From Serinicoccus sediminis (GTDB lineage: Bacteria > Actinomycetota > Actinomycetes > Actinomycetales > Dermatophilaceae): DNA of 64,000 bases. The stretch lies in contig NZ_SDVA01000002.1 in assembly GCF_004153545.1 (NCBI RefSeq), positions 1 through 64,000 on the forward strand, given 5' to 3'. Below, piece after piece: positions 1-64,000 of this stretch. Within the stretch, counting starts at the first letter, position 1. Each line of letters begins with the position of its first letter. Under the pieces are notes generated by a model, which made no database searches, was not told the origin of the DNA, and worked only from the letters and a program-made list of their open reading frames with translations. The position numbers and the translations under genes were made by a program.

Positions 1-381
1 GGTCGGGCCGGTGACCACGAGCAGCGCGCCGATGAGCAGCGCGAGCTGCCACTCGACCCCGGCCACGATGGCGGCCAGGGTGGTCAGCCCCCACGCCAGG
101 AGCACCGTGACCGAGCAGAGCCGGACGACGGCTGTGCTCAGGCCCCGCAGGTCGCGGAACCGCAGCGACAGCGACCCCTCGAAGAGGATGACGCCGACGG
201 CCAGGTTGACCCCGGCGAAGAGCAGGTCGCGGCCGAGCACGCTCTCCGGGCTGACGAACTGCCCCAGCCCGAAGCCCACCACGAGCAGCAGCAGGATCGA
301 GGGCACCCGCAGCCGGTATGCCGCGAGCTGGCACACGATGGCCACCCCGAGCACGAGGGCGAGGTACGGGGCGGGGGGCAC
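1..381 (-). CDS. Cation:proton antiporter, N-terminal part (cut by window edge)
   Basis: This is the first 127 residues of a membrane antiporter that exchanges protons for Na+ or K+ across the cytoplasmic membrane. Several hydrophobic helices are visible, including PSILLLLVVGFGLGQ. The fragment ends in GALLVVTGPT, which resembles the conserved helix of NhaP/CPA-type exchangers. The GTG at 381 is the likely start: the frame stays open upstream but has no ATG, and the protein begins in a short polar stretch before the first helix. The rest lies before base 1, so whether it carries a C-terminal TrkA/RCK domain cannot be seen. The family call is fairly firm; the ion is not known. Confidence 0.72.
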   Translation of the reverse strand, partial: MPPAPYLALVLGVAIVCQLAAYRLRVPSILLLLVVGFGLGQFVSPESVLGRDLLFAGVNLAVGVILFEGSLSLRFRDLRGLSTAVVRLCSVTVLLAWGLTTLAAIVAGVEWQLALLIGALLVVTGPT

Positions 382-458
382 GCTCGCAGTCTGCCAGCCC
401 CGCGCCCCCTCGCCCCGTTCACCGGCGCGTCGGGATGCCTCGGCCCTAGGCTGGCCGG

Positions 459-881
459 ATGGCGCTGTCACCACGACTTGCCGCGGTCGTCGACGCCCTC
501 CCGCTGCGCCCGGGGATGCGCGTCCTCGAGATCGGAGGGGCACCGGGGGCGGCGGCGCGCGAGGTCGCGCGGCGCATCGGCGCGGGCCACGTGCACGTCG
601 TCGACCGGTCACCCGCGGGCGTCCGCCTCGTCGAGCGCACCTGCGCGGTCGAGATCGCGGCGGGGCTGCTGTCCGTGCGCTGCGTGGACGCCGCCGACCT
701 CGACCTGGGCGGGCAGGCGCCCTTCGACCTCGCCTTCGCCTGCCGGGTCGGGGTCTTCGACGGTCGCCACCCGGGGGATGCGGCGCGTCGGCGGGTCGCG
801 GCCGTGCTGACCCCGGGCGGCCGCTTCCTGATCGACGGGGGCGACCCGCTGCGCGAGGTCGACCTGGGCGACGCTGGCTAG
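459..881 (+). CDS. Small class I SAM-dependent methyltransferase
   Basis: This 140-residue cytoplasmic protein has the nucleotide-binding start of a Rossmann methyltransferase: VLEIGGAPGAAA near residues 23-34 is motif I, the acidic VVDRSP near residue 50 fits the end of strand 2, and VLTPGGRFLIDGG near the C terminus fits the strand-4/5 region. At 140 residues it is shorter than most class I enzymes (200-280), so it contains little beyond the SAM-binding core and its substrate cannot be inferred. The start is the ATG at 459. The next gene begins one base after the stop, so the two are probably co-transcribed. Confidence 0.7.
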   Translation: MALSPRLAAVVDALPLRPGMRVLEIGGAPGAAAREVARRIGAGHVHVVDRSPAGVRLVERTCAVEIAAGLLSVRCVDAADLDLGGQAPFDLAFACRVGVFDGRHPGDAARRRVAAVLTPGGRFLIDGGDPLREVDLGDAG

Positions 882-882
882 C

Positions 883-1863
883 GTGGGCCCCGTGGACGAG
901 CACGCGGACGAGGCCGACGAGGCGCTGCGCGAGGCGGTCTCCGCCGTGTATGCCGTCCCACCCGCCGAGTTCGTCGCGACCCGCAAGGAGTGGGTCGCCC
1001 GGCTGCGGTCGCAGGGGCGCAGGGACCTGGCCACGCAGGTCGGGGCGCTGCGCAAGCCCAGCGTGTCGGCGGCGGCGGTCAACGCCCTGGTCCGCGCGGA
1101 GGACCCGGCCGCCGAGAGGCTGCGCGAGGTCGGGGCCCGGCTGCGGCACGCCCAGTCGGCGATGGACGTGACCGGGCTGCAGGAGCTGCGCGCCGAGCGC
1201 GACACGGTGCTCGCCGACTGGGTGGCGGCCGCCCGACGGCACGCGCCGGCGCCGCTCACGGCGGGCGGCGAGAGCGAGGTCCGCGACACGGGGGTGGCGG
1301 CCCTGGCCGGGGCGGACGCGACCGAGGTGGTCCTCGGGGGGACGTTGACCCGGGCGCTGGCCTACAGCGGCTTCGGCGAGGTGGACGTCGCCGACGCGGT
1401 GGCCCGCACCAGCACCGGGGTCGTGCTCACCCGCATCGAGGGTGGTGGCGCCGGGGCTGACGCGCACGCGGAGGAGCGCGACGAGGCGGGCAGTGATGAC
1501 GAGGCGGGCACGCACGCTGTCGATGACTCCGGGCCCGGGTCGGACGACGAGGCCGACGCCGTGCTGGGACGGCTCCAGGAGGAGCTGGAGAACGCCGAGG
1601 CGCAGGTCGGCCGGGCGCGCGAGGCCCGGAAGCAGGCAGCGGCGGCGGCGGGGCGGCGGCAGGACGAGCTGGACGTCGCCCGGTCCGGGGTGGAGCAGGC
1701 CCGCCGCCTGCTGGCCCAGGCCGAACAGCACGAGGCCACCGCGCAGGAGCGCGCGGACGCCGCGCAGGAGCAGCAGGAGGCCGCCGACCAGGACCTGGAC
1801 GAAGCCCGCGCCGCCCGGGACGAGGCCCGGCGCCGGCTCGAGGAGGCGCAGGACGCCGGGTGA
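883..1863 (+). CDS. Hypothetical protein with long C-terminal coiled coil
   Basis: I do not recognise a named family. The 326-residue protein has an N-terminal helical region (to about residue 130, with EFVATRKEWVARLRSQGRRD and a conserved-looking NALVR stretch). An acidic, low-complexity linker rich in E and D follows. Residues from about 225 to the end are almost pure heptad-like sequence (VGRAREARKQAAAAAG, then QEQQEAADQDLDEARAAR), which predicts a long coiled coil. There is no signal peptide or membrane helix, so it is probably cytoplasmic. The GTG at 883 follows the upstream stop directly; the GTG at 892 is an equally good start. A structural or scaffold role is only a guess. Confidence 0.6.
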   Translation: MGPVDEHADEADEALREAVSAVYAVPPAEFVATRKEWVARLRSQGRRDLATQVGALRKPSVSAAAVNALVRAEDPAAERLREVGARLRHAQSAMDVTGLQELRAERDTVLADWVAAARRHAPAPLTAGGESEVRDTGVAALAGADATEVVLGGTLTRALAYSGFGEVDVADAVARTSTGVVLTRIEGGGAGADAHAEERDEAGSDDEAGTHAVDDSGPGSDDEADAVLGRLQEELENAEAQVGRAREARKQAAAAAGRRQDELDVARSGVEQARRLLAQAEQHEATAQERADAAQEQQEAADQDLDEARAARDEARRRLEEAQDAG

Positions 1864-1876
1864 CGGCGCAGGTCGC

Positions 1877-2488
1877 TCAGTCGCGCCCGGAGTCCAGGCG
1901 ACGCACGAGCGCCCACACGGCCGGGAAGATCGCCGCGGCGACCCCGGCCTTGATGATGCCCGGGACGATGAACGGGGTGATGCCCGCCGCGGCGATGACG
2001 GCCGGGTCGGTCATGCCGAGGATGCCGGCCATGTAGGGCACGCCGACGAGGAAGGGGGCGGCCGTGGCGAGCAGGAAGCCGACCATGGCCAGCCCGACGT
2101 GCCGGTCCCAGGCGCGCTCCGCGGCCCACCCGGCGATCGCCGCGGCGGCGACGAAGCCGATGATGAAGCCGAAGGACGGGGCCAGGAGGTAGGCCGGGCC
2201 GCCCGCACCGCCGGCGAAGATCGGCGCCCCGGCCAGGCCCGCCAGCATGTAGGTCGTCAGGGCCGCGGCGCCGCGGCGCATGCCCAGCGCCGACCCGACG
2301 AGCATGACGCCCAGCGTCTGCCCGGTGATGGGGACCGGCCCGATGCGGAGCTCCACCAGGGCCAGCAGCGAGACCACCACCACGCCACCGGCGACGAGCC
2401 CGATGTCGGTGAGCACCCCTCGCCGCGGCAGCAGCCGGTCGGCGAGGACGAGCGAGGGGGCGTGGGAGGAGGCGGAGGCGGTCGACAT
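1877..2488 (-). CDS. bioY: BioY biotin transporter (ECF S component)
   Basis: A 203-residue membrane protein of the BioY family, the substrate-binding subunit that captures biotin for an energy-coupling-factor transporter. About six hydrophobic helices are visible. Two conserved signatures are present: PVPITGQTLGVMLVGSALG (residues about 51-69) and the glycine-rich loop GGAGGPAYLLAPSFGFIIGF. Both are typical of BioY and form the biotin-binding region. No bioM/bioN ATPase and permease genes lie beside it, so it must share an ECF module encoded elsewhere or work alone. It points away from pfkA. Confidence 0.93.
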   Translation of the reverse strand: MSTASASSHAPSLVLADRLLPRRGVLTDIGLVAGGVVVVSLLALVELRIGPVPITGQTLGVMLVGSALGMRRGAAALTTYMLAGLAGAPIFAGGAGGPAYLLAPSFGFIIGFVAAAAIAGWAAERAWDRHVGLAMVGFLLATAAPFLVGVPYMAGILGMTDPAVIAAAGITPFIVPGIIKAGVAAAIFPAVWALVRRLDSGRD

Positions 2489-2570
2489 GGGGCACAGGAT
2501 GCCACAGCCGCGTCCGCGCGGCGGGACGTCGTGACGGCACGCGGAGCCCCGTGGGTGACTGGCACCCGGG

Positions 2571-2583
2571 TGACGTCACGTCA
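2571..2583. promoter_or_regulatory. TGACGTCACGTCA motif, copy 1 (upstream of pfkA)
   Basis: The 13-mer TGACGTCACGTCA lies 95 bases before the pfkA start, in the divergent bioY/pfkA gap. It contains the perfect palindrome TGACGTCA. The identical 13-mer appears once more in the window, before ilvA (6898-6910). It may be a regulator site or the -35 region of a promoter. The regulator is unknown. Confidence 0.4.
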
Positions 2584-2677
2584 TACCCTGGGACCCGCAC
2601 TGGCGCCGGTCACCGCCCCCTGGGGTGGCCGGCGCGATGTCGTTGCCGCCCTGTGAGACCCCGACGAAGGACACTGC

Positions 2678-3697
2678 ATGAAGATCGGCCTGCTGACCTC
2701 GGGCGGCGACTGCCCCGGCCTCAACGCCGTCATCCGCGGGGTGGTCCTCAAGGGTGACCGCATCTACGAGCACGAGTTCGTCGGCATCAAGGACGGGTTC
2801 CGCGGGCTGGTCGAGGACGACGTCGTCCCGCTGCCGCGCAAGCGGGTGCGCGGCCTCTCCAAGGTCGGCGGCACCATCCTGGGCACCTCCCGGATCAGCC
2901 CGATCCGCACCGGCGGCATCGACCGGGTCAAGGAGGTCATGGAGAAGCACGAGATCGACGCCCTGGTGGCGATCGGCGGTGAGGGGACGCTGACCGTGGC
3001 CCGGATGTTCCACGACGAGGGCATCAACGTCGTCGGCGTGCCCAAGACCATCGACAACGACCTCTCCGCGACCGACCGGACCTTCGGCTTCGACACCGCC
3101 GTCTCCATCGCGACCGAGTCCATCGACCGGCTGCGCACCACCGGCGAGGCCCACTCCCGGTGCATGGTCGTCGAGGTCATGGGCCGCCACGTCGGGTGGA
3201 TCGCCCTGCACGCCGGCATCGCGAGCGGGGCGCACGCCATCCTCATCCCCGAGGTGCCGGTCAGCACCGACCAGCTGTGCCAGTGGGTGCAGAGCGCCAT
3301 GGACCGCGGCCGCGCCCCGACCATCGTGGTCGCCGAGGGCTTCACCTTCGCCGGGGCCGAGCAGGTGGCCAGCGACCGGGTCGACGGCTTCGGCCGGCCG
3401 CTGCTCGGCGGCATCGGCGAGGCCGTCACCCGGGCCATCGAGGAGCACACCGGCATCGAGACCCGCAACACCACCCTCGGGCACCTGCAGCGCGGCGGCG
3501 TGCCCAGCTCCTACGACCGGGTGCTCGCCACCCGTTTCGGCACCGCGGCGATCGACTCGGTCAGCGCGAAGAAGTGGGGCACCATGGTCGCGCTCTCCGG
3601 CATGGACATCGTCAACGTCAACCTGCGCGACGCCACGAGCGAGCTCAAGCTCGTGCCGCGCGACCAGTGGGACGAGGCCGCGATCATGTTCGGCTGA
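2678..3697 (+). CDS. pfkA: 6-phosphofructokinase (mixed-substrate PfkA group)
   Basis: This 339-residue cytoplasmic enzyme phosphorylates fructose 6-phosphate to fructose 1,6-bisphosphate in glycolysis. Visible motifs are GLLTSGGDCPGLNA (N-terminal nucleotide loop), IGGEGT (residues 99-104), PKTIDNDL (residues 122-129, with the two catalytic aspartates D126 and D128) and EVMGRHVGW. The residue equivalent to E. coli Gly104 is glycine (G103) and that equivalent to Gly124 is lysine (K123). This combination is typical of the actinobacterial group III enzymes and is usually associated with ATP rather than pyrophosphate use. The start ATG follows a weak ribosome site. The gene ends inside a hairpin that probably stops transcription from both sides. 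Confidence 0.93.
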   Translation: MKIGLLTSGGDCPGLNAVIRGVVLKGDRIYEHEFVGIKDGFRGLVEDDVVPLPRKRVRGLSKVGGTILGTSRISPIRTGGIDRVKEVMEKHEIDALVAIGGEGTLTVARMFHDEGINVVGVPKTIDNDLSATDRTFGFDTAVSIATESIDRLRTTGEAHSRCMVVEVMGRHVGWIALHAGIASGAHAILIPEVPVSTDQLCQWVQSAMDRGRAPTIVVAEGFTFAGAEQVASDRVDGFGRPLLGGIGEAVTRAIEEHTGIETRNTTLGHLQRGGVPSSYDRVLATRFGTAAIDSVSAKKWGTMVALSGMDIVNVNLRDATSELKLVPRDQWDEAAIMFG

Positions 3698-3709
3698 GGC
3701 CCCTCAGCC
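3692..3709. terminator. Hairpin at the pfkA stop codon
   Basis: GGCTGAGG and CCTCAGCC form an eight-base inverted repeat with almost no loop (7 bp plus a four-base loop is realistic). It spans the pfkA TGA and sits between two convergent genes, so it could end both transcripts. There is no T tract, as is common in high-GC actinobacteria. Confidence 0.5.
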
Positions 3710-3720
3710 CGCGGTGTGCC

Positions 3721-4566
3721 TCACTTGAGCCCGCTGCGCGCGAGGCCGGCGACGAAGAACCGCTGCGCCACGACGAAGAGCAGCAGGATCGGCAGCATCG
3801 ACAGCAGCGCGCCGGCCATGAGCGTCGGGTAGTCGGTGGCGTACTGCCCCTGCAGGAAGGCCAGTCCGACCGGCAGGGTGTAGAGGTCCGGGTCGCGCAG
3901 CGCGACCAGCGGCCAGGCGAACTCGTTCCAGCGGTACATGAAGGTCATGACGACCAGGACCGCGACCAGGGGCCGCGCCAGCGGCAGGATCACCCGGGTG
4001 AAGACCTGCCACTGGTTGGCGCCGTCCAGCCGCGCCGCCTCGAGCAGCTCGTCCGGGATCGACATGAGGTACTGCCGGGCCAGGAAGATGCCGAAGGCCT
4101 CCGCCGACCGCGGCACGATGACCGCCCAGTAGGAGTTGACCCACCCGAGCCGGGCCACCAGCTCGAACTGCGGGATGAGCAGGACCTGCACCGGGATCAT
4201 CAGGGTCGCGACGATCGCCATGAGCACCACGGCCCGACCGGGGAAGCGCCGCTTGGCCAGCACGTAGCCCGCCAGCAGGTCCACCACGACGGTGAGCACG
4301 ACGGCGACGACCGCGATGGCGAGCGAGTTCACCGCCCACGTGGTCACCGGGTAGGTGGCGACCGCCTCGCGCACCGTGGTGAGGCCCAGGTCGCCGAGCC
4401 GTGGCAGGCCGCCGCCGACGAGGCTGCCCGGCGGGGATAGCGCGGTGAGGGTCATCCACACCAGCGGGAAGAGCCAGACCAGCGAGATGAGCAGCAGCGC
4501 GGCGAAGCGCCAGCGGCGCCCCGTGCGCTCCCGGCGCTCGGTCGGGGTGGCGGTCGTGGTGCTCAC
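3721..4566 (-). CDS. Carbohydrate ABC transporter permease (MalG type)
   Basis: This 281-residue inner-membrane permease belongs to the CUT1 sugar importers. It has an N-terminal helix (RFAALLLISLVWLFPLVW), five further helices, and the cytoplasmic EAA loop that docks the ATPase: EAARLDGANQWQVFTRVILP, around residues 190-210. It is the last gene of a three-gene operon. Its ATG overlaps the stop of the upstream MalF-type permease by four bases (ATGA), which indicates translational coupling. The operon has no ATPase; in actinobacteria these systems commonly share an MsiK-type ATPase encoded elsewhere. The sugar is unknown. Confidence 0.9.
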   Translation of the reverse strand: MSTTTATPTERRERTGRRWRFAALLLISLVWLFPLVWMTLTALSPPGSLVGGGLPRLGDLGLTTVREAVATYPVTTWAVNSLAIAVVAVVLTVVVDLLAGYVLAKRRFPGRAVVLMAIVATLMIPVQVLLIPQFELVARLGWVNSYWAVIVPRSAEAFGIFLARQYLMSIPDELLEAARLDGANQWQVFTRVILPLARPLVAVLVVMTFMYRWNEFAWPLVALRDPDLYTLPVGLAFLQGQYATDYPTLMAGALLSMLPILLLFVVAQRFFVAGLARSGLK

Positions 4567-5438
4567 AGGGACTCCTCCGCATCACGCTGGGCCCGCCACC
4601 ACAGGACCGTGGCGGCGAGGATGACGACGAAGACGACCACGCCCAGCGCCGTCCCGTAGCCGAGCTGGCGGGCCTCGAAACCCTCGGCGTAGGCATACGT
4701 CACGAGCAGCTCGGTCGCCCGCCCCGGGCCGCCGCCGGTCATCACCCACACCAGGTCGAAGACCTGGAAGGTCTCGATGACGAGGATGACCGTGAGGAAG
4801 AAGGTCGTCGGCTGGATCTGCGGGACGGTCACGTGCCGCAGCCGATGCCACCATCCGGCGCCGTCGAGGGCGGCCGCCTCGTGCAGGTTGTCGTCGACGT
4901 TCTGCAGCGCCCCGAGGTAGATGATCGCGGCCAGCCCGACCCGTGACCAGGTGAGCATGAGCAGGACGACGAGCATGGCCGGGCCACCGCCGGACTGCCA
5001 CGACACCGGCCCCAGGCCGACCCAGCCGAGCGCGGTGTTCACCACGCCGACGTTCTCGTCGAAGATGAACCGCCCCGCCATCGCGACGACGACACCTGAG
5101 ATGACGACCGGCGCCAGGACGATGCTGCGGAAGAGCGCCCGGCCCCGGACCTCGCCCTGCAGCAGCATGGCGATGCCCAGCCCGAGCCCGAGCGCCAGCG
5201 GCACCGAGACTCCCGCGAGCAGGACGGTGTTGAAGGACGCCCGCCAGAAGGCGTCGTCGTCGAGCATCCGGCGGTAGTTGCCCAGCCCGACCCACTCCGG
5301 AGCCCCCACCCCGCTGTCGGAGGTGAAGCTCGTGACGACAGCGCTGACGAGCGGCGCGAAGAGGAAGACGCCGAAGAGCACGAGCGCCGGGAGCAGCATG
5401 GCGTAGGACGTGAGGTGCTCCCGGACGCGCGCGGTCAC
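4563..5438 (-). CDS. Carbohydrate ABC transporter permease (MalF type)
   Basis: A 291-residue membrane permease that pairs with the MalG-type protein encoded downstream. Six helices are visible, starting with SYAMLLPALVLFGVFLFAP. The EAA loop is HEAAALDGAGWWHRLRHVTV (around residue 200), and FDLVWVMTGGGPGRATELL is characteristic of MalF-type CUT1 permeases. The GTG at 5438 is chosen because it overlaps the stop of the binding-protein gene as GTGA; a much longer open frame upstream in the same phase is antisense-like shadow sequence. It imports an unidentified sugar together with the lipoprotein encoded before it. Confidence 0.9.
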   Translation of the reverse strand: MTARVREHLTSYAMLLPALVLFGVFLFAPLVSAVVTSFTSDSGVGAPEWVGLGNYRRMLDDDAFWRASFNTVLLAGVSVPLALGLGLGIAMLLQGEVRGRALFRSIVLAPVVISGVVVAMAGRFIFDENVGVVNTALGWVGLGPVSWQSGGGPAMLVVLLMLTWSRVGLAAIIYLGALQNVDDNLHEAAALDGAGWWHRLRHVTVPQIQPTTFFLTVILVIETFQVFDLVWVMTGGGPGRATELLVTYAYAEGFEARQLGYGTALGVVVFVVILAATVLWWRAQRDAEESL

Positions 5439-6751
5439 CGGGCCACCTCCGCGGCCACGGCCCGGAGCAGGTCGTCGGCGACCTGGTCCGCGGGGCGCTC
5501 CCCGGCGAGGAACGCGAGCTCGAGCTGGTCGACGAGGGTGCTGTTGACCGCGTTGAACTGCGGCACCGTCACCTGCCGGACCAGGTCCGGCTGCACGACC
5601 GTGACCTGCTCGACGTACTGCTGCATCACCTCGGGGTAGGCCGGGAAGTCCAGCCCGGCGGCGTCGACGTCGGTGCGGGTCGGCAGCACCCCGGTGGCGG
5701 TGCAGAAGTCCGCCTGCTGCTGGGCGCCGACGCAGTATGCCGCGAACGCGGCCGCGGCCTCGGCGCGCGGCCCGTCGACGACGGCGAGGGCGTTGCCGCC
5801 CAGGTCGGCGCTGGCCCGCCGCTGCCGTGGCAGGGGGGTCGCGACCCAGTCGAAGGGCACCTCGAGGCCCGGCAGCGTGAAGCTGCCGACGAACGCCATG
5901 GCGACGGTCTGCGCACCGAAGAGCTGGTCGGTGTACTGGCTGCTCTTGGGCAGCGCCGAGCTGGGCGTCAGCCCCTCCCGGAAGAAGGTGCGGGTGACGT
6001 CGAGCGCTGCGACGACGGCGGAGGGGTCCGGGGCGGCGTCGTCCAGCCCCTCGGAGAGCAGCCGCCCGTCGGCCTGGTCGACCCAGTTGAGCCACCGGTA
6101 CGCCCCCGCCTGCTGCCAGTTGACGGCCAGCGCGGTCCGGCCTGCGCCGGCGCTGTCGGCCACCCGGCGGGAGACGTCGAGGAACTCCTCCCAGGTCCAG
6201 GCGTCGTCGAGCCTCTCCGGCACGTCGGTGACGCCGGCGGCCTCGGCGGCCGCGGTGTTGACGAGGACCATCGAGGTGTCGGTGTGGTGCGGCACCCCGA
6301 AGGTGCCGTCCTCGTCGGTCACCGCCGCCCAGAACTGCTCGGCGACCGCAGGCTCCAGCTCGGCGGCCACCGAGGGGTCCAGGGCGCGCAGCACGCCCTG
6401 GCTGCGGTAGAGCCCGATGTCGTTGTAGGTCACCCGGAACAGGTCGGGCGGCGCGCCGGTGCGCAGGCCGGTGTCGACGGTGGTGAGGGTCTGGGAGAAC
6501 GGCACGATCTGCAGCCGCACCTCGACCCCGGTCTCCGCGCGGAAGCCGTCGGCCAGGGCGCGGAAGGCGGCCTCCTCCTCGGGCCCGGCCCACAGGGTCA
6601 GCTGCAGCACGTCGGTGGGCCGGTCGGCGCCGGAGTCCGGCAGCCGGAACCCGGTGCAGCCGGACAGGCATGCGGTGGCGGCGCCCAGCAGAGCGGCCCT
6701 GCGTGTCACGCGCAGGGATCGTCCGGCCGGCGCCGTGGTGCCGTCCCTCAC
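5435..6751 (-). CDS. Sugar ABC transporter substrate-binding lipoprotein
   Basis: This 438-residue extracellular lipoprotein captures the solute for the two permeases encoded next. Basic residues (VTRRAALLG) precede a hydrophobic stretch and the lipobox LSGC, so the mature protein should be lipid-anchored outside the membrane. The body fits family 1 solute-binding proteins: LTLWAGPEEEAAFRALADGF near the N terminus and GALPxxD-like GVLPTRTDVD late. Two GTG starts are possible, at 6751 and 6709. I favour 6751 because a 16-codon open frame with a good ribosome site ends exactly on it (GTGA overlap). The ligand is not identifiable from sequence. Confidence 0.88.
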   Translation of the reverse strand: MRDGTTAPAGRSLRVTRRAALLGAATACLSGCTGFRLPDSGADRPTDVLQLTLWAGPEEEAAFRALADGFRAETGVEVRLQIVPFSQTLTTVDTGLRTGAPPDLFRVTYNDIGLYRSQGVLRALDPSVAAELEPAVAEQFWAAVTDEDGTFGVPHHTDTSMVLVNTAAAEAAGVTDVPERLDDAWTWEEFLDVSRRVADSAGAGRTALAVNWQQAGAYRWLNWVDQADGRLLSEGLDDAAPDPSAVVAALDVTRTFFREGLTPSSALPKSSQYTDQLFGAQTVAMAFVGSFTLPGLEVPFDWVATPLPRQRRASADLGGNALAVVDGPRAEAAAAFAAYCVGAQQQADFCTATGVLPTRTDVDAAGLDFPAYPEVMQQYVEQVTVVQPDLVRQVTVPQFNAVNSTLVDQLELAFLAGERPADQVADDLLRAVAAEVAR

Positions 6752-6798
6752 CTCGGTCTGGGAGTCGCGAGGAGTCGGACGGTGTCGTGTCGTGTCAT
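6748..6798 (-). CDS. 16-residue upstream ORF coupled to the sugar-binding protein
   Basis: An ATG at 6798, five bases after GGAG, opens a frame encoding MTRHDTVRLLATPRPR. It ends in TGA at 6750-6748, overlapping the GTG start of the binding-protein gene. The ribosome site is stronger than either start site of the big gene itself, so ribosomes ending here could restart on the lipoprotein. It could be a leader peptide that couples or tunes translation of the importer. It is too short for homology to decide, and could be chance. Confidence 0.4.
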   Translation of the reverse strand: MTRHDTVRLLATPRPR

Positions 6799-6897
6799 GT
6801 GCGCTCCAGGGGTCGGTCCGGAGCGGGGCACGGTCACGGTATGCGAGCCCCGGGGCGGGGGCGACTCCAAGCGGCCACACCCGACGCAATGCCTGCC

Positions 6898-6910
6898 TGA
6901 CGTCACGTCA
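6898..6910. promoter_or_regulatory. TGACGTCACGTCA motif, copy 2 (upstream of ilvA)
   Basis: This is identical to the 13-mer before pfkA. It lies 21 bases before the ilvA start, in the gap between ilvA and the divergent sugar operon. CTGACG here could act as a -35 box, with TAGGAT 16 bases downstream as the -10. In that case ilvA would have a very short leader. It could equally be a binding site for a regulator shared with pfkA. Confidence 0.4.
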
Positions 6911-6930
6911 GCCGGGCTTAGGATCGGGGT

Positions 6931-8253
6931 ATGCCCTCCCCCACCTCAGCCTCGAGCCCGGCCGGTGGGTCGGCGGGCGCCCGGACCGCACCGGCGGCCG
7001 CGACTCTCGGGCCGCTGCCGACCGCGGCCGACATCGAGGAGGCCGCGCAGCGGATCGCCGACCGGGTGGGCCGCACGGCTCTCGAGCGCAGCACCCGGCT
7101 GTCGGAGCAGACCGGTGCCAGCGTATGGCTCAAGCGGGAGGACCAGCAGCCGGTGCGGTCCTACAAGGGCCGCGGCGCCGCCAACCTCATCGGCCAGCTC
7201 GACAGCGAGCAGATCTGGGCGGGGGTCGTGTGCGCGAGCGCCGGCAACCACGCCCAGGGCGTCGCCCACGCCTGCGCGACCCTGGGCGTCGGCGCCCGGA
7301 TCTACCTGCCCGCCACCACGCCCCGGCAGAAGCGCGACCGGGTGGCCGACATCGGTGGCGACTGGGTGGAGGTCGTGGTCGGCGGCCGGACCTACGACGA
7401 GGCCGCGGCGGCTGCGCTGGCCGACGCCGAGCGGACCGGCGCCACCCTCGTGCCGGCCTTCGACCACCCGCACACCATCGCGGGACAGGGCACCATCGCC
7501 CGCGAGATCAGCGAGGACCTGCCCGGACCGCCGGACGTCGTCGTCGTGCCGTGCGGCGGCGGCGGGCTGCTCGCCGGGTGCCTCACCTGGTTCGGGGAGC
7601 AGGCGCCGGGGGTCCGCGTCGTCGCGGCGGAGCCGGCCGGCGCCGCGAGCATGATGGCGGCGACCCGGGCCGGCGAGCCGGTCGCCCTGGCGGAGATCGA
7701 CCGCTTCGTGGACGGGGCCGCGGTGCAGAAGGTCGGGCGGCACACCTTCGAGGTGGTGCGACGGCATACCCCCGAGCTCGTCGCGGTCCCCGAGGGCCGC
7801 ATCTGCACGGAGATGATCCGGCTCTACCAGAGCGAGGGGATCATCGCCGAGCCCGCCGGCGCGTTGGCCCCCGCCGCGCTGGACGCCCTGGGCGACCTCG
7901 GCGGGCTGACCGTGGTGGTCGTGGTGTCCGGCGGCAACAACGACCTGTTGCGCTACCCCGAGGTCATGGAGCGCTCGCTCATCCACGAGGGCCTCAAGCA
8001 CTACTTCCTCGTCGACTTCCCGCAGGAGCCGGGGATGCTGCGGCAGTTCCTCGACGAGGTGCTCGGGCCGGACGACGACATCGCGCTGTTCGAGTACGTC
8101 AAGCGCAACAACCGCGAGACCGGGCCCGCGCTGGTGGGCATCGAGCTCGGCGCGCGCGACGACCTCGCGCCGCTGCTCGACCGGATGCGGGCCAGCTCGC
8201 TGCAGATCGAGCCCATCCAGCCGGACAGCCCGCTCTTCCGCTTCATCCTCTGA
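6931..8253 (+). CDS. ilvA: Threonine ammonia-lyase (threonine dehydratase)
   Basis: This 440-residue PLP enzyme converts threonine to 2-oxobutanoate, the first step toward isoleucine. The PLP-binding lysine is K79 in RSYKGRGA. The phosphate-binding glycine loop is PCGGGGLLAG near residue 210, and SAGNHAQG is the substrate loop. The last ~80 residues, beginning GLKHYFLVDFPQEPGMLRQFL, form the single ACT-like regulatory domain of the short biosynthetic type, so isoleucine feedback is likely. The start at 6931 lies in GGTATGCC and leaves a disordered Ala/Pro-rich N terminus of about 30 residues. No other isoleucine genes are nearby. Confidence 0.94.
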   Translation: MPSPTSASSPAGGSAGARTAPAAATLGPLPTAADIEEAAQRIADRVGRTALERSTRLSEQTGASVWLKREDQQPVRSYKGRGAANLIGQLDSEQIWAGVVCASAGNHAQGVAHACATLGVGARIYLPATTPRQKRDRVADIGGDWVEVVVGGRTYDEAAAAALADAERTGATLVPAFDHPHTIAGQGTIAREISEDLPGPPDVVVVPCGGGGLLAGCLTWFGEQAPGVRVVAAEPAGAASMMAATRAGEPVALAEIDRFVDGAAVQKVGRHTFEVVRRHTPELVAVPEGRICTEMIRLYQSEGIIAEPAGALAPAALDALGDLGGLTVVVVVSGGNNDLLRYPEVMERSLIHEGLKHYFLVDFPQEPGMLRQFLDEVLGPDDDIALFEYVKRNNRETGPALVGIELGARDDLAPLLDRMRASSLQIEPIQPDSPLFRFIL

Positions 8254-8277
8254 GCCCCGACGCGAGGCGCCGGCGGG

Positions 8278-9108
8278 TCAGTGGCTGGTGCCGGCCTTCC
8301 AGTAGCCGCAGAAGCTGATGTGCGACTTGGGTATGCCGTGCCGTACCCAGTGGCGACGCGCGGCGGTCGCGAGGTCGGACTCGCCGGCGACCCAGGCATA
8401 CACGGGCCCCTCGGGCACCGGCACGTCCCGCAGCGTCGCGAGGACGGCGGCGCCGGGCCTGCTCCCCGCCGGCCGCACGACCCAGCGGACGTCGATGCCC
8501 TCCGGCGCCGCGAGCGCCTGGCGGTCGTCGGGGTGCGGCACCTCGACGACGGCGGTGCCGCGGGCGTCGCTCGGGGCGTCCCGCAGGATGCCGGCGAGCG
8601 CCGGCAGGGCCGACTCGTCGGCGGCGAGCAGGAGGGCCGCGTCCTCGACCGGGTGGTAGATCGCCCCCTCGTCGATGACGGCGACCTCGTCCCCCACCTC
8701 GCACCGCTGCGCCCACAGGGACGCCGGCCCGGCGTCACCGGCCGCCTCGCTGCCGTGGACGACGAAGTCGACGTCCAGCTCGGGCCCGTCCACCCCGTGC
8801 TCGCGGTAGGCCCGCACCGTGTAGTTGCGGATGACCGGGCGCTCCGCGGCCGGGACGAGCATGAAGCGGGCGTAGGCCGCCGTGCTCAGCTGATCCGGCA
8901 CGTGGCGCAGCGACTCCGGGCCCCCGGTGGGCAGGAAGAGCCGGAACCACTGGTCGTCACCCATCGGCTCGAAGTCGGCCAGGTCGTCCCCGCCCAGGGT
9001 GATCCGGGCGTAGGTCGGGGTGGGCCGGTACGCACCGCGCACCCGCAGGCGCAGCGCCCGCGCGGCCCGGGGCTTGCGCCGGGTGGCCTGGAGGTTGCTC
9101 TTCGCCAT
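8278..9108 (-). CDS. Siderophore-interacting protein (ferric-siderophore reductase)
   Basis: A 276-residue cytoplasmic flavoprotein of the SIP/ViuB family, which reduces ferric siderophores to release iron. Features seen are the N-terminal FAD-binding barrel with RNYTVRAYRE (the RxYxxR-type FAD motif), DVDFVVHG, GPASLWAQ (pyrophosphate contact), and the C-terminal NAD(P)H lobe ending in a tryptophan-containing FCGYWKAG, typical of this family. The ATG at 9108 is preceded by GGAGAAGGA. The gene diverges from the siderophore-binding lipoprotein gene across an iron box, so both are probably repressed when iron is plentiful. Confidence 0.93.
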   Translation of the reverse strand: MAKSNLQATRRKPRAARALRLRVRGAYRPTPTYARITLGGDDLADFEPMGDDQWFRLFLPTGGPESLRHVPDQLSTAAYARFMLVPAAERPVIRNYTVRAYREHGVDGPELDVDFVVHGSEAAGDAGPASLWAQRCEVGDEVAVIDEGAIYHPVEDAALLLAADESALPALAGILRDAPSDARGTAVVEVPHPDDRQALAAPEGIDVRWVVRPAGSRPGAAVLATLRDVPVPEGPVYAWVAGESDLATAARRHWVRHGIPKSHISFCGYWKAGTSH

Positions 9109-9175
9109 GCGGATCCTTCTCCTGCGGTGTGGGCGACGGGGCTGGTGGTACCGACCACCGGGGCCAGCATATACA

Positions 9176-9194
9176 TTAGGTTCGCCTTGCCTAA
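9176..9194. promoter_or_regulatory. Iron box (IdeR/DmdR-type operator)
   Basis: TTAGGTTCGCCTTGCCTAA matches the DtxR/IdeR consensus TTAGGTTAGCCTAACCTAA at 16 of 19 positions. It sits between the divergent siderophore reductase and siderophore-uptake genes, 17 bases before the lipoprotein start. An Fe2+-loaded repressor bound here would shut off both transcripts. Confidence 0.88.
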
Positions 9195-9211
9195 CTCGAC
9201 TAAGGAGATCC

Positions 9212-10276
9212 ATGCGTTCCTCTCGCGGCCGTGTCCTCGGCGCCGCCTCGGCGCTCACCCTCGCCCTGGCGCTGTCCGCCTGCGGTGACTCCAGCGGTTC
9301 GGACGACCCCGGCGACGGAGCGGGCGGTGAGACCTCCGGCAGCACCGGCGAGGCCTCCGACAGCGCCTTCCCGGTCACCGTCGAGCACGCCTTCGGCGAG
9401 ACCACCATCGAGGAGGAGCCCGAGCGGGTCGCCACCGTGGCCTGGGCCAACCACGAGGTGCCGCTCGCCCTCGGCGTGGTGCCGGTGGGCATGAGCGAGG
9501 CGACCTGGGGTGACGACGACGGCGACGGCGTGCTGCCGTGGGTCGAGGACGCGCTCGCCGAGATGGACGCCGAGACCCCGGTCCTCTTCGACGAGACGGA
9601 CGGCATCGACTTCGAGGCCGTGGCCGACACCCAGCCCGACGTCATCCTGGCCGCCTACTCCGGCCTGACCCAGGAGGAGTACGACACCCTCAGCCAGATC
9701 GCGCCGGTGGTGGCCTACCCGGAGCTCGCGTGGGGCACGACCTGGCAGCAGATGGTCGAGCTCAACAGCCAGGCGCTGGGCATGGCCGACGAGGGCGACG
9801 CGCTCGTCGAGGAGCTGGAGGGCTACGTCTCCGACACCGTGGCCGACTACCCGGAGCTGGAGGGCATGAGCGCGATGTTCAGCTCGCACAGCACCGACGA
9901 CCTGAGCCAGGTCGGCTTCTACACCACCCACGACCCGCGGGCGCTGTTCCTCGAGGAGCTCGGGATGACGACCCCCGAGCTGGTCGCCGAGCGCTCCGCC
10001 GAGAGCGAGACGTTCTACGAGACGGTCAGCGCGGAGAACGCCGACCTGTTCGGGGACGTCGACCTGCTGGTGACCTACGGGGACGACGCCCTGCTGGCCC
10101 AGCTGCAGGACGACGCCCTCGTGTCGGAGATCCCGGCCGTCGAGGACGGCGCCGTCGTCATGCTGGAGAACGACACCCCCCTCGCCGCCGCCGCGAACCC
10201 CTCGCCGCTCGCCCTCGAGTGGGGTCTGACCGACTTCCTCGACCTGGTCTCCGCCGCCGCAGAGAAGAGCCGGTGA
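9212..10276 (+). CDS. Iron-siderophore substrate-binding lipoprotein
   Basis: This 354-residue exported lipoprotein (signal peptide with lipobox LSAC near residues 21-24) delivers ferric siderophore to the FecCD permeases encoded downstream. Residues after the acidic linker fit the FepB/FhuD periplasmic-binding fold: PERVATVAWANHEVPLALGVVP, then DFEAVADTQPDVILAAYSGL. The ATG at 9212 follows AAGGAGATCC, a strong ribosome site. It is the first gene of a four-gene operon linked by GTGA overlaps and follows an iron box. Confidence 0.93.
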   Translation: MRSSRGRVLGAASALTLALALSACGDSSGSDDPGDGAGGETSGSTGEASDSAFPVTVEHAFGETTIEEEPERVATVAWANHEVPLALGVVPVGMSEATWGDDDGDGVLPWVEDALAEMDAETPVLFDETDGIDFEAVADTQPDVILAAYSGLTQEEYDTLSQIAPVVAYPELAWGTTWQQMVELNSQALGMADEGDALVEELEGYVSDTVADYPELEGMSAMFSSHSTDDLSQVGFYTTHDPRALFLEELGMTTPELVAERSAESETFYETVSAENADLFGDVDLLVTYGDDALLAQLQDDALVSEIPAVEDGAVVMLENDTPLAAAANPSPLALEWGLTDFLDLVSAAAEKSR

Positions 10277-11331
10277 CCGACACCCTCACCGCCGCCCCGC
10301 CGGACGCGCCTGCCCCCGCAGCGCGCCGGCGGGTCGGCACGCGCGCCTACCGCGTCACGACCCTGGTCGTGGCGCTCGGCGCGCTGCTGGTGGCCGGCAT
10401 CCTGTCGGTCACCTTCGGCGCCCGGGAGATCGCATATGCCGACCTCGTCGCCGCCCTCGGCGGCGCGCAGGACAACATCTCACAGGCGGCCGTCGCCCAG
10501 CGCATCCCGCGCACCGTCCTGGCCATGCTCGTCGGCGCCGCGCTCGGCCTGGCCGGCGCGGTCATGCAGGGCGTGACCCGCAACCCCCTCGCCGACCCGG
10601 GGATCCTCGGGGTGACCTCCGGCGCCTCCCTGGCGGTCGTCATCGGCATCGCCTTCTTCGGTCTCGGCACCGCCACCGGCTACGTCTGGGTGGCGATCGT
10701 GGGCGCCGCGCTCGCCGCGGCCGTCGTCTACGCCATCGGCTCGATGGGCCGCGGCGGTGCCACCCCGCTCAAGCTGGCGCTGGCCGGCGCGGCCCTGTCG
10801 GCCGCCTTCTCCTCGCTGGTCAGCGCGATCCTGCTGCCGCGCATCCAGGTGATGGACTCCTTCCGCTTCTGGCAGATCGGCGGGGTCGGCGGTGCGACCC
10901 CGGAGAAGATCCTCGTCGCCCTGCCCTTCCTCCTCGCCGGCACCCTCATGTCGTTCGCCGTGGCGCGCGGCCTCAACTCGCTGGCGCTGGGCGACGACCT
11001 GGCCGCCGGCCTGGGGGAGCGGGTGGCGCTGACCCGCGCGCTGGCCGCGGTCGGGGCGGTCACGCTCTGCGGCGCGGCCACCGCGGTGGCCGGACCCATC
11101 GGGTTCGTGGGGCTCGTCGTGCCGCACGCCTGCCGGCTCGTCGTCGGCACCGACCACCGGTGGCTGCTCCCGCTCTCGCTGCTGGTCGGCGCGGTCCTGC
11201 TGACGCTGGCCGACGTCGTCGGGCGCGTGGTGGCGCGGCCCGCGGAGGTCGACGTGGGCATCATCACCGCGCTCATCGGGGCGCCGGTCTTCATCGCCAT
11301 CGTGCGCCGCATGCGGGCGAGGGCGCTGTGA
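10273..11331 (+). CDS. Iron-siderophore ABC permease 1 (FecCD family)
   Basis: This 352-residue permease is one half of the heterodimeric membrane channel for ferric siderophore. It has about ten helices and the FecCD signatures RIPRTVLAMLVGAALGLAGA and QGVTRNPLADPGILGVTSGA, plus GPIGFVGLVVPH near the C terminus, where the ATPase docks. Its GTG start overlaps the preceding TGA (GTGA), so it is translationally coupled to the binding-protein gene; the longer in-phase frame upstream is a shadow. Confidence 0.94.
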   Translation: MTDTLTAAPPDAPAPAARRRVGTRAYRVTTLVVALGALLVAGILSVTFGAREIAYADLVAALGGAQDNISQAAVAQRIPRTVLAMLVGAALGLAGAVMQGVTRNPLADPGILGVTSGASLAVVIGIAFFGLGTATGYVWVAIVGAALAAAVVYAIGSMGRGGATPLKLALAGAALSAAFSSLVSAILLPRIQVMDSFRFWQIGGVGGATPEKILVALPFLLAGTLMSFAVARGLNSLALGDDLAAGLGERVALTRALAAVGAVTLCGAATAVAGPIGFVGLVVPHACRLVVGTDHRWLLPLSLLVGAVLLTLADVVGRVVARPAEVDVGIITALIGAPVFIAIVRRMRARAL

Positions 11332-12377
11332 GCACGGCATACACGACCCGTCCCGACCCCTCCCCGCTGCGCGCAGGCCGGCGGCGGCGCGCCGCGAGCC
11401 GCCGCCGCGCCGCCGGGCTCCTCGGCGTGCTGGTGCTCGTCCTCTTCGTCGTCAGCCTCATGGTCGGGCAGACGTTCTACGGACCCGGCGAGGTGTGGCG
11501 GGTCGTGCTCGGCCAGGACGTTCCCGGCGCGTCCTTCACCGTCGGCACCCTGCGGCTGCCGCGCGCCGTCCTCGGGCTCGTCGCCGGGGCCGCGCTGGGG
11601 ATGGCGGGCGTGACCTTCCAGACCATGCTGCGCAACCCGCTCGCCTCCCCCGACATCATCGGCATCAGCGCGGGCGCGAGCGCGGCGGCCGTCGTCGGCA
11701 TCGTCGTGCTGCGGGTGGACGAGGCGCTGGTGTCCGCGATGGCCATCGCGGCCGCCCTCGTGACGGCGCTGGTCATCTACCTGCTGGCCTACCGGGACGG
11801 GGTCCTCGGCACCCGGCTCATCCTCATCGGCATCGGCATCGCGGCGATGCTGGACTCGCTCGTCGCCTACGTCATCGTGCGCGCGGCCGCGTGGGACCTG
11901 CAGGTCGCGATGCGCTGGCTGACCGGCAGTCTCAACGGCGCCACCTGGGGCATCGTCCTGCCCCTCGTCGTGGCCGCGCTCGTGCTCATGCCGGCCCTGC
12001 TCTCCCAGTCCCGTCAGCTGGACCTGCTGCAGCACGGCGACGACACCGCCAGCGCCCTCGGGGTGCGCGTCGAGCGCACCCGGCTGACGGTCATCGTGGC
12101 GGCGGTCGCGCTCATCGCGTTCGCCACGGCGGCCGCCGGGCCCATCGCGTTCGTCGCCTTCCTCGCCGGGCCGATCGCCGCGCGTGTCGTGGGACCCGGC
12201 GGGTCGCTCATGGCCCCTGCCGCCCTCACCGGCGCGCTGCTCGTGCTCGCCGCCGACCTGGCGGGCCAGCACCTCTTCGGCACCCGCTACCCGGTCGGGG
12301 TCATCACCGGGGTGCTGGGTGCGCCCTACCTCGTCTACCTGCTCGTCCGCACCAACCGCGCCGGAGGCTCGCTGTGA
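11328..12377 (+). CDS. Iron-siderophore ABC permease 2 (FecCD family)
   Basis: The second, 349-residue membrane half of the siderophore importer. It shows LRLPRAVLGLVAGAALGMAG, FQTMLRNPLASPDIIGISAG and GPIAFVAFLAGPIA, the paralogous equivalents of those in permease 1. The N terminus is an arginine-rich cytoplasmic tail. The GTG at 11328 overlaps the stop of permease 1, and its own stop overlaps the start of the ATPase gene, so the four genes form one coupled operon. Confidence 0.94.
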   Translation: MSTAYTTRPDPSPLRAGRRRRAASRRRAAGLLGVLVLVLFVVSLMVGQTFYGPGEVWRVVLGQDVPGASFTVGTLRLPRAVLGLVAGAALGMAGVTFQTMLRNPLASPDIIGISAGASAAAVVGIVVLRVDEALVSAMAIAAALVTALVIYLLAYRDGVLGTRLILIGIGIAAMLDSLVAYVIVRAAAWDLQVAMRWLTGSLNGATWGIVLPLVVAALVLMPALLSQSRQLDLLQHGDDTASALGVRVERTRLTVIVAAVALIAFATAAAGPIAFVAFLAGPIAARVVGPGGSLMAPAALTGALLVLAADLAGQHLFGTRYPVGVITGVLGAPYLVYLLVRTNRAGGSL

Positions 12378-13192
12378 CCGACTCCCACACCCTCGTCGCC
12401 GAGCACGTCAGCCTTGGCTACGGCGACCGCACCGTCGTCGACGGCCTCGACCTCACCGTCCCCCCGGGCCGCATCACGACCATCGTCGGCGCCAACGCCT
12501 GCGGCAAGTCCACGTTGCTGCGCGCGCTGTCGAGGCTTCTCGCGCCGACCCAGGGCCACGTGCTGCTGGACGGCAAGGCCGTGCACACCCAGCCCACCAA
12601 GGCGGTGGCCCGCACCATGGGGCTGCTGCCCCAGAGCCCGATCGCGCCCGAGGGCATCGCGGTCGCCGACCTCGTGGCCCGCGGACGCAGCCCGCACCAG
12701 CGGATGCTGTCGCGGTGGGCGGTCGCCGACGAGCAGGCGGTCGAGGAGGCGCTCGAGCTCACCGGGACGACCGACCTGGTCGACCGGTCCGTGGACGAGC
12801 TGTCCGGGGGCCAGCGGCAGCGGGTCTGGATCGCCATGGCCCTGGCCCAGCAGACCGACATCCTGCTCCTCGACGAGCCGACGACCTTCCTCGACATCTG
12901 TCACCAGATCGAGGTGCTCGACCTGCTCACCGACCTCAACCGCACCCGCGGCACGACGATCGTCATGGTGCTGCACGACCTCAACCTCGCCGCGCGCTAC
13001 GCCGACCACCTCGTCGCGATGTGCGACGGCCGGCTGCTCGCGGGCGGGCCGCCCGAGGAGGTGCTCACGACCGAGACCGTCGAGCGGGTCTTCGGCATGC
13101 GCAGCCAGGTGGTGGCCGACCCCGTCTCCAGCAAGCCGATGGTCCTGCCCATCGGCCGCCACCACGCCGCCCAGCCCGTCGGGCACGCCTGA
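12374..13192 (+). CDS. Iron-siderophore ABC transporter ATPase (FepC type)
   Basis: This 272-residue ATPase energises siderophore import from the cytoplasmic side. Walker A is GANACGKST (residues about 41-49), the signature motif is LSGGQRQRVWIAMAL, Walker B is ILLLDEPTTFLD, and the switch histidine lies in VLHDLNLAARY, all typical of the FepC/FhuC branch. The GTG start overlaps the permease stop. An array of 22-bp repeats begins directly after its stop codon, so the end of the operon transcript runs into repetitive DNA. Confidence 0.95.
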   Translation: MTDSHTLVAEHVSLGYGDRTVVDGLDLTVPPGRITTIVGANACGKSTLLRALSRLLAPTQGHVLLDGKAVHTQPTKAVARTMGLLPQSPIAPEGIAVADLVARGRSPHQRMLSRWAVADEQAVEEALELTGTTDLVDRSVDELSGGQRQRVWIAMALAQQTDILLLDEPTTFLDICHQIEVLDLLTDLNRTRGTTIVMVLHDLNLAARYADHLVAMCDGRLLAGGPPEEVLTTETVERVFGMRSQVVADPVSSKPMVLPIGRHHAAQPVGHA

Positions 13193-13194
13193 AC

Positions 13195-13348
13195 CGCACA
13201 GGACGCGCGGTCAGGACGCACAGGACGCGCAGTCAGGACACACAGGACGCGCGGTCAGGACACACAGGACGCGCAGACAGGACGCACAGGACGCGCGGTC
13301 AGGGCGCACAGGACGTGCGGTCAGGACGCACAGGACTCACGGTGCGCA
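13195..13348. repeat. Tandem array of 22-bp repeats (left array, 7 units)
   Basis: Seven head-to-tail 22-base units lie between the ferric-siderophore ATPase stop and the next gene. All but the last share the core CGCACAGGACGCGC or a one- to two-base variant (for example CACACAGGACGCGC) followed by GGTCAGGA-like sequence; the seventh unit is degenerate. There are no unique spacers, so it is not CRISPR. The same unit recurs in inverted orientation at 13853-13950, on the other side of the small gene at 13429. Confidence 0.85.
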
Positions 13349-13428
13349 CCAGACCCGTCTCGTGGGCATGCCTGGCGCGGACGATGTGACGGCAGGAGCA
13401 GCGGCGTCGTGACTGTCACGATGGGGGT

Positions 13429-13842
13429 ATGCCGCGCGTCCAGATCCCTCCGACCCGCACCTGGTACTGGTGCACGGTCGGCCTGTGGTCCCTCCTCCTC
13501 GCCGGGAACGTGCTCCGCCTGGCCGGCGGTGGTCGGGACGGCACCGTCTGGACGGTCCTGGACCTCGTCTTCGTGCTGGGCACGGCCGCGCTGCTCGTCC
13601 TGACGCTGACCGGTGCGCTGACCGTCACCGCCGATTCCGAAGGCCTGCACCGCCACTGGTTCTACGGCCGTCGCCTGGTCCCGTGGAGCGAGGTCACCGA
13701 GATCCGGCCGGCTCCTAGCTACCCGGAGCGCCTGGTCATCCGCGGTGAGGCCCGCAGGACCCTGGTCGAGGGGATGAAGCCGGCCGACGACGAGGTGGCG
13801 CTGCTGCATACCTGGCACGAGAAGGCGATCAGCGGCCCCTGA
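13429..13842 (+). CDS. Small membrane protein with PH-like domain
   Basis: This 137-residue protein has two predicted membrane helices (WYWCTVGLWSLLLAGNVLRL and VLDLVFVLGTAALLVLTLTG). A cytoplasmic C-terminal part follows with the pattern LTVTADSEGLHRHWFYGRRLVPWSEVTEI, typical of bacterial PH (bPH) domains of the small actinobacterial type. Its role is unknown; such proteins may organise membrane complexes. It is bracketed by two inverted arrays of the same 22-bp repeat and is transcribed away from the siderophore operon. The start ATG lies within GGTATGCC and has GGGGG upstream. Confidence 0.75.
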   Translation: MPRVQIPPTRTWYWCTVGLWSLLLAGNVLRLAGGGRDGTVWTVLDLVFVLGTAALLVLTLTGALTVTADSEGLHRHWFYGRRLVPWSEVTEIRPAPSYPERLVIRGEARRTLVEGMKPADDEVALLHTWHEKAISGP

Positions 13843-13852
13843 CCATCCTCAC

Positions 13853-13950
13853 CGCGCGTCCTGTGCGGCCCTATCGCGCGTCCTGTGCGGCCCTACCGCG
13901 CGTCCTGTGCGGCCCTACCGCGCGTCCTGTGCGGCCCTACCGCGCGTCCG
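13853..13950. repeat. Array of 22-bp repeats (right array, inverted, about 4 units)
   Basis: About four units of GCGCGTCCTGTGCGGCCCTA(CC) lie between the PH-like gene and the MMPL gene. The reverse complement contains CGCACAGGACGCGC, the core of the left array at 13195. The last unit is diverged and runs into the end of the MMPL coding sequence, supplying its C-terminal residues APDAR. Together the two arrays form a large inverted repeat around the PH-like gene. Confidence 0.85.
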
Positions 13951-16276
13951 GTGCGCCGGCGGGGGCCAGCTCGGCCCCGCCCGCATCCCCGGCCGCCGGG
14001 CCCGTCTCCTCGTCGGGGCGGTGCCGGCCGGCGTGGTCCACCCGCCGCGGCCACCAGAAGCGCTCCCCGAGCACCCGGACGATCGCGGGCACGAGCACCG
14101 TCCGCACCAGCAGCGTGTCGAGCAGCACACCGATGCAGATGACGACACCGATCTGGGCCAGCACGACGAGCGGCAGCACGCCGAGCACGGCGAAGACCGC
14201 CGCCAGCAGGATGCCGGCCGAGGTGATGACGCCGCCGGTCGCGCCCAGCGCGCGCAGGACCCCGTCGCGGGTCCCGTGCACACCGGCCTCCTCCAACGTC
14301 CGGGTGATGAGGAAGATGTTGTAGTCCACGCCCAGCGCGACGAGGAAGAGGAAGGCCAGCAGCGGCATGCTGGCGTCGATCGCCCCGAAGCCGAAGACCC
14401 CGGTGAACAGCCACCACGAGACGCCGATGGCGGCGCAGAAGGTCGCGACGACCGAGGCGACGAGGATGATCGGCGCCAGCACCGAGCGCAGCAGCCCCAT
14501 GAGCGCCAGCAGCACCAGCGCGAGGATGAGCGGCATGACGACGAAGCGGTCGCGGACGTTGCCGTCGGACTCGTCGAGCGCCGAGGCGTCTCCGCCGGTG
14601 ACGTGGGTGTCGGCATACCCGTCCAGCGCGGCGCGCACCTCGCCCACGGTCTCCTGCGCGGCGTCGCTGCCGGGCTCCGCCTCCAGCACGACCTGCACCT
14701 GGCCGATGCCGTCGACCGGCTCGACCGGCGTCACCTGGGTCACGCCCTCGACGTCCTCGACCGCAGACGCGAGCTCGTCGACCTGCTCCTGGTCGCCTCG
14801 CGTGACGACGACGAGCGGGTCGGAGGTCCCGGCGGGGAAGGACTCGCCGAGCCGCTCCGCCGCGGTGATCGCCTCGGGCGTCTCGAGGAACTGGTCCTCC
14901 GGCGCCAGCCCGCTGCTGATCTGGGTGATGCCGAAGGCGAGGGCGGCGAGCAGCGTGAGGGTCCCGGCGATGTATGCCGCGGGCGCCTTCGCGACCGCGT
15001 CACCGATGCGGCGCCACAGCGAACGGGACTCGGCGAGGACCGCCTGCCCCTCGCGCGGCACCTGCGGCCAGAAGACCCACCGCCCGAAGACCACCAGCGC
15101 CCCGGGCAGCACGAGCAGGACGAAGGCCATGGCCACCAGGACGCCGACGGCGCAGGCCAGGCCCAGACCGCGGGTCGAGGGGAAGACCGAGAGCAGCAGG
15201 CAGAGCACCCCGACGACCACCGTGCTGGCGCTGGCGATGATGGCCTCGGAGGCCCGGCGCAGGGCCAGGGCCATGGCCTCGTGCCGCGAGGAGTGGGTGC
15301 GCAGCTCGTCGCGGTAGCGGCTGATGAGCAGCAGGGCGTAGTTGGTGCCGGCACCGAAGACGAGGACGGACAGGATGCCGATGGTCGACTCGTCCCACGG
15401 GATCCCGAAGAGCTTGAGCACGTGCGTCGCGGCGCTCGCCGCGGTCTGGTCGGCGACGCCGACGACGAGCAGCGGGATGATCCACAGCACCGGGCTGCGG
15501 TAGGTCACGATGAGCAGCAGCGCCACCACCGCGGCGGTCGTCCCCAGCAGGGTGATGTTGGCGCCGTCGAAGACGGAGGCCAGGTCGGCCTCGATCGCCG
15601 CCGGCCCGGTGACCTGGGCGGTGACCCCGTCGGGCACCCCGTCGGAAAGGTCCGTGCGCAGCTGGGTCACGACCTCCTGGGTGTCGGTCGCCGTCGGGGC
15701 GTCCAGCGCGATGACGCTGATCGCGGCCGTGCCGTCCTCGGACGGGATGACGGGGAACTCACCCGCGAGCCCCGGCGGAGGACCACCGGCCTCCTGCCCC
15801 GCACCCTCGGGCGCACCGGCCCCCTCGGACCCCTCGGGCGCACCGGCCCCCTCGGACCCCTCGGGCGCACCGCCTCCCTCGGCACCCTCGGGCGCACCGG
15901 CCCCCTCCGGCGCCGCGGTCGCGTCCACGCCATCACCGGCCGGGGCCCCCTCCCCCTCGCCGGACCCCCCGGTGGCAGGTGGCTCGGCCCCCTCGGGAGC
16001 GACGTCCTCCATGAGCCCTGCGAGGTCGGGCAGCTGCTCCTCGATCGCGGAGTCGGCCGTGAAGAGCACGATCGCGGTCTTGCTGCTCTCCTCGGGCAGC
16101 TCCTCCAGCAGCTCCTGGCCCTGCGTGCTGTCGAAGCCGGCCGGCAGGGTGTCCAGCGGCGAGGCGGTCCGCTCGGCCTGGCCCACGCCGGCGATGAGGA
16201 ACACGCCGAGCAGCAGCCCGACCAGGGCGATGATCCAGGACCGGGGAGCGGTCAGCGTGGTCACGAGGCGAGACAT
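13937..16276 (-). CDS. MMPL/RND-family exporter
   Basis: This 779-residue inner-membrane protein has two repeated halves of the MMPL transporters: an N-terminal helix (SWIIALVGLLLGVFLIAGVG), an extracellular domain, five or so helices with LVFGAGTNYALLLISRYRDEL, and then the same layout again with LVALGVDYNIFLITRTLEE. The D/Y motifs of the two halves (GAGTNY and GVDYNI) fit proton-coupled export of lipids or drugs. The first extracellular loop carries a low-complexity Gly/Ala/Pro/Glu insertion encoded by a 27-bp tandem repeat. The ATG at 16276 follows GGAGGACACCCG. A divergent MarR gene is the likely regulator. Confidence 0.9.
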   Translation of the reverse strand: MSRLVTTLTAPRSWIIALVGLLLGVFLIAGVGQAERTASPLDTLPAGFDSTQGQELLEELPEESSKTAIVLFTADSAIEEQLPDLAGLMEDVAPEGAEPPATGGSGEGEGAPAGDGVDATAAPEGAGAPEGAEGGGAPEGSEGAGAPEGSEGAGAPEGAGQEAGGPPPGLAGEFPVIPSEDGTAAISVIALDAPTATDTQEVVTQLRTDLSDGVPDGVTAQVTGPAAIEADLASVFDGANITLLGTTAAVVALLLIVTYRSPVLWIIPLLVVGVADQTAASAATHVLKLFGIPWDESTIGILSVLVFGAGTNYALLLISRYRDELRTHSSRHEAMALALRRASEAIIASASTVVVGVLCLLLSVFPSTRGLGLACAVGVLVAMAFVLLVLPGALVVFGRWVFWPQVPREGQAVLAESRSLWRRIGDAVAKAPAAYIAGTLTLLAALAFGITQISSGLAPEDQFLETPEAITAAERLGESFPAGTSDPLVVVTRGDQEQVDELASAVEDVEGVTQVTPVEPVDGIGQVQVVLEAEPGSDAAQETVGEVRAALDGYADTHVTGGDASALDESDGNVRDRFVVMPLILALVLLALMGLLRSVLAPIILVASVVATFCAAIGVSWWLFTGVFGFGAIDASMPLLAFLFLVALGVDYNIFLITRTLEEAGVHGTRDGVLRALGATGGVITSAGILLAAVFAVLGVLPLVVLAQIGVVICIGVLLDTLLVRTVLVPAIVRVLGERFWWPRRVDHAGRHRPDEETGPAAGDAGGAELAPAGAPDAR
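15804..15911. repeat. 27-bp tandem repeat inside the MMPL gene (4 units)
   Basis: Four in-frame 27-base units sit in the MMPL gene; the first two are identical and the others differ at a few positions. They encode nine-residue repeats of the type GAPEGSEGA in the first extracellular loop. Copy number in such arrays often varies between strains. Confidence 0.85.
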
Positions 16277-16316
16277 CGGGTGTCCTCCGGCGTAGGCTGG
16301 GGCTCGGTCGTCAGGC

Positions 16317-16330
16317 AACTACCTAACTAA
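16317..16330. promoter_or_regulatory. Putative promoter/operator between MMPL and MarR genes
   Basis: AACTACCTAACTAA is an unusually AT-rich stretch containing AACTA twice, eight bases apart. It lies in the 54-base divergent gap directly before the MarR GTG. The position suits a site where the MarR protein would control both itself and the exporter. The dyad symmetry is poor, so this is an inference from position. Confidence 0.35.
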
Positions 16331-16894
16331 GTGAGCAATTTCGTGACCGAACGTAGCACGGACCGCCCGGCGGTGACGAGCCCGAGCACCGCATCTGCTG
16401 CCGGGCCGAGCACCGGCGAGGCCGTGGGCACACCCCCCGCTCTCGGCCCGCAGAGCCAGTGGGTCGACGCGTGGCAGCCCGGTCCGGTGCTCGACACCCT
16501 GCGACGCCTGCTCGACAGCGGCCGCCGCGCGACCCCGGCGCTCGCCCGCCGGGCCGGGCTCACGCATACCGAGCTGGCGGTGCTGGAGCACCTCATGGAG
16601 GACCCGGCCGGCCCGAGCGAGCTCGCCCAGCGGCTCGGGGTCACGACCGCCGCCGCGAGCGGCATCGTCGACCGGCTCGTCGCCCGCGGGCACGCGCAAC
16701 GGCAGCCGCACCCGACGGACCGCCGCCGCACCGCCGTCGTGGCCACCCCCAGCGGTCGCGAGGAGCTCATGGGCCACCTCATGCCGATGTTCGCCGAGCT
16801 CGCGCAGGTCGAGGCCTCGCTCACCGAGGCCGAGCGCGAGGTCGTGCTGCGCTTCCTCACCGACGCGGACCGGGCCGTCGGGCGCCTGCTCTGA
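16331..16894 (+). CDS. MarR-family transcriptional regulator
   Basis: This 187-residue DNA-binding protein has a disordered, Ser/Ala/Pro-rich N terminus of about 45 residues, then a winged helix: LTHTELAVLEHLMEDPAGPSELAQRLGVTTAAASGIVDRL contains the recognition helix, and DRRRTAVVATPSGRE is the wing, with the conserved DxRxxxxxLT-like pattern. It probably represses the divergent MMPL exporter and responds to a small ligand. The start is uncertain: GTG at 16331 directly follows the AT-rich element, and GTG at 16343 is also possible, so the transcript may be leaderless. Confidence 0.87.
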   Translation: MSNFVTERSTDRPAVTSPSTASAAGPSTGEAVGTPPALGPQSQWVDAWQPGPVLDTLRRLLDSGRRATPALARRAGLTHTELAVLEHLMEDPAGPSELAQRLGVTTAAASGIVDRLVARGHAQRQPHPTDRRRTAVVATPSGREELMGHLMPMFAELAQVEASLTEAEREVVLRFLTDADRAVGRLL

Positions 16895-16914
16895 CACGCA
16901 CCTAGACTGGGCAG

Positions 16915-17463
16915 ATGAGCCAGCAGGCTGGCGAGCACACGCAGGACGAGCTGCCCGGGCGCCCGGGGGCCGTGGCGATCACCGTCTCCGACCGCAGCTC
17001 CGACGGGCGCCGCGAGGACGAGAGCGGGCGACTCCTGGTCGCCGCGTTGCGCGACCTCGGGTATGCCGTCTCCTCCTCGGTCGTCGTCCCGGACGGCGTC
17101 GAGTCGGTCGCCGGGGCGCTGCGTGACGCCGTCGCCGACGGGGCCCGCCTCGTGGTGACCACCGGTGGCACCGGCATGGGCCCGCGTGACCTCACGCCGG
17201 AGGGGACCCGCCAGGTCATCACCCGGGAGAACCCCGGGATGGCCGAGCTTCTGCGCCGGGAGGGCTCCCGGCAGACCCCCTTCGCGGCGGTGTCCCGCGG
17301 CGTGGTGGGGGTCGTCGACTGGCCGCAGGAGCGCGGTGTCGGCGGCACCCTGGTCATCAACCTGCCCGGTCGCCCCGCGGCCGTCACGGAGGGGATGGAC
17401 ATCATCGGACCGCTGCTGCGGCACGTGCTGTCCCAGGTCAGCGGGGGTGACCACACGTGGTGA
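16915..17463 (+). CDS. moaB: MoaB/Mog-type molybdopterin adenylyltransferase
   Basis: This 182-residue cytoplasmic protein of the MoaB/MogA family adenylates molybdopterin before molybdenum insertion. The conserved nucleotide/molybdopterin loop is VVTTGGTGMGPRDLTPE (residues about 80-96). AVSRGVVGVV follows, then NLPGRPAAVTEGM, the signature NLPGxP motif. It starts a two-gene unit with moaA, whose GTG overlaps the end of this gene. I cannot tell a MogA-like from a MoaB-like role by sequence alone. Confidence 0.92.
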   Translation: MSQQAGEHTQDELPGRPGAVAITVSDRSSDGRREDESGRLLVAALRDLGYAVSSSVVVPDGVESVAGALRDAVADGARLVVTTGGTGMGPRDLTPEGTRQVITRENPGMAELLRREGSRQTPFAAVSRGVVGVVDWPQERGVGGTLVINLPGRPAAVTEGMDIIGPLLRHVLSQVSGGDHTW

Positions 17464-18488
17464 CCCGTGAGCCCCTGGTCGACGGCTACGGCCGGGTGCA
17501 CCGCGACCTGCGCATCTCGGTGACCGACCGCTGCTCGCTGCGCTGCACCTACTGCATGCCCGAGGACGGCGTGCCCTGGCTGCCCCGGGCGACGATGCTC
17601 ACCACCGAGGAGGTCGTGCGCCTCGCCGGCGTCGCGGTCTCCATGGGCATCGAGGAGGTCCGGCTCACCGGCGGGGAGCCGCTGCTGCGCCGCGACCTCG
17701 TCGACGTCGTCGCCGGCATCTCCGCGCTGGACCCGGCGCCCGAGGTGTCCATGACGACCAACGCCATCGGCCTCGCCAAGAACGCCGCAGCTCTGCGCGA
17801 GGCCGGCCTAACCCGGGTCAACGTCAGCCTCGACACCCTGCGCCGTGACGTCTTCATCGCGCTCGCCAAGCGGGACCGCCTCGCCGACACCCTCGCCGGC
17901 ATCCACGCGGCCGCCGAGGCCGGGCTCGTCCCGGTGAAGATCAACACCGTCCTCATGCGCGGGATCAACGACGCCGACGAGGACGTCGTGGCGCTCCTGA
18001 CCTTCGCCCTGGAGCACGCCTACGAGCTGCGCTTCATCGAGCAGATGCCGCTGGACGCCCAGCACGGCTGGGACCGCTCGCAGATGATCAGCGGCGCGGA
18101 GATCCTCGCGAAGCTGCGCACCGGCTACGACCTCACCCCGCAACCGGACGAGTCGAGGGGCAGCGCACCGGCCGAGCTCTTCGACGTGCGGCCGTGGGGG
18201 GCCGGCCCCGAGGTCGAGCCGCTGGGCACGGTCGGCGCCATCGCCTCGGTGACCATGCCCTTCTGCGGCAGCTGCGACCGGGTGCGGCTCACCGCCGACG
18301 GCATGATCCGCAACTGCCTCTTCGCCGCCGGGGAGACCGACCTGCGCACCCCCCTGCGCGCCGGCGCCTCGGACGACGACCTCGCGGCGCTGCTGCGGGC
18401 CTCGATCACCGCCAAGCTGCCCGGGCACGGCATCAACCAGCCCGACTTCCTGCAGCCGCCCCGGCCGATGAGCGCCATCGGCGGCTGA
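17457..18488 (+). CDS. moaA: GTP 3',8-cyclase MoaA
   Basis: This 343-residue radical-SAM enzyme makes (with MoaC) cyclic pyranopterin monophosphate from GTP, the first step of molybdenum cofactor synthesis. The N-terminal SAM cluster motif is CSLRCTYC. The C-terminal second 4Fe-4S cluster uses CGSCDRVRLTADGMIRNC. The protein ends in the conserved GG tail, which is needed for activity in MoaA. GTG at 17457 or 17460 overlaps the moaB end. No moaC is present in the window. Confidence 0.95.
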   Translation: MVTREPLVDGYGRVHRDLRISVTDRCSLRCTYCMPEDGVPWLPRATMLTTEEVVRLAGVAVSMGIEEVRLTGGEPLLRRDLVDVVAGISALDPAPEVSMTTNAIGLAKNAAALREAGLTRVNVSLDTLRRDVFIALAKRDRLADTLAGIHAAAEAGLVPVKINTVLMRGINDADEDVVALLTFALEHAYELRFIEQMPLDAQHGWDRSQMISGAEILAKLRTGYDLTPQPDESRGSAPAELFDVRPWGAGPEVEPLGTVGAIASVTMPFCGSCDRVRLTADGMIRNCLFAAGETDLRTPLRAGASDDDLAALLRASITAKLPGHGINQPDFLQPPRPMSAIGG

Positions 18489-18542
18489 GCACCTCTACGT
18501 CCGGGCGGGACCGAGGACACCACGCCACCGTGGCCGGCCGGG

Positions 18543-20348
18543 TCAGACCGCCGCGCCGACCGGCTCCTTCTCGCCGCCCTCGCCCCCGTCGCCACCGCTG
18601 CCGGCGTCGGCCCGGGCCTTCTCGTGCGCCCGCCGGTCGAGCGTCTTGCCCCGCCGCAGCTCCCAGTAGGCGGCCACGAAGTAGACCACCGTGCCGGTGA
18701 TGGCGATGGTGTAGAACGTGTTGCGCTGCGTCAGGTAGGTGTAGATGTCCGGGCTGGCGAGGAAGACCACCAGGGCGTCGACGAGGATGACGGCGAGCGC
18801 GAGCATCCAGACCCCCCGCAGCACCCGGGTCAGCGTGGACGTGTCCTTGACGTGCCCCGGCAGGGACGTGGCCAGCTCGCGCTTGAACGCCTGGGCCCGT
18901 TCGAGGAACAGCTCGTTGTCCCTCACCTCGTCCGTGTAGTCGTCGGCTGCCCCGGCCCGTCGGGCCAGGGCGACGTAGAGCAGGCTGGCGACGATCCACG
19001 CGGGCACGAAGGCGAAGTAGGGCGAGATGATCTGGGTGATGTTGAGCACGGCCCCCAGGCCGAAGGCGGTGGCCCAGGCGATGATGGCGGGCACGTTGGT
19101 GACCCCCTTGAAGCGTGCCCAGTACTCCGTGAGGCCGAAGCGCGGGAACAGCTTGTGCTCGGCATACACGATGCCGCCGACCGGCGCCAGGAGGACCCCG
19201 GCCCAGGTGACCAGCGGCGCGTAGTTGCGGTAGACGAACGGGAAGCACGCGACGACCACGACGATGACGCCCACGATGAGGGTCGCCCGCCCGCGCGACA
19301 TCGACGGGAAGACACCCTGGGTGGCCAGCCCCGCGCGGTAGAGGTTGGCGTTGGCGGTCGTCCAGCCCGCGACGACGACGGTGACGTAGCCGGCCCAGCC
19401 CAGCGCCACCCAGGAGACGTCACCCGGGGACAGCACGGTGATGCTCGTCAGCGTGAGCGCGGCGGTGGCGGCGCCCATGAGGCCGGCGGAGAACCAGGCG
19501 ACGTAGTGTCCGAAGAGCATGCCGGTCGAGGTCATCAGCCCGTGCCACCCCTTCCGGGCGTAGCGCAGCAGCGCCATGTCGATCATGCCCGCGTGCGCGA
19601 AGCTGTTGGCCGCCCAGGCTAGGCCGGCCACCTCGATCATCCCGATGCCGGGCTCCCCCTCCGGCGTGACGCCGGTGAAGACCGTCGCCCCGGCGATGTC
19701 GACGAACTCGCCGAAGCTGCCGATCGTGGTCACCCCGGTGACGGACTCGGCGACGGCCGGCAGCAGCACGAGGCCACCGACGGTGAACATCGTCGCGAGC
19801 CAGGGCCCGCAGATGGTCGCGAACTCCGCGAGCGCGTTGAACCCGAAGACCGCGACGAGCACGGCGACGATGCTGAAGGCCACGACGAGGATGACGAATC
19901 CGAGGTGGGTGGGGTATGCCTCCGCCTGCGTCGGGATGCCGATCACCCGTTGGACCGCGGTCGCCGACACGGTGAGCATGGCGGCCGAGATCACGGCGAA
20001 GACGATGGCGTTGGCCAGGTTGTAGATCCGCGATATGGCGCCTCCCCCGAACCTCAGGAGGTAGGTGTAGACGCTCAGCCCGACCTCCCGTGCGACCGGG
20101 GTGGTGATGAGCCAGAAGGTGAGGACGGCCAGGGCGTTGCCGATGAGCAGGCCGATGAGGACGTCCCAGATCCCGGCGCCGAGGATGACGAAGGTGGCGC
20201 CGAAGACGAACTCGGTGCCGGCGACGTTCTCGGCGGCGTAGAGACCGGCGAAGTGCTTGGCCCCGTGCTTCTCGTGCTCGCCGACGGGCAGCAGCTCGGG
20301 GTCGGTGTTGGCGATCTGGCGGTCGATCTGCTCGGTGGTCCGTGCCAT
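18543..20348 (-). CDS. NCS1-family nucleobase permease
   Basis: This 601-residue membrane protein has twelve or so helices and resembles the purine-cytosine permease (NCS1) family: the N-terminal NVAGTEFVFGATFVILGAGIWD and AGWTTANANLYRAGLATQG fit the substrate-binding helices 1 and 8. It is longer than usual, with a charged ~60-residue cytoplasmic tail ending in a Gly/Asp/Glu-rich stretch. It lies five bases after the stop of an orphan solute-binding lipoprotein and is probably co-transcribed with it. A nucleobase or related heterocycle is the likely cargo. Its place among molybdenum-cofactor genes hints at purine use through a molybdoenzyme, but that is speculation. Confidence 0.82.
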   Translation of the reverse strand: MARTTEQIDRQIANTDPELLPVGEHEKHGAKHFAGLYAAENVAGTEFVFGATFVILGAGIWDVLIGLLIGNALAVLTFWLITTPVAREVGLSVYTYLLRFGGGAISRIYNLANAIVFAVISAAMLTVSATAVQRVIGIPTQAEAYPTHLGFVILVVAFSIVAVLVAVFGFNALAEFATICGPWLATMFTVGGLVLLPAVAESVTGVTTIGSFGEFVDIAGATVFTGVTPEGEPGIGMIEVAGLAWAANSFAHAGMIDMALLRYARKGWHGLMTSTGMLFGHYVAWFSAGLMGAATAALTLTSITVLSPGDVSWVALGWAGYVTVVVAGWTTANANLYRAGLATQGVFPSMSRGRATLIVGVIVVVVACFPFVYRNYAPLVTWAGVLLAPVGGIVYAEHKLFPRFGLTEYWARFKGVTNVPAIIAWATAFGLGAVLNITQIISPYFAFVPAWIVASLLYVALARRAGAADDYTDEVRDNELFLERAQAFKRELATSLPGHVKDTSTLTRVLRGVWMLALAVILVDALVVFLASPDIYTYLTQRNTFYTIAITGTVVYFVAAYWELRRGKTLDRRAHEKARADAGSGGDGGEGGEKEPVGAAV

Positions 20349-20353
20349 CGTCG

Positions 20354-21769
20354 TCAGTCCTCGGTGCTCTCGGAGTCGGCCGCGGCGTCTTCCTGGTCGG
20401 CGAGCAGTCGGGTCTGCTCGATGGTCTGGTCGGCGACCCACTGGCTGCGCTCCAGCGCCTCCTCCAGGTCGAGGTCACCGGTGATGGCCTGGGTCAGCTG
20501 CTGGCCGACGGCGTTGCCCAGGCTCTGGAAGGCCGGCACGTCGACGTACTGCATGCCGACGTAGGGCACCGGCTGGGTGCTCGGCTCCGCGATGTCGGAG
20601 CTGCGGATCGCCTCCAGGGTCAGCTCGGCGTAGGGCTCGGCCGCCTCCAGGTAGTCGGGGTTGTCGTAGAGGTCGACCCGGCTCCCCGGCGGGACCGCCG
20701 CCCAGCCCCGGTCCTGCGCGACGAGCGCGGCATACTCGCTCGACGTCGCCCAGGTGACGAACTCGCGCGCGAGCTCGGGGTTGTCCGAGGACGCGGGGAT
20801 CGCCAGCGCCCACGACCACAGCCAGTTGCTCGGACGACCCTCGTCCGTGCCGGGCGCCCGGGCGAAGCCGACGTCCTCGGCGACGGACGAGGCGTCGGGG
20901 TCGGTCACGAATCCCGCGGCCGAGGTGGCGTCGACCCAGATCGCGCACTCACCCTCCTGGAACAGCGCGAGGTTCTCGGCGTAGCCGGCCTCGGCGACGC
21001 CGTCCGGGGCCAGCGCCGCGAGCGCGAGGTAGGTCTCGGCGGCCGAGCGCCACTGCTCGCTGTCGAGCTGTGCACGCCAGTCCTCGTCGAACCAGCGGGC
21101 GCCGTAGGAGTGGGCCATGGAGGTGAGGACGGCGCCGTTCTCACCCCATCCGGCCTTGCCGCGGATGCAGGCCCCGGCGGTGCCGGTCTGCTCCTCGACG
21201 GCGGTCGCGGCGGACACGACGTCGTCCCACGTGGGCTCGTCGGGCAGCTCGACGCCGGCCTCCTCGAGCAGGTCGGTGCGGTACATCGTCATGCTGGACT
21301 CGCCGTAGAACGGCGCCGCCTGCACGGCTCCGTCCGCGCTGAGCGCCTCGCGCACCTCGGGGACGAAGGCGTCGGGGTCGAACCCCTCCGGCATGTCCGT
21401 CAGCGGGGTCAGCAGCTCCTCACCGGCCCAGACCTGCGCCTCGTAGGTCCCCACCGAGGCGACGTCGAAACGGCCAGCCCCCGTCCCGACGTCGGTCGAG
21501 ACCGTCTCGCGCAGCTCGTTCTCGCTCTCGCGGACCCACTCGATCTCGATGCCGGGGTGCTCGTCGAGGAAGGCCGTGCTGAGCTCCTGCAGCACGTCGA
21601 AGTCGCCGTTGTCGACGACGGCGACGGTGAGGGTGTCGGGGCCGGTGTCCTCCTCGCCGCTGCACCCGGCCAGCACCAGCAGCGTCAGCACGCCGACCAG
21701 GCCACCGGTCCGCCGCGCCGGACGCGGGAGGGCTCGCCGCCGAGCGGGTGAGGTCGGCCGTGGTCGCAT
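20354..21769 (-). CDS. Orphan ABC solute-binding lipoprotein
   Basis: This 471-residue exported lipoprotein (arginine-rich start, hydrophobic core, lipobox LAGC near residue 36) has the family 1 solute-binding fold: TLTVAVVDNGDFDVLQELSTAF, then PGIEIEWVRESENELRETV and GAGRFDVASVGTYEAQVWA. These resemble binding proteins for polyols and sugars (sorbitol/mannitol type). No ABC permease is encoded nearby; the downstream partner is an NCS1 permease. It may serve a permease encoded elsewhere or feed ligand to the NCS1 protein. A TTGACA box lies about 160 bases upstream. Confidence 0.85.
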   Translation of the reverse strand: MRPRPTSPARRRALPRPARRTGGLVGVLTLLVLAGCSGEEDTGPDTLTVAVVDNGDFDVLQELSTAFLDEHPGIEIEWVRESENELRETVSTDVGTGAGRFDVASVGTYEAQVWAGEELLTPLTDMPEGFDPDAFVPEVREALSADGAVQAAPFYGESSMTMYRTDLLEEAGVELPDEPTWDDVVSAATAVEEQTGTAGACIRGKAGWGENGAVLTSMAHSYGARWFDEDWRAQLDSEQWRSAAETYLALAALAPDGVAEAGYAENLALFQEGECAIWVDATSAAGFVTDPDASSVAEDVGFARAPGTDEGRPSNWLWSWALAIPASSDNPELAREFVTWATSSEYAALVAQDRGWAAVPPGSRVDLYDNPDYLEAAEPYAELTLEAIRSSDIAEPSTQPVPYVGMQYVDVPAFQSLGNAVGQQLTQAITGDLDLEEALERSQWVADQTIEQTRLLADQEDAAADSESTED

Positions 21770-21879
21770 GTGTCGACTCCTTCGTCAAGGACACCCGCAC
21801 CGGCGGGAACGGATGACCGGCACCCCGGGCCTGGGTACCTACACCCCGCCCCGAGCTGACGGCACCAGCGCTCAGACGA

Positions 21880-21893
21880 GCATCATGCGATGC
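21880..21893. promoter_or_regulatory. Dyad upstream of the orphan binding-protein operon
   Basis: GCATCATGCGATGC has perfect GCATC/GATGC arms around a four-base centre. It lies about 110 bases before the lipoprotein start, inside the 219-base gap to moaD, which otherwise shows only a TTGACA (minus strand). It may be an operator. No adjacent regulator gene was found. Confidence 0.3.
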
Positions 21894-21988
21894 ACAGATG
21901 AGACTGAGTCCAGCCAACGCCATAGGGCTGGGCGTGTCAACAGGGGGCGGATCGCGCCCGTGCGGCGACCGCGGTGGGGTGTGCGGGC

Positions 21989-22228
21989 TCAGCCACCGGC
22001 GAAGGGCGGCAGCACGTCGAGCACGTCGTCGTGGCCCAGGGGCAGGGCCGGGTCGGAGACGTACTGCCCGTCGTGCAGCACGGTGCTCAGCCCGAGGACC
22101 CGGGCCAGCTCGGCACCGTGGCGCTCGCGGAGCTCGGCGAGCAACGAGCCGAGGTCGTCGGCATCCACGCGCTCGCTCTCGGTGCCGGCGGCCTCGGCGG
22201 CCGCGGCGAAGAACCTCACCGTCGCCAT
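21989..22228 (-). CDS. moaD: MoaD, molybdopterin synthase sulfur carrier
   Basis: This 79-residue ubiquitin-like protein carries sulfur as a C-terminal thiocarboxylate for molybdopterin synthase. It starts ATVRFFAAAAEAAG and ends PPFAGG, the essential GG tail that MoeZ/MoeB adenylates. It lies downstream of mobA and moeZ on the same strand, which fits one sulfur-transfer operon. The catalytic partner moaE is not in the window. Confidence 0.93.
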   Translation of the reverse strand: MATVRFFAAAAEAAGTESERVDADDLGSLLAELRERHGAELARVLGLSTVLHDGQYVSDPALPLGHDDVLDVLPPFAGG

Positions 22229-22293
22229 GCCGCCAGTGTCGCAGACGGTCCTGCGGCAACGGTCGCGCGGATCCCCGTCGGGCTGACCGGGCG

Positions 22294-22878
22294 CTACTCC
22301 CAGCGTCGGAGGTCCTCCCGCGTGTCGATGTCACCCAGACGACCCGGGTCGACCTCGACCTCGCCCCACCGCAGGTCGGCGACCAGGGAGCGCACGGACG
22401 CGTGCCGTGGCGCTCCGAGGCGGCGCAGGGCGGCCTCGAGCGAGGCGCGCCGGTAGACCGCCAGCAACCACTGGCGGCGCCCGGTGCCGTCGGACGGGCA
22501 CAGGGCGTCGACGCCACGGCCCACCCCGGGCAGCTCGGCCCTCAGCCGGGCGAGGACACCGGCGGCGTGTGGCTGGTCGACCGCGCAGACCGCGACCCAG
22601 GCCGTCTGACGGCGGGCCGGACCGATGAGCGCCGTGAGCCCGGCGGCGATCCCGGCCACCGGGCCGCCGCCGGGAGGGTCCTCCAGGGTGCGCCCGACAC
22701 CCTCCGGGACGGGGGTGTCGCCGACCACGACGACCCGGCCGCCGAGGTCCACGTCGAGCACGCGGTCCAGCAGGCTCCGGCCCCCGACGACGAGGGCCGC
22801 CTTGTCGGCACCGCCGAGGCGGTCTCCCCGGCCCCCGGCGAGGACCAGCAGGTCGACGGCCGGCAGACGGGGAGCCAT
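22294..22878 (-). CDS. mobA: MobA-like molybdenum cofactor guanylyltransferase
   Basis: This 194-residue nucleotidyltransferase attaches GMP to molybdenum cofactor to make the guanine dinucleotide form used by DMSO-reductase family enzymes such as the formate dehydrogenase encoded here. The N-terminal GTP loop is VLAGGRGDRLGGADKA, and the catalytic-site acidic pair is in AVDQPH. The ATG at 22878 overlaps the moeZ stop (ATGA), so the two are translationally coupled; the open frame extends 13 codons further upstream but inside moeZ. Confidence 0.88.
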   Translation of the reverse strand: MAPRLPAVDLLVLAGGRGDRLGGADKAALVVGGRSLLDRVLDVDLGGRVVVVGDTPVPEGVGRTLEDPPGGGPVAGIAAGLTALIGPARRQTAWVAVCAVDQPHAAGVLARLRAELPGVGRGVDALCPSDGTGRRQWLLAVYRRASLEAALRRLGAPRHASVRSLVADLRWGEVEVDPGRLGDIDTREDLRRWE

Positions 22879-24107
22879 CAGTAGCTCGGCAGGCTCGGGT
22901 CGACCTGCTCGATCCACCCCAGGATCCCGCCGGTCATGACGGCCACGTCCGCGTGCCCGAGACGGACCAGGTGGGCGGCCGCCCGCTGGGCCCGCGGCCC
23001 CGCCTTGCAGTACACGACGACCGGCCCCGGCGGCAGGTGGTGGTCGAGGTCCTCCCAGCTGAGGACCTCGCCGACCGGGACGAGCAGGGCGCCGGGGACG
23101 GTGCCCAGCTCGTGCTCCGCCGGCTCGCGCACGTCCAGCACCACGGGTGCCACCGCACGGCCGTCACCCGTCGGGCACGAGCCGATGACGCCGGGGGCGG
23201 TGGGGGGCTCGCCGCCCGGCGCTGCTGGCGGCGCGACCGCGACGTCGGGCGCGCCGAGCATCGCAGCGACCTCCCGCGGGCCGACCTCGGGCAGCGGCAC
23301 GACCGGCCGCAGCTGCTCGCGCTGCTCCGGCTGCACCACGGCACCGACCGGGCGCAACGGCACCTCCCGGGTGCGCTGTGTGAGCGCGTCGACCAGCAGC
23401 ACCCGCCCGACCAGCGGCTCCCCGAAGCCGCAGACGAGCTTGACCACCTCCGCGGCCATGATCGAGCCGACCTGACCGACGAGCGCCCCCAGCACCCCCG
23501 CCTCGGAGCAGCTCGGGACGTCCTCCGCGCGGGGCGGGACCGGGAAGAGGTCTCGGAGCGACACGGCGTCCTCCACGCCGGGCACGAAGGTCGAGAGCTG
23601 GGCGTCGAAGCGCAGCACGGCCGCCCACACCAGCGGCAGCCCGAGCGCGACGCAGGCGTCGGACACGGCATACCGGGTGGGGAAGTTGTCGGCCCCGTCG
23701 AGCACCACGTCGTGCCCCCGCAGCAGCTCCTCCGCGTTGGCCGCCTCGATGCGGGTATGCCGCACCTCGACCTCCACGTCGGGGTTGAGACCGCGCACGA
23801 AGGCCGCGGCGGAGGCCCCCTTGGGGGTGCCCACGGACTCGGCGCGGTGGATGACCTGCCGCTGCAGGTTGGTGACGTCGACGTCGTCGTCGTCGATGAC
23901 GGTCAGGTGACCGACGCCGGCGGCGGCCAGGTAGGCCAGGACCGGGCTGCCGAGGCCGCCCGCCCCGACGACGGCCACCCGGGCGGCCAGCAGCCGCCGC
24001 TGCGCGGCCATGCCCAGACCCGGCACCAGCAGGTGCCGCGAGTACCGCGAGACCTGCTCGGGCGTGAGCGGGGGGCCGGGCTCGACCAGCGGCGGCAGCG
24101 GGGTCAT
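22878..24107 (-). CDS. moeZ: MoeZ-type adenylyltransferase/sulfurtransferase (MoeB-rhodanese fusion)
   Basis: This 409-residue enzyme activates the C terminus of MoaD-like proteins with ATP and then transfers sulfur. The N-terminal E1-like domain (to about residue 260) has the ATP loop VVGAGGLGSPVLAYL and DNFPTRYAVSD. The C-terminal rhodanese domain has the active-site loop VVYCKAGPRAQ with catalytic cysteine. The zinc CxxC pairs of E. coli MoeB are absent, as in the mycobacterial MoeZ type. The ATG at 24107 is preferred over the codon at 24122. It heads the moeZ-mobA-moaD set. Confidence 0.92.
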   Translation of the reverse strand: MTPLPPLVEPGPPLTPEQVSRYSRHLLVPGLGMAAQRRLLAARVAVVGAGGLGSPVLAYLAAAGVGHLTVIDDDDVDVTNLQRQVIHRAESVGTPKGASAAAFVRGLNPDVEVEVRHTRIEAANAEELLRGHDVVLDGADNFPTRYAVSDACVALGLPLVWAAVLRFDAQLSTFVPGVEDAVSLRDLFPVPPRAEDVPSCSEAGVLGALVGQVGSIMAAEVVKLVCGFGEPLVGRVLLVDALTQRTREVPLRPVGAVVQPEQREQLRPVVPLPEVGPREVAAMLGAPDVAVAPPAAPGGEPPTAPGVIGSCPTGDGRAVAPVVLDVREPAEHELGTVPGALLVPVGEVLSWEDLDHHLPPGPVVVYCKAGPRAQRAAAHLVRLGHADVAVMTGGILGWIEQVDPSLPSY

Positions 24108-24138
24108 GCACCCAGTGTGCACGGCCGGGCCGGGGAGC

Positions 24139-25005
24139 TCAGCGCCGCGCCGGGACGGGGATGCGTCCGGAGGCGTCGCGCTTCACCACGCCCTCGGCGA
24201 CCAACCGGGTGAGCCACGGGTGGTCCGGCTCCGAGCCCCACCGCTCCCGCCAGACCACGGCGTGGGCGCGGGCGTACTTCGCCTCCTGCTCGGGGGTCAG
24301 CGGCTCGGTGGGCTGCCGGTACGCCTCCGCGCCACCCACCCAGACCAGCGACCCACCCGCGCGGTCCACGACCCGGGCGAAGTCGTAGGCCTCCAGACCG
24401 GGCCCGACGTAGTCGGCGCAGAACCCACCCACCTCGCGGAAGTCCTCGGCGGTCAGGGCGAAGCAGGTGGGCGCGAAGAGGTGCAGCCTGTCGGTGACCC
24501 GGGTCTCGCCGGGCGCCAGGGCGGGGGCGCCGGGCGCGCGCAGGCTCAGCTCGTGCATCTGGCGCAGGGGGTAGCCCCGCGCCGGGTCCTCCAGCGCCGG
24601 CAGCCGCAGGACCGGGGCGCTCCACAGCACCGGGCCGGAAGGGCTGCCCGACTGCTGCTGATCGGTGATGGCGGCGACGAACCGCTCCAGGGTGCGCGGG
24701 CCGGGGATGACGGCCGCGTCGACGAAGACGAGGACGTCGGCCCCCTCCGCCATGGCGAGCTCCGCGGCCCGGTTGCGGGCGGCGGCGTAGGGCAGGGCGC
24801 GCCGGTCGGTGGCGACGGGCTTCACGATCGTCGTCCACCGGTCGGTGCCGAGCGGCAGGCGGCCCCGCGTGAGGTCGCGGTCGCCCATGGACATGACGAC
24901 GTGCACGGCGGGGGGCGCCGAGCCCACGGACAGGCCGTCCACCTGGGCCAACAGGTGCTCATGATGCCCGCGCGTCATGGTCAGAACAGCAGGAGTCACG
25001 GGCAC
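24139..25005 (-). CDS. Family 2 glycosyltransferase
   Basis: This 288-residue enzyme has the GT-A fold of family 2 transferases. ALPYAAARNRAAELAMAEGADVLVFVDAAVIP contains the donor-binding region, with FVDAAV at the DxD position (only one aspartate, which is unusual). GGFCADYVGPGLEAYDFARVV fits the acceptor-side ED-like motif of the galactosyltransferase C-terminal type. No membrane helix is seen. The substrate is unknown. A consensus promoter ends a few bases before the GTG at 25005, so the mRNA is probably leaderless. Confidence 0.78.
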   Translation of the reverse strand: MPVTPAVLTMTRGHHEHLLAQVDGLSVGSAPPAVHVVMSMGDRDLTRGRLPLGTDRWTTIVKPVATDRRALPYAAARNRAAELAMAEGADVLVFVDAAVIPGPRTLERFVAAITDQQQSGSPSGPVLWSAPVLRLPALEDPARGYPLRQMHELSLRAPGAPALAPGETRVTDRLHLFAPTCFALTAEDFREVGGFCADYVGPGLEAYDFARVVDRAGGSLVWVGGAEAYRQPTEPLTPEQEAKYARAHAVVWRERWGSEPDHPWLTRLVAEGVVKRDASGRIPVPARR

Positions 25006-25011
25006 GGGGGG

Positions 25012-25039
25012 AGTATAGGCAGCCCTCCTCCGACGTCAA
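25012..25039 (-). promoter_or_regulatory. Consensus promoter of the glycosyltransferase gene
   Basis: On the minus strand, TTGACG (25039-25034) and TATACT (25017-25012) are separated by 16 bases. The -10 box ends seven bases before the GTG start codon, so transcription should begin at or next to the first codon. No ribosome site fits in between, which supports a leaderless transcript. Confidence 0.65.
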
Positions 25040-25067
25040 TACCCCCGAAAGGGTGTACCCGCACGTC

Positions 25068-25083
25068 AACTGCTGCGGCAGTT
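25068..25083. promoter_or_regulatory. Dyad before the orphan response regulator
   Basis: AACTGCTGCGGCAGTT has perfect six-base arms (AACTGC/GCAGTT) around TGCG. It lies 42 bases before the LuxR-type regulator start and 29 bases beyond the divergent glycosyltransferase -35 box. It is a plausible self-regulation site or a transcript hairpin. Confidence 0.4.
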
Positions 25084-25124
25084 CGCCGTGCCAGGCCCCC
25101 CGTGCCAGGCGTATCGTGCTGCGC

Positions 25125-25817
25125 ATGGCTGGGACGGAGCCGCTGCGCGTGGCCCTGATGAACGACTTCGAGGTCGTCGTCCGGGGCCTGCAGGCGATGC
25201 TCGAACCCTTCGAGCACCGGGTGTCCGTCGTCGAGCTGGACGCCCAGGTGGAGGTCGCCAGGTCGGTCGATGTCACCCTCTACGACACCTTCTCCGAGCC
25301 GCAGGTCGACGGCGACGAGTTCGACAACGTGCTGGACAGCGACGACCCCGGTGCCGTCGTCGTCTACACGTGGAACGTCGACCCCGCGCTGGTGGAGATC
25401 GCGCTGGCCAAGGGGTGCCGCGGGTACATCGGCAAGACGGTGGGCGGCGCCGAGCTCGTGGAGTGCCTGGAGCGGGTGGCGTCCGGCGAGGTGGTCGTCG
25501 AACCGGCCACCAGCCGGGTCCCGACCCCCGAGTTCCACTCCCCCGGCGACTGGCCCGGCCGGGTGGAGGGCCTGTCCGCGCGGGAGGCCGAGATCGTCAC
25601 GCTCATCACCCAGGGCCTGACCAACGTCGACATCGCGGCGCGGACCTTCCTGTCCATCAACTCGGTCAAGACCTACATCCGCACGGCCTACCGCAAGATG
25701 GGGGTCACGCGACGCTCGCAGGCGGTCCGGTGGGGCCTTCAGCACGGGCTGACGCCCGACACCATGCGCAAGCCCGGCAAGGACGCGGACGCCGGCACGG
25801 CTCAGACGGGCACGTAG
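25125..25817 (+). CDS. Orphan LuxR-type response regulator
   Basis: This 230-residue protein has an N-terminal receiver-like domain (LRVALMNDFEVVVRGL; the likely phosphorylation aspartate is in VTLYDTF; the conserved lysine is in YIGKTVGG). A C-terminal LuxR/NarL helix-turn-helix follows, with LSAREAEIVTLITQGLTNVDIAARTFLSINSVKTYIRTAYRKMG. No histidine kinase gene adjoins it. The start ATG at 25125 is preferred to an upstream in-phase ATG at 25053, because conservation begins at PLRVALMND. Its 3' end overlaps the convergent branching-enzyme gene by 16 bases. Confidence 0.88.
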   Translation: MAGTEPLRVALMNDFEVVVRGLQAMLEPFEHRVSVVELDAQVEVARSVDVTLYDTFSEPQVDGDEFDNVLDSDDPGAVVVYTWNVDPALVEIALAKGCRGYIGKTVGGAELVECLERVASGEVVVEPATSRVPTPEFHSPGDWPGRVEGLSAREAEIVTLITQGLTNVDIAARTFLSINSVKTYIRTAYRKMGVTRRSQAVRWGLQHGLTPDTMRKPGKDADAGTAQTGT

Positions 25818-27538
25818 ACGACGACCGACCAGGGCCCGACGTCGAGCACCGCGACTCCGTCCTGGACCTCCGCGTCGGGCGTCTGGTGGTCGCCGAAGAG
25901 CTGGCTGTAGGTCCGGGCGTCGCTGTTGAAGAGGACCCGCCAGCGTCCGCCCGAGAGCTCGACCGGTCGGCGCACCGGCTGGGACGACAGGTTCACCGCC
26001 ACCAGCACGTGCTGGTCGTCGTCGGTGGAGCGCACGTAGGTCAGCAACCCGGTGTCCTCGTCGGAGGTCACGACCGTGGTGTGCGGGCCGGCGAGCCCGG
26101 CGGTGGCGCCGTCCCGGTTCAACCGCATCCGGATGAGGTCGCGGAACAGCTGGGTGATGTCGCGGAACCTCCAGGCGCGTTCCCAGTCGAGCGGGACGTC
26201 GTCACGGAACCACTCGTCCTCGAGGAACTCCTGGCCCTGGAAGAGCATGGGCAGACCGGGTGCGGTGAGCACGAGGGCGGCGCCGAGGGTGGCCCGCTTC
26301 TGGGCGTCCCAGCCACCGGGGTCGTCCTGCTGCACCTCGGAGGGGATGCGCGACTTGCCGTTGGACACCTCGTCGTGGGACTCGGTGTAGACGACGCGGT
26401 CGAAGGCGTGCTGGTAGGTGTGCGTGACGGCCTGCGCGACCGCTCTGACGGAGCGCTGGTCGTCGTCGGCGACGAGGGCCTCCCGCACCGGGTGGACGAA
26501 CTGGTTGTCCCACTGGGCGTGCATGGCCGCGCCCCCCGGTTCGGTGGAGGTGACGGCGGCGACGCCGTGGAGGTCCTCGGCGATGACGAGATGACGGGGG
26601 AACTCGGTGCGCACCATCTCCCCGATCTCACGCATCATGTCCCACCCCTCGGGGATCTCGTCCCCGTGCGTCCCGTCGACCCGACGCATGTAGGGGGTCA
26701 TGTCCAGCCTCAGGCCGTCGGCGTGGAAGTCGCGCAACCACATCCGCGCGTTGTCGAGGATGAAGTCACGCACCTCCTGGCGCCCGTAGTCCGGGCGGGT
26801 GTCCCCCCAGGGGGTGGCGCTGCGGTGGTCGTTGTAGAAGTAGATGCCGCCCTTGTCGTTCTCCGACCAGCCGTCGAACTGCCAGGTGGGCAGGTCGCTC
26901 GGGCCGAAGTGGTTGTAGACGACGTCCACCAGGACCGCCAGACCGCGCCGGTGCGCCTCCCGGATGAAGGTCTTGAGGGCGTCCGGGCCGCCGTAGCTGG
27001 ACTCCACCGCGAAGATGTGCGCCGGGTTGTACCCCCAGGAGTAGTCGCCGGCGAACTCCATGAGCGGCATGAGCTCGATGGCGTTGGCGCCCAGCTCGAC
27101 GAGGTAGTCGAGCTTGCCCATGAGGTCGCCCAGGTCCGCCGACCCGCCGTGGTCGGTCGCCACGAAGGACCCGATGTGCGTCTCGTAGACCACCGTCTCG
27201 TGCTGGCGCGGCGGGGTGAAGTCGTCACCGTCCCAGTCGAAGGCGCCGTGGTCGTACAGCAGCCCGTTGCCGACCGAGGTGGTGACGGCGAGCGCCCGCG
27301 GGTCGATCCGGTGGAAGGTCTGCTCGCCGTTGGTCACCAGCAGCTGGTACTCCTGCCCGGTCTGCGCGCCCGGCACCTCGGCATACCAGTGGCCGTTGCC
27401 CTCGGACGTCATGCCGTGCGCCCCGGGGTCCCACCCGTTGAAGTCGCCCACCACGCTCACCGCGGTGGCGTGCGGGGCCCACACGCGGAAGGCGTAGCCA
27501 CCCTCCATCGGGACGGCTCCCATGCCGGTGACGCTCAC
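25802..27538 (-). CDS. glgB: 1,4-alpha-glucan branching enzyme-like GH13 protein
   Basis: This 578-residue cytoplasmic GH13 enzyme probably makes alpha-1,6 branches in glycogen. An N-terminal CBM48 module (FRVWAPHATAVSVVGDFNGWD, residues 17-37) is followed by the catalytic barrel. Catalytic residues are D279 in DGLRLDM, E321 in VIAEDL and D389 in YTESHDE. VDVVYNHFG is conserved region I. It is shorter than classical GlgB (about 730 residues) because the extra N-terminal module is missing. Related activities such as trehalose-forming or amylolytic enzymes are possible. The start ATG has a modest ribosome site (AGGAG). Confidence 0.85.
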   Translation of the reverse strand: MSVTGMGAVPMEGGYAFRVWAPHATAVSVVGDFNGWDPGAHGMTSEGNGHWYAEVPGAQTGQEYQLLVTNGEQTFHRIDPRALAVTTSVGNGLLYDHGAFDWDGDDFTPPRQHETVVYETHIGSFVATDHGGSADLGDLMGKLDYLVELGANAIELMPLMEFAGDYSWGYNPAHIFAVESSYGGPDALKTFIREAHRRGLAVLVDVVYNHFGPSDLPTWQFDGWSENDKGGIYFYNDHRSATPWGDTRPDYGRQEVRDFILDNARMWLRDFHADGLRLDMTPYMRRVDGTHGDEIPEGWDMMREIGEMVRTEFPRHLVIAEDLHGVAAVTSTEPGGAAMHAQWDNQFVHPVREALVADDDQRSVRAVAQAVTHTYQHAFDRVVYTESHDEVSNGKSRIPSEVQQDDPGGWDAQKRATLGAALVLTAPGLPMLFQGQEFLEDEWFRDDVPLDWERAWRFRDITQLFRDLIRMRLNRDGATAGLAGPHTTVVTSDEDTGLLTYVRSTDDDQHVLVAVNLSSQPVRRPVELSGGRWRVLFNSDARTYSQLFGDHQTPDAEVQDGVAVLDVGPWSVVVYVPV

Positions 27539-27640
27539 GAGGACTCCTTGCTGCAGGCGGACACGACAGAGGGCGCAGGTGCTGTCGTGCCCCGCGCCCA
27601 GGCTCTCGATGGTAGCCGTCGGGCGCCGATGGGACCTCGC

Positions 27641-28438
27641 TCAGTCCTGCGGCACCGGCTGCATGAGCATGAAGACCCCTCCCTGCGGGTCGGAGACGGT
27701 CGCCATGCGACCGACCCCGGCCATGTCGTCCGGGCCGTGGACCAGCGCACCCCCGAGCTCCTTGACCCTCTCGACGCTCGCGTCCAGGTCGGCGGTGGTG
27801 AAGTAGACCGTCCAGTAGCTGGGGATGTCGTCCGGGACGTTCGGCGGCATGGACATGAGGCCGCCGAGACCGCCCTCGTCGCCGCCGCGCACGACGCGGT
27901 AGGTGCCGTAGGGCATGGGCATGTCGTCGTACTCCCACCCGAAGACCGCGGAGTAGAACGCCGAGGCGGCCTCGAGGTCGCGCGTCATGAGCTCGTTCCA
28001 GGACCAGGTGCCCGGCTCGTTGCAGACCTGCGCGCCGCGGTGCGACCCGGCCTGCCAGGCACTGACCACCGCGCCGGCCGGGTCGCCGTAGATCGCCATG
28101 CGGCCGACGTCCATGACGTCCATCCCGGGCATCATCACCGTGCCACCGGCCTGCTCCACCCTGGCGGTCGTCGCGTCGACGTCGTCGGTCGCGACGTAGG
28201 TGGCCCAGGTCGGCGGCATCCCCGCCGCGGTCATCTCCTCCGGCTGCCGTCCGAGGCCCGCCGCGACCTTCCCGTCGAGCAGGAAGTTCGTGTAGATCCA
28301 GGTGTCGTCGTCGTCGTGGCTGTCCTCCGCCGTCCAGCCGAAGAGCGAGGTGTAGAACCTCGTCGCTGCCTCGACGTCGGAGGTCATCAGGTCGATCCAG
28401 CAGGGCGTCCCTGCCGCATATCCGTCACGGGTGGACAT
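27641..28438 (-). CDS. Two-domain VOC (glyoxalase-like) protein
   Basis: This 265-residue protein is a tandem of two VOC domains. Each begins with a W-x-E/D-L pattern (TPCWIDLMTSDVEAATRFY and WSWNELMTRDLEAASAFY), has FYxxLFGW-type motifs and ends with a DPxGxxxxxxQ-type strand. Such proteins are often annotated as hydroxylases or lactoylglutathione-lyase relatives; the actual reaction cannot be deduced. The ATG at 28438 has AAGGAGCACC before it. Confidence 0.88.
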   Translation of the reverse strand: MSTRDGYAAGTPCWIDLMTSDVEAATRFYTSLFGWTAEDSHDDDDTWIYTNFLLDGKVAAGLGRQPEEMTAAGMPPTWATYVATDDVDATTARVEQAGGTVMMPGMDVMDVGRMAIYGDPAGAVVSAWQAGSHRGAQVCNEPGTWSWNELMTRDLEAASAFYSAVFGWEYDDMPMPYGTYRVVRGGDEGGLGGLMSMPPNVPDDIPSYWTVYFTTADLDASVERVKELGGALVHGPDDMAGVGRMATVSDPQGGVFMLMQPVPQD

Positions 28439-28536
28439 GGGTGCTCCTTCGCTCGTGGGCCACGTCCGGGTGGACATCCACGAATCTAGAACCGGCCACT
28501 GACGCACGTCCACCCTCGCGCGGCTACCGTGAGGCG

Positions 28537-29835
28537 GTGACCTCCCCCGACCGTGCCTCGCAGACCGGGGTGGCGGCATACCCCCGACGCGCGACCCTGC
28601 TGGTCACGACCACGCTCGCCGCCCTGGCGATGATCGGGCCGTTCACCATCGACACGATCTTCCCCGGGTTCGAGGCGATCGGCCGCGACTTCGACGCGGA
28701 CGCGGCGGCGTTGCAGCAGATCACCAGCGTCTACCTCCTGAGCTTCGCGCTGATGAGCGTCTTCCACGGGCCGATCTCCGATGCGCTCGGGCGCAAACCG
28801 GTCATGATCGGCGGCCTGCTGGGGTATGTCGTGGCGTCCGTCGTCTGCGCGCTCGCGCCGACCCTGGGGGCGCTGCTCGTGGCGCGCGTCTTCCAGGGCC
28901 TGTTCGCCGGGGCCGCGACGATCGTCAGCCGCGCGGTCATCCGGGACCTCTTCTCCGGCGCCGAGGCGCAGCGGCTCATGGCCCGGGTCATGATGATCTT
29001 CGCCGTGGCCCCGGCCGTCGCACCGGTCATCGGCGGCGAGATCCTGCGCCTCGGGCCGTGGCACTGGATCTTCTGGTTCGTCGCCGTCTACGGGATCGGT
29101 GCCGCCGTGCTCACCGCCGTCGTGCTCCCGGAGACCCACCCGAGGGAGCGGCGCAGCCCGCTGCGGGTGGGCTCGGTGCTGCGGTCGCTGGGGCACGTCG
29201 CGCGGTCGGGCCGTTTCCAGCGGCTCGCCTTCTCCGCCGCCTTCGTCTTCGCCGCCTACTTCCTCTACGTCGTGGCCGCCCCCATCGTCGTCGTCGACCT
29301 GCTGGGACGGGGCGAGCAGGACTTCTGGATCCTCTTCGTGCCGATGATCGGTGGCATGGTCACCGGGTCGATGCTGACCAACCGGCTCGCCGGGCGGGTG
29401 GAGGGTCCCCGGATGGTCGACGTCACGATGGTCGGCCTCGTCCTGGCGGCGGCGCTCAACGTGCTGCTCTGCGCCGTCGCGCCGACGCTGCCGTGGGCGG
29501 TGCTGGGGCCGGCCGCGATGGGCGTGGCCATCGGTGTGGCCTTCCCGGTGCAGCAGCTGGCGATGCTCGACCTGTTCCCCGAGGCGCGGGGGGCGGCCGC
29601 CTCGATGGCCTCCTTCGCCGCGCTCGTCTTTAACGCGTTGCTGGCCGGCGTCATCAGCCCGCTGGTCACCGGCACCCTGCTCACGGCCGCGCTGACCAGC
29701 GCGTTCTTCGCCGTGGTGGGTGCGGCCCTCTGGGTGTGGCACCGCCGGGCGACGAGCGAGACGGCCACGGAGGCACCGACGCCGGCGTCGGCCGACGCAC
29801 CGACCGGCGGGGCCGCCTCGGCGGACGCCGGCTGA
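28537..29835 (+). CDS. Bcr/CflA-type drug efflux MFS transporter
   Basis: This 432-residue major facilitator protein has twelve helices. MIGPFTIDTIFPGFEAIGRDF near the start and GPISDALGRKPVMIGGLLGY (motif A) place it in the Bcr/CflA branch of proton-coupled drug exporters. LVARVFQGLFAGAATIVSRAVIRD covers the R-x-x-Q-G motif B of helix 4. A Thr/Ala/Pro-rich tail of about 35 residues follows the last helix. The GTG at 28537 with GAGGCG before it is the likely start. Confidence 0.88.
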   Translation: MTSPDRASQTGVAAYPRRATLLVTTTLAALAMIGPFTIDTIFPGFEAIGRDFDADAAALQQITSVYLLSFALMSVFHGPISDALGRKPVMIGGLLGYVVASVVCALAPTLGALLVARVFQGLFAGAATIVSRAVIRDLFSGAEAQRLMARVMMIFAVAPAVAPVIGGEILRLGPWHWIFWFVAVYGIGAAVLTAVVLPETHPRERRSPLRVGSVLRSLGHVARSGRFQRLAFSAAFVFAAYFLYVVAAPIVVVDLLGRGEQDFWILFVPMIGGMVTGSMLTNRLAGRVEGPRMVDVTMVGLVLAAALNVLLCAVAPTLPWAVLGPAAMGVAIGVAFPVQQLAMLDLFPEARGAAASMASFAALVFNALLAGVISPLVTGTLLTAALTSAFFAVVGAALWVWHRRATSETATEAPTPASADAPTGGAASADAG

Positions 29836-29864
29836 GCCGACGCGGGGGCGAGACATGGCCCTCG

Positions 29865-29927
29865 GGAGGGCTCGGCGACCTCGGCGAGGCGGGACCTCAG
29901 CCGCCGGAGGGCTCGGCGACCTCGGCG
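29865..29927. repeat. 22-bp direct repeat at the fdsD 3' end
   Basis: The same 22 bases, starting GGAGGGCTCGGCGACC, occur at 29906-29927, inside the last codons of fdsD, and at 29865-29886, just after its stop. The offset is 41 bases. It looks like a short tandem duplication of the gene end. A comparable duplication lies at 37226-37304. Confidence 0.7.
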
Positions 29928-30295
29928 CGGTCGATCTCGCCCTGGCGGTAGAGCTCGACCCCGGCCCGGAGCAGGTCGTCCATGTCCTCCCCGGCCTCGA
30001 CTCGACCGACGATCGAGGCCCGCATCCGCGGGTCCCAGAACTTGCGCAGGTGCGTGGCGATCTCCTCGGCGGCCCGCTGCGGCGGGTGGTGCGCCATGGC
30101 GCGGGCGATGTCCTCGCCCAGCCGGATCTCCGAGGGCAGCTGCTGGCGGGCACGCGCGTCGGCGGACTGCCCGGTCGGCGGCCCCTGGGCGGGGACCGGG
30201 TCGGCGTCGGTCGGCGCGTCCAGGTCCGGCTCGTCGCGGTCGCGGCGCCGCCAGTCCTCGGGCAGCCCGCCCGAAGGCTCACGCGCCCCGCTCAC
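29897..30295 (-). CDS. fdsD: Formate dehydrogenase delta subunit (FdsD-like)
   Basis: This 132-residue small subunit sits at the end of the formate dehydrogenase operon. The C-terminal half fits the FdsD family: EIRLGEDIARAMAHHPPQRAAEEIATHLRKFWDPRMRASI. The first ~55 residues are a charged, proline-rich extension beyond the usual ~75-residue family length. The GTG at 30295 overlaps the fdsA stop as GTGA. FdsD is needed for assembly or stability of the FdsABG complex in other bacteria. The sulfur-transfer chaperone gene fdhD/fdsC, often in such operons, is absent here. Confidence 0.85.
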   Translation of the reverse strand: MSGAREPSGGLPEDWRRRDRDEPDLDAPTDADPVPAQGPPTGQSADARARQQLPSEIRLGEDIARAMAHHPPQRAAEEIATHLRKFWDPRMRASIVGRVEAGEDMDDLLRAGVELYRQGEIDRAEVAEPSGG

Positions 30296-33200
30296 CGGCG
30301 TGCCCCGACGACCTCGACCGCCGGGTCGACCGGGTCGTGACCGTCGCTGACCTCCTCGGCGACCTCCCGGCCGCGCCCGGCGTTGGCGACGCCGACCTGG
30401 ACGGCGGTGACCTTGTACTCCGGGCAGTTGGTGGCCCAGTCGGAGTTCTCGGTGGTGACGACGTTGGCGCCGGTGACCGGGTGGTGGAAGGTCGTGTAGA
30501 CCACGCCGGGCTGCATCCGGGTCGACACCAGCGCGGTGAGGGTCGTGGTCCCCACCCGGCTGGACAGCTCGACCCGGTCCCCGCTGCGGATCCCCCGCAC
30601 CTCGGCGTCCGCGGGGTGCAGCTCGAGGACGTCCTCGGGGTGCCACGTGGAGTTGGCGGTGCGGCGGGTCTGGGCCCCGACGTTGTACTGGGTCAGGATG
30701 CGCCCGGTGGTGAGGATGAGCGGGTAGCGGCGGTTGGTCGTCTCGGTGGTCGGCACGAAGACGGTCGGGATGAGCCTGCCCTTGCCGCGCACGAACTCGT
30801 CGACGTGCATCGTCGGGGTCCCGTGCGGCGCCCGGTCGTTGACCGGCCACTGCATCGAGCCCTCGGCGTCGAGCCGCGCGAAGCTGACCCCCGCGAAGGT
30901 GGGGGTCGTGGCGGCGATCTCGTCCATGATCTCCGAGGCGGAGGCATACTCCATCGGGTAGCCCATCGCCGTGGCGATGTCGCACACCACCTTCCACTCG
31001 TCCTTGCCGACCCGGCTCGGCATGACCGGCCGCACGCGACCGAGGCGACGCTCGGCGTTGGTGAAGGTGCCGTCCTTCTCCAGGAAGCTGCTGCCGGGCA
31101 GGAAGACGTGGGCGTAGCGGGCGGTCTCGTTGAGGAAGAGGTCCTGGACCACCACCATCTCCATCGATGTCAGCGCCGCGCGCACGTGCCGCAGGTTGGG
31201 GTCGGACTGGGCGATGTCCTCGCCGTGCACGAAGAGCCCCTTGAAGCTGCCCCCGATCGCGGCGTCGAACATGTTGGGGATCCGCAGCCCGGGCTCCGGG
31301 TCGAGGGTGACGCCCCACCGGTCCTCGTAGATCGCCCGCGCGTCGGGCAGCGAGATGTGGCGGTACCCCGGCAGCTCGTGCGGGAAGGACCCCATGTCGC
31401 AGCTGCCCTGGACGTTGTTCTGGCCGCGCAGCGGGTTGACGCCGACGCCGGGCCGACCGATGTTGCCGGTGACCATGGCGAGGTTGGCCATGCCCATGAC
31501 CATCGTCGAGCCCTGGCTGTGCTCGGTGACGCCGAGGCCGTAGTAGATCGAGCCGTTCGGTGCGGCGGCGTAGAGCCGGGCCGCCTCGCGCACGCGCTCC
31601 GGGTCCAGCCCGGTCGCCCCCGCGGTCGCCTCCGGCGAGTTCTCCGGCGCGCGGATGAAGTCGAGGTAGGCCTCGACGTCCTCGCAGCGCTCCTCGAGGA
31701 ACCCCTTGTCGTGCAGGCCCTCGGTGACGATGGTGTGGGCCATCGCGTTGACGAAGGCGACGTTGGACCCGGGCAGCAGCGGGAGGTGGTGCGCGGCCTC
31801 GACGTGCGGGGAGCGGACCAGGGCGATCTCGCGCGGGTCGGCGACGATGATCTGCGCCCCCTCGCGCAGCCGCTGCTTCATCCGGGAGGCGAAGACCGGG
31901 TGGGCGTCGGTGGGGTTGGCCCCGATGAGCAGGACCACGTCGGTGTCCTCGACGGAGGCGAAGTCCTGGGTGCCGGCGGACGTGCCGAAGGTCTGGTTGA
32001 GGCCGTAGCCGGTGGGGCTGTGGCAGACCCGCGCACAGGTGTCGACGTTGTTGTTGCCGAAGGCCGCGCGCACCATCTTCTGGACGACGTAGACCTCCTC
32101 GTTGGTGCACCTGCTGGAGGAGATGCCGCCGATCGAGCCGACGCCGTGCCGCTCCTGGATCCCCCGGAAGCCCTCGGCCACCCGCGAGATCGCCTCCTCC
32201 CAGGAGACCGCGCGCCACTCGTCCTCGATGCTGTCGCGCACCATCGGGGACAGCTGGCGGTCCTCGTGGTCGGTGTAGCCGTAGGCGAACCGTCCCTTGA
32301 CGCAGGAGTGGCCCTCGTTGGCCTTGCCGGCCTTGAGCGGCGTCATCCGGACGACCTGGGTCCGGGTCTGCCCCGTCTGCTCGTCCCGCGTGTCGGTGAC
32401 CTCGGCGCGGAAGGAGCACCCGACCCCGCAGTAGGCGCACGTGGTCTCGACGGTGCGCTTCGGCATACCGAGGCTGACGACCGACTTCTCGGTCAGCGCG
32501 TCGGTCGGACAGGCCTGCACGCAGGCGCCGCAGGAGACGCACTCCGAGCTGAAGAAGTCGGTCGGCCCCGGGGCGATGCGCGAGGCCAGCCCGCGGCCCT
32601 CGACGGTGAGCGCGAAGGTGCCCTGGATGTCGGAGCAGGCGCGCACGCAGCGGGAGCAGGCGATGCAGGCGTCGGGGGTGTAGTCGAAGTAGGGGTTGGA
32701 CGTGTCGACCGGGCCGCGCCCGAGGACGGGGCCGTGCCCGGCGCTGACCCGCTCACCGCTACCCCCGGCGGGGTCCTCCTCCTGGACCCCCCCGGACGGG
32801 ACCTCCGCCTGCCTGCGCAGTGCGGGGGACCCGTCCCTCCGGGGGGTGGGAAGACCGTAACGTACCTCGGCGACCCCCGCCTGGTGAGCGAGCGCGGCCA
32901 CCTGGCAGCTGCCGCGCGCGCAGCCCGCGCAGTCCGTCGGGTGGTCGGACAGGTAGAGCTCCATCACCCCACGACGGACCCGGCGGACCTCCTCCGTCTG
33001 GGTGCGGACGACGGCGCCGTCCGCGCAGGGCGTCGTGCACGAGGCGGGCGTGCCCTTGCCGCCCTCGACCTCGACGAGGCAGAGGCGGCAGGAGCCGAAG
33101 GCCTTGAGCGAGTCGGTCGTGCACAGGCTGGGGATCTGCACCCCGGCCTCGCGGGCCGCCCGCATGACCGACGTGCCCTCCGGCACCGTGACCTCGAGGT

Positions 33201-33420
33201 CGTCGATGGTGAGCGTGACGGTGGTGTCGCTGCGCACCGCCGGGGTGCCGAAGTCGGGCTCCGGCAGGTATGCCGCACCTGTCGCCCCGCCGGGGGCGCC
33301 GGTGGCGGCCCCCGGCATACCGGTGCCGTCGCCGTCCCGGCTGGCCTGGCCGAGCCGGCTGGCGACCTGCTCGGCGGTGGGGATGGTGGCGGTGGGGATG
33401 GTGGGGGTGGTGGCGGTCAT
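30292..33420 (-). CDS. fdsA: NAD-dependent formate dehydrogenase, catalytic alpha subunit
   Basis: This 1042-residue molybdoenzyme oxidises formate to CO2. In order: a [2Fe-2S] ferredoxin domain (C100, C111, C114, C128), a His/Cys cluster (H160, C164, C167, C173), two 4Fe-4S clusters (C252-C262 in CIACSRCVRAC; C294-C304 in CVSCGACVQAC), then the CAYCGVGC cluster at 328-335 and the molybdopterin domain. The catalytic residue is cysteine C466 in CARVCHSPTG, not selenocysteine. Residues 191-237 are a low-complexity insertion between the second and third clusters that most FdsA proteins lack. The ATG overlaps the fdsB stop. Confidence 0.95.
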   Translation of the reverse strand: MTATTPTIPTATIPTAEQVASRLGQASRDGDGTGMPGAATGAPGGATGAAYLPEPDFGTPAVRSDTTVTLTIDDLEVTVPEGTSVMRAAREAGVQIPSLCTTDSLKAFGSCRLCLVEVEGGKGTPASCTTPCADGAVVRTQTEEVRRVRRGVMELYLSDHPTDCAGCARGSCQVAALAHQAGVAEVRYGLPTPRRDGSPALRRQAEVPSGGVQEEDPAGGSGERVSAGHGPVLGRGPVDTSNPYFDYTPDACIACSRCVRACSDIQGTFALTVEGRGLASRIAPGPTDFFSSECVSCGACVQACPTDALTEKSVVSLGMPKRTVETTCAYCGVGCSFRAEVTDTRDEQTGQTRTQVVRMTPLKAGKANEGHSCVKGRFAYGYTDHEDRQLSPMVRDSIEDEWRAVSWEEAISRVAEGFRGIQERHGVGSIGGISSSRCTNEEVYVVQKMVRAAFGNNNVDTCARVCHSPTGYGLNQTFGTSAGTQDFASVEDTDVVLLIGANPTDAHPVFASRMKQRLREGAQIIVADPREIALVRSPHVEAAHHLPLLPGSNVAFVNAMAHTIVTEGLHDKGFLEERCEDVEAYLDFIRAPENSPEATAGATGLDPERVREAARLYAAAPNGSIYYGLGVTEHSQGSTMVMGMANLAMVTGNIGRPGVGVNPLRGQNNVQGSCDMGSFPHELPGYRHISLPDARAIYEDRWGVTLDPEPGLRIPNMFDAAIGGSFKGLFVHGEDIAQSDPNLRHVRAALTSMEMVVVQDLFLNETARYAHVFLPGSSFLEKDGTFTNAERRLGRVRPVMPSRVGKDEWKVVCDIATAMGYPMEYASASEIMDEIAATTPTFAGVSFARLDAEGSMQWPVNDRAPHGTPTMHVDEFVRGKGRLIPTVFVPTTETTNRRYPLILTTGRILTQYNVGAQTRRTANSTWHPEDVLELHPADAEVRGIRSGDRVELSSRVGTTTLTALVSTRMQPGVVYTTFHHPVTGANVVTTENSDWATNCPEYKVTAVQVGVANAGRGREVAEEVSDGHDPVDPAVEVVGARR

Positions 33421-34952
33421 CGCGGGCTCCCTCCGAAGTCCTCCGGGAAGTGGGTGAGCGCGCTGCGCACCGGGACGGGGGTGAGCCCGCCCATGGCGCA
33501 CAGCGACCCGGTGGTCATGGTGGCGCAGAGGTCCTCGAGGAGGACGAAGAGCTGCTCACGGCCCTCGGTGCCGGCCGGTGTGCTGGTGATGCGGTCGATC
33601 GTCTCGACGCCGCGGGTGGAGCCGATGCGGCACGGGGTGCACTTGCCGCACGACTCGACGGCGCAGAACTCCATGGCGAAACGGGCCATCCGGGCCATGT
33701 CGACGGTGTCGTCGAAGACGACCAGACCCCCGTGCCCGAGCATGCCGCCGGCCTCGGCCAGCTCCTCGTAGCCCATCGGGACGTCGAGGCGGTCGGCCGG
33801 CAGGTAGGCGCCGAGGGGACCGCCGACCTGGACCGCACGCACCGGGCGTCCGCTGCGGGTGCCGCCGCCGACGTCCTCGACCAGCTCGCGGAGGCTGACG
33901 CCGAGCGGCGCCTCGTAGACGCCGCCGCGGGCGATGTTGCCGGCCAGCTGGAAGATCTGGGTGCCGCGGGACCGGCCGACGCCGCGTGCGGCATACGCCT
34001 CGCCCCCGTCGGCCAGGATCATCGGGATCGCGGCGAAGGACAGCAGGTTGTTGACGACCGTCGGGCTGTCCCACAGCCCGCGCAGGGCCGGGATCGGCGG
34101 CTTGGCGCGGACCTCCCCGCGACGGCCCTCGAGAGACTCCAGCATGGAGGTCTCCTCGCCGCAGATGTAGGCGCCGGCACCGACCCGGACCTGCAGCCGG
34201 AAGGACCGGCCGCTGCCGGCCACGTCGTCCCCGAGGTAGCCGTGCTCGGCGGCCACGGCGATGGCGTCGCGCAGCCGGGCCACGGCGTCCGGGTACTCGC
34301 TGCGGCAGTAGATGTAGCCCTCGGTCGCTCCGACGGTCACCGCGGCGATGGTCATGCCCTCGACCAGGGTGAACGGGTCGGCCTCGGCGAGGATGCGGTC
34401 GGCGAAGGTGCCCGAGTCGCCCTCGTCGAGGTTGCAGGCGACGAACTTCTGCTCCGCCTCCGCCTGCAGGACGGTGCGCCACTTGACGCCCGTGGGGAAA
34501 CCGGCACCGCCACGGCCGCGCAGCCCGGACGCCACCACCTCCTCGACGACGTCGGCGGGGTCCAGCTCGAGCGCCCGGCGCAGTCCGGCCCACCCGCCCT
34601 GGGCCTCGTAGGCGCTGAGGTCGGTGGGCTCGGCCAGGCCGATCCGGGCCAGGCTGACCCGGTCCTGCGCGGTGAGCCACGGGTCCTCGTCGACGACCCC
34701 GATGCAGGACTCGTGCTCGGAGCCGACGAGCAGACCTGCCTCGAGCAGGGACGGGACGGCCTCCGCCGTCACCCCGGCGTAGCCGACCCGCCCCCGGTCG
34801 GTCTCGACCTCCACGAGCGGCTCGCGCCAGAGCATGCCGCGGGTGCCGTTGCGCCGGACCGTGACGCCGTCGACCGTGGCCAGCACGGCGGCCACCTCGT
34901 CGGCGCCGACGGCGCGCGCCGAGGAGTCCTGGGGCACCCACACGGTGGTCAT
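33417..34952 (-). CDS. fdsB: Formate dehydrogenase beta subunit (NuoF-like, NADH site)
   Basis: This 511-residue diaphorase subunit passes electrons from formate to NAD+. An N-terminal thioredoxin-like segment (to about 120) precedes the FMN/NAD domain, with GLRGRGGAGFPTGVKW and GAGAYICGEETSMLESLEG. The 4Fe-4S cluster uses ESCGKCTPCRIG and a later cysteine in DLCATMTTGSLC. It is homologous to complex I NuoF. Co-transcription with fdsA is shown by the ATGA overlap. The upstream gene fdsG overlaps its start by four bases. Confidence 0.94.
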   Translation of the reverse strand: MTTVWVPQDSSARAVGADEVAAVLATVDGVTVRRNGTRGMLWREPLVEVETDRGRVGYAGVTAEAVPSLLEAGLLVGSEHESCIGVVDEDPWLTAQDRVSLARIGLAEPTDLSAYEAQGGWAGLRRALELDPADVVEEVVASGLRGRGGAGFPTGVKWRTVLQAEAEQKFVACNLDEGDSGTFADRILAEADPFTLVEGMTIAAVTVGATEGYIYCRSEYPDAVARLRDAIAVAAEHGYLGDDVAGSGRSFRLQVRVGAGAYICGEETSMLESLEGRRGEVRAKPPIPALRGLWDSPTVVNNLLSFAAIPMILADGGEAYAARGVGRSRGTQIFQLAGNIARGGVYEAPLGVSLRELVEDVGGGTRSGRPVRAVQVGGPLGAYLPADRLDVPMGYEELAEAGGMLGHGGLVVFDDTVDMARMARFAMEFCAVESCGKCTPCRIGSTRGVETIDRITSTPAGTEGREQLFVLLEDLCATMTTGSLCAMGGLTPVPVRSALTHFPEDFGGSPR

Positions 34953-35431
34953 CGGGACCAGCCTGACTCCGCCGCGGCGATGTCGTCAATGGTCACCCGG
35001 GCCCGCAACCGGCCGTCGATGCTCGCGCTGGGGCCGAGGGCGCAGTTGCCGAAGCAGAAGACCTCGCGGACCTCGACGTCCTCCCGGTGGGCGAAGTGGT
35101 CCTGGGCCGCGTCGAAGAGGGCTGCCGCACCGACGGACTGGCACGCCTCGGCGCGGCAGATCTGGACCTGGTGGTCGGGCGCGGGGCGCCGACGGAAGTC
35201 GTGGTAGAAGCTCACGGTGCCGTGGACCTCGGCCACCGAGAGGTTGAGCACGTCGGCGATCTCGCTGACGTCCTCGTCGGCGAGGTAGCCGTGCTCGGCC
35301 TGGACGGCGTGCAGGATCTCCAGGAGCGGCCCCCGCTCCCCGGCATACCCCTGCGCGACCTCCCGGGTGACCTCGGCCCGGGCCGACCTGGGGGTCAGCT
35401 CCTCCGTCTGCTGCCGACCTGCACGCGCCAC
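34949..35431 (-). CDS. fdsG: Formate dehydrogenase gamma subunit (NuoE-like)
   Basis: This 160-residue [2Fe-2S] subunit is homologous to NuoE. Ligand cysteines lie in ICRAEACQSVGA and VFCFGNCALGPS. PLLEILHAVQAEHGYLADEDV is the conserved helical N-terminal part. The GTG at 35431, six bases after GGGAGG, is chosen over a longer in-phase frame to 35524. As the first gene of fdsGBAD it lies downstream of an 18-bp palindrome that could be the operon's operator. Confidence 0.92.
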   Translation of the reverse strand: MARAGRQQTEELTPRSARAEVTREVAQGYAGERGPLLEILHAVQAEHGYLADEDVSEIADVLNLSVAEVHGTVSFYHDFRRRPAPDHQVQICRAEACQSVGAAALFDAAQDHFAHREDVEVREVFCFGNCALGPSASIDGRLRARVTIDDIAAAESGWSR

Positions 35432-35446
35432 GTCGCGCCTCCCGTC

Positions 35447-35464
35447 GTTGGGTGATGCACCAAC
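35447..35464. promoter_or_regulatory. Palindromic operator candidate of the formate dehydrogenase operon
   Basis: GTTGGGTGATGCACCAAC is a near-perfect inverted repeat 16 bases before the fdsG GTG; on the minus strand TAGAGT directly upstream could be the -10 box. The TTGGTGCA-x-CACCCAA layout resembles FadR/GntR-type operators. No GntR gene lies next to it, so the regulator must be encoded elsewhere. Confidence 0.5.
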
Positions 35465-35628
35465 TCTACGACGGCGGACCGACAGTGAGCAGGACCGAGA
35501 TCCCGCGCCGTGCGCGGTGGGCACCGCGCTGGGGTCTGTGAGCAGGTGGGCCGGCTGGCCGACGTGGTCCTGGAGGAGGATCGCCGCAGGTCAGCAGGTA
35601 TGTCGGTGGTCACTGGTTGAGTGTCGTC

Positions 35629-37149
35629 ATGGAGAGGCGAGGGGGAGAGCAGCCGGGCCTGGAGGACGCGTGGTCGGCCGGGTCGCTCGCCGCTGCGGCC
35701 CCGCCAGAATGGGTGGGTGCGCCGTCGTGGGAGTCGGTGTCGCGGGAGGACGGGGCCCTCCGTGTCGTCGGTGGCGGGTGGCGTCACGGCGACGAGGGCG
35801 AGGACAGCGAGGACGCCGGGTGGTGGGACCCCGAGGACGAGATCGACGGTCTGGGTGCGGAGGCGTACGCCGCGTTCATGGCGGAGGTCTACGACGCGCT
35901 GGACGGGCGGGGTCGGGACCTGCCGGCGCGGGAGCTGCACGGTGGTCTGGTCGAGGCGCGGTCCGCGGTGGGGCGGGCGGCTCTGACGCCCGAGGAGGCC
36001 GTCACCGTCCTGGACGACGCCCTGGTGGAGGCGATCGAGTCGGTCGGGCGGTTGCACACGCAGCTGGGGGCGGTGGGGTTCACGCTGGCGAGGGAGGCCG
36101 CCGCCCGGGGCCTGCACCGGGAGGTCGCGCTGTCGTTGACGGACTGGTTGCGGGTGCGCTGCCCCTGGCTGAGCACGCAGGAGGCCGCGCAGGTCACCGA
36201 TGTGGTGCGGGCGTGCGACTCACCGGTCACGGCGCAGATCGGTGACGCGGTCGCCGGCGGGACCGTGCCGGTGCACCGGGCGGCTCTGGTCGCGCGGACC
36301 ATGAGGCGGCTGGAAGGGTGCCTGGACGTCGACCAGCGGGAGGCCTATGCCGAGATCGCCACCCGGGCCGCGGCGCGCCGGGACCTGCCGGACAAGGACC
36401 TGGCCCGGGTCTGCCACCAGCTCGTCGAGGACCTGCTGCACGAGGCGAGGCCAGGGGAGCGTGAGCGGGCCGCGCACGAGCTGCGGTCGGTCACCGCGCG
36501 TCGGGTCGGCCCGGGGCTGACCCGCTTCACGGTCGACGCCCCCGACGGCGTCGCCGCCACGATCAACGGGGTGCTGACCTCGGCGCTGGCCGCGCCTGCG
36601 CCCGTCAAGGACGACGGGGGCAAGGTCGTCGAGCCCGACGTCCGCACCCCCGCCCAGCGACGCTTCGACGCGCTGGCCACCACCATCGGACGAGGCATCG
36701 GCAACCCGGGGGCACCGCCCTCGACGGCACGGGCCACGGTCCTGCTCGTCATCCCCTTCGACCCCGCCCGCGGGGTGCCCTCCGGTCCGGCCACGACGGC
36801 CACCGGTGACTACGTGCCGCCCCGGCAGGCCGTCGAGATCGCGTGCGGTGCCGACGTGACGCCGGTGTGGCTGTCCGCCGACGGCGCTCCGCTCGCGCTC
36901 GGCCGCGACGCCCGCTATGCCACCCCCGCGCAGTGGAAGGCCCTGGCCGTGCGGGACGGAGGCTGCTCCTTCCCGGGGTGCAGCGCGCTCCCGCAGTGGT
37001 GCGACAGCCACCACGTCGACCACTGGGCCCGAGGCGGCCAGACCGACGTGGACCGCATGGCCCTGCTGTGCGGACGGCACCACACCCACGTGCACCAGCA
37101 CGACCTCACCGCCACCATCAGCGGCGGCACCGTCACCTGGCACGTCTGA
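35629..37149 (+). CDS. 13E12-type DUF222 protein with HNH nuclease domain
   Basis: This 506-residue protein belongs to the actinobacterial 13E12 repeat family. DUF222 covers about residues 90-380, and the C-terminal HNH nuclease domain has CSFPGC, then CDSHHVDHWARGGQTDVDRMALLCGRHH, with the cysteine pairs and the catalytic histidines intact. Copies of this family are dispersed in actinobacterial genomes and may behave like selfish elements, but the function is not established. ATG at 35629 is preferred to an upstream TTG. There is no flanking repeat or integrase, and base use is like that of its neighbours. Confidence 0.88.
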   Translation: MERRGGEQPGLEDAWSAGSLAAAAPPEWVGAPSWESVSREDGALRVVGGGWRHGDEGEDSEDAGWWDPEDEIDGLGAEAYAAFMAEVYDALDGRGRDLPARELHGGLVEARSAVGRAALTPEEAVTVLDDALVEAIESVGRLHTQLGAVGFTLAREAAARGLHREVALSLTDWLRVRCPWLSTQEAAQVTDVVRACDSPVTAQIGDAVAGGTVPVHRAALVARTMRRLEGCLDVDQREAYAEIATRAAARRDLPDKDLARVCHQLVEDLLHEARPGERERAAHELRSVTARRVGPGLTRFTVDAPDGVAATINGVLTSALAAPAPVKDDGGKVVEPDVRTPAQRRFDALATTIGRGIGNPGAPPSTARATVLLVIPFDPARGVPSGPATTATGDYVPPRQAVEIACGADVTPVWLSADGAPLALGRDARYATPAQWKALAVRDGGCSFPGCSALPQWCDSHHVDHWARGGQTDVDRMALLCGRHHTHVHQHDLTATISGGTVTWHV

Positions 37150-37222
37150 CCACCCCGCCCCGCAGCCGACCCGAGCGGATCGGCGGCACGGGGGTGTCCG
37201 ACGACAGGTCCAGGGCTCATGC

Positions 37223-37239
37223 GCCAGCCCGGCGCTGGC
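37223..37239. terminator. Hairpin between the HNH and DinB-like genes
   Basis: GCCAGC and GCTGGC pair across a five-base loop (CCGGC) in the gap between two convergent genes. It lies inside the first copy of a 34-base direct repeat. It could terminate either transcript. No T tract is present. Confidence 0.4.
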
Positions 37240-37304
37240 CCACTCACCCCTTGGTGCGTCGGCCGCCAGAAGCCCGGCGCTGGCCCACTCACCCCATGGT
37301 GCGT
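37226..37304. repeat. 34-bp direct repeat at the DinB-like gene 3' end
   Basis: A 34-base sequence beginning AGCCCGGCGCTGGCCCACTC occurs at 37226-37259 and again at 37271-37304 with one mismatch. The second copy contains the last codons and stop of the DinB-like gene; the first lies beyond it. This is a tandem duplication of a gene end, like the one at fdsD. Confidence 0.75.
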
Positions 37305-37843
37305 TGCCCGTCGATCGCCTCCCGGATGATGTCGGCGTGCCCGGCATGCTGGGAGATCTCGGCGATCAGGTGCAGGGCCACGCGGCGCACGGACCACGAG
37401 ACACCCTCCTCGAACCACGGCGCGGCCGGGAGCGGGTGCGACAGGTCCAGGTCCGCCTCCTGCAGGAGGCGCGCCGTCTCTCGTCCCACGTCGAGGACCC
37501 GTTGCCGCAGGAAGGTCAGCGTCTCCTCGTCGGTCAGGTCGAAGCGGTGGTCCTCCCACTCGCCCCAGTCCTCACCGCCCTCCGCCGCGACGGCGTCGAC
37601 CGCGTCCCAGTCGACGTCCTGGTCGTACGAGGCCCCGAACGCCTCGCCGCCGCGCAGGGCGAACTGCATCCACTCCGCCTCGGTGTCCGCGACGTGCTTG
37701 AGGATCGAGGCGATGCTGAGCGCGCTGACCGTGCTCGCCGTGCGGGCCTGCTCCTCCGTCAGCCCCTCACTGGTCTGCAGCAGAAAACCTCGGTGCCGGT
37801 CCAGCGCGGAGATGAGGTCGCTCCGCTCGGTGTGCGATGCCAT
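37289..37843 (-). CDS. DinB-family (four-helix) protein
   Basis: This 184-residue protein fits the DinB/YfiT superfamily, four-helix metal-binding proteins that include mycothiol-dependent transferases. The metal-type histidines are seen in ILKHVADTEAEWM, WEDHRFD and a late SQHAGHADIIREAI, the conserved H-x-x-H pattern at the C terminus. In actinobacteria such proteins may use mycothiol, but the substrate is unknown. Start ATG at 37843. Its 3' end is part of a 34-bp duplication. Confidence 0.85.
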   Translation of the reverse strand: MASHTERSDLISALDRHRGFLLQTSEGLTEEQARTASTVSALSIASILKHVADTEAEWMQFALRGGEAFGASYDQDVDWDAVDAVAAEGGEDWGEWEDHRFDLTDEETLTFLRQRVLDVGRETARLLQEADLDLSHPLPAAPWFEEGVSWSVRRVALHLIAEISQHAGHADIIREAIDGQRTMG

Positions 37844-37917
37844 GACCCGAATCTAGAGCTCCGCGGGGATGGTGACCAGGGCTCGGGTGACGGTGACCAC
37901 GTCGGCCGGGGCCTGCG

Positions 37918-38328
37918 TCAGCCCTGCACCCGCCTGGGTGGTCGGTCGGCTCCGACCACCTTCTCAGGACTCCTGAGCAGCAGCGCGACGGTCAGCACGA
38001 AGCCCACCGGCCAGGCCGCCAGGAGCAGCAGCAGGATCAGGTCGGTGCCCGACCCGCCGAGGGTCGACCCCGGCTGCTCCAGCTCGGCCAGCCGTGAGCC
38101 GACGAGATGCACCCCCAACGCGACGCTCGCGAAGGCGAACAGCGCCGGGGCCCATCCGAGGGGGTGTCGAGGCGCCAGTGCCGTCACCACGAGCGCGACG
38201 GACGCTCCCCCGACCAGTCCGGAGGCCGTGGCGCGGGACGCGAGATGGTCGTCCACGAGCACCCACACGACACCGAGCACCACCAGGGTCGCGTAGCCCC
38301 ACGTCGCCCAGACGACCCCTGACCTCAT
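37918..38328 (-). CDS. Hypothetical four-helix membrane protein
   Basis: This 136-residue protein is not recognised. It contains four hydrophobic segments: WATWGYATLVVLGVVWVLV, ASVALVVTALAP, WAPALFAFASVALGVHLV and DLILLLLLAAWPVGFVLTV, with a short basic tail. Its ATG overlaps the stop of the MOSC gene upstream (ATGA), so the two are coupled in translation, but no functional link is evident. Confidence 0.65.
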   Translation of the reverse strand: MRSGVVWATWGYATLVVLGVVWVLVDDHLASRATASGLVGGASVALVVTALAPRHPLGWAPALFAFASVALGVHLVGSRLAELEQPGSTLGGSGTDLILLLLLAAWPVGFVLTVALLLRSPEKVVGADRPPRRVQG

Positions 38329-39194
38329 CGGCCGTCCGCCGCCCCCGCCGCCCGCGTCGTCTCAGTCGTCTCCGCCCTCTCCGGCACGAGCTCGTCCCCC
38401 ACGGCGACGGTCCCCCGTCCACCGGTCAGTCCCACGGGCACCAGGCGGATGCCGAACCATGTCGAGCCGTCCCACCTGCGGTGCCGAGCGAGGGTGCGGA
38501 TCGGCTCCTTGCCCGTCTCCAGCGTCTGCGTGTCGATCTGCGTCATGACGCAGCGGTCGCACAGCTCGGTGCGGCGGTAGCGGACCTCGCCGACCGTGAC
38601 GAACGCCCAGGTGTCCTCGACGAAGGGCTCGACGCCCGGACCGTCGACGACGAGGTTAGGACGGAACCGGCTCATCGGCACCGGATCGCCACCGCCCTCG
38701 AGGATCCAGTCGCCGAGTCGGGCGAGCGACGCCTCCGTCGTCAGCAGCAGTGGCCCGGTGTCGGCGAGCGACACCGACTCCCCCTCCTGGCCGCCGTGCG
38801 CGCCGGAGATGCGGCGGACGGTGGGGTCCTCCTGCCACACCAGCCGCAGAGCGCGGCCCGCCCTGTCGCTGACCCACTCGCTGACGTCCTGGTCGGCCGG
38901 CGGCGCGAACCCCTGCCTCGAGTGGCCGACCGGCACGGGGGGCACCCCCAGCGGCGTCTCCACCAGGATCGACTCACCGTCCCGCGCGGCGATCCGGATG
39001 GTCTCCTCGTCGACGGTGGTGGCGGTCAGCCCCAGCAGCTCGTGGCACTCCCGCGCGGTCACCGGGAAGCCGTCCGGCCCGACGACACCCCACCGCCGGT
39101 CGCCCTCCAGCCCCCACGGCTCGACGACGGCCTCGTCCACCGCCTCCCCGCCGAAGGACTTGACCGGGTACCTCCACAGCTCGCTGACGCGCAT
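38325..39194 (-). CDS. MOSC-domain protein (YcbX/mARC-like)
   Basis: This 289-residue protein has the MOSC N-terminal barrel (VSELWRYPVKSFGGEAVDEA, with GDRRWGVV) followed by the MOSC domain proper. The likely molybdenum-liganding cysteine lies in ELCDRCVMTQID (C212 and C215), as in mARC and YcbX proteins that reduce N-hydroxylated compounds. This suggests a Moco-dependent reductase that needs an electron donor, which fits the Moco genes further upstream in the window. No ferredoxin domain is fused to it, unlike YcbX. Confidence 0.85.
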   Translation of the reverse strand: MRVSELWRYPVKSFGGEAVDEAVVEPWGLEGDRRWGVVGPDGFPVTARECHELLGLTATTVDEETIRIAARDGESILVETPLGVPPVPVGHSRQGFAPPADQDVSEWVSDRAGRALRLVWQEDPTVRRISGAHGGQEGESVSLADTGPLLLTTEASLARLGDWILEGGGDPVPMSRFRPNLVVDGPGVEPFVEDTWAFVTVGEVRYRRTELCDRCVMTQIDTQTLETGKEPIRTLARHRRWDGSTWFGIRLVPVGLTGGRGTVAVGDELVPERAETTETTRAAGAADGR

Positions 39195-39272
39195 ACCTCA
39201 GCCTGTCACGACACCGGACCGCCTGCGCCGCAGCGCCACGGTCCCGCGCTCCCCCTCGTGTAGACAGGACCC

Positions 39273-40541
39273 ATGACACCCCAGTCGCAGACCACCGAGG
39301 GCACCCGTGCGGGCTGGAGCCTCGTCGGCCCCGGCCTCATCGTCGCCGCCACCGGCGTGGGCGCCGCCGACCTCGTCGCCACCGTCATCGCCGGCCAGAA
39401 GTTCGGCTACGCGCTGCTCTGGGCGGTCATCGTGGGCTGCCTCCTCAAGGTGGTCCTCGTGGAAGGTGCCGGCCGCTACTCCCTCGCCACCGGCAACACG
39501 ATCTACGAGGGGTGGGCGACGCTCGGCCGGTGGACGACCTGGTACTTCGCCCCGTACATCGTCATCTGGGGCTTCGTCTACGGCGCCGCCGCGATGGCCG
39601 GCACCGGACTGCCGCTGGCGAGCCTCTTCCCCTGGCTGTCGGTGACCGCCTGGGGCATCCTGTCCGGCCTGATCGGCGGCGCGCTGGTGTGGTTCGGCCG
39701 GTATGCCGTCTTCGAGAAGGTCTGCGCCGCCCTGGTCGGCATCATGTTCGTGACGATGTTCCTCGCCGCGCTGCTGACGCTGCCCAACATCCCCGAGCTC
39801 ATCACCGGTCTCGTCCCCCGCATCCCCGAGGGTGGCCTCATCAACGTCCTGTCGGTCGCCGGAGGGGTCGGTGGGACCATCACGCTCGCCGCCTACGGCT
39901 ACTGGATCCGGGAGAAGGGCTGGACCACCCCGGGCCACATGCGGGTCATGCGCCTGGACAACACCGTCGCCTACACCGTCACCGGCATCTTCGTCATCTC
40001 CACCCTCATCGTCGGTGCCGAGCTGCTCTACTCCGCCGGCATCGCCGTCGACACGGGTGACGAGGGGCTGCTGGACCTCTCCGAGGTGCTCCGCGACCGG
40101 TATGGCGCGTGGGCCGGCACGGTCTTCCTCGTCGGCTTCTGGGCGGCCGCCATGAGCTCGCTCGTCGGTGTGTGGAACGGCGTCTCGATGATGTTCGCCG
40201 ACTTCGTCGGCCACGCCCGCCAGCTGCCCAAGGACCACCCCAGCACCCGGCTCGGCGGCACCTGGTACAAGGCCTACATCCTCTGGCTGACCTTCCCGCC
40301 GATGATCATGCTCTTCCTCGGCCGTCCGGTGTGGCTCATCCTGGCGTACGGCGTGCTCGGCGCCTTCTTCATGCCCTTCCTCGCCGTCACCCTGCTCTGG
40401 ATCCTCAACACCGCCCGGACCCCGGAGGAGTGGCGCAACGGCCCGGTCGTCAACGTGCTCATGGGCGTCTGCGCCCTGCTGTTCGCCTGGCTCGCGGTCA
40501 CCCAGGTCCAGGGCGCCGTCGAGCGGGCCCTCGGAGGGTGA
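39273..40541 (+). CDS. NRAMP-like transporter lacking the canonical metal-site motifs
   Basis: This 422-residue membrane protein has eleven or so helices with NRAMP/SLC11 topology: GPGLIVAATGVGAADLVAT in helix 1 and AGGVGGTITLAAYGYWIREK in helix 6. In canonical Mn2+/Fe2+ importers, helix 1 has DPGN and helix 6 has M-P-H. Neither is present: helix 1 reads GAAD and helix 6 has no methionine. The protein therefore belongs to a divergent branch whose substrate is not a typical transition metal, or is unknown. ATG at 39273. It stands alone and does not look part of an operon. Confidence 0.78.
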   Translation: MTPQSQTTEGTRAGWSLVGPGLIVAATGVGAADLVATVIAGQKFGYALLWAVIVGCLLKVVLVEGAGRYSLATGNTIYEGWATLGRWTTWYFAPYIVIWGFVYGAAAMAGTGLPLASLFPWLSVTAWGILSGLIGGALVWFGRYAVFEKVCAALVGIMFVTMFLAALLTLPNIPELITGLVPRIPEGGLINVLSVAGGVGGTITLAAYGYWIREKGWTTPGHMRVMRLDNTVAYTVTGIFVISTLIVGAELLYSAGIAVDTGDEGLLDLSEVLRDRYGAWAGTVFLVGFWAAAMSSLVGVWNGVSMMFADFVGHARQLPKDHPSTRLGGTWYKAYILWLTFPPMIMLFLGRPVWLILAYGVLGAFFMPFLAVTLLWILNTARTPEEWRNGPVVNVLMGVCALLFAWLAVTQVQGAVERALGG

Positions 40542-40677
40542 CCCCGCGCGCGACCGGCCGGGGCTCCGAACGGGGGCCGTCCGGTCGCCGGCCACGGCGT
40601 GAGGTCCGTGACGTACGGCCGGGCGACGTACGACCGCAGGTAGTAGCATGGTCCTACCCGGACGACAGGAGCAGATG

Positions 40678-41109
40678 ATGAGCGACTCGCCCACGACCAC
40701 CCTCTCCGAGCGGGAGTGCTGGGACCTCCTCGGCCAGCACGAGTTCGGCCGTCTGGCCTACCACCTCACCGACGAGGTGCACATCGCCCCGGTCAACTAC
40801 GCCGTCGACCGGGACCGCCTCGTCTTCCGCACCGCGGAGGGCTCCAAGCTGCTCGGGGTGGTCATGGACTCCGACGTCGCCTTCGAGATCGACCAGGTCG
40901 ACGACGACGCGGAGACCGCCTGGAGCGTCGTCGCCCGCGGCACCGCGGGGATCCTCGAGGGGCAGGAGGCCCGCGAGGTCGACAACCTGCGGCTGCGGCC
41001 GTGGGTCGGCACCGAGAAGTTCAACGTCGTCGCGATCACCGTGACGGAGGTCAGCGGGCGGAGCTTCGCTCTGAGCCGGCCGTGGAGGCATCTGCGGCGG
41101 CACGGCTGA
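40678..41109 (+). CDS. Pyridoxamine 5'-phosphate oxidase family (FMN-binding split barrel)
   Basis: This 143-residue flavin-binding protein: LSERECWDLLGQHEFGRLAYHL starts the split barrel, and EVHIAPVNYAVDRDRLVFRTAEGSK contains the core strands with a phosphate-contact region. Such actinobacterial proteins often bind F420 or FMN and are associated with redox or stress, but the reaction is unknown. Two adjacent ATG codons lie after AGGAG; the second (40678) has the better six-base spacing. The 3' end overlaps the convergent TauE gene by 59 bases. A dyad-like pair of GACGTAC boxes sits about 60 bases upstream. Confidence 0.85.
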   Translation: MSDSPTTTLSERECWDLLGQHEFGRLAYHLTDEVHIAPVNYAVDRDRLVFRTAEGSKLLGVVMDSDVAFEIDQVDDDAETAWSVVARGTAGILEGQEAREVDNLRLRPWVGTEKFNVVAITVTEVSGRSFALSRPWRHLRRHG

Positions 41110-41965
41110 CCCGCAGCGCCGCCACGACGTAGCTCACCGCGCCCAGCCAGACCGCGACGATCACCGCATACACCAGCGAGCGGGTGACGTCGCCGGCGTC
41201 GATCGCCTCGGACCGCAGGAGCGTCCGCGCGTTGGTGAGCACGATGAGGCCACCGACGGCGACGCCGAGCAGACGCGCCGGCACGATCCGCACCAGGAAG
41301 GCGGCGATGGGCGCGGCCACGACGCCGCCCGCCAGCAGCGCCAGCACCCAGGTGGGGTTGATGCCCTGGTGGCCGAGGCCGATGAGGAATCCCAGGCTGG
41401 CCGCGAGGGCGACGAGGAACTCCGAGGCGCTGATCGAGCCGACCACCTTCCGGGGCTCCATGCGACCGCTCGCGAGCAGGGCGGGGGTGCCCACCGGACC
41501 CCAGCCGCCCCCTCCGGTCGCGTCGAGGAATCCCGCGAAGAGGCCCAGCGGCGCGAGGAAGCGGCGCCGCAACGGCTGACCGAGGCGGTCGGTCCGCATG
41601 CCGGTGCGGGTGAACCGTGCGAGCAGGTAGACCCCGAGCACCAGCAGGATCGTCGCCGTGATCGGTCGGGCCACCTCGGCGTCGATCGAGCTCAGCACGG
41701 TGGCGCCGAGGAAGGCGCCGACCGCGCCGGGCACACCCACCCGCAGCACGACCCTCCAGTCGACGTTGCCGAACCTCCAGTGGGCCGTGCCGGAGGCCAG
41801 GGTCGTGCCGATCTCGGCGAGGTGGACGGTGGCCGAGGCCGCCGCCGGGTTGGTGCCGAGCATGAGCAGCAGCGTGGTCGTCGTCACGCCGTAGGCCATG
41901 CCCAGGCCCCCGTCGACGAGCTGCGCGGCGAGGCCGACGAGGCTGAGCAGGATGAGCTGGCGCAT
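41051..41965 (-). CDS. TauE/SafE-family permease (sulfite exporter-like)
   Basis: This 304-residue membrane protein of the TauE/SafE family has eight helices in two halves. LILLSLVGLAAQLVDGGLGMAYG and GLFAGFLDATGGGGWGPVGTPALLAS are the repeated signature loops. The family exports sulfite or other organosulfur anions, but its exact cargo is not known. The ribosome site AGGAGGGG is strong. It diverges from an Rrf2 regulator across a palindromic site. Because Rrf2 proteins such as CymR control sulfur genes, a sulfur-related role is likely. The last ~25 residues are encoded over the end of the convergent gene. Confidence 0.87.
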   Translation of the reverse strand: MRQLILLSLVGLAAQLVDGGLGMAYGVTTTTLLLMLGTNPAAASATVHLAEIGTTLASGTAHWRFGNVDWRVVLRVGVPGAVGAFLGATVLSSIDAEVARPITATILLVLGVYLLARFTRTGMRTDRLGQPLRRRFLAPLGLFAGFLDATGGGGWGPVGTPALLASGRMEPRKVVGSISASEFLVALAASLGFLIGLGHQGINPTWVLALLAGGVVAAPIAAFLVRIVPARLLGVAVGGLIVLTNARTLLRSEAIDAGDVTRSLVYAVIVAVWLGAVSYVVAALRVSRAAADASTAGSERSSAR

Positions 41966-42023
41966 GGGTCCCCTCCTGGGGGTCGAGCGGCACGGGGCAG
42001 GGCGTGGAGCGCCCTATTCCTGC

Positions 42024-42048
42024 TAATCCTGTCGGGTCAGTAGGATTA
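42024..42048. promoter_or_regulatory. Rrf2-type operator between TauE and Rrf2 genes
   Basis: TAATCCT and AGGATTA form a perfect inverted repeat separated by 11 bases. The layout, AT-rich half-sites with central spacer, resembles the site bound by Rrf2 regulators such as CymR. It lies 58 bases from the TauE start and 56 from the Rrf2 start, in the divergent gap. AGGATTA overlaps a possible -10 box TAGGAT for the regulator gene. Confidence 0.65.
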
Positions 42049-42103
42049 ATGTCAAGCGCCGGTATGCCCGACCTCGCCCGGGCCGGTGCGAGACACTGGG
42101 GTG

Positions 42104-42580
42104 GTGGACATCTCGGCGCGCTCGGACTACGCGGTGCGGGCGATGCTGGCCCTGGCCGCCGACCACGACGACCCGGGCGCGGAGAAGCCCGCGCCCGTGT
42201 CGGTCGACCGGCTCGCCCAGGCGCAGGACCTACCGGTGAAGTTCCTGGAGGCCATCGTCGCCGACCTTCGACGGGCCGGGCTCGTCGCGTCTCGCCGCGG
42301 CGCCCGCGGCGGCTACCTGCTGTCCCGTCCTGCGGACCAGATCGCCGTCGGCGACATCATCCGCGCGGTGGACGGCCCGCTCGCCGAGGTGCGCGGCCTG
42401 CGCCCGCACGACACGGCATACCCGGGGGAGGCGGAGCACCTGCCCGCGCTGTGGGTCGCCACCCGGGCGGCGCTGCGCGCCGTGCTGGACGGCACGAGCC
42501 TCGACCAGCTGCGCCGCGGCGCCTGGCCGACCGAGGTCACTGCCCTGCTGCGCCAGCCCGACGCGTGGGAGAGCCGCTGA
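42104..42580 (+). CDS. Rrf2-family transcriptional regulator
   Basis: This 158-residue winged-helix protein starts DISARSDYAVRAMLALA and contains LAQAQDLPVKFLEAIVADLRRAGLVASRRGARGGYLLSRP, the Rrf2 recognition helix and wing. The cluster-binding cysteine set of IscR is absent (no C-x5-C-x6-C), so it should sense something other than an Fe-S cluster, as CymR does. It probably represses itself and the divergent TauE permease through the TAATCCT-N11-AGGATTA site. GTG at 42101 and 42104 are both possible; the second is used here. Confidence 0.9.
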   Translation: MDISARSDYAVRAMLALAADHDDPGAEKPAPVSVDRLAQAQDLPVKFLEAIVADLRRAGLVASRRGARGGYLLSRPADQIAVGDIIRAVDGPLAEVRGLRPHDTAYPGEAEHLPALWVATRAALRAVLDGTSLDQLRRGAWPTEVTALLRQPDAWESR

Positions 42581-42624
42581 GCCGTCGCCGGGCTCCTGAC
42601 CGAGCCGGCGCCACCCCCGACGAG

Positions 42625-42660
42625 GACGGCTCAGGGGCGCACGTGCGTCCCTGAGCCGTC
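42625..42660. terminator. Strong bidirectional hairpin between Rrf2 and acs genes
   Basis: GACGGCTCAGGG at 42625-42636 is the exact reverse complement of CCCTGAGCCGTC at 42649-42660, and the central GCGCACGTGCGT can extend the stem by about four more pairs. This gives about 16 bp of stem with a short loop. It lies between two convergent genes and probably ends both transcripts. Confidence 0.75.
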
Positions 42661-42689
42661 GGCGACCGGCGCGTCCCCGGCCGGGCGGG

Positions 42690-44663
<1,974 letters not shown>

Positions 44664-44893
44664 GGGTTCTCCTCGCGCTCGGGGTCGTCCTGCCGAGTAT
44701 GCCGTGCCCTCCCCCGGGCGCGCAGGTCCGGTCGGGCGGTCGCGGCGGATCCTGCGACGAGCGGTTCCCGAGGTGCGCCCGGCGGCGGAGCCGCGCTCCT
44801 GACCGGAACCTGGGAGCTTCCCGGACGGGGCACCCACGCGGGCGTGCTACGTTCGCCCGCTTGTCCACCCGAACCCGATGAGGGAGATGGAAC

Positions 44894-45724
44894 ATGTCCG
44901 CCACGAAGAGGCTCGCCGCCGTGAGCCTGAGCGTGACCCTGAGCCTGGTCGGGCTCACCGCCTGCGGCGGCTCCGACGACACCACGGACTCGGACGCGGC
45001 GAGCAGCAGCGCCCCCGCCGGGTCCGACGACGCCGCCGCCAGCAGTGCGCCCGACCCGGCGGCGCCCGACGCCATGCCCGAGCCCGACCTGGAGGAGATC
45101 CCGGACCCGGTAGCCACGGTCAACGGCCAGGACGTGACGAAGGAGGAGTTCGTCACCTACTACGAGAGCCAGTTCGCCAGCGCCGCCGGGCAGGCGCAGA
45201 TGAGCGGTGAGGAGGTCGACGAGGAGCAGCTCCAGGAGGACACCCTCGAGGTCGTCGTCGACAGCGTGCTGCTGCGCCAGGCCGCCGAGGAGGAGGGCCT
45301 GGAGCCCTCCGACGAGGAGGTCGACACCCTGCTCGAGGAGCTCGCGACGGGCAACGGTCTGGAGTCGGTCGACCAGTTCCTCGAGGTGCTCGAGCAGCAG
45401 GGCATGGACGAGGAGACCGCGCGCCGCGAGGCGGCCAGCCAGCTCGCCATCCAGGCCTACGTCGAGCAGGAGGCCCCGGTCGAGGAACCCACGGACGAGG
45501 AGCTGCGCGCCTACTACGACGAGCTCGTCGCCCAGCAGGAGGACGCCGGGGGCAACGAGGACGACGCCTCCGGGACGGCGGCCCCGCAGCAGCCGGAGAT
45601 CCCCGAGTTCGACCAGGTGCGGGACCAGCTCGCCCAGCAGCTGCAGTCCGAGGAGCAGGCGGCGGCCACCGACGAGCTGGTGGCCGGGCTGCGCGAGGAC
45701 GCGGAGATCACCAGCCACCTGTGA
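44894..45724 (+). CDS. SurA-like N-terminal domain lipoprotein
   Basis: This 276-residue exported lipoprotein has the lipobox LTAC near residue 24, then a long Ala/Ser/Asp-rich linker to about 65, and PDPVATVNGQDVTKEEFVTYY, which matches the SurA/trigger-factor N-terminal chaperone domain. The tail is rich in Glu and Gln. No parvulin (rotamase) domain is visible, so a chaperone-like rather than isomerase role is likely. It acts outside the membrane on secreted proteins. ATG at 44894 follows GGGAG. The reason for its place beside acs is unclear. Confidence 0.8.
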   Translation: MSATKRLAAVSLSVTLSLVGLTACGGSDDTTDSDAASSSAPAGSDDAAASSAPDPAAPDAMPEPDLEEIPDPVATVNGQDVTKEEFVTYYESQFASAAGQAQMSGEEVDEEQLQEDTLEVVVDSVLLRQAAEEEGLEPSDEEVDTLLEELATGNGLESVDQFLEVLEQQGMDEETARREAASQLAIQAYVEQEAPVEEPTDEELRAYYDELVAQQEDAGGNEDDASGTAAPQQPEIPEFDQVRDQLAQQLQSEEQAAATDELVAGLREDAEITSHL

Positions 45725-45738
45725 GCCGGGACCGGCTC
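45723..45738. terminator. Hairpin at the SurA-like/SSS symporter gene ends
   Basis: GAGCCGG and CCGGCTC pair across GA, spanning the last base of the SurA-like stop and the start of the convergent SSS gene's stop. It is a plausible two-way terminator. Confidence 0.5.
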
Positions 45739-47248
45739 AGGCGGTGAGGTCCTCCGGGGTGTGCAGCCGCACGAGCGTGCGTGCCGCACCCCGGGGGATC
45801 CCCTGGGGGGTGGCCAGGGACACCCCCACCATGACCGCGCCGACCAGCGGCACGATCCAGGCCGCCGGCTGCGCCAGCAGCGCGGCGCTCCAGCCGCCCT
45901 GGTCGCCGGCCAGCACGGTCACCGCGACCGCGCCGATGGCCAGCACCGCCCCGGTGAGCAGCCCGGCGGTGGCGCCCTGCACCGACAGCCGCGGCCACCA
46001 CACCCCGAGCGCCAGCAGCGGGAAGAACGTCGAGGCCGCGATGACGAAGGCCAGGGTGACGAAGGCCGCCAGCGGCACCTCGGGGAAGATCCCGACGCCG
46101 GCGAAGGGCACGAGCACCGCCACCACGGCGGCGATGCGGAAGCCGGCCACCTCGGAGGAGTCGCCGGGCACCGCCCGGGCGAGCAGCGGCCGGACGACGT
46201 CCTGGTTGAGCACCCCGGTCACCGCGAGCGCGAGCCCGGAGGAGGTCGAGAGGAACGCCGCGAAGGCCCCGCCGGCGAGCGCCGCGAGCAGCACCTCCCC
46301 GCCGAGGCCGGGCAGCACCTCCGCGGGCAGCCGCAGGACGACCGTGTCCGGCCGCACCCCGGGCTCCAGGGTGGGCAGGTAGGCGCGGCCGAGCACGGCA
46401 TACACCACCGTGACGACGTAGAAGAGGCCGAGGAGCACGAGCACCCGCACGGTCGTCGCCCGCGCCCCGGTGCCGTCCGGGTTGGTGTAGTAGCGGACCA
46501 CGACGTGCGGCAGCCCCATCGTCCCCAGGGCCAGCGCGAGCACGAGCGACAGGGTGCGGTAGAGCCCGTGACCGTCGCTCTGCGGGCCGCTGCCCGGCAG
46601 CACCCACGACTCGGCGACCTGGAGCCCCGGTCCCTGCGTGCCCCACCACACGGCCAGCAGCACGCCGGCCGGGACGGCCAGGGCGGACAGCTTGATCCAG
46701 TACTGGACCGCCTGCACGAGGGTGATCGAGCGCATCCCCCCGGCCGCCACGGAGAGCACGACCACCCCGACCACGAGCACCGGCCCGAGCCACAGCGGCG
46801 CACCCGACACCAGCCGGAGGGTGAAGCCGGCGCCCTGCAGCTGCGGCAGCAGGTAGAGCCAGCCGATGAAGACGACGAGCACCGAGCACAGGTGCCGGAC
46901 CGAGCGGGACTCCAGGCGCGCCTCGGCGAAGTCGGGCAGCGTGTAGGCGCCGGAGCGGCGCAGCGGGGCGGCGACGAGCACCAGCAGGACGAGGTAGCCG
47001 ACGGTGTAGCCGACCGGGTACCACAGCGCGTCCACGCCCTGGTCGTAGATGAGCCCGGCGACGCCGAGGAAGCTGGCGGCCGAGAGGTACTCCCCGCCGA
47101 TGGCCGCGGCGTTGCGCTGCGGGGTCACGGCGCGCCCCGCGACGTAGAAGTCGCTGGTCCGGCGGGAGAGGCGCAGCACGAACACGCTGAGGGCGACGGT
47201 GACGAGGCAGACGAGGAGTACCGCTGCGCCGGCCAGGCTCGGGGCCAC
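45737..47248 (-). CDS. Sodium:solute symporter (ActP/SSS family)
   Basis: This 503-residue membrane symporter has the LeuT-fold SSS signature: DFYVAGRAVTPQRNAAAIGGEYLSAASFLG in helices 1-2, GGMRSITLVQAVQYW, and ALAGGAFAAFLSTSSGLALAVTG. It probably imports a small carboxylate such as acetate or pyruvate with Na+; the sequence does not fix the substrate. A companion 128-residue DUF485-like membrane protein is encoded just upstream with TGA overlap, typical of ActP-type gene pairs. GTG at 47248 is used; TTG at 47254 is an alternative. Confidence 0.9.
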   Translation of the reverse strand: MAPSLAGAAVLLVCLVTVALSVFVLRLSRRTSDFYVAGRAVTPQRNAAAIGGEYLSAASFLGVAGLIYDQGVDALWYPVGYTVGYLVLLVLVAAPLRRSGAYTLPDFAEARLESRSVRHLCSVLVVFIGWLYLLPQLQGAGFTLRLVSGAPLWLGPVLVVGVVVLSVAAGGMRSITLVQAVQYWIKLSALAVPAGVLLAVWWGTQGPGLQVAESWVLPGSGPQSDGHGLYRTLSLVLALALGTMGLPHVVVRYYTNPDGTGARATTVRVLVLLGLFYVVTVVYAVLGRAYLPTLEPGVRPDTVVLRLPAEVLPGLGGEVLLAALAGGAFAAFLSTSSGLALAVTGVLNQDVVRPLLARAVPGDSSEVAGFRIAAVVAVLVPFAGVGIFPEVPLAAFVTLAFVIAASTFFPLLALGVWWPRLSVQGATAGLLTGAVLAIGAVAVTVLAGDQGGWSAALLAQPAAWIVPLVGAVMVGVSLATPQGIPRGAARTLVRLHTPEDLTA

Positions 47249-47250
47249 CC

Positions 47251-47637
47251 TCAACGCTCCCGGGCGACCGCGGTGAGCCGCTGCTCGATCCGGGTCGCGG
47301 CCCGCGTGTACCAGGCCGCGACCCCGACGAGCGCGGGGTAGACGAGCACGGCGAGCACGGGCCACACGACCGGCACCCCGGCGACCTGGACGGACCGGGC
47401 GGCGGGGAGCACGGCATACAGGACGGGTATGCCGCCCAGCACCACCGCGAGCCCGGCCAGGACCGCGAGCGCGAGCCGCAGCTGCGCGCGCAGCAGGCCG
47501 TGCAGGTAGAGCTCGCCGGCGCCGGTCTGCTCGACCAGCGCGGCCGCCATGGGGCGGCGGCGCGCGGTCGCGGCCTCGCGACGGGCCGAGGTCACCCGCA
47601 CCCGCGCCTCGTACCGCGCGGGCGCCTCCTCGCTCAC
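47251..47637 (-). CDS. DUF485-like partner protein of the symporter
   Basis: This 128-residue membrane protein has two hydrophobic helices (ALAVLAGLAVVLGGIPVLYAVL and VVWPVLAVLVYPALVGVAAWY) and a basic N-terminal region. It precedes an SSS symporter, as the yjcH-type DUF485 protein precedes actP. Sequence match to DUF485 is only loose, so I rely on context and topology. It overlaps the LytTR gene end by four bases, so four genes form one operon. Confidence 0.72.
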   Translation of the reverse strand: MSEEAPARYEARVRVTSARREAATARRRPMAAALVEQTGAGELYLHGLLRAQLRLALAVLAGLAVVLGGIPVLYAVLPAARSVQVAGVPVVWPVLAVLVYPALVGVAAWYTRAATRIEQRLTAVARER

Positions 47638-48401
47638 GCGCCCTCACCGAGGACGCGCTCGCGCACCGTCCGTGCGTGGCGGCGGGCCACCGGGAGCTCG
47701 GGCCCGTCCGGCAGCAGCCGCAGGCTGAGCCGACCCTGTGCCTGGCGCACCTGGCCGACGTGGGCGAGGTTGACCAGCGTGGACCGGTGGATCCGGACGA
47801 AGCCGGCGGCGGCCCACCGCTCCTCCAGCGTGGTGAGCGGCAGCCGCAGCAGGTGCGACGCCGACCCGGTGAAGAGGCGCACGTAGTCGCCCTGCGCCTG
47901 GACGTAGCGCACCGAGGAGCGCTGCACGAAGCGGGTGACGCCGCCGAGCTCGACGGCGATCCGCTCCTCGGGCGGCTCCGGCGCCGGTCCGTGGCCGGGG
48001 CGGGCGGCCTCCGGGGGGTCGACGACGGTCGGGCCGCGGCGCGCCAGCGCGGCGACGACCCGGTCGACCGCCTGGGCGAGCCGGGCCGGCGGCACCGGCT
48101 TCATGACGTAGTCGACGGCCTGCACCGCGAACGCGTCCACCGCGTGCTCCTCGTGCGCGGTGACGAAGACGACCAGCGGCGGCGTGGCGAAGCGGTTGAC
48201 CACCCGGGCGAGCTCCATGCCGTCCAGGCCCGGCATCGAGATGTCGGAGAAGACCACGTCGACGTCGCCGTCCTCCAGCGCCCGCAGCGCGTCGGTGCCC
48301 GAGCCGACCGGGTGCACGCTGCCCAGCCGGCCGTCCTGCTCCAGCAGGTAGGTCAGCTCGGACAGGGCCGGCGGTTCGTCGTCGACGACGAGGGCACGCA
48401 T
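47634..48401 (-). CDS. LytTR-type response regulator
   Basis: This 255-residue regulator has a receiver domain (phosphoacceptor aspartate in VVFSDISMPGLDGME; lysine in MKPVPPARL) and a C-terminal LytTR DNA-binding domain (VRYVQAQGDYVRLFTG, FVRIHRSTLVNLAHV). It is paired with the histidine kinase encoded 21 bases upstream, and it precedes the symporter genes in the operon. It probably activates them in response to external substrate, as in YpdAB/BtsSR pyruvate sensing, by analogy only. Confidence 0.92.
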   Translation of the reverse strand: MRALVVDDEPPALSELTYLLEQDGRLGSVHPVGSGTDALRALEDGDVDVVFSDISMPGLDGMELARVVNRFATPPLVVFVTAHEEHAVDAFAVQAVDYVMKPVPPARLAQAVDRVVAALARRGPTVVDPPEAARPGHGPAPEPPEERIAVELGGVTRFVQRSSVRYVQAQGDYVRLFTGSASHLLRLPLTTLEERWAAAGFVRIHRSTLVNLAHVGQVRQAQGRLSLRLLPDGPELPVARRHARTVRERVLGEGA

Positions 48402-48422
48402 GGGGTCATGGTAGGGCCGGGT

Positions 48423-49640
48423 TCAGCGGTCCGGGTGGACGCCGGGGGCGTACTTCGGCACCCGGAAGGTCACCTTGGTGCCCAGGCCGGGCGCGGTCTC
48501 GACGACCAGGCCGTGCTCGTCGCCGTAGACCTGCCGGAGCCGGGCGTCGACGTTGCCCAGGCCCATGCTGTGCCCGTCGTGCGCGGCGGCCTCCCCGCTG
48601 CGGTCGCCGTCGAGGGCGCGTCGGACCAGCTCGGGGTCGGAGCCGACGCCGTCGTCCTCGATGGCGATCTCGGCCAGGTCGCCCAGGTCGGTGCCGGTGA
48701 TGGTGACCGTGCCGACCCCCTCCTTGCCGGCGAGCCCGTGCCGCACGGCGTTCTCCACGAGCGGCTGCACCGAGAGGTAGGGCACCGCCACCGGCAGCAC
48801 CTCGGGGGCGATGAGCAGGTTGACCCGCAGCCGCTCGCCGAAGCGCGCCTGCTCGAGCACGAGATAGCGCTCGATGTTGCGCAGCTCGTCGGCGAGGGTG
48901 GTGTAGGCGCCGCCGCGGCGCAGGGCATACCGGGTGAAGTCGGCGAACTCCAGCAGCAGCTCACGGGCCCGGTCGGGGTCGGTGCGGACGAACGAGGCGA
49001 TGGCGCCGAGGGAGTTGTAGATGAAGTGGGGGCTGATCTGCGCGCGCAGGCTGCGCAGCTCGGCCTCCATGGCGCGGGTCCGCTCCCGGTCCAGCTCGCC
49101 CAGCTCCAGCTGGCCGCTCACCCACGTCGCGACCTGCTCGGTCGCCCGGGCGAGACCGGCCGACGGACGCGGGGAGTATGCCGCGAGCGCGCCGATGACC
49201 CGGTCGTCAACCACGAGCGGGGCGACCACGCCGGCGCGCACCGGGCACTCGGGCACCTCGCAGGGCAGGTCGGCCCGGGTGAGGACGACGACGTCGCCCC
49301 CGCGCAGCACCCGGTGCGCGTGGTCGGCCGCCTGCTCGCGGTGGTGGTCGCCCAGCCCGCTCCAGGCCAGCGTCTGCTGGCTGTCGCAGATGGCCAGGGC
49401 GGTCCCGCCCAGCATCATCCGCAGGTGCCGGGCGGCCGGCTCGGCGTGCTCCGGGGTCAGCCCGGCCCGCAGGTTGCGGCCCGCCTGCGCACCCGAGCGC
49501 AGCGTCTCGTAGGTGATCCGGTCGGTCTCGGAGAGGAAGCCCCGGGCGGCCCGCCGCCGTCGCCACCAGGCCAGCAGCCAGACCAGCAGGCACGCCCCCA
49601 GGACCAGCAGCGCGGTCGGCAGGTGGAGGTCTCCGGGCAT
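48423..49640 (-). CDS. LytS-type sensor histidine kinase
   Basis: This 405-residue kinase has one N-terminal membrane helix (ALLVLGACLLVWLLAWW), a GAF-like cytoplasmic sensor region (about 60-170), then the LytS-type phosphoacceptor QISPHFIYNSLGAIASF and an ATPase domain with PLVENAVRHG and GLGNVDARL. Unlike classical LytS it lacks the 5TM sensor domain. It is the first gene of a four-gene operon that leads to the symporter. The signal is unknown. Confidence 0.9.
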   Translation of the reverse strand: MPGDLHLPTALLVLGACLLVWLLAWWRRRRAARGFLSETDRITYETLRSGAQAGRNLRAGLTPEHAEPAARHLRMMLGGTALAICDSQQTLAWSGLGDHHREQAADHAHRVLRGGDVVVLTRADLPCEVPECPVRAGVVAPLVVDDRVIGALAAYSPRPSAGLARATEQVATWVSGQLELGELDRERTRAMEAELRSLRAQISPHFIYNSLGAIASFVRTDPDRARELLLEFADFTRYALRRGGAYTTLADELRNIERYLVLEQARFGERLRVNLLIAPEVLPVAVPYLSVQPLVENAVRHGLAGKEGVGTVTITGTDLGDLAEIAIEDDGVGSDPELVRRALDGDRSGEAAAHDGHSMGLGNVDARLRQVYGDEHGLVVETAPGLGTKVTFRVPKYAPGVHPDR

Positions 49641-49692
49641 GGGCGGAGGCTACTCCTGCCGCCGCTGCCGGCCGGTCGGCGGAGGTGCTCCC

Positions 49693-50748
49693 TCAGCCGG
49701 GGAAGACCCGGACCGGGCCGACCACCCACAGGCCGACGGTGTCGCCGACCGCGGGGGCCTCCGGCCCGACCACCCGGGCCCGCAGCCCCTTGAGCGGGGT
49801 GCCGCTCACCAGCTCGAGGTCGGCGACCGAGTCGTGGCCGAAGTAGGTCACCCGGGACACCCGGGCGTCGACCGAGCCCTCCCCCGGTGCGACGAGCCGC
49901 AGCTGCTCGGGCCGCAGGATCGCGACGACCGCGCCCCGGGTGACGAAGCCGGCCGCCTCCAGGTTGCCGAGGGCGCACCGGAACTGGTTGTGGCTGGCCA
50001 GCCCGTGGATGGGGATGGCCTCGCCCATGAAGGACGCGATGTGCGCGTCGACCGGCTCGCCGTAGATGGTCCGCGGCGGCGCGATCTGGCCGAACGCGCC
50101 CTGCCGGAGCACGGCGATCTCGTCGGCGAAGGACATCGCCTCCCCCTGGTCGTGGGTCACGAGCAGGGTGGTCGCCCCCGAGGCCTGCAACGCCCGCGCC
50201 GTCGCCTCGCGGGTCGCCGTCCGCAGCGCGGTGTCGAGGGAGGAGAAGGGCTCGTCGAGCAGGACCAGGTCGGGCCGGGGGGCGAGCGCCCGCGCCAGGG
50301 CGACGCGCTGCTGCTGCCCCCCGGAGAGCTGGTCGGGGCGCCGCTCGGCCACGTCGGCGGGCAGCTCGACGAGGTCGAGCAGCTCGAGCACGCGGTCCCG
50401 GTGCGCCCGGCCGCGCCGCGCGATGCCCGTGCGCGGCAGCCCGAAGGCGATGTTGCCGGCGACCGACAGGTGCGGGAAGAGGCCGCCGTCCTGCCGGACG
50501 TAGCCGACGCCGCGGCGCTCCGGCGCGACCCACGCGTCGTCGCCGGCGACCGTCCGGCCCCCGACCTGGACCTGCCCCGCGTCCGGTCGCAGGAAGCCGG
50601 AGATGACCTTGAGCAGGGTGGTCTTGCCGGAGCCGGAGTCGCCGAGCACCGCGGTGGTGCCGCCGGAGGGCACGGCCAGGTCGACGCCGTGGAGGATCTC
50701 CACGTCGCCGTAGCCGGCGCGCACGCCGGACAGCCGCACCTCGCTCAT
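49693..50748 (-). CDS. Ferric-iron ABC transporter ATPase (FbpC type)
   Basis: This 351-residue ATPase has Walker A GDSGSGKTT, signature LSGGQQQRVALARAL and Walker B LVLLDEPFSSLD, then a C-terminal TOBE-like domain (from about 270) as in FbpC. It is the last gene of the adenylation-fusion/iron-importer operon. Neighbours with a binding protein and a two-module permease make it an Fe3+ importer of the Fbp/Sfu type. It starts 17 bases after the permease stop. Confidence 0.9.
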   Translation of the reverse strand: MSEVRLSGVRAGYGDVEILHGVDLAVPSGGTTAVLGDSGSGKTTLLKVISGFLRPDAGQVQVGGRTVAGDDAWVAPERRGVGYVRQDGGLFPHLSVAGNIAFGLPRTGIARRGRAHRDRVLELLDLVELPADVAERRPDQLSGGQQQRVALARALAPRPDLVLLDEPFSSLDTALRTATREATARALQASGATTLLVTHDQGEAMSFADEIAVLRQGAFGQIAPPRTIYGEPVDAHIASFMGEAIPIHGLASHNQFRCALGNLEAAGFVTRGAVVAILRPEQLRLVAPGEGSVDARVSRVTYFGHDSVADLELVSGTPLKGLRARVVGPEAPAVGDTVGLWVVGPVRVFPG

Positions 50749-50764
50749 CGGCCCGCGTGCTCCC

Positions 50765-52405
50765 TCAGCTCGTGATCTGGCGCCGCAGCAGGACCGTCAG
50801 CGGGACCGACAGGGCGATCATCATGGCGGCGAAGGGCGCTGCGGCAGCGTAGTCCAGCTCCGCGGTGGCGCTCCAGAAGGCCAGCGCCAGCGTCTCCACC
50901 CCGGTGGGCGCGAGCAGCAGGGTCGCGGTGAGCTCGGTGCTGATGGCCAGCGCCACGAGCACGAAACCGGCGAGCACCGAGGGCGCGGCGAGGGGCAGGA
51001 CCACCCGGCCGAGCACGCCGGCGCCGTTCTGCCCGAGCGAGCGGGCGGCCTCGGCCAGCTCCGGCGGCGCGGCGGCCAGCCCGGAGCGCAGCGCCACCAT
51101 GGCGCGGGGCAGGAAGAGGATGGCGTAGGCCAGGAGCAGCAGCAGCGCGGTCTGGTAGATCCCGGGGACCAGCGAGATCGACAGCGTGATGAGGGCCAGG
51201 GCGACGACCACGCCGGGCAGCGAGCTGGCCAGGAAGGTGAGCCGCTCGACGAGCACCGCGAACGGGCCGGGGTGCCGGTCCAGCAGCACCGCCCCCGGCA
51301 GCCCGAGCGCGACCGCCAGCAGACCGCCGAGCACGGCGAGCCCCACGGTGGATCCGGTGACGAGGAGCAGGTCACCCAGCCCGGCACCCTCGACCCGGAT
51401 GCGGGTGCCGACGAGCAGCCAGCGCGCGACCACCGCGACCGGGACGACGACGGCCAGCGCGACCACCGCGCCCAGGGCCGCGACCGCAGGCACCGTCCAC
51501 CGCCCCAGGGGCAGCGGCAGCGGTCGACGCCCGGCGCCGGCGCCGAGCCGGGCCACCCGGGCCCGGCCCCGGGCCGCGACCTCGACGGTGAGCACCAGCA
51601 GGCACAGCACGAGCAGGACCGTCGCCAGCAGCGAGCCGCGCACGTCGCTGAACCCCACGGCGTACTGCTGCAGGATGGCGGTGGTGAAGGTCTGGTAGCG
51701 CATCATCTCCAGCACCCCGAACTCGGCGAGCAGGTGCAGCGCGACGAGCAGCGCCCCACCGCTGACCGCCGGGCGCAGCCGGGGCAGGACGGTGCGGAAG
51801 AACGCGCCGACCGGCCCGACGCCCAGGGAGCGGGCGATCTCCTCCTCGCCGGCGTCGAGGGTCCGCAGCAGCGCGGCGACCGGCAGGAAGACGAAGGGGA
51901 AGTAGGCGAGGGTGGTCACCAGCACCGCTCCCCCGAGGCCCACCAGTCCCGGGCGCACCGAGATCCAGGCGTAGGCGCTGACGAACGCCGGCACCGCCAG
52001 CGGCGCCAGCATGAGGGTGCGCCACAGCCCCGGCACCGGCAGGTCGGTGCGCTCGACCAGCCAGGCCGCCCCGACGCCGAGGACGACGGTCGCCGGCACG
52101 GTCAGCACCATGAGCCAGCCGGTGTGCGCGAGCAGCTCGCCGATCCGGGGCCGCACCAGGTAGTCGAGCGCTTCCCCCGGCGGTCCCGAGCCGGCGCGGA
52201 CGAGGATGACCGCCACCGGCAGCACGGTGAGCGCCGCGACCAGGGTCGCGAGGGTGGCCAGCACCGGGCTGGCCGGGCGGCGCGGGCGCCGGCGGGTCGG
52301 CGCCCGCTGTCCCGGCGCCCGCTGCCGGTCGGGCTCCGGACCCGGGCCGCCGGCGGCTCCGGCCGCCGCGGCGGCGCGCAGCGTGCCGCTAGAGGAGACC
52401 GACAT
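50765..52405 (-). CDS. Ferric-iron ABC transporter permease (FbpB type)
   Basis: This 546-residue permease is a fusion of two halves, each with about six helices and an EAA-type loop (AFVSAYAWISVRPGLVG in the first half; LAEAARSLGQNGAGVLGRVVLP in the second), as in FbpB/SfuB. Basic residues (RRRPRRP) precede the first helix. Its ATG at 52405 overlaps the end of the binding-protein gene by 17 bases. The pair is clearly one transcript. Confidence 0.9.
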   Translation of the reverse strand: MSVSSSGTLRAAAAAGAAGGPGPEPDRQRAPGQRAPTRRRPRRPASPVLATLATLVAALTVLPVAVILVRAGSGPPGEALDYLVRPRIGELLAHTGWLMVLTVPATVVLGVGAAWLVERTDLPVPGLWRTLMLAPLAVPAFVSAYAWISVRPGLVGLGGAVLVTTLAYFPFVFLPVAALLRTLDAGEEEIARSLGVGPVGAFFRTVLPRLRPAVSGGALLVALHLLAEFGVLEMMRYQTFTTAILQQYAVGFSDVRGSLLATVLLVLCLLVLTVEVAARGRARVARLGAGAGRRPLPLPLGRWTVPAVAALGAVVALAVVVPVAVVARWLLVGTRIRVEGAGLGDLLLVTGSTVGLAVLGGLLAVALGLPGAVLLDRHPGPFAVLVERLTFLASSLPGVVVALALITLSISLVPGIYQTALLLLLAYAILFLPRAMVALRSGLAAAPPELAEAARSLGQNGAGVLGRVVLPLAAPSVLAGFVLVALAISTELTATLLLAPTGVETLALAFWSATAELDYAAAAPFAAMMIALSVPLTVLLRRQITS

Positions 52406-53414
52406 CGGTCATGAGGTCGGTGACCTCGTCGCTGTCGAGGGTGAACGGGTCGACCGGCGGCGCGTCGAGGTCGGCGAGCGGCGGCAGCGCCGGGTCGGAG
52501 TCGACGCCCTCGGCGACCGCATACTCCATCGACCCGGAGTCGACGAGCACCTGCTGCCCCTCCGGCGAGGTGATCCAGGCGAGGAACTGCTGCGCGGCGT
52601 CCGGCTTGGCGGCGTTGGCCAGGACCCCTCCGGCCGAGAGCGACACGAAGGCGCCCGGGTCCTGGTTGCCGAAGTAGTGCAGCCGGGTGCTGCCGGACTG
52701 CTCCTGCGTGCCGGCCTGGTCGCGGTACCAGTAGTAGTGGTACATCACCCCGACCGGCACCTCGCCGGCGTTGACCGCCTGCATGGTGGCGATGTTGTTC
52801 TGGTAGATCTCCGCCCCGGACTCCAGCGCCTCCAACCAGGCACGGGTCTCCTCCTCGCCCCGGTCGGCCAGCATCCCGGCGACGATGGCCTGGAAGTCGG
52901 CGCCCCCCGGGGCGCAGCCCCAGCGTCCCGCCCAGGCGGGGTCGGCCAGGTCCATCATCGAGGCCGGCAGCTCCTCCTCGGAGATCTGCTCGGGGTTCCA
53001 ACACAGGACGGTCGAGCGGGCGGCGATCGCGGTCCAGTCGCCGCTGGAGGGCGCGCGGTCCTCCGGCACCTGGGCGAGGGTCTCGTCGGCCACCGGGGCG
53101 AGCAGCCCGGCGCGCTCCACGACGGTCATCGCCGGCGAGTTCTCGGTGAGGAAGACGTCGGCCGGGCTGGCCTCCCCCTCGGCGACGATCTGGTGCCCCA
53201 TCGAGGAGTCGGTGCCGCGCCGGATCTGCGTCGGGATGCCGGTGGCCTCGGTGAAGGCGTCGGCCCACGCCTGGGTGACCCCCTCGTGCTGGGAGGAGTA
53301 GATCTGGAGCGCCTCGGGGTCCGGGACGTACTCCTCCTCCCGGCTGCAGGCGCTCACCACCAGCGGGGAGGCGGCGAGGGCGGCCAGCAGGGCGCGGCGG
53401 GACAGGGTGCTCAC
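52389..53414 (-). CDS. Ferric-iron substrate-binding lipoprotein (FbpA-like)
   Basis: This 341-residue lipoprotein (STLSRRALLAALAASPLVVS, lipobox VSAC) has the FbpA/FutA fold: PDPEALQIYSSQHEGVTQAW at the N terminus and adjacent tyrosines in MYHYYWYRDQ, which in this family coordinate ferric iron. It is probably tethered to the outer face of the membrane. GTG at 53414 overlaps the stop of the adenylation-fusion gene (GTGA), so the importer is translated directly after it, which ties this unusual synthetase to Fe3+ uptake. Confidence 0.92.
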   Translation of the reverse strand: MSTLSRRALLAALAASPLVVSACSREEEYVPDPEALQIYSSQHEGVTQAWADAFTEATGIPTQIRRGTDSSMGHQIVAEGEASPADVFLTENSPAMTVVERAGLLAPVADETLAQVPEDRAPSSGDWTAIAARSTVLCWNPEQISEEELPASMMDLADPAWAGRWGCAPGGADFQAIVAGMLADRGEEETRAWLEALESGAEIYQNNIATMQAVNAGEVPVGVMYHYYWYRDQAGTQEQSGSTRLHYFGNQDPGAFVSLSAGGVLANAAKPDAAQQFLAWITSPEGQQVLVDSGSMEYAVAEGVDSDPALPPLADLDAPPVDPFTLDSDEVTDLMTDVGLL

Positions 53415-56170
53415 GGACGGGTCCTCTCGGGGGACGGGGCGCTGGGGACGGGGGTGGCCGGTTCGGCCCGCGTCGCGGACGGGGTGTGCCGGGGGTCGAG
53501 CAGCCGTTGCAGCCGCCGGACGGGGGCGTCGGAGAGGCGCCACAGCAGCACGCCCGCGGCGAGCGCCGCGACGGTGGCGAGCAGCGGGGTGGGCACCCAG
53601 CCGAGGATCTGGAACTGGATGAGGTAGATGTGCAGGCTCGCGGCCGCGAGGACGGTGAGGACCGGCACCAGGCGGGCAGGCACCCGCAGGGTCGGCACCA
53701 GGGCGAGCAGCAGGACGCCGGCGAGGATGGTGGCGTTGCGGACCGGGTCGTCGGGGAAGAACCACGCGACCCCGAGGGTCATCGCGCCCAGGGTCCACCA
53801 CCGGCGGGCGGGGGTGTCGGCGTGGGCGAGCGCGAGACCGACGGCGAAGAGCCAGAAGACGGTCGGCATCATGCCGCGCAGCACGCCGTCGGCGAGGCTG
53901 AGCACGAGGAAGCGCGGGACGAGCGCGACGAGGAGCAGCCCGAAGGCCACCCGCCAGGGGTCGGTGCGCCAGGCGCGGGCCACCGGTGGCAGCGAGAGCA
54001 CCGCCGTGGTCAGCAGCAGGCAGGCGACGAGGGCGTCGACGAACCACAGCTCGTTGTGCTTGCCGTAGGCGATGTCACCGACGAGCCAGTTGGCCAGGAC
54101 CACGTTGTCCCAGCCGTAGCGACCGTAGGACAGCCCCAGCAGCGCCACCGCCATCGTGGGGACGGCGATGCCGACCAGCAGCCGGGCGGTCCCGCGCCAG
54201 CGCGCGGCGACGCCCGGCGCGGACAGCCCGAAGGTGGCGGCGCTGAGGCCGGCCACGACGAGCAGGGTGTGGGCGCCGCCGAGGACGCGGAACAGGTCGG
54301 CGTGCGAGCCGCAGATGATGACGACCGCGACCGCCCGCAGCACGACCGAGGTCTCCAGCGGGACACGGGCACCGTGTCCCCCTCGCGTCCGGCCCTCCCC
54401 GGCCGGGCGGGGGGTCCGCAGGCGGCGGAACCGGCGCCTGCCGCCGGGCTGGCCCCCGCCGTCGTCCCCGCCGTCGGTGGGCCCTCTCTCCGGCTCGACC
54501 AGCTGTGCGGCGGCGACCAGCTCGGTGAGCGGCCGGTGCTGCCAGCCACGGGGCAGCTCGCCCAGCAGCGCGGTCAGCCGGGTGGAGGCCAGGACGTGCG
54601 ACAGGGAGTCGCCACCGAGCTGCACGAAGGACTGCTGCAGGTCCACCTCGTCGCGCCCGAGGACGCCGCCGAGCACCTCGGCGACCCGCACGGGCAGGCT
54701 CGGCGCGTCGACCCGCTGCCGGGTGTCGGCGCACTCGTCCGGGTCGCCCCCGCGCACCAGGACGTCGCAGCCGGGGCGGTCGACCTTGCCGTTGGCCAGG
54801 CGCGGCAGCGGCAGCACGGCGACCCGGACGTGGCCCACACCGACCCCGCTCGCGTCCGCCGCGACCCGGCGGGCCCGGGCGGCCAGCTGCTCGGCCGGGA
54901 CGCCTCCGGCCGGCTCGACCGCCACCCGGAGGCTCTCGTCGTCGCCGGTGACGCAGGCGTCCAGCCCCTCCGCCTCGAGGGCCTGCTCGACCCGGGCGAG
55001 GTCGATGCGCAGCCCGAGGATCTTGACGAACCCGGAGCGCCGCCCCACGATCCGCAGCAGTCCCGACGCGTCGACCCGCCCGAGGTCACCGGTGCGCAGC
55101 TCCTCGACCATCCGGCCGAGCGCCAGGTCCTCCGGGGACTCGGCATACCCGAGCATCACGCCCGGCCCGCGGACGACCACCTCGCCCACCCCGTCGCCGG
55201 ACGCCTCCGGCACGGTGCGGTCCAGCACGACGGTGGTGCCGGGCACGGGGCGCCCCACCGCGTCCGGCGCCCCGGCCACCTCGCGCGGGTCGTGGACGCA
55301 GATGCGCGCGGTGGCCTCGGTCTGCCCGTACATCACCGCGAGCCCGAAGCCGTGATCCCTGCCGAGTCCCGCCAGGCGGGTGACCTGGTCCGGCGACAGG
55401 CGGCCCCCTGCCTGGGTCAGCAGCCGCAGGGACGGATGACGGCGCCGCAGCCTTCCCGACCGCTCGAGGAGGTCGACCTGGTGCGGCACCAGGGCCAGCG
55501 TGCTCACCCCTGCGTCGACGCAGGACCAGAACTCGTCGTCGAGCACGGACGCCCCGGTGAGCGCGACGGCCGCGCCGGCGAGCAGGTGGCTGTGCAGGAC
55601 CGAGAGGCCGAAGCAGTAGTGCAGCGGGAGGCTGGTCACGCCGCGGTCGGCGGCGGTGAGCCCGAGCGCCTGGCCGATCGCCCGGGCGTTGGCCAGCAGG
55701 CCGTCGCCGGAGAGCCGGACGAGCTTGGGCGACCCGGTCGAGCCGGAGGTGCTCAGCAGCAGGGCCAGCTCCGGGTGCAGCAGGTGCCGCGGGGCGGGCG
55801 CGAGGTCGGTGCGCGGAGGCTCCTCGACCTGCCCCCCGGCACCGAGCACGAGGTCCGGCTCCCAGGTCGCGCCGAGCCCGCGGTCCCCCTCGGGCACCAG
55901 CAGCACCACGTGACCGGCCTCGAGCACGGCGAGGTAGGCCACCACGTCGTCGGGCCGGGGTCGCACCGACACCTGCACGAGCAGCCGCCCCCCGGACACC
56001 GGCGGCAGCGCGTCCGCGCGCTCCTCCACCCGCCGCCGCAGCTCGCCGTGGGTCAGCACCCCGTCCGCGGAGACCAGCGCCGGTGCCGCGGGGTCCACGG
56101 AGCCGGCCGGCGGCAGCGGCGCTCGGCCGGGGCGCGTCGACGCGGGGGCGACGGCGGGATGGACGGACAC
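53411..56170 (-). CDS. Adenylation domain-carrier protein-membrane acyltransferase fusion
   Basis: This 919-residue protein is the most unusual gene here. Residues 1-465: adenylate-forming domain (LLLSTSGSTGSPK 138-149, YGQTEAT 281-287, RTGDLGR 359-365, GRRSGFVKILG, NGKVDR with K462). Helix A4 reads LPLHYCFGLSVLHSHLLAG, lacking the aspartate that binds amino groups in peptide synthetases, so a carboxylic acid substrate is likely. Residues 490-555: carrier domain, phosphopantetheine serine S522 in QLGGDSLS. Residues 605-900: about ten helices like acyltransferase family 3 (RAVAVVIICGSHADLF, ELWFVDALVA). No condensation domain. GTG at 56170 follows an iron box; longer starts would run through it. 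Confidence 0.85.
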   Translation of the reverse strand: MSVHPAVAPASTRPGRAPLPPAGSVDPAAPALVSADGVLTHGELRRRVEERADALPPVSGGRLLVQVSVRPRPDDVVAYLAVLEAGHVVLLVPEGDRGLGATWEPDLVLGAGGQVEEPPRTDLAPAPRHLLHPELALLLSTSGSTGSPKLVRLSGDGLLANARAIGQALGLTAADRGVTSLPLHYCFGLSVLHSHLLAGAAVALTGASVLDDEFWSCVDAGVSTLALVPHQVDLLERSGRLRRRHPSLRLLTQAGGRLSPDQVTRLAGLGRDHGFGLAVMYGQTEATARICVHDPREVAGAPDAVGRPVPGTTVVLDRTVPEASGDGVGEVVVRGPGVMLGYAESPEDLALGRMVEELRTGDLGRVDASGLLRIVGRRSGFVKILGLRIDLARVEQALEAEGLDACVTGDDESLRVAVEPAGGVPAEQLAARARRVAADASGVGVGHVRVAVLPLPRLANGKVDRPGCDVLVRGGDPDECADTRQRVDAPSLPVRVAEVLGGVLGRDEVDLQQSFVQLGGDSLSHVLASTRLTALLGELPRGWQHRPLTELVAAAQLVEPERGPTDGGDDGGGQPGGRRRFRRLRTPRPAGEGRTRGGHGARVPLETSVVLRAVAVVIICGSHADLFRVLGGAHTLLVVAGLSAATFGLSAPGVAARWRGTARLLVGIAVPTMAVALLGLSYGRYGWDNVVLANWLVGDIAYGKHNELWFVDALVACLLLTTAVLSLPPVARAWRTDPWRVAFGLLLVALVPRFLVLSLADGVLRGMMPTVFWLFAVGLALAHADTPARRWWTLGAMTLGVAWFFPDDPVRNATILAGVLLLALVPTLRVPARLVPVLTVLAAASLHIYLIQFQILGWVPTPLLATVAALAAGVLLWRLSDAPVRRLQRLLDPRHTPSATRAEPATPVPSAPSPERTRP

Positions 56171-56175
56171 GCGAC

Positions 56176-56194
56176 TTAGGCTAGCCTCAGCGAA
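56176..56194. promoter_or_regulatory. Iron box in the fusion/PPTase divergent promoter
   Basis: TTAGGCTAGCCTCAGCGAA matches the DtxR/IdeR consensus TTAGGTTAGCCTAACCTAA at 15 of 19 positions and contains the perfect palindrome AGGCTAGCCT. It lies six bases from the fusion start and 28 from the phosphopantetheinyl-transferase start. An iron repressor here would control both genes. The downstream start codon must come after it, so the fusion mRNA is probably leaderless. Confidence 0.75.
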
Positions 56195-56221
56195 AAAGGT
56201 GACCAAATCCATGGGTATTTC

Positions 56222-56821
56222 ATGACCGACCCTCTCGTCGTCGACGTCTGGTGGGCCGACCTCACGGCCGCCGACCTCCGTCTGCTCACGCTGCTGCCGG
56301 AGCCCGAGCGGCTCCGGGTGCTCGCCGTGCCGCGGGACGCCGACCGTGGTCGCTCGCTGGTGGCGGCGGCGCTGCTGCAGCACGCGGTCGCCCGTCACCG
56401 GCGTCGGGCGGCCGGGTCCGCCGGTGCCGCGCCGGCGGACCTCACGCCGGTCCAGGTCGACCGCACCTGCGCCGGGTGCGGCGAGCAGCACGGCCGCCCG
56501 GTCGTCGACGGCGGGCCGCACGTGTCGGTCGCCCACGCGCACCTGCTCGTGGCCGTCGCGACCTGCGCCGGCGCGTCCCTCGGCGTCGACGTCGAGCGGC
56601 TCGACCGCGACCTGCCCGACGGGTCGGACCCGCTGGGCTGGACGCTGCGGGAGGCCCGGGTCAAGGCGGGCGTCGAGGTGGGAGCGGCTGCGTGCGAGAC
56701 CCCGCTCACCCCACCGCTGCCCGGGTATGCCGCGGCTCTGGTCCTCGCCCCCGTCGCCGCCGGGTCGGCCGCCGACGACGTCGACCTCGAGGTGCGCGAG
56801 CACCGGTGGCACCCGGGCTGA
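56222..56821 (+). CDS. 4'-phosphopantetheinyl transferase (Sfp type)
   Basis: This 199-residue enzyme installs the phosphopantetheine arm on a carrier protein, presumably S522 of the divergent fusion. Motifs: GPHVSVAHAHLLVAVAT, Mg2+ residues D123 and E125 in GVDVERL, and WTLREARVKAG (E144, K148), where the usual lysine before E is arginine. It is slightly short for Sfp (about 220 residues). It shares an iron-controlled promoter with the fusion, a strong hint of an iron-regulated carrier pathway. ATG at 56222. Confidence 0.88.
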   Translation: MTDPLVVDVWWADLTAADLRLLTLLPEPERLRVLAVPRDADRGRSLVAAALLQHAVARHRRRAAGSAGAAPADLTPVQVDRTCAGCGEQHGRPVVDGGPHVSVAHAHLLVAVATCAGASLGVDVERLDRDLPDGSDPLGWTLREARVKAGVEVGAAACETPLTPPLPGYAAALVLAPVAAGSAADDVDLEVREHRWHPG

Positions 56822-56855
56822 GGCGGGGCGGGCGACGAGCGTGGGAGGCTGGGTC

Positions 56856-57860
56856 ATGCCCACGGCGTACCGGGACCTGGACGAGCTCTCCCAGGTCGAG
56901 CTCCTGCACGACGTCGCCGAGCGCGCCGCACCGTTCTTCGGGCTGGCGCCGACCGCGGTCGATCTGGTCCTGCACGGCTTCAACACCACCTTCCGGGTGC
57001 AGACGCCGGAGGCCACGGTGGCGGTGCGGGTCAACACGAACTCGCTGAGCTCGGCCGCCACCGTGCAGGCGCAGCAGGCCTGGCAGCACGCGATCCGACG
57101 GGACACCGAGGTGCTCGTGCCGGACCCGCTGACGGTCCTGGGCGGGGGTTACCTCGCGCTCGTCGGCTCCCCCGAGCTCGGGCGGGAGGTCATGGTGACG
57201 GCCAGCAGCTGGCTCGCGGGAGACGACCTGGGGACGGTGAGCACCCTCGAGCAGTGCCGTGCGCTGGGCCTGCTGATGGCGGAGCTGCACGAGCACGCGG
57301 AGTCCTGGGAGACCGAGGGCCACGACCGGTTCCCCCGGTTGGCGGGCACCCTCTTCGGCGATCCCGACCTGCTGACCTCCGCCGTGGCGTCCGACCCCGG
57401 TCTCGCGGCCCTGGTGGCCGAGGCCGGCCGGCGGTGCGGGGCCGCCTTCGACCTGCTGGCCGGCCAGCCGGCCATCCCGCTGCACGCCGACCTGCACGGC
57501 GGCAACCTCAAGTGGCACGACGGACGGCTCGCCGTCTTCGACTTCGACGACAGCGGGCTCGGCCCGCCGGTCCTGGACCTGGCGATCTGCGCGTTCTACC
57601 TGCGTGGCGGCGACGACGAGCAGGGGCCGGAGGCGGCCGTCCGGGAGGGCTACGCCACCCGGCGACCGCTCCCCGACCTGCCGGCGGAGGCCTTCGAGGC
57701 CCTGGTGGCGGCCCGGCAGCTGCTCCTGGCCAACAGCATCCTCGCGAGCACGACCGCGGGCCAGCAGGCGGAGGCGGCGGCCTACCTGCAGATCACCGGT
57801 GAGCGGCTGCGGCAGTGGTTCGACACCGGACGGTTCACCCGGGTGGTGCCCAGCCGCTGA
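56856..57860 (+). CDS. Aminoglycoside phosphotransferase-family kinase
   Basis: This 334-residue protein of the APH/ChoK fold: ATP loop HGFNTTFRVQT, catalytic HADLHGGNLKW (catalytic aspartate D of HAD), and metal-binding VFDFDDSGLG. Substrates in this family are diverse (antibiotics, choline, homoserine, fructosamine), so no function is assigned. ATG at 56856, 35 bases after the PPTase stop; it may be read with it but need not share its role. Confidence 0.85.
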   Translation: MPTAYRDLDELSQVELLHDVAERAAPFFGLAPTAVDLVLHGFNTTFRVQTPEATVAVRVNTNSLSSAATVQAQQAWQHAIRRDTEVLVPDPLTVLGGGYLALVGSPELGREVMVTASSWLAGDDLGTVSTLEQCRALGLLMAELHEHAESWETEGHDRFPRLAGTLFGDPDLLTSAVASDPGLAALVAEAGRRCGAAFDLLAGQPAIPLHADLHGGNLKWHDGRLAVFDFDDSGLGPPVLDLAICAFYLRGGDDEQGPEAAVREGYATRRPLPDLPAEAFEALVAARQLLLANSILASTTAGQQAEAAAYLQITGERLRQWFDTGRFTRVVPSR

Positions 57861-57897
57861 GCAGGCGGCGCCGCGGGACCGCGGGCGCCACCTGCTC
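57859..57897. terminator. Long hairpin between the APH and MFS genes
   Basis: GAGCAGG pairs with CCTGCTC, GGCGCC with GGCGCC, and GCGG with CCGC around a GA loop, with one mismatch and one bulge. That gives about 17 paired bases, between two convergent genes. It is a good two-way terminator candidate. Confidence 0.7.
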
Positions 57898-57899
57898 GG

Positions 57900-59540
57900 T
57901 CAGCCCTGGTCGGCCGGGGCGTCCTCCAGGGTGTCCTTGAGCGGCACGTGCTTGATCATGGCCGTGGCGAGGAAGACCAGCGCCAGGATCGGCAGCCCGA
58001 TGAGGAAGGCCCCGTGCAGCTGGTCGGCCAGGCCGGCGCGCAGCGCCTCCTGGACCACCGGCGGGACGTCGCCGATGGCACCGGGGTCGAGGACCGCGCC
58101 GACGTCCAGGCTGCCCGCCTGCGCGGCGGCCTGGTCGCGCAGCTCGGCCGGCAGGTGCGAGGCGACGGCGGCGCCGAGCCCGCCGGTCATGATCGAGCCG
58201 TAGACCGCGATGCCCACCGTCGAGCCGATGTTGCGGCTGAACTGCGTCGTCGCGGTGGCGACCCCGAGGTCGCGCCGGGCGACGACGTTCTGGACGACGA
58301 GGGTGAACTGCTGCATCGCCATACCGAGACCGACACCGACGACCGCCATCGACCCGAACAGCTCCCACGGGCTGGAGGTCTCGGACAGCAGGGTCAGCAG
58401 CCACACCCCCGAGGCCATGATGGCCACGCCGGTGAGCATGAACGGCTTGTAGTGCCCCGTCCTCGTCACGAGCAGGCCGGTGAGGATGCCCATGACGATG
58501 AGGCCGAGCATCATCGGCATGAGGATCAGCCCGGACTGGGTGGCGTCGACCCCGAGCACGCCCTGCGCGAAGACCGGGATGTAGATGATCGACCCGAACA
58601 TCACCATGGCCAGGCCGAGACCGGCGACGTTGGCCCAGCTGAAGACGCTGCTGCGGAAGAGGCGCAGCGGCAGCAGCGGCTCGCTCGCCCGCAGCTCGAC
58701 GACGACGAAGGTGACCGCGGTGGCCAGACCGAGGGCGTAGAGGCCGAGCACCTGGGTGGAGACCCAGGGGTAGGTCGTGCCGCCCCAGCTGGTCGCGAGC
58801 AGGATGGAGACCATCGCGACCGACAGCGTGACGATGCCGGCGACGTCGATCCGCGCCTCGCGCCGCTGGTGCGGCAGGTGCATGTGCCGCAGGACGAACC
58901 ACAGGGTGAGCAGCCCGACCGGCAGGGTCGTGAAGAAGAGCCAGCGCCACCCGAGGTGGTCGGTGATGAGACCGCCGGCGAGCGGGCCCGCCACCGACGT
59001 GACGCCGAAGACCGCACCCATGAGGCCCTGGTACTTCCCGCGCTGCCGGGCCGGGATGATGTCACCGATGATGGTCTGCGAGAGGGGCATGAGCGTGCCC
59101 ATGCCGGCGCCCTGGATGGCGCGGCCGGCGACGAGCATCCAGAAGCTGCCGGCCAGGCCGGAGACGACCGAGCCGACCATGAAGACGACGAGCCCGGCCA
59201 GGTAGAAGGTCTTGCGACCGTACAGGTCGGACAGCTTGCCGACGACGGGCACGACGACGGCCGACACGAGCATCGCCGCGGTCGCCACCCACGAGTAGTG
59301 GCTCATCCCGCCGAGGTCGGCGACGATCTGCGGCAGCGCGGGGCCGACGATGGTCTGGCTGATCGAGGCGACGAACATGCCCATCATCAGGCCGGCGAAG
59401 ACGATCTTGTGCTCCCGGCTCAGCCGGAAGGCGGGGGCGGCCGAGGCCGTCGGGTCGACGGCGGTGGCGGTGGTCGAGGGGGTGTCGTCCGTGGTCCGGA
59501 CCGGCTGGGCGTCGGTCGTGGTGCTGGTGCTGGCGGTCAT
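57900..59540 (-). CDS. DHA2-family drug exporter (14 TM, EmrB/QacA type)
   Basis: This 546-residue MFS protein has about 14 helices after a Thr-rich cytoplasmic tail. GKLSDLYGRKTFYLAGLVVF is motif A, LVAGRAIQGAGMGTLMPLSQ motif B and GLMGAVFGVTSVAGPLAGGLITDHLGWRWLFF motif C, the antiporter signature of drug exporters. It pumps an unknown compound out with proton exchange. A MarR gene directly upstream on the same strand is its likely regulator, so the pair forms one operon. Confidence 0.92.
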   Translation of the reverse strand: MTASTSTTTDAQPVRTTDDTPSTTATAVDPTASAAPAFRLSREHKIVFAGLMMGMFVASISQTIVGPALPQIVADLGGMSHYSWVATAAMLVSAVVVPVVGKLSDLYGRKTFYLAGLVVFMVGSVVSGLAGSFWMLVAGRAIQGAGMGTLMPLSQTIIGDIIPARQRGKYQGLMGAVFGVTSVAGPLAGGLITDHLGWRWLFFTTLPVGLLTLWFVLRHMHLPHQRREARIDVAGIVTLSVAMVSILLATSWGGTTYPWVSTQVLGLYALGLATAVTFVVVELRASEPLLPLRLFRSSVFSWANVAGLGLAMVMFGSIIYIPVFAQGVLGVDATQSGLILMPMMLGLIVMGILTGLLVTRTGHYKPFMLTGVAIMASGVWLLTLLSETSSPWELFGSMAVVGVGLGMAMQQFTLVVQNVVARRDLGVATATTQFSRNIGSTVGIAVYGSIMTGGLGAAVASHLPAELRDQAAAQAGSLDVGAVLDPGAIGDVPPVVQEALRAGLADQLHGAFLIGLPILALVFLATAMIKHVPLKDTLEDAPADQG

Positions 59541-59601
59541 CAGGTCCTTGCTCGATGGGGCGGTCAGGAGGTCTGGGTGGCGGGCGGACCCGCCGGGGGC
59601 G

Positions 59602-60039
59602 TCAGGGGGACTGCCCGGAGGTCGGCGTGCCGCGGGCCGACTCGAGGGAGTCGGCCAGCCGGCCGAGCAGGTCGGCGAGCTGCTCCTTCTCCGCCTCCGG
59701 CCAGTCGGCGAGGGTGTCGGTGACGAGGTCGACGCGACGAGCCCGTTCCTGGGTCAGGGCCTCCCGGCCGGCCTGCGTGAGGCCGAGGACCTGGGCCCGC
59801 CGGTCGGCCGGGTCGGGGTGGCGATCGACGAGCCCCCGCTCGGCGAGCGACGCCAACCGGCGGCTCATCGTGGACGGGTCGAGACCCTCGGCACGGGCCA
59901 GGTCGCGCGACCGGGTGCACTGCTGACCGGCGAGCCGGACGAGGACGGCGACGTCGGTGGGCGCGAGGTCCCCCTCCCGCTCGCGCAGGAACCGGCTCAT
60001 CGCCGTAAAGGTCCGTGCCAGTTCCTCAGATAGTTGCAT
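59602..60039 (-). CDS. MarR-family regulator of the DHA2 exporter
   Basis: This 145-residue winged-helix protein: DLAPTDVAVLVRLAG, LARAEGLDPSTMSRRLASLAERGL (recognition helix) and DPADRRAQVLGLTQAGRE (wing, with the conserved D-R-R). The start ATG at 60039 lies inside a perfect 16-bp palindrome, which implies a leaderless mRNA and self-repression. It is encoded 61 bases before the exporter gene and is expected to control it. A longer start (60078) would place conserved sequence far from the N terminus. Confidence 0.88.
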   Translation of the reverse strand: MQLSEELARTFTAMSRFLREREGDLAPTDVAVLVRLAGQQCTRSRDLARAEGLDPSTMSRRLASLAERGLVDRHPDPADRRAQVLGLTQAGREALTQERARRVDLVTDTLADWPEAEKEQLADLLGRLADSLESARGTPTSGQSP

Positions 60040-60053
60040 GATGCATGCATCAT
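60038..60053. promoter_or_regulatory. 16-bp palindrome overlapping the MarR start (operator)
   Basis: ATGATGCATGCATCAT is a perfect palindrome that includes the MarR start codon. On the minus strand it overlaps TATGAT, a near-consensus -10 box. A MarR dimer bound here would block its own transcription. Confidence 0.65.
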
Positions 60054-60139
60054 ACACCCGCAAGGCCCGATCCAGCACGTCCGTCGGTGCGGGGCACTAG
60101 CGTGTGGCCCGACAGGTCGCACAGGTCGAGGGAGTCCGT

Positions 60140-61156
60140 ATGTCCGTCGCGCTCACCCCTGAGCAGGAGCGGGAGTTCGAGGAGCTGACCGCGCCGTTGC
60201 GCGGGGAGCTCATCGCGCACTGCTACCGCATGCTGGGCTCCGCCGGGGAGGCGGAGGACCTCGTGCAGGAGACCTACCTGCGCGCGTGGCGGGCCTACGA
60301 CCGGTTCGAGGGCCGCTCCTCGGTGCGGACGTGGATGTACACCATCGCCACCAACTCCTGCCTCACCGCGCTCAAGGGCCAGGCCCGCCGGCCGCTGCCC
60401 AGCGGGCTCGGCCAGCCGCCCGGCGACCCGAGCGTCCCGGTGGTCGAGGACCGCTCCCGCGACTGGCTCGAGCCGCTGCCGGACCGCGTCGTGTGGGGCC
60501 GTGACGCCGCCCCCGTCGACCCGGCCCAGGCCGTGGAGGCCACCGAGGACACCCAGCTCGCCTTCGTCGCGGCACTGCAGGAGCTGCCGCCGCTGCAGCG
60601 GGCCGTGCTCGTGCTGCGCGACGTGCTGCAGCTGTCCGCGGCCGAGACGGCCGGGGTGCTCGACACCACGGTCGCCTCGGTCAACTCCGCGCTGCAGCGC
60701 TCCCGCGCCAGGATCGGTAAGGGCCTGGACCGCGCGGGCCGCCGGGTCAGCGAGCTCAGCCACGCCGAGCGGGAGGTGTTCGCGGCCTTCTGCGACGCCT
60801 TCGAGCGCTACGACGTCCCGGCCGTCGTCGGAGTGATGACCGAGCAGGCCGTCTGGCAGATGCCGCCGTACGACCGCTACTACCTGGGCCCGGACGACAT
60901 CGCCGCGCTCATCGGCGGCCAGTGCCCGGCGACCGGGCCGCGGGACCTGCGGATGGTGCCGACCGTCGCCAACGGCCAGCCCGCGGCGGGGATGTACCTC
61001 CGCCGCGAGGACGGGACCTACGAGGCCTTCCAGCTCTGCGTCGTCGACCTGCGCGACGGGCAGGTCAGCGGCGTCGTCGGCTTCTTCTCGGCCGACGCCT
61101 TCCGCCACGCCGGGCTGCCCCTCGTGCTCGGCGAGGACGCGACGACGACGCTCTAG
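60140..61156 (+). CDS. SigG-like ECF sigma factor with SnoaL-type C-terminal domain
   Basis: This 338-residue RNA polymerase sigma factor: region 2 (ELIAHCYRMLGSAGEAEDLVQETYLRAW) and region 4 (LPPLQRAVLVLRDVLQLSAAETAGVL, with VNSALQRSR). A C-terminal domain from about 215 (EREVFAAFCDAFERYDVPAVVGVMTEQ) fits a SnoaL-type fold, as in actinobacterial SigG-type factors. No anti-sigma gene lies nearby; the C-terminal domain may control activity, as in ECF41-type factors. ATG at 60140 follows GGGAG. Confidence 0.92.
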   Translation: MSVALTPEQEREFEELTAPLRGELIAHCYRMLGSAGEAEDLVQETYLRAWRAYDRFEGRSSVRTWMYTIATNSCLTALKGQARRPLPSGLGQPPGDPSVPVVEDRSRDWLEPLPDRVVWGRDAAPVDPAQAVEATEDTQLAFVAALQELPPLQRAVLVLRDVLQLSAAETAGVLDTTVASVNSALQRSRARIGKGLDRAGRRVSELSHAEREVFAAFCDAFERYDVPAVVGVMTEQAVWQMPPYDRYYLGPDDIAALIGGQCPATGPRDLRMVPTVANGQPAAGMYLRREDGTYEAFQLCVVDLRDGQVSGVVGFFSADAFRHAGLPLVLGEDATTTL

Positions 61157-61309
61157 CACCACCCGCACCCTCCGCCACCGAGCCTCTTGACACCACGTCA
61201 GGGCAGCAGGACCATGCGAGCAGTGGCGGCCGGGTGTGACGCAGGGGCCGTCGCATCTGGACGAGCCCAACCGAGCCCGCCCTCCCCATCGTGAACCGGA
61301 GGTCTGGAC

Positions 61310-62422
61310 ATGCGTCGTTCCACCCTTGCCGTGGCAGCCAGCGTGCTGGCGCTCACGGCGTCTCTTCTCACCGCACCGGCACAGGCCCGCACCAGCGAGC
61401 CTCGTGTCGTCGTCGACGGACTGGTCGGGCCGCTGAGCCTGGCCGTCGGGTCCGGACACGTCTATCTGACCCAGAACTTCAGCGGTCAGCTCTCCAAGGT
61501 CAAGCGGGGCACGGTCAGCACCGTGTACCAGGTGCCGGAGACCGGCGGCCTGGGCGGCGTGGCCATCAGCCGGGGCAGGACGTACCACCTGGAGAGCGAC
61601 TTCTCCGGGGAGACGCCGACCAGCCATGTGGTGCGGACCTCCCGGGACGGCACCCGGACGGTCGTCAGCGACGACCTGTGGCAGCACGAGATCCAGAACA
61701 ACCCGGACGCCGGGGTCAGCTACGGCTTCGTCGGGCTCAACTCCTCGTGCGCCGAGGAGCTCGCGGCCTGGGAGGACGCCTCCGATTCCCCGCCCCTGTC
61801 GGAGTACACCGGCATCGTGGAGTCCAACGCCTACCAGCTCGAGGTCCGCGGGCACCGTGCCTACGTGGCCGACGCGGCGGCCAACGCGGTCCTCGAGGTC
61901 GACCTGCGCACCGGTGACATCTCGACCGCGGCCGTGCTCCCCGTGTTCGACATCCCCTTCACCGAGGAGCTCAAGGCGGGTCTCGAGGCGTCGCTGCCCC
62001 CGGGTGCGGACCCGCTCCCGGACTGCGTGGTCGGCGAGGCCTACACGCCCGAGTCGGTGCCCACCGACGTGGCGGTGGACCACAAGGGCAGGCTCTACGT
62101 CACCACCCTGGGCGGTGCCGCCGGCGAGATCGTCCCGCTGAGCCGCGTCTACCGCATCGACCGGCACGGGCACGCCACCACGGTCGTCCGCGGCCTCCAC
62201 GGCGCGACGGGCCTGGAGCGCTCACGCGACGGCCACCTCGTCGTGGCGGAGCTGTTCGGGGGTGAGGTCTCGGTGGTCCGCCCCGGCACCGGGAAGGCCC
62301 GCACCCTGTTCACCGCCGACTCCCCGGCGGACGTGGCCCTCTCGGGCAAGCGGGTCTACGCCACCACCGGAGCGTTCGGCAACGGGGCACTGGTGACGTA
62401 CGACCTCGGCCGGCGCCGCTGA
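61310..62422 (+). CDS. Secreted ScyD/ScyE-family beta-propeller protein
   Basis: This 370-residue protein has a Sec signal peptide (MRRSTLAVAASVLALTASLL, cleavage after AQA near residue 26), then repeated blade-like strands such as GLVGPLSLAVGSGHVYLTQ and VPTDVAVDHKGRLYVTTLGG. It resembles the ScyD/ScyE family known from cyanobacterial sunscreen genes, but that role is not implied here; the family is widespread and its function in actinobacteria is unknown. ATG at 61310 has GGAGG upstream. TTGACA at 61188-61193 may be part of its promoter. Confidence 0.8.
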   Translation: MRRSTLAVAASVLALTASLLTAPAQARTSEPRVVVDGLVGPLSLAVGSGHVYLTQNFSGQLSKVKRGTVSTVYQVPETGGLGGVAISRGRTYHLESDFSGETPTSHVVRTSRDGTRTVVSDDLWQHEIQNNPDAGVSYGFVGLNSSCAEELAAWEDASDSPPLSEYTGIVESNAYQLEVRGHRAYVADAAANAVLEVDLRTGDISTAAVLPVFDIPFTEELKAGLEASLPPGADPLPDCVVGEAYTPESVPTDVAVDHKGRLYVTTLGGAAGEIVPLSRVYRIDRHGHATTVVRGLHGATGLERSRDGHLVVAELFGGEVSVVRPGTGKARTLFTADSPADVALSGKRVYATTGAFGNGALVTYDLGRRR

Positions 62423-62431
62423 CCCGGTGAC

Positions 62432-63034
62432 TCAGGCGGTGCTGCGGCCGGCGACCGAGGCGATGCCCAGCCAGGTATGCCGGTTGCCGGCCCAGCACCA
62501 GCCCAGCTTGGGCGCGCCCCGGCGGTCGCGGCCGTCACGGCCGGTCCCGTTGCTGATCCACAGCGCCGGGACGCGCGCGTCGAGCCCGGGACGTCCCGCG
62601 GCCCGCGGCCGGCGGGACCCGGTCGTCATGAAGCACCGGTTGCGCTCCAGGACCTCGGGCCGCTGCAGCACCCAGGCGACGCCCTCGGCCACGGTCATGA
62701 GGTCGCGCCCCCGCGACCGGATCTGCGGGTCGACCTCGTCGGGGCTGCGGTCGGCGTGCTCGTCACCGCGCTCCGGCGCGTGCACGGCATACAGGTCGGC
62801 GTCCGGGACCTCGACCCCCGGCGCCGGGCCGAACTCCGCCAGGTCGGTCATGTCCTCGACCACGAACCCGGGCCGGTCACCGCGCCGCAGCAGCGGCACG
62901 AGGTCGCCCACCGGGGCCAGCCGGGGATGCACGACGAGCAGGTCGCCGACGAGTCCCGGTGGGAGGTCAGGGACCGGCACCCCCAGCTCGGCGAGGCGTC
63001 GGTGCTGGGCGGTCAGGTCGGGCAGCGGGTGCAC
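62432..63034 (-). CDS. DUF5701-family protein
   Basis: This 200-residue protein of unknown function matches, as far as I recall, the DUF5701 family of actinobacteria. It has no membrane helix or signal peptide. Blocks such as VGDLLVVHPRLAPVGDLVPLL, DLMTVAEGVAWVLQRPEVLE, FMTTGSRRP and WISNGTGRDGRDRRGAPKLGW look conserved. The GTG at 63034 follows AGGAGGACC, a very strong ribosome site. No functional link to its neighbours is evident. Confidence 0.65.
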   Translation of the reverse strand: MHPLPDLTAQHRRLAELGVPVPDLPPGLVGDLLVVHPRLAPVGDLVPLLRRGDRPGFVVEDMTDLAEFGPAPGVEVPDADLYAVHAPERGDEHADRSPDEVDPQIRSRGRDLMTVAEGVAWVLQRPEVLERNRCFMTTGSRRPRAAGRPGLDARVPALWISNGTGRDGRDRRGAPKLGWCWAGNRHTWLGIASVAGRSTA

Positions 63035-63151
63035 GGTCCTCCTGGGTGTCCGGGGCGTCCTTCAACGCCGGCGCGGCCCATCCCATTCCCGTCGCGGCGG
63101 CCATGGGGGCCGGGCAGGACGAGCCCGGGAGAGCGGCATACCGTAGGAGGA

Positions 63152-64000
63152 ATGGAGTTCAGATACCTCGGAAACAGCGGCCTCAAGATCAGCGAGATCA
63201 CCTACGGCAACTGGCTCACCCACGGGAGCCAGGTCGAGAACGAGGTCGCCCACCAGTGCGTGCGCGCGGCCCTCGACGCCGGCATCAGCACCTTCGACAC
63301 GGCGGACGTCTACGCCAACACCAAGGCGGAGTCGGTCCTCGGCGAGGCCCTCAAGGGCGAGCGCCGCGAGAGCCTGGAGATCTTCACCAAGGTCTACTGG
63401 CCGACCGGCCCGGGCGGCAAGAACGACACCGGGCTGTCTCGCAAGCACATCATGGAGTCCATCGACGGCAGCCTCTCCCGGCTGCAGACCGACTACGTCG
63501 ACCTCTACCAGGCCCACCGCTACGACACGGAGACGCCGCTCGAGGAGACCATGCAGGCCTTCGCCGACGTGGTGCGGCAGGGCAAGGCGCACTATATTGG
63601 CGTGAGCGAGTGGACCGCTGACCAGATCCGGGCGGGGCACACGCTGGCCCAGGACCTGGGCATCCAGCTCATCTCCTCCCAGCCGCAGTACTCCATGCTG
63701 TGGAGGGTCATCGAGCCCGAGGTCGTGCCGACCTGCGAGGAGCTCGGCATCTCCCAGATCGTCTGGAGCCCGATGGCGCAGGGCGTGCTCTCCGGGAAGT
63801 ACCTGCCCGGTGAGCAGCCGACCGAGGGCCGCGCGGCGGACGAGTCCATGGGCAAGGGCATGCAGGGCTTCATGCGCGACGAGACGCTGCGCGCCGTGCA
63901 GGAGCTCAAGCCGCTGGCCGAGGAGGCCGGGCTGACCATGCCGCAGCTCGCCGTCGCCTGGGTGCTGCAGAATCCCAACGTCGCCGCCGCCCTGGTGGGC
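63152..64000 (+). CDS. Aldo/keto reductase (cut by window end)
   Basis: The first 283 codons of a Kv-beta/YghZ-like NADPH-dependent reductase. The catalytic tetrad is visible: D and Y in TFDTADVYANT, K in IFTKVYW, H in LYQAHRYD. The NADPH-binding region shows LAVAWVLQNPNVAAALVG at the end. The ATG at 63152 follows TAGGAGGA, a strong ribosome site. The substrate is unknown. The C-terminal few dozen residues lie outside the window. Confidence 0.92.
   Translation, partial: MEFRYLGNSGLKISEITYGNWLTHGSQVENEVAHQCVRAALDAGISTFDTADVYANTKAESVLGEALKGERRESLEIFTKVYWPTGPGGKNDTGLSRKHIMESIDGSLSRLQTDYVDLYQAHRYDTETPLEETMQAFADVVRQGKAHYIGVSEWTADQIRAGHTLAQDLGIQLISSQPQYSMLWRVIEPEVVPTCEELGISQIVWSPMAQGVLSGKYLPGEQPTEGRAADESMGKGMQGFMRDETLRAVQELKPLAEEAGLTMPQLAVAWVLQNPNVAAALVG

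Follow-up and report, generated by a model that had tools for sequence, protein, structure and literature searches.

An iron-box-associated adenylation–carrier–AT3-like fusion protein encoded beside ferric importer genes in Serinicoccus sediminis and other actinobacteria

Results

Gene organization and predicted functions of the locus

The window analyzed here is a 64,000-nucleotide stretch of the Serinicoccus sediminis genome (contig NZ_SDVA01000002.1, positions 1 to 64,000). The locus of interest contains the following features.

49693–50748, minus strand: FbpC-type ATPase
50765–52405, minus strand: FbpB-type permease, start at 52405 or lower
52389–53414, minus strand: FbpA-type Fe3+-binding lipoprotein, overlapping the fusion stop by 4 bp
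53411–56170, minus strand: adenylation–carrier–AT3 fusion protein, 919 aa, GTG start
53486–54373, minus strand: 10-helix AT3-like acyltransferase domain of the fusion (residues ~600–895; R612-x10-H623)
54491–54703, minus strand: carrier domain of the fusion (residues ~490–560; phosphopantetheine serine S522 at 54605–54607)
54761–56083, minus strand: adenylation domain of the fusion (residues ~30–470; pocket C186, F187, S190, T252, A254, M280, A288, R289; catalytic K462)
56176–56194, no strand assigned: DtxR/IdeR-type iron box, TTAGGCTAGCCTCAGCGAA, four mismatches to the 19-bp consensus
56222–56821, plus strand: Sfp-type phosphopantetheinyl transferase (PPTase), divergent from the fusion

The fusion and PPTase genes are separated by a divergent gap of 51 bp (56171–56221) that holds the iron box, scored against the 19-bp DtxR/IdeR consensus. 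A second comparable box in the 64-kb window was found at 9176–9194 alone, and a consensus promoter scan of the gap found nothing. Should translation indeed begin at GTG 56170, only 5 nt would lie between it and the box, and the message would then be leaderless or start lower. At its other end the fusion gene shares the 4 bp GTGA (53411–53414) with the FbpA gene, in agreement with the initial annotation, which had described an overlap with the first of three Fe3+ importer genes.

The window PPTase gave no Pfam match by itself. Among 22 homologous sequences, AASDHPPT_N was matched in 14 and ACPS in one, and residues G121, D123, W140, E144, A145, and K148 were invariant in all 22. Sfp-type PPTases are characterized by the motifs G-x-D and W-x3-E-A-x2-K, and the homolog matches together with these conserved residues support the original reading of the divergent gene as an Sfp-type PPTase. 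The substrate-binding protein (SBP) of the importer is nearest to the ferric-binding proteins YfuA (E 3.4e-108) and SfuA (E 5.5e-103), and of 56 neighbours assigned as SBPs, 55 carry the paired-tyrosine motif HYY; the one exception (L101) is truncated by the end of its contig. Taken alone, FbpB and FbpC rank nearest to 2-aminoethylphosphonate and polyamine models, the ATPase also to ferric ones (NCBIfam), all below the curated cut-offs, and their ferric label thus derives from the adjoining SBP. A Fe3+ binder of the YfuA/SfuA type argues against an importer that takes in modified lipids or surface molecules intact.

Domain structure of the fusion protein

The adenylation part of the fusion matches PF00501 (E 2.9e-37). 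The carrier, with GGDS522 at its active site, scores 18.5 bits against PP-binding, under the cut-off of 20.8, and the C-terminal part scores 13.2 bits (E 0.046) against Acyl_transf_3 (PF01757), under the cut-off of 31. Among 29 fusion relatives, PP-binding was matched in 22 and Acyl_transf_3 in 17 at E ≤ 0.001 (best 1.6e-10); AMP-binding, PP-binding, and Acyl_transf_3 alone were matched, and no MBOAT domain was found in these 29 members. Pfam detected neither a condensation nor a thioesterase domain in the fusion. AlphaFold models the C-terminal domain as 10 helices (pLDDT 94.5, pTM 0.92), while the pTM of the whole-fusion model is 0.60, so that carrier docking is not reliably modelled. Together, the Pfam matches, the relatives, and the model uphold the domain order first read from the DNA, in which an adenylation domain and a carrier (S522) precede an AT3-like domain of about ten helices.

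With pocket positions assigned by PheA numbering, the place of the amino-group aspartate is taken by C186, in keeping with the initial annotation, which had noted that this aspartate was missing; a cysteine is found there in 74 of 77 family sequences. Most pocket positions are nearly invariant over the 77 sequences and recognisable in all eight proteobacterial relatives, and S522 is invariant in the 77. In a Foldseek comparison, CahJ (salicylate) and EntE-EntB were among the structures similar to the adenylation part. The nearest solved structures (MenE, CahJ, PltF, oxalyl-CoA synthetase, MatB, and DltA) differ too much from one another to point to a particular acid, and neighbour genes did not name it either, as no cluster beyond the Fbp and PPTase genes occurred in more than six of 80 loci. 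Anthranilate was considered on account of tryptophan dioxygenase and kynureninase genes upstream in L036 and rejected as a single case.

In the membrane domain, the R-x10-H motif, reported as absolutely conserved in AT3 enzymes (PMC9833829), was present in 77/77 fusions and in 27/28 ordinary AT3 controls, and these AT3-type catalytic residues support the initial acyltransferase-3-like assignment. The same pattern for RXXR ahead of the TM3 proline matched 0/77 fusions versus 28/28 controls, and the domain is therefore called AT3-like rather than a plain AT3 member. Arginines 657, 659, and 663 of TM3 remain in the fusion, so the basic patch is not wholly lost. RXXR lies at the cytosolic end of helix 3, is described as highly conserved in AT3, and its Arg74 contacts the 3'-phosphate of CoA in simulations (PMC9833829). 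We infer from these sequence features that the fusion is a carrier-fed rather than a CoA-fed transmembrane acyltransferase; the arginines remaining in TM3 speak against this, as does the statement that AT3 donors are acyl-CoA rather than ACP (PMC9558356). Fold comparison of the AT3 part with the PDB gave no match at E 0.001; HGSNAT was found at E 0.31 (probability 0.87), ranked by E-value behind four unrelated proteins, and searching the PDB with a profile built from the AT3 alignment gave nothing up to E 1. The fusion would, to our knowledge, be the first carrier-fed AT3 enzyme.

Distribution of the family and linkage to fbpABC and the iron box

The check proposed at the outset, a search for the same domain order elsewhere in the company of fbpABC, showed that the fusion belongs to a family. 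A genome scan found at least 586 genomic stretches encoding a fusion relative, the best 80 of which are full-length and actinobacterial. All three Fbp genes lie in the flanks of 58 of these 80 loci, in four arrangements, leaving 22 loci without all three. This count was made by tblastn on all 80 loci because the gene caller used for neighbourhoods, based on codon usage and trained on eight window genes, overlooked genes; it missed the fusion itself in 2/40 fetched family loci and 12/80 named loci. On a tree of 77 rows the arrangement label changes at least 16 times when 'none' is taken as a label; for 24 family rows the labels were entered by hand, and L042 and L051 have FbpA only.

An iron box with at most six mismatches, between 300 bp upstream and 60 bp inside the start, was found at the fusion in 76 of 80 distant loci versus 4 of 1389 null windows, the start codons of the 80 relatives being set by a simple rule. 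The iron box in the divergent 51-bp promoter region, part of the first description of the locus, is thus a conserved feature. In two of the four exceptions, L110 and L142, the fusion is the last gene and the box lies ahead of fbpA in the same operon; L095 has no iron box. All 39 family loci scanned have a box.

FbpA relatives occur in 20/21 fusion-plus versus 14/31 fusion-minus genomes (p 2e-4, genomes hand-picked). Fusion-plus genomes are the 52 of 149 with a match at E of at most 1e-80, some of them divided over contigs, and the fusion-minus sample consists of 31 of the remaining 97. Where FbpA is non-adjacent or absent at the fusion, it was found elsewhere in 16 of 17 fusion-plus genomes, each with its own box; G068 and G098, with FbpA close to the fusion, as well as G000 and G145, were excluded from this set.

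Neighbourhoods were clustered for the 80 named and 39 family loci. Pfam was applied to a selection of local neighbours, and these were varied, seemingly unrelated genes. A prolyl-oligopeptidase-like gene lies near the fusion in 4/80 loci.

Relatives were also found on plasmids, where the annotation in 13 records examined is solely AMP-binding protein or AMP-dependent synthetase; phages gave no relative at 1e-25. Among eight proteobacterial plasmid relatives examined (one ended by the record end), fbpABC adjoins the fusion in one, and a DtxR-type box with at most six mismatches was found in 0/8 loci. As these relatives mostly lack the Fbp link, the chemistry may extend beyond iron, and the product may not be purely iron-related. 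In actinobacteria, three of five plasmid copies lie among metal-efflux genes.

Other siderophore and carrier genes

Neither a condensation domain (PF00668) nor IucA/IucC (PF04183) was found in the whole S. sediminis genome, in which two carriers were detected, that of the fusion and one resembling a fatty-acid ACP. Fusion-plus genomes carry IucA/IucC about as often as chance would have it (8/52 vs 15/97 other genomes), and the idea that the fusion replaces NIS siderophores was therefore rejected.

Discussion

We consider it about an even chance (roughly 50%) that the fusion loads its own carrier, transfers the acyl group across the membrane, and acts as an iron-starvation partner of FbpABC. 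As suggested by the conserved site, low iron would release a DtxR/IdeR-family repressor from the box. The PPTase would convert the carrier to its holo form at S522, which is its probable substrate because the sole other detected carrier looks like a fatty-acid ACP. The adenylation domain would then activate one small acid present in any cell and load it on the carrier; a single common acid is suggested by the intact motifs, the near-invariant pocket, and the lack of a recurring acid-making gene nearby. The phosphopantetheine arm could stand in for CoA, threading its acyl cargo into the membrane pore close to H623; by analogy with the AT3 mechanism, the acyl group would then be handed to an acceptor at the outer face. 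The product may be an acylated envelope component or a small released molecule that holds or frees Fe3+ near FbpA, after which FbpABC would import Fe3+. More tentatively, this would amount to an undescribed, widespread iron strategy, in which one polypeptide with a carrier-fed AT3 domain makes an iron-holding surface or released ligand feeding FbpABC, perhaps in hosts that make no classical siderophore.

A somewhat unlikely alternative is Dlt-like remodelling of the envelope under iron starvation, where acylation of a wall polymer, glycan, or lipid changes charge or permeability, no chelator is made, and fbpABC is a regulon-mate. Surface glycans are indeed acylated by known AT3 proteins (PMC9558356), and this alternative would suit the metal-efflux surroundings of three of the five actinobacterial plasmid copies and the seven of eight proteobacterial relatives that keep nearly the same pocket away from Fbp genes. 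However, co-regulation alone leaves unexplained why the same importer, rather than other iron-box genes, recurs in four arrangements and many families. We find it improbable that the fusion is a one-enzyme synthetase of a siderophore or weak chelator, joining the acyl group to a small acceptor released outside, with FbpA stripping or binding the Fe3+ complex. The adjoining Fe3+-type SBP, the lack of PF04183 and PF00668 matches in the own genome, and the CahJ and EntE-EntB neighbours of the adenylation part would fit such an enzyme, but no cluster beyond Fbp and PPTase recurs in more than six of the 80 loci, and chance co-occurrence with IucA/IucC gives no visible replacement. That the membrane domain acts as a flippase or in docking instead of as a transferase, with the adenylation–carrier part making a thioester for another protein, is very improbable: its score under the Pfam cut-off and missing RXXR would allow it, but R-x10-H is kept in all 77 fusions and, apart from the PPTase, no partner enzyme recurred among the neighbours examined.

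If the preferred reading of a self-loading acyltransferase is correct, an AT3 enzyme would here receive its acyl group from a carrier protein, contrary to the view of acyl-CoA and not ACP as donor (PMC9558356), with the loss of RXXR as its sequence signature. It would also probably explain the retention of an iron-controlled Fbp-type ferric importer in many actinobacteria, and the fusion would constitute a one-gene system, present at full length in about 80 species genomes here and probably in many more.

Comparison with known systems

No published system of the adenylation–carrier–AT3 layout was found in the literature searched, which accords with the initial view that none had been described. 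AT3 (PF01757)/TmAT proteins such as OafB, OatA, ExoH, and HGSNAT resemble the fusion in their 10 helices and helix-1 R-x10-H, and their transfer of acyl groups from the cytosol to the outside is what would be expected of it. The fusion differs by its own adenylation and carrier domains, the lack of the helix-3 RXXR, and a putative acyl-carrier instead of acyl-CoA donor. Fusion partners named for AT3 include SGNH, NRF, and the VanT racemase, none of them adenylation–carrier.

The Dlt system (DltA-DltC-DltB-DltD), to which the locus was likened from the start, is a fair analogy, with adenylation, carrier, and membrane acyltransferase acting in series. DltB is of the MBOAT type and the Dlt adenylation pocket has an amino-group aspartate, whereas the fusion is a single polypeptide of AT3 type with a pocket lacking this aspartate and with an iron box. 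NRPS-type siderophore synthetases (EntE-EntB, CahJ, MxcG, DhbF) share with it the adenylation–carrier didomain, the PPTase, and the iron control predicted for the fusion, but by Pfam the fusion has a membrane AT3 domain in place of condensation and thioesterase domains. Finally, the importer is like the known ferric importers FbpABC, SfuABC, and YfuABC, as seen from the YfuA/SfuA matches of its SBP, and differs from them in being joined with an acyltransferase fusion under an iron box common to both.

Domain organization of the fusion protein

The initial annotation read the fusion as an adenylation domain, a single carrier domain and an acyltransferase-3 (AT3)-like domain of about ten helices, and this order was borne out by domain matches in the protein and its relatives and by a ten-helix structural model. 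The features are:

53411-56170, minus strand: fusion gene, 919 residues
Residues about 30-470: adenylation domain (PF00501, 2.9e-37)
Residues about 490-560: carrier domain, attachment serine S522
Residues about 600-895: membrane domain (Acyl_transf_3, weak match, 0.046)

The catalytic lysine of the adenylation domain, K462, is kept in all 77 sequences compared. The carrier domain falls narrowly below the Pfam cut-off (18.5 bits vs 20.8); among 29 relatives, 22 gave a Pfam carrier match and 17 an Acyl_transf_3 match (best 1.6e-10). AlphaFold modelling of the whole fusion on 77 sequences gave a pLDDT of 87.1 and a pTM of 0.60, and the domains are therefore only loosely placed in the model. Modelled alone, the membrane domain forms ten helices (pLDDT 94.5, pTM 0.92). 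This model matched nothing in the PDB at E 0.001 or better. Human HGSNAT was by far the highest-probability match (probability 0.87, TM 0.44, E 0.31), with four unrelated proteins ranking ahead of it by E-value; HGSNAT is grouped together with AT3 enzymes in the TmAT superfamily (PMC12423673). In BFVD, a single unnamed viral protein matched at 2.3e-4.

Distribution of relatives

Of the 149 genomes in the window's family, 52 had a match at 1e-80 or better; at 1e-20, where matches to the adenylation part alone also count, the number was 65. In a sample of the phylum, 19 of 396 matched at 1e-60, 15 of them with match ranges extending into the membrane domain and four in the adenylation part only. 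Species genomes were scanned with two motif patterns, relatives being accepted at tblastn E 1e-3, and at least 586 stretches encoding a relative were found. The best 80 of these, which were the ones studied, range over Streptomyces, Arthrobacter, Microbacterium, Rhodococcus, Kribbella, Micromonospora, Nocardioides, Cellulomonas, Parafrankia and others, with predicted lengths of 808-935 residues by a simple start rule. Plasmid matches came from 76 records at a cut-off of 1e-40 and from 96 at 1e-25; Rhizobium, Leisingera, Shinella and Roseateles are among them, and in all 13 records that were opened the gene is annotated as 'AMP-binding protein' or 'AMP-dependent synthetase'. Full-text searches of open-licence papers showed no description of this system among the matches listed.

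Linkage to the ferric importer and the PPTase

The stop of the fusion gene overlaps the start of FbpA (GTGA), which is followed by FbpB and FbpC. FbpA is nearest to Yersinia YfuA (3.4e-108) and Serratia SfuA (5.5e-103), and the importer is therefore most likely of the ferric-ion kind; against NCBIfam, FbpB and FbpC rank near phosphonate and polyamine transporter models, and FbpC near ferric ones too, all below cut-off. The Sfp-type PPTase gene (56222-56821, plus strand) is divergent from the fusion, 51 bp away. Alone, this PPTase matched no Pfam family; the Sfp-type invariant residues are present in its 22-member family, whose members match Pfam PPTase families in 14 of 22 and 1 of 22 cases. 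A search of the genome for siderophore routes, covering the condensation domain and IucA/IucC, found neither, and besides the fusion one carrier domain was detected, on a short frame taken to be the fatty-acid ACP, so that the PPTase is likely a dedicated partner of the fusion. The genome holds three chorismate-binding genes.

The company of the fusion with fbpABC and a PPTase gene, first noticed in the window, recurs elsewhere: among the best 80 of at least 586 loci, all three Fbp genes lie inside the fetched flanks in 58 and a PPTase in 26. Of the 39 family loci where the fusion was called, 24 have the Fbp trio no more than four genes away, another two have only FbpA there, and 12 have a PPTase. 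When FbpA and FbpB had to pass a stricter bit-score rule, the arrangements in the same best 80 were downstream in line (30), divergent (21), convergent (4), upstream in line (2) and none (23). Fitting the five labels to a tree of 77 rows takes a minimum of 16 changes, against a shuffled mean of 38.8; fusion and Fbp genes have thus been repeatedly rearranged yet kept together, and at times separated. An FbpA relative was found elsewhere in 16 of 17 genomes where FbpA is distant from the fusion or missing, each time preceded by an iron box with six or fewer mismatches; the remaining genome is 75% complete. Among hand-picked genomes of the window's family, FbpA relatives occur in 20 of 21 with the fusion vs 14 of 31 without it (Fisher p 2e-4). 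At some Streptomyces and Micromonospora loci (L097, L102 and L120, for example), the neighbouring binding protein has NHYY, not YHYYWYRD, and scores far lower against the Fbp queries; the fusion thus seems to be served there by another subfamily of Fe3+-binding proteins. The company of Fbp genes suggests that the fusion product may bind iron.

On plasmids, fbpABC adjoins the gene in five of 13 loci, four of the five actinobacterial ones and one of the eight proteobacterial ones (Pararhizobium A13). With no Fbp neighbour, seven of the eight proteobacterial relatives argue for a chemistry of wider use that became linked to iron handling chiefly in actinobacteria.

Other genes were seen near the fusion and its relatives. 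The region 45737-49640, past the end of fbpC and in its orientation, holds genes named by eye as encoding a LytS-like histidine kinase, a LytTR-type regulator, a small membrane protein and a solute symporter-like protein; at locus L026 the fusion system likewise has relatives of the kinase, the regulator and the small membrane protein next to it. On the actinobacterial plasmids L197 (5034-8611), L200 (1617-5081) and L201 (5629-7606), the fusion lies near cation-efflux genes accompanied by their own signal peptidase II (LspA), ArsR-type or winged-helix regulators and, in two of the three, a cadmium resistance transporter. The proteobacterial plasmids L202, L203 and L204 carry a MerR-family regulator and a glutaredoxin or MauE/DoxX protein near the relative. 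A relative with 33% identity on a plasmid of Rhizobium sp. Kim5 (L196, 9019-16654) is in line with genes for an AAA ATPase, a YcaO protein and a TfuA-like protein, a setting that looks unrelated.

Iron box

The iron box proposed for the 51-bp divergent gap was confirmed as a DtxR/IdeR-type site at 56176-56194, with four mismatches to the consensus. The best site with six or fewer mismatches was sought in a span running from 300 bp before each start to 60 bp past it. Such a box lies at the fusion start in 76 of the best 80 of at least 586 loci, vs 4 of 1389 random windows from the same loci, and in 39 of 39 family loci. At L110 and L142 the fusion is instead last in an fbpABC operon with the box before fbpA, at L133 the box precedes an fbpA downstream of the fusion, and at L095 no box was found within six mismatches. 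The box precedes the fusion in four of five actinobacterial plasmid loci; in the fifth (L200) it stands ahead of the operon's fbpA. The eight proteobacterial loci gave no site within six mismatches.

Only one further good iron box occurs in the window, at 9176-9194. It lies within 8278-13192, where a siderophore-interacting protein (minus) stands opposite a Peripla_BP_2, FecCD and ABC ATPase importer (plus); domain scans covered its genes other than 11427-12377.

Adenylation pocket

Pocket positions are near-fixed among the 77 sequences: S190, Q253, A254, M280, A288 and R289 occur in all, as does Y or F187, and C186 in 74, with T252 (57) and A226 (61) looser. Much the same signature is readable in the eight proteobacterial relatives, Ser replacing C186 in seven. 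From these residues a single acid is likely for the whole family, and we would guess that the pocket arginine suits a second carboxylate. No recurrent acid-making gene was seen beside the fusion in the neighbourhoods of the 39 family loci and the best 80 of at least 586, and the acid is therefore probably a common metabolite. In one genome (L036), the genes for kynureninase and tryptophan 2,3-dioxygenase (11766-13801) immediately precede the fusion on its own strand.

Comparison with AT3 acyltransferases

The carrier motif of the plasmid relatives is GGDS in 12 of 13 and GGNS in L200, the serine being retained. In the membrane domain, R-x10-H is kept in 77 of 77 sequences and in 13 of 13 plasmid relatives; RXXR before the helix-3 proline occurs in none of the 77 fusion-family sequences, vs 28 of 28 ordinary AT3 controls from four genomes, of which 27 have R-x10-H. 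Arginines 657, 659 and 663 are still present in the family, and plasmid relative L203 has an RXXR that is set back from the conserved proline by four more residues. As described in the literature, AT3 enzymes move acyl groups from cytosolic acyl-CoA to acceptors on the outer face, with R-X10-H absolutely and RXXR highly conserved, and Arg74 of RXXR touches the CoA 3'-phosphate in simulation (PMC9833829); a review favours CoA, not ACP, as the donor (PMC9558356). The simplest reading of the motifs is that, in the fusion, the phosphopantetheine arm of the attached carrier would take the place of the CoA used by ordinary AT3 enzymes.
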